Source of the DNA: Chloroflexota bacterium
Lineage (GTDB): Bacteria > Chloroflexota > UBA4733
DNA length: 25,929 nucleotides
Assembly (NCBI GenBank): GCA_023381895.1
Contig: JAMCTA010000036.1
Coordinates: forward strand, 1 to 25,929
Reading direction: 5' to 3'
Part shown: positions 1 through 25,929 of the stretch, one piece after another
Position numbering within the stretch: position 1 is the stretch's first letter
Layout: each line of letters opens with the position of its first letter
The notes under the pieces: model-generated
The model's database searches: none
What the model was told of the DNA's origin: nothing
What the model saw: the letters and a program-made list of their open reading frames with translations, nothing else
Translations under genes and position numbers: made by a program

Positions 1-255
1 CCCTTCGCTGTCATCGGTGGTTGTGGCGGTGCCGAGAGTGATGGTGGCGCTGTAGCTCTTGTCATCGCTCTCACGGAAGGCCAGGAGAGCCGTGGCCGGC
101 CCAAATGCGGTCAGCAAGACCCCAGTGGCTAGCGGGTCGAGGGTTCCGGCAAAGCCAGCATGCCGTTCTCGTAGCAACGAGCGCAGCTTGTAGAGTGCGT
201 GCTGGGAGGTGACGCCCGTAGGCTTGTCAAGAACGATGAAGCCGCTCGCGCTCAC
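1..255 (-). CDS. truB: tRNA pseudouridine(55) synthase TruB, N-terminal part (cut by window edge)
   Basis: Reading the minus strand from a GTG at 255 gives 85 residues that run off the left edge. They begin VSASGFIVLDKPTGVTS, the TruB opening motif, and contain GTLDPLATGVLL at residues 37-48, which carries the catalytic aspartate (D40) of the TruB/Pus4 family. The enzyme converts U55 to pseudouridine in the T-loop of tRNA. The usual GHTGTLDP reads GFAGTLDP here. The GTG start overlaps the TGA stop of the upstream nrnA gene (shared GTGA, 252-255), so the two are probably translationally coupled at the end of the nusA-infB cluster. The remaining two thirds of the protein lie outside the window. 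Confidence 0.93.
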   Translation of the reverse strand, partial: MSASGFIVLDKPTGVTSQHALYKLRSLLRERHAGFAGTLDPLATGVLLTAFGPATALLAFRESDDKSYSATITLGTATTTDDSEG

Positions 256-1304
256 GAAGTTACGGATGCCTCCACGGCCGGCTCTGGCAGCGTGCCGTGC
301 TCGAGGAAGTAGCTGGCCTGCGCGATGATGCGCATCCGTGCTGCTTCCAGAGGACCGGCTACGGTGCAGCCCGCGGCACGCGGGTGCCCGCCGCCGCCAT
401 TGGCAAGGGCAAGCACCGTGGCATCGACAGCTTCCGTCGTGCGGAAGCTGACTTTGACAGTGCCGGCCGGCTCCTCCCGGAAGGTGATGGCGATGTCGAC
501 ACCCTCGATCGCGCGCAGTGCTTCGACGATACCTTCCGTCCCCTCGTCGCCAAGCCTCACCGCTTCGAACATTGCCCGCGTGGTGTAGGCGGCTGCCACC
601 CGCCCTTGCTGGTAGAGCTCGGTAGTCTGCAGGGTCATGCCCCACAGCTTGGTCGCCGAGAATCGCCGCCGGCCCAGGAGCTCTCCAACATCCTTCTGCC
701 GCCCGCCGCAGCGCATGAGGTCGGCTGCGGCGCGAAATGTCTCGGCACTTACCGATGAGTAGCGAAATCCACCACTGTCTGTTGTGAGTCCGCAGAGCAA
801 GGATGTCGCAGCGTCTGCCGTGATTGGGAAATCGCGATCGACCAGGAAGCGAGCCATTTGCTGGCAGCACGCCGCCGTCTCTGGCTCGACGATGTTGACC
901 TGACCGTAGCGTGTGTTGGTGATGTGGTGATCAAACTGCACAATCGGCACGTCTGCCAGCACTGTCTGCACATCGGGGGTGAGCCCCAGACGGAGCTCGT
1001 CGGCGGAATCCAGTGCTAGCCACAGGTCTGGGCGGCCAAAGCTTGCCAGGGCATCCCACGTACTCACGCGGCTAGCCTGAGGCAGCTTCTGGAACGTCCA
1101 CGGAACCGGATCAGGGTTGATGGGGAGGACGTGCTTTCCCAGTGCGGCGAGCGTGAGGGCAGTGCCCAGGATCGAGCCGATGGCGTCACCGTCGGGATTG
1201 ACGTGGCTCGTGATGATGATGGAGTGGGCTGAGCGAATGGCCTGTTCTGCTGCCTGCTTCGCTCCCTCGAGATCAGTGGCAACGAGCTCGTCTGCTGTGG
1301 TCAT
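252..1304 (-). CDS. nrnA: DHH/DHHA1 phosphoesterase, NrnA-like oligoribonuclease / pAp phosphatase
   Basis: This 350-residue protein has the DHH-family motifs in order: HVNPDGDAIGS (about 34-44), LALDSADE (about 96-103), FDHHITN (124-130, with the DHH triad) and GLTTDSGGFRYSS. A C-terminal DHHA1 domain follows with the GGGGHPRAAG signature. NrnA-type enzymes degrade short RNA oligonucleotides and dephosphorylate 3'-phosphoadenosine 5'-phosphate using manganese held by the Asp/His motifs. The ATG at 1304 is chosen because GGAAGGAG lies six bases upstream; the longer frame to 1340 adds 12 residues without a ribosome site. It sits between rbfA and truB, a common position in Gram-positive-like lineages, and its stop overlaps the truB start. 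Confidence 0.93.
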   Translation of the reverse strand: MTTADELVATDLEGAKQAAEQAIRSAHSIIITSHVNPDGDAIGSILGTALTLAALGKHVLPINPDPVPWTFQKLPQASRVSTWDALASFGRPDLWLALDSADELRLGLTPDVQTVLADVPIVQFDHHITNTRYGQVNIVEPETAACCQQMARFLVDRDFPITADAATSLLCGLTTDSGGFRYSSVSAETFRAAADLMRCGGRQKDVGELLGRRRFSATKLWGMTLQTTELYQQGRVAAAYTTRAMFEAVRLGDEGTEGIVEALRAIEGVDIAITFREEPAGTVKVSFRTTEAVDATVLALANGGGGHPRAAGCTVAGPLEAARMRIIAQASYFLEHGTLPEPAVEASVTS

Positions 1305-1372
1305 GGCACTCCTTCCAGGGCTCTCTAGTCGCGTGCACACTCGCTACGCTGGTCAGATGACGACTGTGAGAT

Positions 1373-1717
1373 CTACTTCTGCTTCACCTGGTCGAGCAAC
1401 CGCAAGATGCGATCACCGCGCTCCAGCGAGTCATCGAGGTGGAATACGATTTCCGGCGTGAAGCGTAACTGCAAGCTCTGGCCGATCTCGTGCCGGAAGA
1501 AGCCAGCGCCGTGCTGCAAGGCGCGCAGCGTCTCTTGGCGCTCATTCTCACTCCCGTACACGCTCACGTTGACGTGAGCATGGCGGAGGTCAGAAGACAC
1601 GTGGACCTCCGTGACCGACACGAAGCCGATGCGTGGGTCTTTGATCTGCTTGAGAATCAGCTCTCCAATCTCGCGACGAATCTCGTCTGCAACCTGTGCC
1701 TGCCGGCGAGTCGACAT
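1373..1717 (-). CDS. rbfA: ribosome-binding factor A
   Basis: A 114-residue protein of normal RbfA length. It starts with the typical basic helix (MSTRRQAQVADEIRREI), then LKQIKDPRIGFVSVTEVHVS, the KH-like core strand, and ends with FTPEIVFHLDDSLERGDRI, the conserved C-terminal motif. RbfA binds the 30S subunit during maturation of the 16S rRNA 5' end and is needed for growth in the cold. GGGAG lies eight bases upstream of the ATG. It follows infB by about 100 bases and precedes nrnA by 68 bases on the same strand, the conserved nusA-infB-rbfA order. Confidence 0.95.
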   Translation of the reverse strand: MSTRRQAQVADEIRREIGELILKQIKDPRIGFVSVTEVHVSSDLRHAHVNVSVYGSENERQETLRALQHGAGFFRHEIGQSLQLRFTPEIVFHLDDSLERGDRILRLLDQVKQK

Positions 1718-1821
1718 TGTCCGAGCTCCCTTTCACTGCGACTGCTCAGCGTGGCGACTGGCGGAGACAAGCGACCTTCTGGGCGACGAGCTCCCGGCAC
1801 AGTCGCGGCTACCTCAGGACG

Positions 1822-3948
1822 TTAGCGAACCCGTTCCTGATGGAAGAGTTCGAGAGCGTCGCCAACCTGAAGGTCGCGCCAATCTTCAATGCCGATGCCG
1901 CACTCGTAGCCCTGGGTGACTTCAGAGACGGCATCCTTGAACCGGCGGAGCGACGCGACCTTTCCCTCGAACACCTTGGTTCCACGGCGCAACACCCGTA
2001 CCTCGCTGTCCTTTTGGACGGCCCCGTCGGTGACATAGCATCCCGCAACCACCTCATTGTGTGGCAAGCGGAAGATCTGACGCACTTCGGCGTGGCCGGT
2101 GATGCGCTCTTCATAGATCGGTTGAAGCATGCCCGTGACGCTCTTCTCGAGCTCTTCGAGGAGCTGATAGATGATGTTGTAGAGGCGAACCTCGATGCCT
2201 GACTGATCGGCTGCCCGCCGCGCCCCTGGGTCGACCTTTACGTTGAAGCCGAGAACGAGAGCCTTCGAGGCCACTGCGAGTAGAATGTCGTTCTCACTGA
2301 TGCCGCCGACACCACCGTGGATGATGTTGACGGCAATCTCGTCGTTGGCGAGCGCACTACTGGCGTTACGCAGTGCCTCGAGGGTGCCTTGCACATCTGC
2401 CTTGAGCACGATGTTGAGCTCTTTCACGGCTGCGGTGCCATCCCCACTGGCACGCGCCATGCCGGCTCCTGTCTGAGGAGTGGCGGCGAGACGCTTCTGA
2501 GCAATTTCCTCGGCGATACTGCGAGCGGTGCGCTCATCGCTCACGACGCTGAAGGAGTCACCAGCGAGAGGCAGTCCAGTGAGTCCCATGATCGACACCG
2601 GGGTGGAAGGCTCTGCCTTGCGCACGGGTTTGCCCCGATCGTTGAGCATGGTGCGGATGCGGCCAGATACGCCACCGGCAACGACGATGTCACTCACCTT
2701 CAAGGTGCCTGTCTGTACCAAAGCGGTGGCAACTGGGCCGACGTGCTTATCCAGCTTTGCTTCGAGGATAGTGCCTTGGGCGGGACGATTGACGCTGGTC
2801 TTCAAGTCACGTAGCTGCGCTAGCAGGATGATGATGTCGAGGAGATCATTCATGCCCTTCTTCTGGCGTGCTGACACGAGCTCGCACGGCACGTCTCCTC
2901 CCCATTCCTCGATGAGGACGTTGTTCTCGGCGAGCTGCTGCTTCACGTGATCTGGGTTGGCTCCGGGAGCATCGATCTTGTTGATCGCCACGATGATCGG
3001 AACCTTGGCAGCGCGTGCATGGTTGATGGCCTCGATTGTTTGCGGCTGGACCCCGTCATCGGCAGCGACGACGATGACGGCGATGTCCGTCACTTGAGCA
3101 CCGCGAGCGCGCATGGCAGTGAAGGCCTCGTGGCCTGGAGTATCCAGGAAGGTGATCTTGTTGCCATCGTGCTCGACCTGATAAGCGCCGATGTGCTGGG
3201 TGATGCCACCCGCCTCACTCTCCGCCACTTTCGTCTGACGGATGGCGTCGAGCAGGGTCGTCTTGCCGTGGTCGACGTGTCCCATCACCGTGACGACCGG
3301 TGGGCGAAGCACTAGCTCCTCACCGCTATCGCCGCCGGCGGTCAGCCGCTCCAGCATCGCGGTGGCGCTCTCGCCCTCGGCGGCTTTGTCTTCGAGGATC
3401 TCGTAGTCTAGGTCGTGAGCCACCATCTCAGCAGCGGAGCGATCGATCTGCTGGTTGATTGTGGCCATGATGCCGTGCTTCGTCATGAGCTCGCGAATGA
3501 TTGTGACCGCCGACTCGTGCATGAGCTCGGCGAGCTCACCAACCGTGAGCGTGGCGGGGAGCCGGAGTGTCTTGGGTACGGGCGCAGCCGCATCGCGCCG
3601 ATCGCTAGGACGGCCACCGGGTCGCATCGGGCCGCGGGTGAGGCCGGAGCCCCCTGGCCTACCGCCGCGTGATGCTCCGCCACGCGGCGCCGGACGCTGT
3701 CCTACGGCAGAAGGCGCGGCAGTACGGCTGGGTGTACTAGGCATGCCAGGGCGTGCTGGCCCTGCAGGGGCCGCTGGCCGTGTCGCGACTGGTGCTCGAG
3801 TAGAACGGTCGGATGCTGACGCTGCCGGCGCGGTTCCGGGGGTCTGCTCGGTGGCGGGTCGGGCTGAGGGCGCAGGAGCCCTCCCGTTGCCGGCAGGTGC
3901 CGAGGCGGGACGCGCACGGCGCGAAGGGTCGTTCGATGGGCTGCTCAT
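1822..3948 (-). CDS. infB: translation initiation factor IF-2
   Basis: A 708-residue GTPase that places initiator fMet-tRNA on the ribosome. Residues 1-120 are a low-complexity Ala/Pro/Arg/Gly-rich tail. An IF2_N-type domain follows (about 124-183), then the G domain: G1 GHVDHGKT (223-230), GGIT (247-250), G3 DTPGH (269-273), G4 NKID (323-326) and G5 SAR (359-361). Domains II, III and the C-terminal tRNA-binding domain complete it. A single IF2_N copy and a short disordered tail make it compact compared with the roughly 890 residues of E. coli IF2. The ATG at 3948 has AAGGAG with a six-base spacer. It lies between ylxR and rbfA, the usual order. Confidence 0.97.
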
Positions 3949-3997
3949 AAGCGGCTCCTTCCTGATGGCTGAGCAAGGTTCGCTGCTCAGCGAATGA

Positions 3998-4324
3998 TCA
4001 CAACGAAGTGCGGGAACTCTCCGGCGCCGTAGGTAGACTCTGGGCGAAGGCGAGGAGCACCTGGCGATCCTCGCCTGACAGCGCGGGCATCTTCAAGGCC
4101 TGGACAAGGGCGTTGCCGGAGAGGGCAGCTTCCCAGCACCCGCGATTCTCACAGAGATAGGCGCCACGCCCAGGTAGTTTACCCCTAGGATCGACACTGA
4201 TAGTGCCAGATGGTGAGCGTACGATACGGATAAGATCGCGCTTCGCTTGCTTGGCATCCTCACGATGGGCGTTGCGGCAGGCGATGCACGTGCGTTGCGG
4301 AACGTGCTTAGGGCGCAAGGGCAC
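3998..4324 (-). CDS. ylxR: YlxR family RNA-binding protein (DUF448; RnpM)
   Basis: The conserved core is RTCIACR near the N-terminus followed by a basic stretch and GKLPGRGAYLCENRGCW, which matches the YlxR/DUF448 fold with a putative RNA-binding surface; members have been linked to RNase P modulation. The frame is open up to an ATG at 4369, but GGAAGGAGG sits six bases before a GTG at 4324. That start gives a 108-residue protein close to family length and a short overlap of 17 bases with the end of nusA. The alternative ATGs at 4369 and 4354 would overlap nusA by 62 or 47 bases and have weaker sites. The neighbours nusA and infB are the classic context. I am sure of the family, less of the exact start. 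Confidence 0.88.
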   Translation of the reverse strand: MPLRPKHVPQRTCIACRNAHREDAKQAKRDLIRIVRSPSGTISVDPRGKLPGRGAYLCENRGCWEAALSGNALVQALKMPALSGEDRQVLLAFAQSLPTAPESSRTSL

Positions 4325-5756
4325 CGGCTTCCTCCTTCCGGTGGAGACCGTCATCGACTTCATCTTCATCCACTCCGTTTGGCTGCACTGATCGTGTCGC
4401 GGGATGGATGTCGATGTTCCAGTGCGTCAGACGTGAAGCGAGACGGGCATTCTGACCCTCTTTGCCGATGGCCAGCGACAACTGATCTGCTGGCACTTCT
4501 ACCACAACCTTCTTCTCGTGCTCGAGAATCCGCGTGGTGAGCACGGAGGCGGGACTCAGCGCGTGGGCGACGTAGACTTCCGGATCCGGATCCCATAGGA
4601 TGATGTCCACCTTCTCGCCGTTCAGTTCCTTAACCAGGTTCTGAATACGCACGCTGCGTACACCAACGCACGCGCCGACAGGATCGAGGCCCTCCTGACG
4701 GGCCCACACCGCGACTTTCGACCGCGAGCCTGGTTCCCGAGCAATGCTCTTGATCTCCACCGCACCGTCGTGAATCTCGGGGACCTCGATCTCGAGGAGA
4801 CGGCGCAGAAGACTCCGTGTCGTGCGCGAGAGGCGCATGTGAGTGACAACGTTTCCACGCAGATGATCGCGCTTGACGCGCAAGAGGTAGGCGCGGATGT
4901 GCTGGCCTGGGGTATAGACCTCGTGTGGCACCTGCTCCTCGCGTACCATCTCAGCCTCCGACCCTCCGATATCGATAAACACGCTGCCCGTCGCGGGATC
5001 GATACGCGTGATGAAGCCACTCACGAGCTCATCTTCCTGCTCACTGAAGCGCTCGAAGGCGTACTCTTGCTTGGCACTGTGCATCTTCTGCTGGACCAGA
5101 TGCCGGAAAGCCAGTGCCGCGACCCTCCCCCAGCTCTCGGGAAGACTCTCCTCGATGAGTACATCCCCCCGCTCCTGCACGTCGGGCTCGATCTGGCGGG
5201 CGGCAACGAGGCTGATCTCGTGCTGCTCGTCGCGCACGCGGCGCACGGCGGTCTTCACCGCATAGAGGCGCTGCTGGCTACTCACAGGGTCGATGCGCAC
5301 AATCACCGTTCCTGACGGCGAGCACTCGCGTCGGTAGGCCTCCGTGAGCGCTTCTTCCACCGCCTCGACGACGGCCTCGAACGGCAGCTCGTACTTCGCA
5401 GCAAGTGCCTTGAGCGCGCGCATCATCTCCAGCTCAGGCTGGCGGTTGTGCTGCATCCGGGTGATGGTCTGCTGTACGACCGTGCGCCACTGGGAAGGAA
5501 GCGGTGATTCCGTCCACTCGAGCCGGGGATTGCCCTGTTCGTCGGGCTCGCCTGTAGGCTGGGGCACCAGTAGACGCACTCTTGCTCCTGTCACATCGAC
5601 GTCACAGCGGATGGGATAGGGTGGGTTGAAGGCACTCTGGCAAGCCTCGGTCACCACACGGGAGAGAATGGCGGCGAGTTCGTCATTAGTGAGTGCGTAC
5701 GATTCACGGAGCACTGACAATACTCGAGTGAGGTCACCCGTTGCGGACGTCCCCAT
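4308..5756 (-). CDS. nusA: transcription termination/antitermination factor NusA with a duplicated N-terminal domain
   Basis: A 482-residue NusA. The standard parts are the RNA-polymerase-binding N-terminal domain (about 108-232), an S1 domain (about 243-305) and two KH domains (about 306-450) ending in LSLAIGKEGQNARLASRL, the KH2 loop. The acidic C-terminal repeats of proteobacterial NusA are absent. Unusually, residues 8-104 form an extra segment that resembles the N-terminal domain itself: LRESYALTNDELAAILSRVV parallels LAAKYELPFEAVVEAVEEAL, and LPSQWRTVVQQTITRMQ parallels LPESWGRVAALAFRHLVQQ. The ATG at 5756 has GGGAG nine bases upstream. It heads the cluster; no rimP lies directly upstream, where an MFS gene is found instead. 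Confidence 0.96.
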   Translation of the reverse strand: MGTSATGDLTRVLSVLRESYALTNDELAAILSRVVTEACQSAFNPPYPIRCDVDVTGARVRLLVPQPTGEPDEQGNPRLEWTESPLPSQWRTVVQQTITRMQHNRQPELEMMRALKALAAKYELPFEAVVEAVEEALTEAYRRECSPSGTVIVRIDPVSSQQRLYAVKTAVRRVRDEQHEISLVAARQIEPDVQERGDVLIEESLPESWGRVAALAFRHLVQQKMHSAKQEYAFERFSEQEDELVSGFITRIDPATGSVFIDIGGSEAEMVREEQVPHEVYTPGQHIRAYLLRVKRDHLRGNVVTHMRLSRTTRSLLRRLLEIEVPEIHDGAVEIKSIAREPGSRSKVAVWARQEGLDPVGACVGVRSVRIQNLVKELNGEKVDIILWDPDPEVYVAHALSPASVLTTRILEHEKKVVVEVPADQLSLAIGKEGQNARLASRLTHWNIDIHPATRSVQPNGVDEDEVDDGLHRKEEAGALAP

Positions 5757-5803
5757 TGTCTCAAGCTCCCATTCCTTGCCTACGCTGTCTGCCTGGCAGG
5801 AAG

Positions 5804-5881
5804 CGGTGCTTGGCTCAGCACCGGCACTTCCGGCTCAAGCACTGACACCCGGGACGGAGCAAGCCAGCACCCACGTGCTGG
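5804..5881 (-). promoter_or_regulatory. hairpin-rich leader of nusA
   Basis: Between the upstream terminator and the nusA start the leader contains two further inverted repeats. CGGTGCT / AGCACCG (5804-5810 and 5817-5823) is a seven-base stem with a six-base loop. CCAGCAC / GTGCTGG (5864-5870 and 5875-5881) is a seven-base stem with a four-base loop. A weaker GTGCTTG/CAAGCAC pairing overlaps the first stem and would compete with it. I found no clear -35/-10 pair in 5757-5983. The hairpins are seen directly; a role in autoregulation by NusA is only inferred. Confidence 0.4.
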
Positions 5882-5903
5882 TGGCGGCGCTTCTCCAAAA
5901 CAA

Positions 5904-5930
5904 GAGAAGTGGGTCGACTGCCCACTTCTC
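5904..5930 (-). terminator. Rho-independent-type terminator of the MFS gene
   Basis: A perfect ten-base stem (GAGAAGTGGG at 5904-5913 with CCCACTTCTC at 5921-5930) encloses a seven-base loop. Read on the minus strand the stem is followed by TTGTTTT, giving the expected stem plus U-rich tail. It lies 53 bases after the MFS stop codon and before nusA, so it should insulate the nusA cluster from the transporter gene. Confidence 0.75.
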
Positions 5931-5983
5931 TGCTCCATCACCATATGCAGTTGACCTACTGGAGTGTACCACGGCTGGCCTGG

Positions 5984-7186
5984 TCAGTTCGCGCGTTGCG
6001 GCGATCGCCGTTCGGTCACTGCTAACACTCCAGCTCCGCTCAGGGTGATGACGGCAGCGGTGACGAAGAATGCGCCGAATCCGACGAGGCTTGCAGCTGG
6101 TCCGCCGGTGCTGTTGCCGGCAATCTGGGCAAGACCGAGAGCCAGCTGATACACCCCCGCCGCCCGGCCGCGCTCGCCGCGCGGGGCAAGCTCAACGACT
6201 GCTGTTAGTGCGGTCGCTGTGATGGTGGCATAGGCGAAGCCGCGGAGCATCTGTGCGAGTACGAGCGTTGGAACGGATGGCAAGAACGTGTAGATGCCAT
6301 AGATGATGGCGAAGAGCACGAAGCCGATGAGGAACATCCGCTGACGTCCCCAGCGATCGGCCAGGCGGCCAGCGATGATCATAGACGGCACTTCCAGAAA
6401 GGCCGCGAGACCCCACAAGCGCGCATAGCCCTCGCTGCCAAAGCCCAGATGGTTGGCGATGTAGATGGCCCATACAGAGTAGACGGCACTGAAAGGAACG
6501 TCCCAGGCGAGGACCGCGAAGACGAGGGGCAGGAGTGGTCCGAAGGCCAGGCGAACGAGCGTGCCAAGCTCGCGGTGCTGGGCGAGGGAAGGAGCTGGAG
6601 CAACTGCCCGAACCTCGGGAAGGAACAAGCTCACGACGAAGGTGACGGCGTAGACGAGACTGGCAATGTTGTACACCACCTGGAAGCCGAGACGCTGCAC
6701 GAGCAATCCTGATAGGACAATCGCGATCGCGAAGGCCAGTGAGCCTCCAGTGCGGTAGATGCCGAGACGCTGCCCGCGCTGCCGGTCGCCGGCCTCGCCT
6801 GCCGTGAGCAGATCGCCGAGAGCGGCGAGCGCGCAGACGTTGTAGGCAGCTGAGGCGATGCCGCTCACGACGACTAGCGGAATGAGGAGCCACCAGATCC
6901 CGACGTGGGCCATGAGTGCGTTGCTCACAGCCAGCACTACCATGGCGCCGGTAATAAAGGGCTTGCGCCGGCCAGTACTATCGGTGAAGCGTCCCCACAC
7001 GATGTTGGCTAGGAGTCCGGCAACGGCGCCGCCGCCGGTGACCCAGCCGATGCTGGCGAGGCTCCCTTGGAGCGTTTGGATGTAGAGCACTGTAAAGGGC
7101 GATGCAGTGCCTATCGACAGATAGACGAGAAAACCGATGCTGGTGAGCAGCCAGAATGCGCGACGCGCATCCGTCCCTGCCGTCAC
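5984..7186 (-). CDS. major facilitator superfamily transporter
   Basis: About 400 residues with roughly twelve hydrophobic segments, the usual MFS size. The cytoplasmic loop motif after the second helix reads WGRFTDSTGRRKPF, and a second copy in the other half reads GRLADRWGRQRMF; together these are the MFS signature. The substrate cannot be told from sequence; efflux or sugar export are both possible. The frame is open to 7252, but GGAGGGGGG lies just before a GTG at 7186 (TVTAGTDARRAFWLL), so that start is preferred over ATGs at 7201 and 7252. It is divergent from hisC and ends at its own terminator before nusA. Confidence 0.85.
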   Translation of the reverse strand: MTAGTDARRAFWLLTSIGFLVYLSIGTASPFTVLYIQTLQGSLASIGWVTGGGAVAGLLANIVWGRFTDSTGRRKPFITGAMVVLAVSNALMAHVGIWWLLIPLVVVSGIASAAYNVCALAALGDLLTAGEAGDRQRGQRLGIYRTGGSLAFAIAIVLSGLLVQRLGFQVVYNIASLVYAVTFVVSLFLPEVRAVAPAPSLAQHRELGTLVRLAFGPLLPLVFAVLAWDVPFSAVYSVWAIYIANHLGFGSEGYARLWGLAAFLEVPSMIIAGRLADRWGRQRMFLIGFVLFAIIYGIYTFLPSVPTLVLAQMLRGFAYATITATALTAVVELAPRGERGRAAGVYQLALGLAQIAGNSTGGPAASLVGFGAFFVTAAVITLSGAGVLAVTERRSPQRAN

Positions 7187-7227
7187 CGTGCCCCCCTCCA
7201 TGCCGCGAGACGATACCATACCAGGAG

Positions 7228-7244
7228 CAGCACGGAGCGTGCTG
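7228..7244. promoter_or_regulatory. small inverted repeat between divergent MFS and hisC genes
   Basis: CAGCAC (7228-7233) and GTGCTG (7239-7244) form an inverted repeat with a five-base centre in the 86-base gap between the two divergent starts. The location suits an operator acting on both genes, but no clear promoter boxes could be placed around it and the repeat is short. Confidence 0.25.
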
Positions 7245-7272
7245 TGGCACACAGCGAAACGGAAAGACAGCG

Positions 7273-8373
7273 ATGCGCGGGAACACGCGGCACTCGGTCA
7301 AGGTCCGCCCAGCCATTCTGGGCATGAGTGAATACGTCCCCGTGCATCCGCTGGACGAGATCAGCCGGGAGCTTGGTATCCCAGTCGATCAACTCGTCAA
7401 GCTCGATGCCAATGAGAATCCGTACGGCTGCTCTCCGGCGGTGCAGCAGGCGATCGCTCGGTGTTCGACTTATCACATCTATCCTGATCCGGAGCAGCGC
7501 CAGCTACGCGCCGCTCTCGCGCGGTACAGCGGCTTCCCAGCAGACTGGCTGCTCGCAGGCGCGGGCAGTGATGAGCTCATCGATCTGCTCATCCGTCTCA
7601 CCGTCGAGCCGGGTGAACACGTGCTCGATGCCATCCCGACGTTTGGCATGTACAGCTTCCTCACCCCCATTCAGGGCGGCGAGATCGTGTCGGTGCCGCG
7701 GCGTCCTGATTTTGGGCTCGATCTGCCTGCCCTCCTCGCTGCCATCGATAGTCGCACGAAGCTGATCTTTGTGGCTTCTCCCAACAACCCTTCCGGCAAC
7801 CTCGCAACCCGCGCGGAGATAGTAGCACTGCTGGACACAGGTCTGCTCGTGGTCGTCGATGAGGCCTACTACGAGTTCAGCCGGCAGACCGTTGCGGATC
7901 TCGTTGGGCAGTACGAGAATCTGGTGGTGCTGCGGACGTTCAGTAAGTGGGCAGGGCTTGCGGGTCTCCGTGTTGGCTACCTCATCGCCTCACCCGCAGT
8001 GCTGGCCCACCTCTGGAAGATGAAGCAACCCTACAACGTCAATGCCGCTGCCCAGGCCGCTGCCTGTGCCGCTATCGACGATCTGGCGTACATCCAGCAG
8101 ACGATCGAGAGCATCCTGACGGAACGGGAGCACCTGTTTGTAGCCCTGGCGGGGACGGCCTTCCTCCGACCGTTGCCCACGTCGTCCAACTTCATCTTAT
8201 GTCGTGTGGCGGACGGCTCTGCACGGTCCTTACGCGATGCGCTCCGCCAGCGTGGTATCCTCATCCGCTACTTCGATACACCCCTATTGCAGAGTGCCAT
8301 CCGGGTGAGTGTTGGCAAGCCAGAGGACACCGTCCGGCTGCGGGCAGCGCTGGCCGGGGTGAGGCCGGCCTGA
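7273..8373 (+). CDS. hisC: histidinol-phosphate aminotransferase (class I/II PLP aminotransferase)
   Basis: A 366-residue fold-type I PLP enzyme. Key features are LDANENPYGCSP (44-55), the cofactor-ring segment AGAGSDELID (95-104), SPNNPSGN (169-176), DEAYYEF (196-202) and the Schiff-base lysine K225 in SKWAGLAGLRVGY. The opening VRPAILGMSEYVP is typical of HisC, which transfers an amino group from glutamate to imidazole acetol phosphate in histidine synthesis. Related enzymes can act on aromatic or other amino acids, so specificity is inferred. The ATG at 7273 is preceded by GGAAAG; the frame is open upstream to 7156, but those residues are not HisC-like and overlap the divergent MFS start. 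No other his genes are adjacent. Confidence 0.87.
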   Translation: MRGNTRHSVKVRPAILGMSEYVPVHPLDEISRELGIPVDQLVKLDANENPYGCSPAVQQAIARCSTYHIYPDPEQRQLRAALARYSGFPADWLLAGAGSDELIDLLIRLTVEPGEHVLDAIPTFGMYSFLTPIQGGEIVSVPRRPDFGLDLPALLAAIDSRTKLIFVASPNNPSGNLATRAEIVALLDTGLLVVVDEAYYEFSRQTVADLVGQYENLVVLRTFSKWAGLAGLRVGYLIASPAVLAHLWKMKQPYNVNAAAQAAACAAIDDLAYIQQTIESILTEREHLFVALAGTAFLRPLPTSSNFILCRVADGSARSLRDALRQRGILIRYFDTPLLQSAIRVSVGKPEDTVRLRAALAGVRPA

Positions 8374-8499
8374 CCGAAGATGCACCCTTTCACCCGGATA
8401 CAGCGAACTCTAATGCCCCTCCAATGGACATGTTCGAGTGAGTGGCGGACAATTGAAGCGACGGTAGTGCAGCCCGCCATCGTCGAAAGGTGATACCTC

Positions 8500-9390
8500 G
8501 TGACGTATTCCACTGACGGCTTCCCCCCGTTTCCTCCGCGGCCGGCCTATCCTGCAGACCCGGCTCAGGAGGAGCGTGCTCCAGTTCCGCAGATCACCCA
8601 ACCAGCAAATCCGCGTGGACGCATTGGCGGGCGTGGCATTGCTACAACCGTCGGTGGACTGCTGCTGCTCTTGCTCTCCAAGCTGCAGTTTCTGCTCGTA
8701 CTCTTGAAATTCAGCAAATTTGGCGTGACTACGCTCTCGATGCTCATCAGCCTCATCTTCTACGGGATGTTCTTCGGTTGGAGCTTTGCCGTTGGCTTCA
8801 TCCTGCTCCTGTTCGTGCACGAGATGGGACACGTGTTCGTGGCGCGCGCCCAGGGTCTGCGGACGACTGCACCCGTCTTTGTGCCGTTCTTCGGCGCACT
8901 GATTACGATGAAGGAACAGCCGAAAGGCAGCATGGCGGAGGCAGCGCTCGCCGCAGGGGGGCCGGTGCTGGGGAGCGTGGGCGCCCTGGCGTGTGTTGGC
9001 TTGTTTGGACTGACGCACCAGGCGCTCTTCCTAGCGCTTGCCTATACTGGCTTCTTCCTCAACCTGTTCAATCTCATTCCCATGTCACCCCTTGATGGAG
9101 GCCGCATCCTCGGTGCTGTCTCACGCTGGGCGTACGTCATCGGCCTACCCATTTTGCTCCTCGTTGCTCTCAGCCAGTTCAACCCCTTCCTCTTCCTCAT
9201 CGTCATTATGGGGGCGTTCGATGCCTGGCAGCGCTTCCGGTATCCCGCGAATTCGTGGTACTACGCTGTCTCACCGCAGGCACGCTGGTTGGTAGCAGGG
9301 GGGTACGTCGCGCTCGTCTTGCTTCTCGCCTTTGGCATGAATGAGACCCACAGCATGCTCGCGCTGGTGCGTGCTGGTCATCTGGGCTAG
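8500..9390 (+). CDS. site-2 protease family (M50) membrane metalloprotease
   Basis: A 296-residue membrane protein. After a Pro-rich cytoplasmic tail (1-45) come several hydrophobic helices. HEMGH at 107-111 provides the zinc-binding HExxH site, and NLIPMSPLDGGRI at 191-203 supplies the third ligand (D199) in the second conserved M50 motif. M50 proteases cut substrates within the membrane, often anti-sigma factors or signal-peptide remnants. No PDZ domain is visible, so this is the minimal type. The GTG at 8500 has AAAGGTGA about seven bases upstream. It lies 126 bases after hisC on the same strand. Its substrate is unknown. Confidence 0.87.
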   Translation: MTYSTDGFPPFPPRPAYPADPAQEERAPVPQITQPANPRGRIGGRGIATTVGGLLLLLLSKLQFLLVLLKFSKFGVTTLSMLISLIFYGMFFGWSFAVGFILLLFVHEMGHVFVARAQGLRTTAPVFVPFFGALITMKEQPKGSMAEAALAAGGPVLGSVGALACVGLFGLTHQALFLALAYTGFFLNLFNLIPMSPLDGGRILGAVSRWAYVIGLPILLLVALSQFNPFLFLIVIMGAFDAWQRFRYPANSWYYAVSPQARWLVAGGYVALVLLLAFGMNETHSMLALVRAGHLG

Positions 9391-9767
9391 GGCCCTCGGG
9401 AGTTCGCGGTGCGGCGGAAGCATTCCGTACGCAGCGCCGCGATGGGTCGAGACCTTACGCCACCCAGTCCGCGGCCAGCAGTTCGGTATCCTTTTCCGCC
9501 TCCGCAAAGGTTTCTTTGGGCAGCGCCACCGCAGAGCATTCTCATCTCCCGTTCAGCCGCACGTGCAAGCCGCATGAGTTAGCGAAAAGTAGCGTGCTTG
9601 AGTTCTGGCAGATCGTGGTGAACGGCGATCCAAACCTCATTGGCATCAACGCCAAGAGTATTCGTGGACCAGGATGCTGCGCATAGCAATGATCCGGAAC
9701 TACGGAACCTCGAGATGCTGAGAGCGCAATGCATCCGACAGGACACGCACCGCTCCTGAGCAGATGA
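9391..9767. other. long intergenic stretch without a convincing gene
   Basis: No family-recognisable gene was found. Two weak protein-like traces exist. On the plus strand a frame without a good start is open from about 9390 to a TAG near 9689 and ends with VLEFWQIVVNGDPNLIGI and a short tail. On the minus strand a short frame ends with LPKETFAEAEKDTELLAADW followed by two residues and a stop near 9457. Neither has a ribosome site or a full domain, so they may be decayed gene fragments or chance. Confidence 0.3.
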
Positions 9768-9793
9768 AGGAGACGGCCAGGCGGCCGTCTCCT
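9768..9793 (-). terminator. strong stem-loop downstream of the PepSY gene
   Basis: AGGAGACGGCC and GGCCGTCTCCT form a perfect eleven-base GC-rich stem around a four-base loop, 26 bases beyond the stop of the minus-strand PepSY gene. The minus-strand tail is only moderately T-rich (TTCATCTG), so it may terminate weakly or mainly protect the 3' end of the mRNA. Confidence 0.55.
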
Positions 9794-9819
9794 GGTGATG
9801 CTGTGGCTACTAGCCGGTG

Positions 9820-10647
9820 TCAGCTTGCCTTCATCTGGGTGACAGCTCCCGTTGCGGCGCTCTCCCAGACCTTTTCCTTGGTTCCGCTGCTCGTGCGGAC
9901 CTGGACCTCGTAGAAGCGCCACTTCCCGCCATGGAGGCTGGTGTGCAGAACCGTTCCGCCACCGACCGCCTGCAAGGCGTTCGTATCGGCGGTGCTCGCG
10001 GCCACCAGCTGGCTATCGCGCATACTGTAGCCGTGCCCCTGGATGGCGGTTACCACCGGTGTGGTCGTGCTCGCATCCACCCAGACGTTGGTCGTTCCGT
10101 GCGGCTGCAAGCGCAGCTTGATCTGGTAGTAGTTCTTGCCGTCCTGATTGTGGAGACGCTCCTTCTTCACCCCAGCTTGATTCGACACGGCCCCTTCCGC
10201 TGCCGCCACTGCCTGCTGCGAGGAGATTTGCGCACTGGCTGACTGCCCCGACGGCGATGGAGTATGGTCCTTGGACGGCTGGCCTGTCGAGTCTACCTGG
10301 TCGGCGGAAGCCCCGCCGGTACTGCTCGTGCTCTGACTCTCCGCTCGGTTGGCCCAGAGCACCGTGTCATTACTCTGCTGAATGTGGACGACGTAGGTGG
10401 TGCCGTTGGGGGCCAGCACACGCACATCGTAGACCGCTACGCCGCGGTCTACGTCTGGCTCCGTCTTCAAGATGCTGGCCTGGCCACTACCGGGATAGGT
10501 GGCGTCTACATAGCTGATGGCGGCGTTGTCGGCGGCGGTGGGACCGTTGCCCGCAGCGGTTGCGACCGGCAACCCCATCCCCGCGAACAACGTTAATCCC
10601 AAGGTGGTTACACCCAGTGTCTTTCCGACGTTCCTTGGCATGCGCAT
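9820..10647 (-). CDS. secreted protein with three PepSY-like repeats
   Basis: A 275-residue protein with a signal peptide (basic MRMPRNVGK, hydrophobic core to about residue 30, likely cleavage near ATA/AGN). Three segments share the PepSY pattern of a helix followed by strands with a V/W..D....V.. ending: about 40-99 (AISYVDATYPGSG through YVVHIQQSNDTVLWAN), 139-202 (ISSQQAVAAAEGAVSNQAGV through VWVDASTTTPVV) and 217-273 (ADTNALQAVGGGTVLH through KVWESAATGAVTQMK). A Ser/Thr/Gln-rich linker (about 101-138) separates the first two. PepSY domains often inhibit or sense extracellular proteases. The ATG at 10647 has AAGGAG seven bases upstream. A repeat element lies 52 bases before the start. The exact function is unknown. 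Confidence 0.7.
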   Translation of the reverse strand: MRMPRNVGKTLGVTTLGLTLFAGMGLPVATAAGNGPTAADNAAISYVDATYPGSGQASILKTEPDVDRGVAVYDVRVLAPNGTTYVVHIQQSNDTVLWANRAESQSTSSTGGASADQVDSTGQPSKDHTPSPSGQSASAQISSQQAVAAAEGAVSNQAGVKKERLHNQDGKNYYQIKLRLQPHGTTNVWVDASTTTPVVTAIQGHGYSMRDSQLVAASTADTNALQAVGGGTVLHTSLHGGKWRFYEVQVRTSSGTKEKVWESAATGAVTQMKAS

Positions 10648-10699
10648 CTGCCGCTCCTTTTCTCATTTTCTGCGCTCTGGCCGGCGTACGCACCGGTCT

Positions 10700-10832
10700 A
10701 CATGCGTAAGCATGCCCTGGCACGGTTGGGACGAGGGTAGCGATTTGTTGGGAATTGGTTGGCGGTCGGTCTGGAACCGCCGGTGCGGTCCTGATAACCG
10801 TCAAGCGTGCCTCAGTGGCCGGCATAGCCTGC
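10700..10832 (+). repeat. structured dispersed element, copy 1
   Basis: This 133-base segment is nearly identical to 21956-22090, with two transitions (A10722/G21978 and T10766/C22022) and one two-base indel near the right end. Similarity stops abruptly at both edges. Plus-strand RNA could form CATGC-GTAA-GCATG (10701-10714, a GNRA loop), GGCACG with CGTGCC (10719-10724/10806-10811) and GGCGGT with ACCGCC (10761-10766/10776-10781). The ends GCATGCC and GGCATAGC are roughly inverted repeats. It lies 5' of the PepSY gene when read on the minus strand. It may be a miniature transposable element or a non-coding RNA; neither is proved. Confidence 0.85.
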
Positions 10833-11033
10833 AGCATGGCTACCATAAGGTTGGGTGGGAAGATGACCCAGAGGAGCTGATAGCCGAACTGGCGTTCACC
10901 ATCGCGATGACGAGGTTAGGGATAGCGCCGTCGCCCGTCATACCCACAGCAGCCCCCCTTGGCCACAACCGCTACAGCCAGTGCGACCGGCACGCCACGA
11001 GGTCGCTGGCATAGCGCAGTTCCTCTTCACCAG
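10833..11033. other. intergenic stretch, nothing recognised
   Basis: This is the remainder of the 386-base gap between the PepSY gene and the last gene of the sugar operon. I see no ribosome site, no recognisable protein and no clear terminator for the operon. Plus-strand frames here continue out of the repeat element and lack protein-like composition. Confidence 0.4.
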
Positions 11034-12032
11034 TCACAGCGCCGCACAGGCCACCGTCTGCCCTGTCGCATTGGCCTGGTTGGCCGCCGCACAGACCAGC
11101 GCCGACTGCAAGGCATCGCTGATTGGTGAGCGCACCAGCTCAGGTCGCCCTATTGTCACCGCCTCGAGGAACGTCGCGTGCATGCGTACGACCGGATCAC
11201 CTTCTCGTGCCCATTCATCCGTGGTGCCATCGGTCCCCAGGCGGCGTAAGTGCTGATTGGTAAGGACCCAGAGCTCATCACGTGCGACCACGCGCAGCTC
11301 CACTACCTCGCCCGGTCCGAGCTTTCCGCCGAGCCCATGGGTGCAGTGGAAGCTGCCGACGGCACCGCTGGCGTAGCGGCAGAGTAGCGCCGACACGTCG
11401 GGGATGTCGAAGTCAGGTTCCCGTTCGCTTGGTGGCCAGATCCGCTGGCTGTAGGCCGCCTGCACCGTCTGCACGTCACCGGCGATGTAGCGGGAGAGGT
11501 CCAGCACGTGGGTGAGCTGGGCATAGACCTGACCTGCATAGAAGCGGCTCTCCCGGCCCCAGCGGGTTCGCGGGGGCCCGGAGTAGTACTGGCCAGCCAG
11601 CATGGCCACGCGCTCGGACGGCACCGCCGCCTGGAGCCGGTCGACCGTCTCCAGGTAGCGCCACTGGTACCCCACCGCGGTCGGCACACCCGCCACAGCC
11701 GCAGCAGTCGCAATCGCGTGGGCATCGGCCGGGGTCACCGCCAGCGTCTTCTCGATGAACAACGGCACTCGGGCCTGGAGGATCGGCACGGCCACTGCGG
11801 TATTCATGTGGTATGGCACCGCGACGTACACCGCGTCGAGATGCTCGGCTGCCAGCATCGCCCCCACATCGGGATAGGCGCGTGTCCCCAGCTGGGCAGC
11901 CATAGCCCGCGCCGTCTCTGCTACAGCATCAACCACCGCCACGACACGAGTCCGTCCCAGGGAGTCCAGCGCCTGCAGGTGCGCGCGAGCGCGGTTGCCC
12001 ACCCCCACAAACCCAACATTGAGCTGCATCAT
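11034..12032 (-). CDS. Gfo/Idh/MocA family NAD(P)-dependent oxidoreductase (B)
   Basis: A 332-residue protein. The N-terminal Rossmann fold has the dinucleotide motif GFVGVGNRARAH (7-18), an acidic residue after the second strand (VVDAV) and the family motif EKT at 94-96 in place of EKP, whose lysine is catalytic. The C-terminal half is the Gfo/Idh beta-sheet domain (YAQLTHVLDLSRYIAGDV supplies the conserved His/Asp region). Such enzymes oxidise or reduce sugar hydroxyls or ketones. GGAGGAG lies just before tandem ATGs at 12032 and 12029; either could be used. It is the last gene of the nine-gene operon, 29 bases after the DUF6807 gene. The substrate is not known. Confidence 0.85.
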   Translation of the reverse strand: MMQLNVGFVGVGNRARAHLQALDSLGRTRVVAVVDAVAETARAMAAQLGTRAYPDVGAMLAAEHLDAVYVAVPYHMNTAVAVPILQARVPLFIEKTLAVTPADAHAIATAAAVAGVPTAVGYQWRYLETVDRLQAAVPSERVAMLAGQYYSGPPRTRWGRESRFYAGQVYAQLTHVLDLSRYIAGDVQTVQAAYSQRIWPPSEREPDFDIPDVSALLCRYASGAVGSFHCTHGLGGKLGPGEVVELRVVARDELWVLTNQHLRRLGTDGTTDEWAREGDPVVRMHATFLEAVTIGRPELVRSPISDALQSALVCAAANQANATGQTVACAAL

Positions 12033-12061
12033 CGTCTCCTCCTCCCGGGCCCTATCACGGA

Positions 12062-12937
12062 TCATCCCACTCCATCACTAAGCCGTTCGAGCGGTCGCGG
12101 CTGGGTAGTGAACCAATGCAGCAGCGCTTCGGCGTGCTCGGGACTCCCTGCTCCTTCGTGAACCGCGACGAGGTAGGTCAGCTGCCAGGACTGACCTATT
12201 CCTAACTCCTTAGGCTGGTGAAACGTCGGTGACGCCGCAAAGAAGGCCATGTCGCTCGTGATCGTGTGGAAAGGGACGGGGTGCGGTTGGTTCGCCGGGT
12301 GGCCCACGATGGTCACCCCAGCCACGCCCCCGCCGTCATCGAGCATCCCGGTATAGTCACACCACGTCGCGGGAACGCCGCGCGTCGCCGCTTCCCCCTC
12401 CTGGCCGTTGGCGTTCACCAGCGTGGGCCGGACGTTGAGGGAGCGGGCGAGACGGATACCCAAGCCGTTGTACGTGGGCGGTGTGCGGAAGACGACGCTC
12501 TGCTCGAGGGCGTGTAAGCGGGTGTCGATCACGAGCAGCCACTCCCCTGGATGGTCGGAAGCGCAGACCGCGAAGGCGAGGAGTTGTTCCAAGAGAGGAG
12601 CATTTCCAGGATCTCGCCAGGTCAAACGAGCCGCTACCTCAGCCGTGTCCGGCCCAGCACGTCGCTCGAGCCATTCGGCTAGCACGATGCGACCCGTCTG
12701 CTCTGGCCCTCGGTGTTCCTCCCAGAAGTTGATCCCATTGATGTCTGACCAGGTGAGCATGAGCCCGCGGTGGTGCAGATGGTCGAAGGGGGCGTGGAGG
12801 CTGATGAGATGACCCGACAGCGTATAGAGGTGGGTCCAGCTGGGCTTGAGGAGCTGCTGATCATAGCCGTAGCGGAGGAGGAGCTGTGAGCCATCGAAGA
12901 TGGTCAACGCCTCACCGACTTCGTCGTGTATTCGCAT
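12062..12937 (-). CDS. DUF6807 / PmoA-like family protein
   Basis: A 291-residue protein recognisable by LHAPFDHLHHRGLMLTW followed by INGINFWEE, the His-rich signature of the family annotated as DUF6807 or, misleadingly, methane oxygenase PmoA (PF14100). A C-terminal block reads GVTIVGHPANQPHPVPFHT. Members occur beside Gfo/Idh oxidoreductases and sugar isomerases in polysaccharide clusters; the biochemical role is not established. The several histidines suggest a metal or sugar-binding site. The ATG at 12937 has GGAAGAGAG upstream; the frame to 12985 adds 16 residues without support. It lies between isomerase B (75-base gap) and oxidoreductase B (29-base gap). Confidence 0.78.
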   Translation of the reverse strand: MRIHDEVGEALTIFDGSQLLLRYGYDQQLLKPSWTHLYTLSGHLISLHAPFDHLHHRGLMLTWSDINGINFWEEHRGPEQTGRIVLAEWLERRAGPDTAEVAARLTWRDPGNAPLLEQLLAFAVCASDHPGEWLLVIDTRLHALEQSVVFRTPPTYNGLGIRLARSLNVRPTLVNANGQEGEAATRGVPATWCDYTGMLDDGGGVAGVTIVGHPANQPHPVPFHTITSDMAFFAASPTFHQPKELGIGQSWQLTYLVAVHEGAGSPEHAEALLHWFTTQPRPLERLSDGVG

Positions 12938-13012
12938 GATCGTCTCTCTTCCTTTTCTGCGCCGGAGGTAGGGTATGCCGTTCATAGTGGACTGCTAACG
13001 TGAGTAGTGCTC

Positions 13013-13888
13013 TCACCTCGCAGGGGTTTCTCGCACCACTTCTGATTTCGCGGCTTCAATCGCGGTGATCACCTGCTGCAAGTGTGCGAGCGAGCGCTCT
13101 GCCTGTATCACCGTGCCACACTCGACCGAGAGCACGCCCTGGTAGCCGGCATTGCGCAGGATCTGGACGACCTGCCGCCAGTCGACCAGGCCATCACCAC
13201 AGGCGCAGCCCACCGGTGTGCCGGTCACCTTCCCACGTTCGCGCTCCGCCTGATCGAGGGCGATATCCTTGGCGTGGACGTGGACCACTCGCGGAGCGAG
13301 CTTGGTCAGCCAGATAATGGGATCTTCTCCGGCGAGGTAGAGGTTCCCCGTGTCGAAGTTGACGCCGAGCATCGGAGAGTCTACCAAGTTGAGCATGCGC
13401 TCAAAGGTCTCCCAGCGCGTGCTCAGGTTCTGGTGCTGCTCGAGGCCAATTTTGATCCCGTGGCGCTCGGCCACCGGGGTGACGGCTCGCAAGGTGTAGC
13501 GGATCTGCTGGAAGGCTTCTTCGTCCGTCATCCACGGGTGCTTGAAGCCATCGTCGGTCGTGACCACTGGCGCGCCGATCTCCGCTGCCCAGCGGATGGC
13601 CTGGCGCAGGTAGTTGACGGCGATCTCCGGCTTGGCGAGCGGTGAGTGGGCGGAGAGTGCCGAACACTGGAGGCCGAGGCGATCGAGGAACTCCCGATAG
13701 GCGAGGGGATCTTCCTCCATGCTCAGCATGTGGTAGTATCCTCCTTCGGCTAAGAGGTCACGCCCGGTGGCGACGCACGGCTCGACGAATCGGTAGCCGA
13801 GCTCGGCGGCTTTCTGGGCCCCCCAGTTGAACGGCTTGTCGCTACTGCGCACGTACTCCAGATTGACACCGATACTAATGGTCTCCAC
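13013..13888 (-). CDS. sugar phosphate isomerase/epimerase-like TIM-barrel enzyme (B)
   Basis: A 291-residue xylose-isomerase-like TIM barrel (AP endonuclease 2 superfamily). Likely divalent-metal ligands are E150 (IGLEQH), D179 (VNFDTGN), H205 (VVHVHAKD) and E256 (LSVECG). It shares GKVTGTPVGCACGDGLVDW (219-237) with enzyme A of this operon and aligns to it without gaps over nearly its whole length. The GTG at 13888 is preferred because it falls exactly where paralogue A has its ATG and has GGAGG five bases upstream; an ATG at 13900 adds four residues. Possible reactions include isomerisation, epimerisation or elimination on a keto-sugar made by the neighbouring Gfo/Idh enzymes. The substrate is unknown. 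Confidence 0.83.
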   Translation of the reverse strand: METISIGVNLEYVRSSDKPFNWGAQKAAELGYRFVEPCVATGRDLLAEGGYYHMLSMEEDPLAYREFLDRLGLQCSALSAHSPLAKPEIAVNYLRQAIRWAAEIGAPVVTTDDGFKHPWMTDEEAFQQIRYTLRAVTPVAERHGIKIGLEQHQNLSTRWETFERMLNLVDSPMLGVNFDTGNLYLAGEDPIIWLTKLAPRVVHVHAKDIALDQAERERGKVTGTPVGCACGDGLVDWRQVVQILRNAGYQGVLSVECGTVIQAERSLAHLQQVITAIEAAKSEVVRETPAR

Positions 13889-13926
13889 ATTCTCCTCCAT
13901 TTCCTAAGCTCGTTCTCGACCGGCTA

Positions 13927-15018
13927 TCACGCCCCTGCCACGTCGACTGGCACTCCGCCCCGACAGGCAGACTCGTAGATCGCAAAGATGATCGCCATCG
14001 TCCCGAGGTTGTCACGGCCACTCGTCAGCGGCTCCTCGCCGCTCCGGCAGCAAGCCACGAAGTGGGCGATCTCATTGGTGAAGCCGTCGTCGCCCGGCAA
14101 GTCTTGGCGGTCCGGCTCGACCGGGAGAAAGCCCGTGAACTGCCGCTCCCAGCGTGGCGCATCCGGGGCGAGGCCATCGTGCCCGCGTGAGGCGTAGAAG
14201 GCCGACCCCTGGCTGTGCCCTGGCTCGGGCAAGGCATGCACGGCCCCGTCATCGCCAAAGAGCATGAACGACTCGGAGTAGGGCATGCGGAAACCACTGT
14301 AGGTGGCAAAGTGTTCGCCGATCGCCCCGTTCGTAAACTCCAACACGGCAGCAGCGTAGCTTTCGGCACCATTCTTGAACGGAGGATCACCAAGGCGGCA
14401 GAGCGCGGTGACACGCCGCACCTCCCCGATGAAGTAGCGGATGAGGTCGAGGCGGTGGACGGAGACAGAGATGATGATACCCCCACCAGCGAGGGTGCCG
14501 TCGTAGAGCCAGTGTTCTGGAGCAAGCTGGAGATTCTGCATCGAGTCGAAGCGCACACCCCGGATGGCCCCCAGCTCACCCGACTGCACCAGCCGCTTGA
14601 CACCGCGGTACGAGGGTGTGTAGCGCTGGACCTGAGCGACCATCAGGGTCACTCCTGCCTGCTCCGCCGCCTGCACCATCGCCCGGCACTGCTCTATGGA
14701 ACAGGCCATGGGCTTCTCCACCAGCACGTGCTTACCCGCCCGAGCGGCGGCAATGGCCACTTCAGCGTGCAGGTGATGCGGAAGGCAGATGTCCACCGCG
14801 TCAACCGCAGGGTTGGCGAGCACGGCGCGGTAGTCCGTGCTCGCCTGCGCCGATCCCAGCTCCTGAGCGCGGCGCTGTGCCAGCTCGGTCGCCACGTCCG
14901 ACGTGGCGACGACCTGCACGACGTCCGGGCCGAGCGTCTTGTAGCCGCGGACGTGGGCATTGGAGATGCCCCCACAGCCGATGAGGCCGATGCGCAAGGG
15001 AGAAGTAGCCACCGTCAT
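13927..15018 (-). CDS. Gfo/Idh/MocA family NAD(P)-dependent oxidoreductase (A)
   Basis: A 363-residue protein with a Rossmann motif GLIGCGGISNAH (11-22), the catalytic-lysine motif EKP (101-103) and GGGIIISVSVHRLDLIRYF, the conserved substrate-side motif with a His and Asp. The C-terminal Gfo/Idh domain follows. It is more typical of the family than oxidoreductase B and clearly not a recent copy of it. The ATG at 15018 overlaps the TGA of isomerase A (ATGA) and has GAGGAG eight bases upstream, so the pair is coupled. A frame to 15117 exists but lies inside the isomerase gene. It probably oxidises a sugar or glycoside hydroxyl with NAD(P)+; the substrate is unknown. Confidence 0.88.
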   Translation of the reverse strand: MTVATSPLRIGLIGCGGISNAHVRGYKTLGPDVVQVVATSDVATELAQRRAQELGSAQASTDYRAVLANPAVDAVDICLPHHLHAEVAIAAARAGKHVLVEKPMACSIEQCRAMVQAAEQAGVTLMVAQVQRYTPSYRGVKRLVQSGELGAIRGVRFDSMQNLQLAPEHWLYDGTLAGGGIIISVSVHRLDLIRYFIGEVRRVTALCRLGDPPFKNGAESYAAAVLEFTNGAIGEHFATYSGFRMPYSESFMLFGDDGAVHALPEPGHSQGSAFYASRGHDGLAPDAPRWERQFTGFLPVEPDRQDLPGDDGFTNEIAHFVACCRSGEEPLTSGRDNLGTMAIIFAIYESACRGGVPVDVAGA

Positions 15019-15884
15019 CGCGAGATCTCCTCTACCACTTTCGCACCACGGTTTACCACATCGCAAACCGGCTGTAGGTGCGCCAGGCTGCGGATGGCTT
15101 CCGCCTCTGTGGTGCACTCGACCGACAGGATGACGTCTCGCTGGTGGCGTGCCAGGATCTCCACGATCCGCCGCCAGTCGACGACGCCGTCCCCGCAGGC
15201 GCAGCCGGTTGGCGTGCCCGTCACCTTGCCGCGCTCGGCGGTCGACTGGACGAGAGAGATGTCCTTGGCGTGGACGTGCACCACCCGGTCGGCAAAGTGC
15301 TCCAGCATGTCATAGGGTTCCGCACCGGCCAGGTAGCTATTGCCGGTATCGAAGTTCACTTTGAATAGCGGCGAGGGATGGAGGGCGAGGATGCGCTCCA
15401 ATCCATCGGTCGTCGTCGTGTACTCACCGTGCGGCTCGAGAGCAACGAAGATGCCGTAGCGTTCCGCTACCGGCAGCACCCGCGCCAGCGTGTAGCGCAT
15501 GATCTCGAAAGCCCAGCGCTCGTCCATCCAGGCCGGACGCCACATCTCGTCGGTATTGACCACCGGCGCGCCCAGGTCGGAGGCCCAGCGGATGCCCTGG
15601 ATGAGATAATCGACTGCGACCTCCGGGCGCATCAATGGCGAGTGGGCCGAGAGGGCGGAGACCCGCAGGCCGACATCCTCGATGAGCCGGCGATACTCGC
15701 GCGGATCATCCTGCATGCTGCGGAAGTGGTAGTAGTTCGCCTCCGACAACAGGTCTCGCCCGTTGAGCACGCAGGGCTCGACGTAGCGGTAGCCGATCTC
15801 CGCTGCCCGCCGCACGCCGTACTCAAAGCTGCGGTCCTCGTGCCGCACGTACTCCATGTTGATGCCAATGCGAATGTCGGTCAT
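15015..15884 (-). CDS. sugar phosphate isomerase/epimerase-like TIM-barrel enzyme (A)
   Basis: A 289-residue TIM barrel, the paralogue of enzyme B at 13013-13888. Conserved blocks include IGINMEYVR (6-14), VEPCVLNGRDLL (35-46), LSAHSPL (78-84), VNFDTGN (176-182), VVHVHAKD (201-208), GKVTGTPTGCACGDGVVDW (219-237) and LSVEC (253-257). Metal ligands are predicted at E150, D179, H205 and E256. The ATG at 15884 gives a start matching enzyme B; the longer frame to 16184 runs through the preceding gene and is rejected. The ribosome site is weak (GAGAGA), so translation may be coupled to the small gene that ends 13 bases upstream. The precise reaction is unknown. Confidence 0.84.
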   Translation of the reverse strand: MTDIRIGINMEYVRHEDRSFEYGVRRAAEIGYRYVEPCVLNGRDLLSEANYYHFRSMQDDPREYRRLIEDVGLRVSALSAHSPLMRPEVAVDYLIQGIRWASDLGAPVVNTDEMWRPAWMDERWAFEIMRYTLARVLPVAERYGIFVALEPHGEYTTTTDGLERILALHPSPLFKVNFDTGNSYLAGAEPYDMLEHFADRVVHVHAKDISLVQSTAERGKVTGTPTGCACGDGVVDWRRIVEILARHQRDVILSVECTTEAEAIRSLAHLQPVCDVVNRGAKVVEEISR

Positions 15885-15897
15885 CGTAACGTTCTCT

Positions 15898-16266
15898 CTA
15901 GCTAACCGCCTGTACCTCAAACGACGCCTCCACGGGACCCAGCGTCCCAAAGTGCCGCTTGCGCAGATCGCTCCCACAGCAGCCACCGGAGCCCGCAGAC
16001 AGCACCACCAGGGCGGAGCCACTAGGCATTCCCGGCGGGACGACCCACCGCAACTCTCCTCGCCCCGTGATGGTCGCTGCTGCGAAGTTCTCCACGGATC
16101 CATTCGGGTAGGTGACCACCGCACTGAGCACGACGACCTCTTGGACGGGGTTCTTGATGGACACCCTGATCGTCTGCTGGTCACCTGCCTTGAGGCAGGG
16201 CTTCGTAATGCGGAAGGAACGGAAGAACAGGTGATCTCGAACGCGCTCCAATCGTGCAGTACTCAT
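15898..16266 (-). CDS. small orphan protein, beta-sandwich-like
   Basis: A 122-residue protein that I do not recognise. It has no signal peptide or membrane segment. The middle alternates short hydrophobic strands and turns (QQTIRVSIKNPVQEVVVLSA, VTYPNGSVENFAAATI, ELRWVVPPGMPSGSALVVLS), suggesting an immunoglobulin-like beta-sandwich. A Gly/Cys patch, SAGSGGCCGSD, could bind a metal. AAGGAGGAG lies directly upstream of the ATG at 16266. It is placed between the permeases and isomerase A, so it may be a partner of the isomerase, as the small beta subunit is in C-glycoside deglycosidases. It does not look like that subunit family (DUF6379), so this is only an analogy. Confidence 0.72.
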   Translation of the reverse strand: MSTARLERVRDHLFFRSFRITKPCLKAGDQQTIRVSIKNPVQEVVVLSAVVTYPNGSVENFAAATITGRGELRWVVPPGMPSGSALVVLSAGSGGCCGSDLRKRHFGTLGPVEASFEVQAVS

Positions 16267-16295
16267 GGTCTCCTCCTTTCTCGCGGCCACGTGAG

Positions 16296-17189
16296 CTACG
16301 CTTTCATGCCCGTCAGTACGATGCCCTGGATGAACTGCTTCTGAGCGAAGAAGAAGACGAGGATCACCGGCGCGACGACCATCGTCGATGCGGCCATGAG
16401 GAGTCCCCACTGTGTGCCCTGCTCGCTCTCGAAGACCTGCAGCCCCAGCGCGAGCGTGTAGTGCGACTGGGAGTTCAGGTAGATAAGCGGACCGAAGAAG
16501 TCGTTCCAGGCACCGAGAAAGCGGAAGATGCCGACCGTTGCTAGCGCTGGCTTGGACAACGGCATGACGATGGACCACCAGATGCGCAGGTGTGAGGCCC
16601 CATCGATGAGCGCCGAATCCTGGAGCTCCAGCGGAATGGTCAGGAAGAACTGGCGCAGCAAGAAGATATCGAAGGCGCCCCCGAGCAGCGGGGGAACCGT
16701 CAGTGGCAGGAGCGTGTTCACCCAGTGGATCTTGGCGAAGATGATGTAGGTTGGGATGATGAGTACGATCCCTGGAATCATCATCGTCCCCAGCACGAGC
16801 ATGAAAATGAGGTTGCGTCCTGGCGCCCGCAGTATGGCGAAGGCATAGGCAGTGAGCGCGGAGACCAGCACACCTCCGGCAACGTTGGCGGTAGCGATGA
16901 TCACGGTGTTCTCGGCGTAGCGATACAGGGGAACATAGGTAAACACGGCGGGGTAGTTTCCCCATACGATCGGCGTCGGAATCCACTGCGGTGGCCAGAC
17001 GAAGATCTGCCAGGTCGGCTTGAGCGAGGTGGAGATCATCCAGAAGAGCGGCAGACCATACACGACACTGCCAGCGATGAGTACCGTGTAGGCGAGTAGC
17101 CGCGCCGCCGTGCGCCGCAGGAGCACAGCGCGGAGCTGGAGACTGGACCGCAGTACGACCAGTGGACGGCTTACCGGGAGATTGGCCAT
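16296..17189 (-). CDS. carbohydrate ABC transporter permease, MalG type
   Basis: A 297-residue inner-membrane protein with six predicted helices after a basic cytoplasmic tail. The ATPase-contact (EAA) loop reads LQDSALIDGASHLRIWWSIV and is followed by MPLSKPALAT, with the conserved Gly and Pro; the EAA itself is replaced by DSA. The C-terminal GIVLTGMKA tail is typical of MalG-type (CUT1) permeases. It pairs with the MalF-type gene immediately upstream, whose stop is one base before this ATG (TGACATG). GGAGGAG lies 12 bases before the start, inside the upstream gene's end. It imports the sugar delivered by the binding protein at 18097-19638. Confidence 0.92.
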   Translation of the reverse strand: MANLPVSRPLVVLRSSLQLRAVLLRRTAARLLAYTVLIAGSVVYGLPLFWMISTSLKPTWQIFVWPPQWIPTPIVWGNYPAVFTYVPLYRYAENTVIIATANVAGGVLVSALTAYAFAILRAPGRNLIFMLVLGTMMIPGIVLIIPTYIIFAKIHWVNTLLPLTVPPLLGGAFDIFLLRQFFLTIPLELQDSALIDGASHLRIWWSIVMPLSKPALATVGIFRFLGAWNDFFGPLIYLNSQSHYTLALGLQVFESEQGTQWGLLMAASTMVVAPVILVFFFAQKQFIQGIVLTGMKA

Positions 17190-17190
17190 G

Positions 17191-18075
17191 TCAGCGGCGT
17201 GCTCCTCCCTCGTAGTAGACCCAGCGCGTGGCGAGCCAGAGCTGGACCAAGGTCAGCGCCAGGATGGCGAGGAGCAGCAGCCAGGCCATGGCAGCGGCGT
17301 AGCCCATGTTGAGGAAGTGGAAGGCCTGGCGGTAGAGGTAGAGCATGTAGAAGAGGGTAGAGTTATCCGGCCCACCGCTCGTCATGATGTAGGCGGCGGT
17401 GAAAACCTGGAAGGAGCCAATAATGCCTATCACGGAGACAAAGAAGATGGTTGGCGTCATCATCGGAACGGTCACATGCCGAAAACGCGCCCACTGTCCT
17501 GCTCCGTCGATCATCGCCGCTTCGTAGAGCTGCTGCGGCACCCCTTGGAGTCCTGCCAGGAAGATGATCATCGAGCCCCCCGAGCTCCAGACCGACATGA
17601 GAATCAGCGCCGGCTTCGACCAGTGCACCGAGCCGAGCCACGGCGGCCCCGCGATCCCCAGGAAGTGGAGCAGGCTGTTGAGCAGACCCCACTGGGGCTC
17701 GAGGATCCAGATCCACAAGATCGAGCTCGCGACAGCAGGCACGACCGACGGTAGGTAGAAGAAGGTGCGATAGACGGCCACACCGCGGACACGGAGGTTG
17801 AGCAGGAGGGCGAGACCGAAAGAGACGACGATCTGCAAGGGTACCGCGATGACTGTATAGAACGCGGTGTTCCCCAGGGTCACTAGGAAGAGGCTATCCG
17901 CGGTCAGGAGGCGGCGGTAGTTGTTGAAGCCGGTGAAGAGGGGAGCTTGCACCACATTGTAGTCAGTGAAGCTCAGAGCCAGCGATGCGAGCACGGGACC
18001 GAGACCAAACACCAGGAAGCCTGCTGCCCAGGGCAACAGGAAGAGGTAGAAGGTCCGCGCTTCGAGCCGCCGCAT
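17191..18075 (-). CDS. carbohydrate ABC transporter permease, MalF type
   Basis: A 294-residue permease with six hydrophobic helices. The EAA loop is LYEAAMIDGAGQWARFRHVT followed by VPMMTPTIFF. The early segment FLLPWAAGFLVFGLGPVLAS and the extracytoplasmic loop FTGFNNYRRLL are characteristic of MalF/UgpA-like CUT1 permeases. The ATG at 18075 follows GGAGTGGGGAAG; a GTG at 18096, directly abutting the stop of the binding-protein gene, would add seven residues but has no ribosome site. It forms the heterodimeric channel with the downstream MalG-type protein. No ATPase gene is in the operon. Confidence 0.92.
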   Translation of the reverse strand: MRRLEARTFYLFLLPWAAGFLVFGLGPVLASLALSFTDYNVVQAPLFTGFNNYRRLLTADSLFLVTLGNTAFYTVIAVPLQIVVSFGLALLLNLRVRGVAVYRTFFYLPSVVPAVASSILWIWILEPQWGLLNSLLHFLGIAGPPWLGSVHWSKPALILMSVWSSGGSMIIFLAGLQGVPQQLYEAAMIDGAGQWARFRHVTVPMMTPTIFFVSVIGIIGSFQVFTAAYIMTSGGPDNSTLFYMLYLYRQAFHFLNMGYAAAMAWLLLLAILALTLVQLWLATRWVYYEGGARR

Positions 18076-18096
18076 CTGTCTTCCCCACTCCAGCAC

Positions 18097-19638
18097 CTAG
18101 GCGCCGTGCGCACGGGCAATGCGCGCCCACGCCTTGTCGAGCGCCGTCTGAATCGGCGGGGTCACGCTGGCGAGTGCATCCTGTGGCGTCTTGTTCCCGA
18201 TCATCACCATGTCCCAGGCGTTCTTGAAGCCAGTCCAGAGCTCCGCTCCCACCAGCCAGCCAACGACACCGCAGCCCGTTGCCCACTTGATGCCATCAAA
18301 GCCACTCAAGGCCATCGACCGCTGCGGTTCGGGGAGTTTCTGGACGTAGGGGCTATTCCGCAGCCAGGTATTGACGGGAGCCAGCCCCATAGGGACGGGA
18401 ACGTAGACGGGCGTCCCTGGAAGCTTCTCGCGGGCCCACTGCTGCTTGGTGAGCGTCAGCCCAGTCGTCGCCACGCTGCTCACCCCCGGTTTCCCTGTAA
18501 CGAACATGATGAACTTCCAGCTCTCCGCCTCGTGTTTGGTGTGGGGGTCTATGACGAAGGAGAAGTCACAGGACCAGTTCACTGTGCGGCCAGCGAGCTT
18601 GTCGGCGACGGGCATCGCGTAGCTGCCGTTGTACTTGAGGTTGGGGTAAGCAGCGTAGCCGCCGACCATCCACAGCCCGTAGGATGTCATGGAGATCTTC
18701 CCTTGGGCAAAGGGATCGAGCGCCTGGCCGGCGAAGCCGGACAGCCACTGGGCGGCCTTGTGTGCCCCGCCATCGTAGACGTCGTAGAAGTGCTTCACCC
18801 AGGTGAGCGCGTCAGCCCAGGCGGGATCCTCGGTAAAGAGGAGCTTTTTGCCAGAGGCATCCCAGACCTTGGCACCGTCCTCCAGGGCAAAGATCAGCAG
18901 CTGGTCTGACAACGCGGGGAATTCAGGAATGAAGCCGTAGCGCTCGAAGGTATTGCCTTTCTTAAGGGTCAGCTTCGCGGTGAACTTCTCGAGGTCCGTC
19001 CAGGTCTTGGGCCCGACCTTAGGATCGAGACCGACCTCTTCGAAGTGCTGCATATTCCAGAAGAAGAAGCGACCATCAACGTTGTAGGGGATGCCATAGA
19101 GCTTGCCGCCCCAGGTCAACTCCTTCCACTGCTCTGGGAAGATATCGCTCTGAGTAAAGCCCTCCCGTTCGTAGAGCGAGGTAATGTCCTTGAAGAGCCC
19201 GAGCGAAGAGTATTCGGGGAAAAGGTTTCGGTTCTGAAAGGAGACGTCGGGGCCAGTCCCGGCTGCCACGGCAGCGAGGTACTTCGGACTCCCGTAAACG
19301 TTCTGCCCCATGAGGCCCAACTGCACCTTGATGTCCGGGTTCGCCTTCTCGAAGTCAGCGGCCACGGCCTGCTGGGAGGGAGTGGTATCCCACCAGACGT
19401 GAATCTTCGTGACCTGCTTGGCGACTTTAGGCGGTGCTGCCGCAGCCTTGGCGGCTGCTTTCGCTGTGGTGGATGTTGTGGCTGCACTCTTCGCCGGTGC
19501 GGTGGAGCTGCTCACTGTCGCCGCGGTAGCGCTCGTTGCCGTACTGCCACAGGCCGCGAGCAGGGTTGCGGCCATCAGGGCAGCACTACTGGCTGCGGTG
19601 AAACTCAAGAACTGGCGCCGAGTTGTCGCTGATGACAT
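18097..19638 (-). CDS. ABC transporter sugar-binding lipoprotein, Tat-type signal
   Basis: A 513-residue extracellular solute-binding protein (family 1). The N-terminus has a twin-arginine motif (TRRQFLSF, 6-13), a hydrophobic stretch and a lipobox LLAAC with the lipidated cysteine at 30. An Ala/Thr/Ser-rich linker (31-75) leads to the mature domain beginning KIHVWWDTTPS. Aromatic-rich segments such as NVDGRFFFWNMQHF and SYGLWMVGGYAAYPN fit sugar stacking. AAGGAG lies eight bases before the ATG. It is the first gene of the operon, directly behind the promoter at 19701-19729. Tat export means it is folded before secretion. The sugar ligand cannot be deduced. Confidence 0.92.
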   Translation of the reverse strand: MSSATTRRQFLSFTAASSAALMAATLLAACGSTATSATAATVSSSTAPAKSAATTSTTAKAAAKAAAAPPKVAKQVTKIHVWWDTTPSQQAVAADFEKANPDIKVQLGLMGQNVYGSPKYLAAVAAGTGPDVSFQNRNLFPEYSSLGLFKDITSLYEREGFTQSDIFPEQWKELTWGGKLYGIPYNVDGRFFFWNMQHFEEVGLDPKVGPKTWTDLEKFTAKLTLKKGNTFERYGFIPEFPALSDQLLIFALEDGAKVWDASGKKLLFTEDPAWADALTWVKHFYDVYDGGAHKAAQWLSGFAGQALDPFAQGKISMTSYGLWMVGGYAAYPNLKYNGSYAMPVADKLAGRTVNWSCDFSFVIDPHTKHEAESWKFIMFVTGKPGVSSVATTGLTLTKQQWAREKLPGTPVYVPVPMGLAPVNTWLRNSPYVQKLPEPQRSMALSGFDGIKWATGCGVVGWLVGAELWTGFKNAWDMVMIGNKTPQDALASVTPPIQTALDKAWARIARAHGA

Positions 19639-19673
19639 GAACTCTCTCCTTATCCTCGCACCACGGAAGACGA

Positions 19674-19685
19674 CTATCGATCAGG
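19674..19685. promoter_or_regulatory. possible second operator half-match
   Basis: CTATCGATCAGG shares ATCGATCA with the main operator candidate and has a CG centre at 19678/19679, 34 bases from the centre of the first site. It would fall shortly after the predicted transcription start of the binding-protein operon. Symmetry is imperfect outside ATCGAT, so support is weak. Confidence 0.3.
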
Positions 19686-19700
19686 TGAACCTTAGGGTTG

Positions 19701-19729
19701 AGTATATGGATCGATCAAGTAGTTGTCAA
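19701..19729 (-). promoter_or_regulatory. sigma-70-type promoter of the sugar operon
   Basis: On the minus strand TTGACA (19729-19724) is followed after exactly 17 bases by TATACT (19706-19701). The -35 box is perfect consensus and the -10 box matches five of six positions. Transcription should start near 19694, about 55 bases before the binding-protein ATG. A second TTGACA lies 13 bases further upstream (19742-19737). Confidence 0.8.
19707..19718. promoter_or_regulatory. LacI-type operator candidate inside the promoter spacer
   Basis: TGGATCGATCAA is a palindrome with core GATCGATC and the central CG typical of LacI/GalR operators. It fills the promoter spacer next to the -10 box, so a bound repressor would block RNA polymerase. 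The divergent gene at 19782 encodes a LacI-family protein, the obvious candidate ligand-responsive regulator. The binding itself is inferred. Confidence 0.6.
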
Positions 19730-19781
19730 GAGACACTGTCAATTCTGGTATATATATGGCGATCACGAGAGGAACACGAGC

Positions 19782-21758
19782 ATGGGTATAAGGATGCGGG
19801 ACATTGCGGCAGCGGCCGACGTGTCGCTCCAGACTGTGTCCAATACCCTCAACGGCCGGCCAGGGGTGTCGGAGCAGACACGCGCGCGGGTGTTGGACGT
19901 GGCACGCCGCCTCGGTTACGTGCGGAACGCGCATGCGGCAGCGCTCCGCACACAGCAGACTGGGCGTGTTGGCCTGTTCGTCGTGACGGCTGAGGCGACG
20001 TTCCCCGCGGACACGCACCAGGCTCGGTTGCTCGCTGGGATCACTGGGCAATTGCTTGAGCAAGGACTTCCCACGCTGCTACCCCTGTTCTTGAGCCGGA
20101 ATCTCGCCCCGACTGCTGAGGACTTTGCTCCGCTGGAACAGGGTGGGTACGTCACCATCGTGCTGCTCTTCCTCCCACGGCAGCAGTGCCGCCAGTGGGT
20201 CGACGCTCTTATGGCCGGAGGATGGCCGTGTGTCTTCATCGAGCAAGTGGCGAGTGCGCCACAGCTCGCCTGTGTCCTCTCCGATCAGCAGCAGGGGGCG
20301 TTCGATGCGACGCAGTACCTCCTCCGGCAAGGGCACCGTCACATCGCCTTCCTGGCGATCGCACCGAGCACAGAAGAGACGGAAGAGCGCTGCCTGGGCT
20401 ACAATCGCGCCATGGCGCTCTGGGGGATCCGGGCAGAGCAGCGCACCATCGTGGAGACCGAAGACTCCGTTGTCAGCGGCTACAAGGCGACCATCGCCCT
20501 GTGTCGAAGCACCGCTCGTCCGACCGCGATCGTGACAGCGAGTGACTTCCTCGGGCTGGGAGCGATCGAAGCTGCCCACACCGCTGGGCTCCGCGTTCCT
20601 GAGGACCTCGCCGTGGTGGGTTTTGAAGATATGGAGTTCAGCGCCCACCTCACCCCTGCGCTGTCCAGCGTGCGGCTGCCGGATCGCGCGCTCGGTGCTG
20701 AAGCGGCGCGCCTGGCCATCGACTATACGCGCACGGGGAGGTTTGCCCAGGCGAAAGTCATCTTGCCGGCTCACCTCTACGTCAGAGCATCGAGTGTCAC
20801 GGATGGGACGATCACGACGACGCTGGGCAACCACGAAGCAGCGACTGCGCCGGGACAACCGCGCCGCAGCCCCTTCCGGATCGGTGTTTCGCTCATCAGC
20901 GTGAACAATCCCTGGCGAGCAAGCGTGATCGAGCAGCTCCGCTTGGCGAGCGAGCGTGAGCCGGATGTGACAGAATTGCTCGTCAAAGATGCGCAGGAGG
21001 ATGCTGAGCAGCAAGCGCGCGACATCGAGGACCTGAGCGCCAACAGCATCGATGCGCTCATCGTGGACCCTGGCGCCGGGATGCCGCTGGTGCACCCCGT
21101 CGAAGAGGCGGTGAGCCGGGGCATTCCCGTGATCTTGATGGATAGTGCGATTCCGACGGAGCGGTACACCGCAAAAGTCGGGCCGGATGAGGTGCTGGTA
21201 GGGAAGGTCGCTGCGGAGGACCTGCTCGCGCGTATGGGTGCCGGCAACATCGTCCTGCTGGAAGGTCCCGCAGGCTGGCCGGTCGTCGAGGAACGGAGTC
21301 GGGGCATCGCGCTCGTCCTGCGCCAGCATCGGGAAGTCCGGGTCCTCGCGACCGCTGCCGTACCACGATGGTCGCGGGAGCGCGCCAAGGAGCTAATGCG
21401 CGACTGGCTCTTGCTCTTCCCGACGATCGATGGGGTGCTGGCGCACGATGGGCTCATGGCAATGGGTGCCTGGGAAGCGGCGCGAGAGGCTGGGCGGGCC
21501 GAGCACGTGAAACTCGGCCTCATCGGCACCTATAACCGTGCCCTCAAGCACATTGCGGACACCGGTGAGGGGAAGAGCGTGCTCATTCCCACCTGGATCG
21601 GTGCCGAGTGCTTACGTGTTGCGCTGTGCATCCTCCGCGGTGAAGCGATGCCCAAATGGGTGGACATGGGGCTGATTGAGATCACGAAGGAGAATGTCCG
21701 GGACTGGTATGAGCCCTCGAAAGCCGGTGATGCCTTCGAGAGCCTTGTGCACGAGTAA
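19782..21758 (+). CDS. LacI-family regulator with two tandem periplasmic-binding-protein-like sensor domains
   Basis: A 658-residue protein, about twice normal LacI length. Residues 4-50 are the LacI helix-turn-helix (MRDIAAAADVSLQTVSNTLN), followed by a hinge. Residues about 62-337 are the usual LacI sensor, with LLRQGHRHIAFL, TAIVTASDFLGLGAIEA and LRVPEDLAVVGFED. After a Pro/Arg linker (about 338-363), residues 364-644 form a second complete RbsB-like domain: FRIGVSLISVNNPWRASVIE, IDALIVDPGAGMPLVHPVEE, GIPVILMD, GNIVLLEGPAGWPVVEERSR and IDGVLAHDGLMAMGAWEA. No signal peptide, so both act in the cytosol. The ATG at 19782 is chosen over an upstream frame at 19698 because the HTH starts just after it. 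It is divergent from the sugar operon and probably controls it. Confidence 0.92.
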   Translation: MGIRMRDIAAAADVSLQTVSNTLNGRPGVSEQTRARVLDVARRLGYVRNAHAAALRTQQTGRVGLFVVTAEATFPADTHQARLLAGITGQLLEQGLPTLLPLFLSRNLAPTAEDFAPLEQGGYVTIVLLFLPRQQCRQWVDALMAGGWPCVFIEQVASAPQLACVLSDQQQGAFDATQYLLRQGHRHIAFLAIAPSTEETEERCLGYNRAMALWGIRAEQRTIVETEDSVVSGYKATIALCRSTARPTAIVTASDFLGLGAIEAAHTAGLRVPEDLAVVGFEDMEFSAHLTPALSSVRLPDRALGAEAARLAIDYTRTGRFAQAKVILPAHLYVRASSVTDGTITTTLGNHEAATAPGQPRRSPFRIGVSLISVNNPWRASVIEQLRLASEREPDVTELLVKDAQEDAEQQARDIEDLSANSIDALIVDPGAGMPLVHPVEEAVSRGIPVILMDSAIPTERYTAKVGPDEVLVGKVAAEDLLARMGAGNIVLLEGPAGWPVVEERSRGIALVLRQHREVRVLATAAVPRWSRERAKELMRDWLLLFPTIDGVLAHDGLMAMGAWEAAREAGRAEHVKLGLIGTYNRALKHIADTGEGKSVLIPTWIGAECLRVALCILRGEAMPKWVDMGLIEITKENVRDWYEPSKAGDAFESLVHE

Positions 21759-21787
21759 GCGGGCAAGGGCACCGCGACACTGCCCGC
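21759..21787 (+). terminator. possible stem-loop after the LacI gene
   Basis: GCGGGCA (21759-21765) and TGCCCGC (21781-21787) pair over seven GC-rich bases with a 15-base loop, beginning right after the regulator stop codon. There is no T-run after it, so intrinsic termination is doubtful. Confidence 0.35.
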
Positions 21788-21955
21788 CACTACTCCCCTC
21801 GAGGAGATACCCCGTGAGCGTCATCTGATCTGGTGATCAGCACGGAGCGTACATAATAGCTGCTGCTCACAAGCGAGAGAGCAAGATACCAGAGTGCATT
21901 ACCCACACACTGACCGACCTCACGAACGGCGGTGACCTGCTCCGCCATCATGTGA
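21788..21955. other. intergenic stretch between convergent genes
   Basis: No gene is recognised. CTGATC-tggt-GATCAG (21825-21840) is a perfect short inverted repeat. Twelve bases on, CATAAT (21852-21857) resembles a -10 box facing the repeat element at 21956, but no good -35 box is placed before it. Confidence 0.3.
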
Positions 21956-22090
21956 ACATGCGTAAGCATGCCCTGGCGCGGTTGGGACGAGGGTAGCGAT
22001 TTGTTGGGAATTGGTTGGCGGCCGGTCTGGAACCGCCGGTGCGGTCCTGATAACCGTCAAGCGTGCCTCAGCTTGGCCGGCATAGCCTGC
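21956..22090 (+). repeat. structured dispersed element, copy 2
   Basis: This 135-base copy matches 10700-10832 in the same orientation with two transitions and one two-base insertion. It lies between the convergent regulator and glycosylase genes. The G at 21978 replaces A in the outer stem, but GGCGCG can still pair with CGTGCC (22062-22067) through a G-U wobble, so the stem is kept. The C at 22022 costs one pair of the inner hairpin. Conservation of non-coding sequence at two unrelated sites supports a mobile or functional element. Confidence 0.85.
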
Positions 22091-22127
22091 CCCGCGCGCT
22101 CCGTACGCGTCACACTGCACCTCGCAT

Positions 22128-22802
22128 TTATGGTGCGCCAGCAGTGGCGCGCACGGGGCGGTTGTCGTGCGAGCGCCACAGCAAGAGACTGGCGACACTG
22201 CGGTAGGGGCGCCAGGGCTCACCGAGGGGCAAGAGCTCCCTAGGCTTGGGGAGCGCTGGGAGGGCGTAGGCTTGAGCTACGGCTTTGCGGATGCCGAGGT
22301 CATCCACCGGCCAGACGTCGGGCCGTCCCAGTGAGAAGATGAGCAGCATCTCGACAGTCCAGCGGCCGATGCCACGTACGGCGGTGAGTTGCGCGATCAC
22401 CGTCTCATCATCGCGCTGCTGGAGCGCATCGATCTCCAGCGCCCCCGACAGGACGTGTGCGGCGAGGTCGTGCAGGCTCTTCACCTTTGCCTGCGAGAGG
22501 CCCACTGTGCGGAGCGCTGCGGCATCTAGGCTGGCAATACGTGCTGCCGTCAGGGTATCAGCGCCGCAGCGCTCCTCCAGCCGGCGCATGATGGCGCTGG
22601 CCACGGCGCCGGAGAGCTGTTGCGACACGATCGCACTCACCAGCGTGCGAAAGAGCCGCGGATCACACTCGAGTTCCGGACATCCGTTCTCTGCGGTGAG
22701 CCGGGCGAGCACAGGATCGGCAGCGGCGAGATAGCGCAGACCCTCCGCCACCAGGCCTGTGTGCGGAGCTATCCCACCACTGCGCAACGGCGACGCTGCC
22801 AT
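22128..22802 (-). CDS. DNA-3-methyladenine glycosylase, AlkA-like HhH-GPD family
   Basis: A 224-residue base-excision enzyme. Motifs are LVSAIVSQQLSGAVASAI (54-71), the helix-hairpin-helix LTAVRGIGRWTVEMLLIF (139-156), the catalytic region WPVDDLGIRKAV (164-175, catalytic aspartate probably D168) and WRPYRSVASLLLWR (197-210). This type lacks the extra N-terminal domain of E. coli AlkA and resembles the short Mag/AlkA forms that remove alkylated purines from DNA. GGAAGTG lies a few bases before the ATG at 22802. It is divergent from the aldo/keto reductase gene and unrelated to the sugar genes. The stop is 37 bases from the repeat element. Confidence 0.9.
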   Translation of the reverse strand: MAASPLRSGGIAPHTGLVAEGLRYLAAADPVLARLTAENGCPELECDPRLFRTLVSAIVSQQLSGAVASAIMRRLEERCGADTLTAARIASLDAAALRTVGLSQAKVKSLHDLAAHVLSGALEIDALQQRDDETVIAQLTAVRGIGRWTVEMLLIFSLGRPDVWPVDDLGIRKAVAQAYALPALPKPRELLPLGEPWRPYRSVASLLLWRSHDNRPVRATAGAP

Positions 22803-22826
22803 CCGTCACTTCCTTTACTAGCAGAA

Positions 22827-22854
22827 TCGTGCTCTGTAAGCTAGGCTAGCACGA
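22827..22854. promoter_or_regulatory. inverted repeat in the divergent glycosylase / aldo-keto reductase gap
   Basis: TCGTGCT (22827-22833) and AGCACGA (22848-22854) form a perfect seven-base inverted repeat separated by 14 bases, so the half-sites are two helical turns apart. It sits in the 80-base gap between divergent starts, which suits an operator. It is unlike the CG-centred site upstream of the sugar operon, so another regulator would be needed. Confidence 0.35.
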
Positions 22855-22882
22855 GAGCCATCTGTAAGAAGGGGTAGTACCG

Positions 22883-23839
22883 TTGCGAATCAAGCGATTA
22901 GGACACACTGGCCTGAAGGTGTCGGAAATCTGCCTGGGAACAATGACCTTCGGCAGCCAGGCGGATGAAGATACGAGCCGTGCCATTGTTCAGCGAGCGC
23001 TCGATGCTGGCGTCAACTTCTTCGACACGGCGAACGTCTACAACGCAGGAAGGTCGGAGGAGATCACCGGGCGTATCCTCAAGGATGTCCGGCGGGATAT
23101 CGTGCTGGCGACCAAGGTTCATCATCGCATGGGCCCTGGACCCAACGACGCCGGCCAGTCACGCAAGCACATCATGGATGCGGTCGAAGCTAGCCTTCGC
23201 CGCCTCGGGACAGACTACATCGACCTGTACCAGGTACACCGGTTCGATCCGGAGACACCACTCGAAGAGACGCTCAGCGCTCTAGACGATCTGGTGCGGG
23301 CGGGCAAAGTCCGCTACGCTGGCTGCTCGAACTATGCAGCGTGGCAGCTGACCAAGGCGCTCTGGATCAGTGATGTCCGCAGGTTGACCCGCTACGACTC
23401 GGTGCAGCCGCGCTATAATCTCATCTCTCGTACTATTGAGGGAGAGCTGCTCCCGTTGTGTGCCGATCAAGGGGTCGGGGTCATTGTCTACAACCCTCTC
23501 GGCGGCGGCATGCTGACGGGAAAGCACCGCCGCGAAGCGGGGCCAGCGGCGGGAACCCGGTTCGACAATAACCGCAACTACCAGAATCGCTACTGGCGCG
23601 ACATCGTGTTCGATGCCGTGGACCGCTTCCGGGAGATTGCCGCGGATCAGCCCGCGACGATGGCCCAGCTTGCCCTTGCCTGGACGCTGGCGAACCCGGT
23701 GGTGACCTCGGCGATTCTCGGCGCCACGAGTGTCCAGCAGCTCGAAGAGACCCTTCCTGCCACAGAAGTGACGCTCAGTCCGGAGCTCTTGCCCCTCGTC
23801 GATGAGCTATGGGAGATCGTTGGCCGGCAGGAGTTCTAG
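22883..23839 (+). CDS. aldo/keto reductase
   Basis: A 318-residue (alpha/beta)8 NAD(P)H-dependent oxidoreductase. The catalytic tetrad is visible as D48 and Y53 (FFDTANVYNAG), K78 (LATKVHH) and H119 (YQVHRFD). GLKVSEICLGTMTFG near the N-terminus and ILGATSVQQLEETL near the C-terminus, the cofactor-phosphate region, are standard. It resembles the AKR11/12-type aldehyde and sugar reductases. The start is a TTG at 22883 with AAGGGG nine bases upstream and full alignment to the family start. It is followed after 41 bases by the RhmD-like gene, so the pair is probably co-transcribed and may act on the same acid-sugar or aldehyde intermediates. The substrate is not defined. Confidence 0.92.
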   Translation: MRIKRLGHTGLKVSEICLGTMTFGSQADEDTSRAIVQRALDAGVNFFDTANVYNAGRSEEITGRILKDVRRDIVLATKVHHRMGPGPNDAGQSRKHIMDAVEASLRRLGTDYIDLYQVHRFDPETPLEETLSALDDLVRAGKVRYAGCSNYAAWQLTKALWISDVRRLTRYDSVQPRYNLISRTIEGELLPLCADQGVGVIVYNPLGGGMLTGKHRREAGPAAGTRFDNNRNYQNRYWRDIVFDAVDRFREIAADQPATMAQLALAWTLANPVVTSAILGATSVQQLEETLPATEVTLSPELLPLVDELWEIVGRQEF

Positions 23840-23880
23840 ACTCCTCGCGCTGAAGGGCAAAACCTAGAGGGGGCGCTGTG

Positions 23881-25047
23881 ATGAAGATCACGCACGTGGA
23901 AACGCTACGTCTGACGCGCCCGCGCCAGTCGGTCCCGGAGCCGCGCGGCCCTTCCTGGGCAGCGTCTGCCGAAGTCGCCAACCCCATGTCGCGCTTTCCT
24001 CACGTGAAACGGCACCGTAGTCTGTGGCTGCCGCAGTGGGAGGCCGTGTGGTGTCGCGTTACGCTCGAGGATGGCACGCAGGGGCTCGGCGCCACCAGCA
24101 ATGGCCGCCCCGTGGCAGCGGTGATCGAAGATCACCTCGCCCCACGGCTGATTGGTGAGGATTGCTTCGCAGCGGAGCGGATTGCCGACCTGCTCTTTCG
24201 GGCCACCAAGCCGTACGGCTCAACGGGCCTCGCCTCCTACGCCATCTCGGCTGTCGATCTGGCAATCTGGGATGCCGTGGGGCACGTGTTGCAGCGACCG
24301 GTGTATCAGCTCCTCGGCGGGAAGCAGCAAGAGCGGCTCTTCTGCTACGCCACCGGCAACGATGTTGCTTGGTATCGCGAGCTGGGTTTCCGGGCCTTCA
24401 AGCTCGCCTGTCCCTATGGTCCGGCCGATGGTCTCGATGGCATTCGCCGGAACGAGGAGCTCGTTGCTCGCACGCGTGAGCTGATTGGCGATGACGGTGA
24501 GCTTATGCTCGACTGCTGGATGGCCTTCGATGTGGACTATACGGTGCGCCTCGCCGAAGCGCTCCGGCCCTACCGCCTGCACTGGATGGAAGAGTGTCTC
24601 GTGCCCGAGGATTTGGAAGCGCACATTGCGCTACGCGAGCGGCTCCCCTGGCAGTCGCTCGCCACCGGCGAGCATTGGTATACCCACGTCCCATTTGGCT
24701 TGGCTCTCCATCACCATGTGGTGGACGTGGTGCAGCCGGACGTGCAGTGGGTTGGCGGTGCGACCGTCTGCCGCCGGATCGCTGTTCAGGCCGACGCCGC
24801 CGGTGCGAGTATGATCCTGCACGCCGGAGGCAACAGCGCTTTTGGTCAGCACGTGAGCAGCGCACTACCGGCGGTGCCGTGGTGCGAGTGCTTCATCGGC
24901 ACACCACCGGGAGTGCCCCTCGAGGCTGCGGGCTGGAGCCTTCCTGGGCAGGCCGTACCGGAAGATGGCTGGCTCACCCCGAGCGCTGCCCCAGGGTTCG
25001 GCCTGGAGATTCCGTCGGAGTGGCTTAGTCCCTTCTTCGGTCACTAA
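23881..25047 (+). CDS. enolase-superfamily acid-sugar dehydratase, L-rhamnonate dehydratase-like
   Basis: A 388-residue member of the mandelate racemase/muconate lactonizing group. ANPMSRFPHVKRHR (33-46), LDCWMAFDVDYTVRLA (210-225) and QPDVQWVGGATVC (285-297) match the L-rhamnonate dehydratase (RhmD) pattern. Magnesium ligands are D211, E237 and E264 (TGEHW); H314 in LHAGGNS corresponds to the general-base His. RhmD converts L-rhamnonate to 2-keto-3-deoxy-L-rhamnonate; a different six-carbon acid sugar remains possible. The ATG at 23881 has GAGGGGG seven bases upstream (a GTG just before it is less likely). Its stop overlaps the stop of the convergent GH127 gene. Confidence 0.85.
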   Translation: MKITHVETLRLTRPRQSVPEPRGPSWAASAEVANPMSRFPHVKRHRSLWLPQWEAVWCRVTLEDGTQGLGATSNGRPVAAVIEDHLAPRLIGEDCFAAERIADLLFRATKPYGSTGLASYAISAVDLAIWDAVGHVLQRPVYQLLGGKQQERLFCYATGNDVAWYRELGFRAFKLACPYGPADGLDGIRRNEELVARTRELIGDDGELMLDCWMAFDVDYTVRLAEALRPYRLHWMEECLVPEDLEAHIALRERLPWQSLATGEHWYTHVPFGLALHHHVVDVVQPDVQWVGGATVCRRIAVQADAAGASMILHAGGNSAFGQHVSSALPAVPWCECFIGTPPGVPLEAAGWSLPGQAVPEDGWLTPSAAPGFGLEIPSEWLSPFFGH

Positions 25048-25929
25048 TCCCGTGCTCTGCGAGGCAGCCACACACGCATCGGTCCAGCTTGCCGGTTGGC
25101 CCAGGCGTAGTAGGGAATGGCAGTGATCTGAGCTGGCCGTGGTGGGGATACCGGCGCGGCATCCAAGCTCTCGTAGAGGCGCGCTCCCCAGCCAGCAGAT
25201 GGCCGCGCGCTGGCGGGTGCCGTCACGACAACCACGCCGCCGAGCAGGGCGGGAGCCGGTGTGCTGGTGAGCGGGGCATCATCGGGCAACACAATGTCCC
25301 ACACGTCCGCACCTGGGTGATCGATCCCCTCCAGGCAATACACCAGCGGTCCGCGCGTGATGGCCACCTGACCGGTGTTTGCTAGCACGTGCGGATGGCT
25401 CACCTGACGCTGCGGGAGCATTGGCAGCTCGAGATCGATGACGTCGCCGCGCTGCCACTCCCGGCGCAACGTGAGGTAGCTACCTGGCTGGGGCTTGCTG
25501 TTGCCTGATAGCTCGGGGGCAGACACCTGCGGTGCGGTGCACCAGCCAGGGATGCGCAGGGTGATGCTGTGCTCTCCCCCCGGCGCTTCTTCTACGGTCA
25601 GGCGCACTGTGCCATCCCAGGGATAGTCTGTGTCTATCGTGAGGGAGAGCTGCTGCCCATTGTCGAGCGGAGCGCTCACGGTGCTACGGGCGTAGAGGTG
25701 CAGCCAGAGCCCCTCGCTCGATGTGCTGGCGACGTAGCCGGGGAGGCTCATGAGCAAGCGAGCTACGTTGGGTGGGCAGCAAGCGCAGGCAAACCACGAT
25801 TGACGCCGGTGCTTGCCACGGTCTGCCAGGGGGTTCACGTAGAAGTAGGCTTGTCCGTTGAGTGAGATGCCAGAGAGGAAGCCGTTGTAGAGCGCCCGTT
25901 CGAGGGCATCAGCGTAGCGGGCCTGAGGA
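25044..25929 (-). CDS. GH127 (DUF1680) beta-L-arabinofuranosidase-like protein, C-terminal part
   Basis: The minus-strand frame stays open to the right edge, giving 294 residues of the C-terminal part. It begins RYADALERALYNGFLSGISL and YFYVNPL, then FACACCPPNVARLL, the zinc-cysteine signature of GH127 enzymes, in which a cysteine is the proposed nucleophile. A beta-sandwich follows, including RIPGWC and GPLVYCLEGID. Family members remove beta-L-arabinofuranose from plant glycoproteins or related sugars. The apparent start at 25838 is an internal GTG; the true start lies outside the window. No signal peptide can be judged. Its TAG (25044-25046) overlaps the TAA of the convergent RhmD-like gene. 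Confidence 0.92.
   Translation of the reverse strand, partial: PQARYADALERALYNGFLSGISLNGQAYFYVNPLADRGKHRRQSWFACACCPPNVARLLMSLPGYVASTSSEGLWLHLYARSTVSAPLDNGQQLSLTIDTDYPWDGTVRLTVEEAPGGEHSITLRIPGWCTAPQVSAPELSGNSKPQPGSYLTLRREWQRGDVIDLELPMLPQRQVSHPHVLANTGQVAITRGPLVYCLEGIDHPGADVWDIVLPDDAPLTSTPAPALLGGVVVVTAPASARPSAGWGARLYESLDAAPVSPPRPAQITAIPYYAWANRQAGPMRVWLPRRARD

Follow-up and report, generated by a model that had tools for sequence, protein, structure and literature searches.

A LacI-family regulator with two sensor domains beside a divergent sugar cluster in a Chloroflexota bacterium

A 25,929-nucleotide stretch of Chloroflexota DNA (contig JAMCTA010000036.1, hereafter the window) encodes a LacI-type regulator in which a second sensor domain, of RbsB type, follows the usual LacI-type sensor in one open frame. 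The architecture, its conservation, the predicted folds and a gene neighbourhood kept in three loci were established directly. On this basis we think it reasonably likely that the protein acts in the cytoplasm as a LacI-family repressor with two ligand inputs, controlling the divergent cluster for sugar uptake and catabolism. The more specific reading, which we advance as a tentative possibility, is that of a single-chain two-input switch, where a repressor that acquired an independent cytoplasmic RbsB-type sensor would place one operator under the joint logical control of two metabolites, such as an imported sugar and an intermediate of the pathway.

Domain layout and family

The coordinates of the regulator, its domains and the adjacent features are given in Table 1. 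Pfam matched the helix-turn-helix (HTH, PF00356) with 50.9 bits against a cut-off of 27, Peripla_BP_3 (PF13377) at residues 178-338 together with Peripla_BP_1 (PF00532) in domain 1, and Peripla_BP_4 (PF13407) at residues 367-621 in domain 2, where 257 of the 258 profile positions were covered. The resulting layout (5-49, about 62-340 and 364 to about 640) confirms the claim of the initial annotation, made from the letters alone, that one frame holds two complete sensor domains; the LacI HTH, Peripla_BP_3 and Peripla_BP_4 hits that it expected were all obtained, with Peripla_BP_1 besides, and the segment 364-644, which it had read as a periplasmic-binding-protein domain, was matched by PF13407 nearly end to end.

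Table 1. Positions of the regulator, its domains and the divergent features in the window
Feature	Position	Strand	Basis
Two xylose-isomerase-like TIM barrels, two Gfo/Idh/MocA oxidoreductases, DUF6807	11034..15899	-	Pfam
Two ABC sugar permease genes (BPD_transp_1)	16296..18096	-	Pfam
Extracellular sugar-binding protein (SBP_bac_1), divergent neighbour	18097..19638	-	Pfam
Sigma-70-like promoter toward the divergent cluster (TTGACA, 17 nt, TATACT; 11/12)	19701..19729	-	Consensus match only
Imperfect palindrome TGGATCGATCAA, central CG, in the promoter spacer	19707..19718	.	Candidate operator
Two-sensor LacI-type regulator, 658 aa	19782..21758	+	ORF open from ATG to TAA
LacI-type helix-turn-helix, residues 1-49	19782..19928	+	PF00356 at residues 5-49
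Hinge-helix region, residues 50-61	19929..19964	+	Model helix 50-56, low confidence there
Sensor domain 1, LacI type, residues 62-342	19965..20807	+	PF13377 and PF00532, fold model
Linker of variable sequence and length, residues 343-363	20808..20870	+	Conservation; low pLDDT
Sensor domain 2, RbsB type, residues 364-658 (fold 364 to about 640, then tail)	20871..21755	+	

The N-terminal HTH and the LacI-type effector domain after it, both of which define the LacI/GalR family, are present, and domain 2 combines PF13407 over the full profile with a type I binding-protein fold. Residues 50-61 are presumed to act as the hinge by analogy with LacI. In NCBIfam, the first half fell among LacI-type repressors (the top RbsR model scored 171 bits, below its cut-off of 382 bits) and the second half among RbsB, YtfQ and other CUT2 binding proteins. 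One DNA-binding family was matched in PHROGs, with its best stretch within the LacI part, and no histidine kinase or receiver domain was matched by Pfam in the regulator. Since the matches listed by VIA-align for the full model were all to domain 2, the LacI half was folded separately. Modelled alone, it gave a complete predicted LacI fold (pLDDT 92.6), and fold comparison matched it to structures of RbsR, CcpA, PurR and LacI. Residues 323-359 had pLDDT values below 50 in the predicted structure.

Homologues of the same architecture, which had also been proposed as a check, were found. A search of approximately 5.8 billion proteins yielded ten full-length members including the query, 657-685 residues long, the other nine being 58-74% identical to the query over 96-100% of its length; the LacI, Peripla_BP_1, Peripla_BP_3 and Peripla_BP_4 models matched in all ten. 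These ten were among 65 hits from 7,994 scored candidates, chosen as those sharing the most words, and the counts are therefore lower bounds. A second search with the family alignment gave 68 hits, including the same ten and no further full-length member. Judged from listed length and Pfam label, the remaining 55 hits of the first search comprised shorter LacI proteins of 361-391 aa, hybrid two-component proteins and regulators whose HTH is of another type.

Among the genomes searched, the gene was carried by two, G001 and G003. These were two of 29 in the class to which the first carrier, G001, itself counted, belongs, and two of 400 in a draw from the phylum, for which at most three candidates were scored per genome. 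The two-sensor family is thus rare within the searched genomes, but stable. Among plasmids, neither a match to the protein at 1e-30 nor a megablast match to window positions 9300-12200 was found. The LacI HTH itself was present in 276 of the 400 phylum genomes (at most 17 candidates scored per genome). Among the 150 such matches listed, the open frame measured 301-500 aa in 144 cases, 300 aa or less in four and 550 aa or more in two; of these two long frames, one (G363) looks by eye like an ordinary LacI gene, and the other (G192) is a fusion of a LacI repressor with a URO-D-like domain. The two-sensor genes of G001 and G003 fall outside the 150 listed matches, so that the commonness of the layout is not measured by that survey.

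Conservation of the two sensors and their putative roles

In all nine homologues, domain 2 (residues 364-646) was closer to the window protein than domain 1 (residues 62-342), with 77 vs 75% identity in the closest homologue and 64-76 vs 54-59% in the rest. The most variable part of either sensor was the stretch of residues 62-165, at 42-68% identity and with 11 of 104 positions invariant. Across the ten members, 19 of the 49 HTH positions were invariant, compared with none of the 12 hinge positions and none of the 21 linker positions, the latter having a mean conservation of 0.40.

Ligand-contact positions were taken from lists for RbsB (14 positions) and LacI (16 positions). In domain 2, nine of the 14 RbsB contact positions were invariant (N376, W378, R379, D429, P468, P496, R505, W530 and L601) against 104 of 277 positions overall (P = 0.035), a modest value that depends on the contact list used. 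Among these nine, N376 and R505 alone carry the RbsB residue; W378 and W530 stand in place of phenylalanine, and the other five are different residues. At RbsB R90 (S/A), D215 (I/V/C/A) and Q235 (L), polar side chains or charge are gone. With these contacts changed, the ligand of domain 2 is not nameable from RbsB, and domain 2 nevertheless probably binds one, judging by its conserved positions. In domain 1, four of the 16 LacI contact positions were invariant against 75 of 281 overall (P = 0.66); 20 positions had been printed, from which the contact neighbours 148, 196, 245 and 273, none of them invariant, were dropped. R203 (LacI R197) and E282 (LacI D274) are kept in all ten members and E154 (LacI D149) in eight, and the pair H79-Q80 is invariant. 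As its contacts are not enriched, domain 1 may bind nothing, or ligands that vary between members, and on the sequence data it may or may not be a ligand-binding domain.

The two sensors had been treated as equals in the initial annotation, a view that does not agree with the better conservation of domain 2 and with the enrichment of invariant residues at its contacts and not at those of domain 1. Of the two, domain 2 is probably the principal sensor or the more specific one, and at least as important as domain 1. This asymmetry could be taken further, with sensing left to domain 2 alone and domain 1 retained as a scaffold for dimerisation and allostery. Such a replacement is in keeping with domain 2 as the better conserved sensor, with the poorly conserved residues 62-165 and with the lack of enrichment among the domain 1 contacts, but we regard it as rather unlikely given the invariance of R203, E282 and H79-Q80 in domain 1 and the complete predicted fold that the LacI half retains. 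Less probable still is a purely structural role, in which domain 2 would have lost ligand binding and would act in oligomerisation or in docking of a partner, for instance by building tetramers and DNA loops. LacI forms tetramers through a C-terminal extension, domain 2 sits at that same end, and several of its RbsB contacts are altered; the aromatic and polar pocket residues N376, W378, R379, R505 and W530, invariant in 10 of 10 members, argue against this role.

For the two-input repressor that we favour, we infer repression, dimerisation, ligand binding and inter-domain coupling. By analogy with LacI, RbsR and PurR, the LacI half (HTH, hinge and domain 1) would bind the operator as a dimer, which would occupy the promoter, with ligand either freeing or engaging it. 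Domains 1 and 2 would each bind a small molecule, and closure of either would alter the dimer and with it the affinity for the operator. Domain 2 is the additional element, lying at the C-terminal end of domain 1 in the place of the LacI tetramer helix, from where its closure could change the dimer face of domain 1 without an intermediary; another possibility is pairing of domain 2 across the dimer.

Origin of the fusion and relation to known systems

The two sensors were approximately 20% identical and each strongly matched its own, different PDB family, which supports their origin by fusion and not by recent duplication, as the initial annotation had proposed. A recent tandem duplication was rejected: hhalign of the domain profiles gave 20% identity over 200 columns (E 2.4e-7), a distant kinship, and BLASTP between the two domains found nothing better than E 0.17. 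The idea that a repressor gene and a binding-protein gene were joined by misassembly or a frameshift, for which the unusual length and nothing else could be cited, is refuted by nine homologues of the same architecture on other contigs and from several sources. An even coding signal across the junction also speaks against it, as do the short domain 2 hits P0066 and P0067, which by eye are 5'-cut pieces of the same fusions. Codon-position composition, computed for residues 1-600, was uniform across the junction. The absence of a signal peptide, from which the initial annotation had excluded a frameshift join, holds as an observation, since domain 2 directly follows the linker with no preceding hydrophobic segment; by itself it excludes such a join weakly, and it is the homologues that exclude it.

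A protein-database search with domain 2 returned three hits from 5,272 candidates (P0066, P0067 and P0068). P0068, of 252 aa and 52% identical to domain 2, lies on a contig of 1,216 bases and may represent a more distant branch of the family. When unfused relatives of domain 2 were sought in the 29 class genomes at E <=1e-15, five hits were obtained besides the two fusions, with 25-31% identity and in open frames of 360-415 aa.

The regulator has the HTH, hinge region, LacI-type sensor and fold in common with LacI/GalR repressors such as RbsR, CcpA, PurR and LacI, but these have one sensor, whereas the window protein adds a second behind it. In PMC4052901, the domain structure of the LacI family is described as rigid, with an HTH and a single effector domain (PF00532, PF13377 or PF13407). 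The regulator departs from this arrangement of two domains through its second sensor, PF13407, and is therefore filed as a new architecture variant of the known LacI family and not as a standard member. Among the titles and abstracts listed in searches of a mostly open-access literature, none described a two-sensor LacI protein, which does not prove novelty.

Compared with RbsB-type CUT2 solute-binding proteins, domain 2 has no signal peptide, is fused behind a DNA-binding protein and has several ribose contacts changed; lacking a signal peptide, it is considered a relative of these proteins and not a transport component. Its best PDB sequence matches were 2ioy (102.7 bits) and 2x7x (101.6 bits). 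The latter is BT1754, a hybrid two-component sensor in which an RbsB-type domain likewise serves as sensor for transcription, and which has the W-R motif of domain 2 and a tryptophan aligned to W530. PMC3404733 describes BT1754 as a periplasmic fructose sensor that signals via a kinase, whereas the window protein has no kinase domain in Pfam. The LacI plus URO-D fusion in G192 (L019 1469-3697), a 742-aa protein with PF01208 at residues 490-732, likewise has an extra C-terminal domain, but an enzyme-like one and not a second sensor.

The LacI family is a standard model for the allosteric control of genes. A conserved natural two-sensor variant shows that the two-domain layout, described as rigid in PMC4052901, is extendable. 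Such a repressor would directly test how two binding events combine in one protein and would offer a template for two-input synthetic switches.

The divergent sugar cluster and the promoter region

Genes for DUF6807, Gfo/Idh/MocA oxidoreductases and AP_endonuc_2 TIM barrels are divergent from the regulator in all three loci with readable context (the window and, for two of the nine homologues, L001 and L008). The cluster in the window also holds a small ORF without a Pfam match. The L001 locus (G001) has DUF6807, Gfo/Idh/MocA and an AP_endonuc_2 TIM barrel on the divergent side, the last being clipped by the contig end and just under threshold (30.9, cut-off 31.1). On the same side of L008 (G003) lie genes for a sugar-binding protein, a sulfatase, a TIM barrel, DUF6807, Gfo/Idh/MocA and a second binding protein. 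DUF6807 is sparse, with six matches in G001 and two in G003 (these neighbours included) and presence in one of 14 control genomes, so that the link between regulator and cluster was judged unlikely to be due to chance. The DUF6807 gene beside the regulator in L001 (1587-2297) covers 140 of 270 profile positions and looks shortened.

The promoter scan found two promoter-like sites in 2,531 bases, where 0.4 were expected. The palindrome TGGATCGATCAA had three matches with at most two mismatches, a number reached in 27 of 100 shuffles, and inspection by eye of L001 and L008 showed no matching site; being neither distinct from chance nor present in the other loci, it is only a lead as an operator candidate. 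Palindromes 14-22 bases long, with no more than one mismatched pair, were absent from the window and L001 and occurred once in L008, and thus none was shared.

A direct repeat in the same orientation (10700-10832 and 21956-22090) brackets the sugar cluster and the regulator, with 116 nt at 98% or 135 nt at 97% depending on the comparison. No copy was found in the other loci compared, and Rfam had no match in the window. The repeat could be the sign of a unit that is mobile or was duplicated, or else a dispersed element. Downstream of the regulator (window 22883-25929) lie genes for an aldo/keto reductase, an enolase-superfamily protein (MR_MLE) and GH127, the frame of the last being open to the window end, and these genes suggest a larger sugar region.
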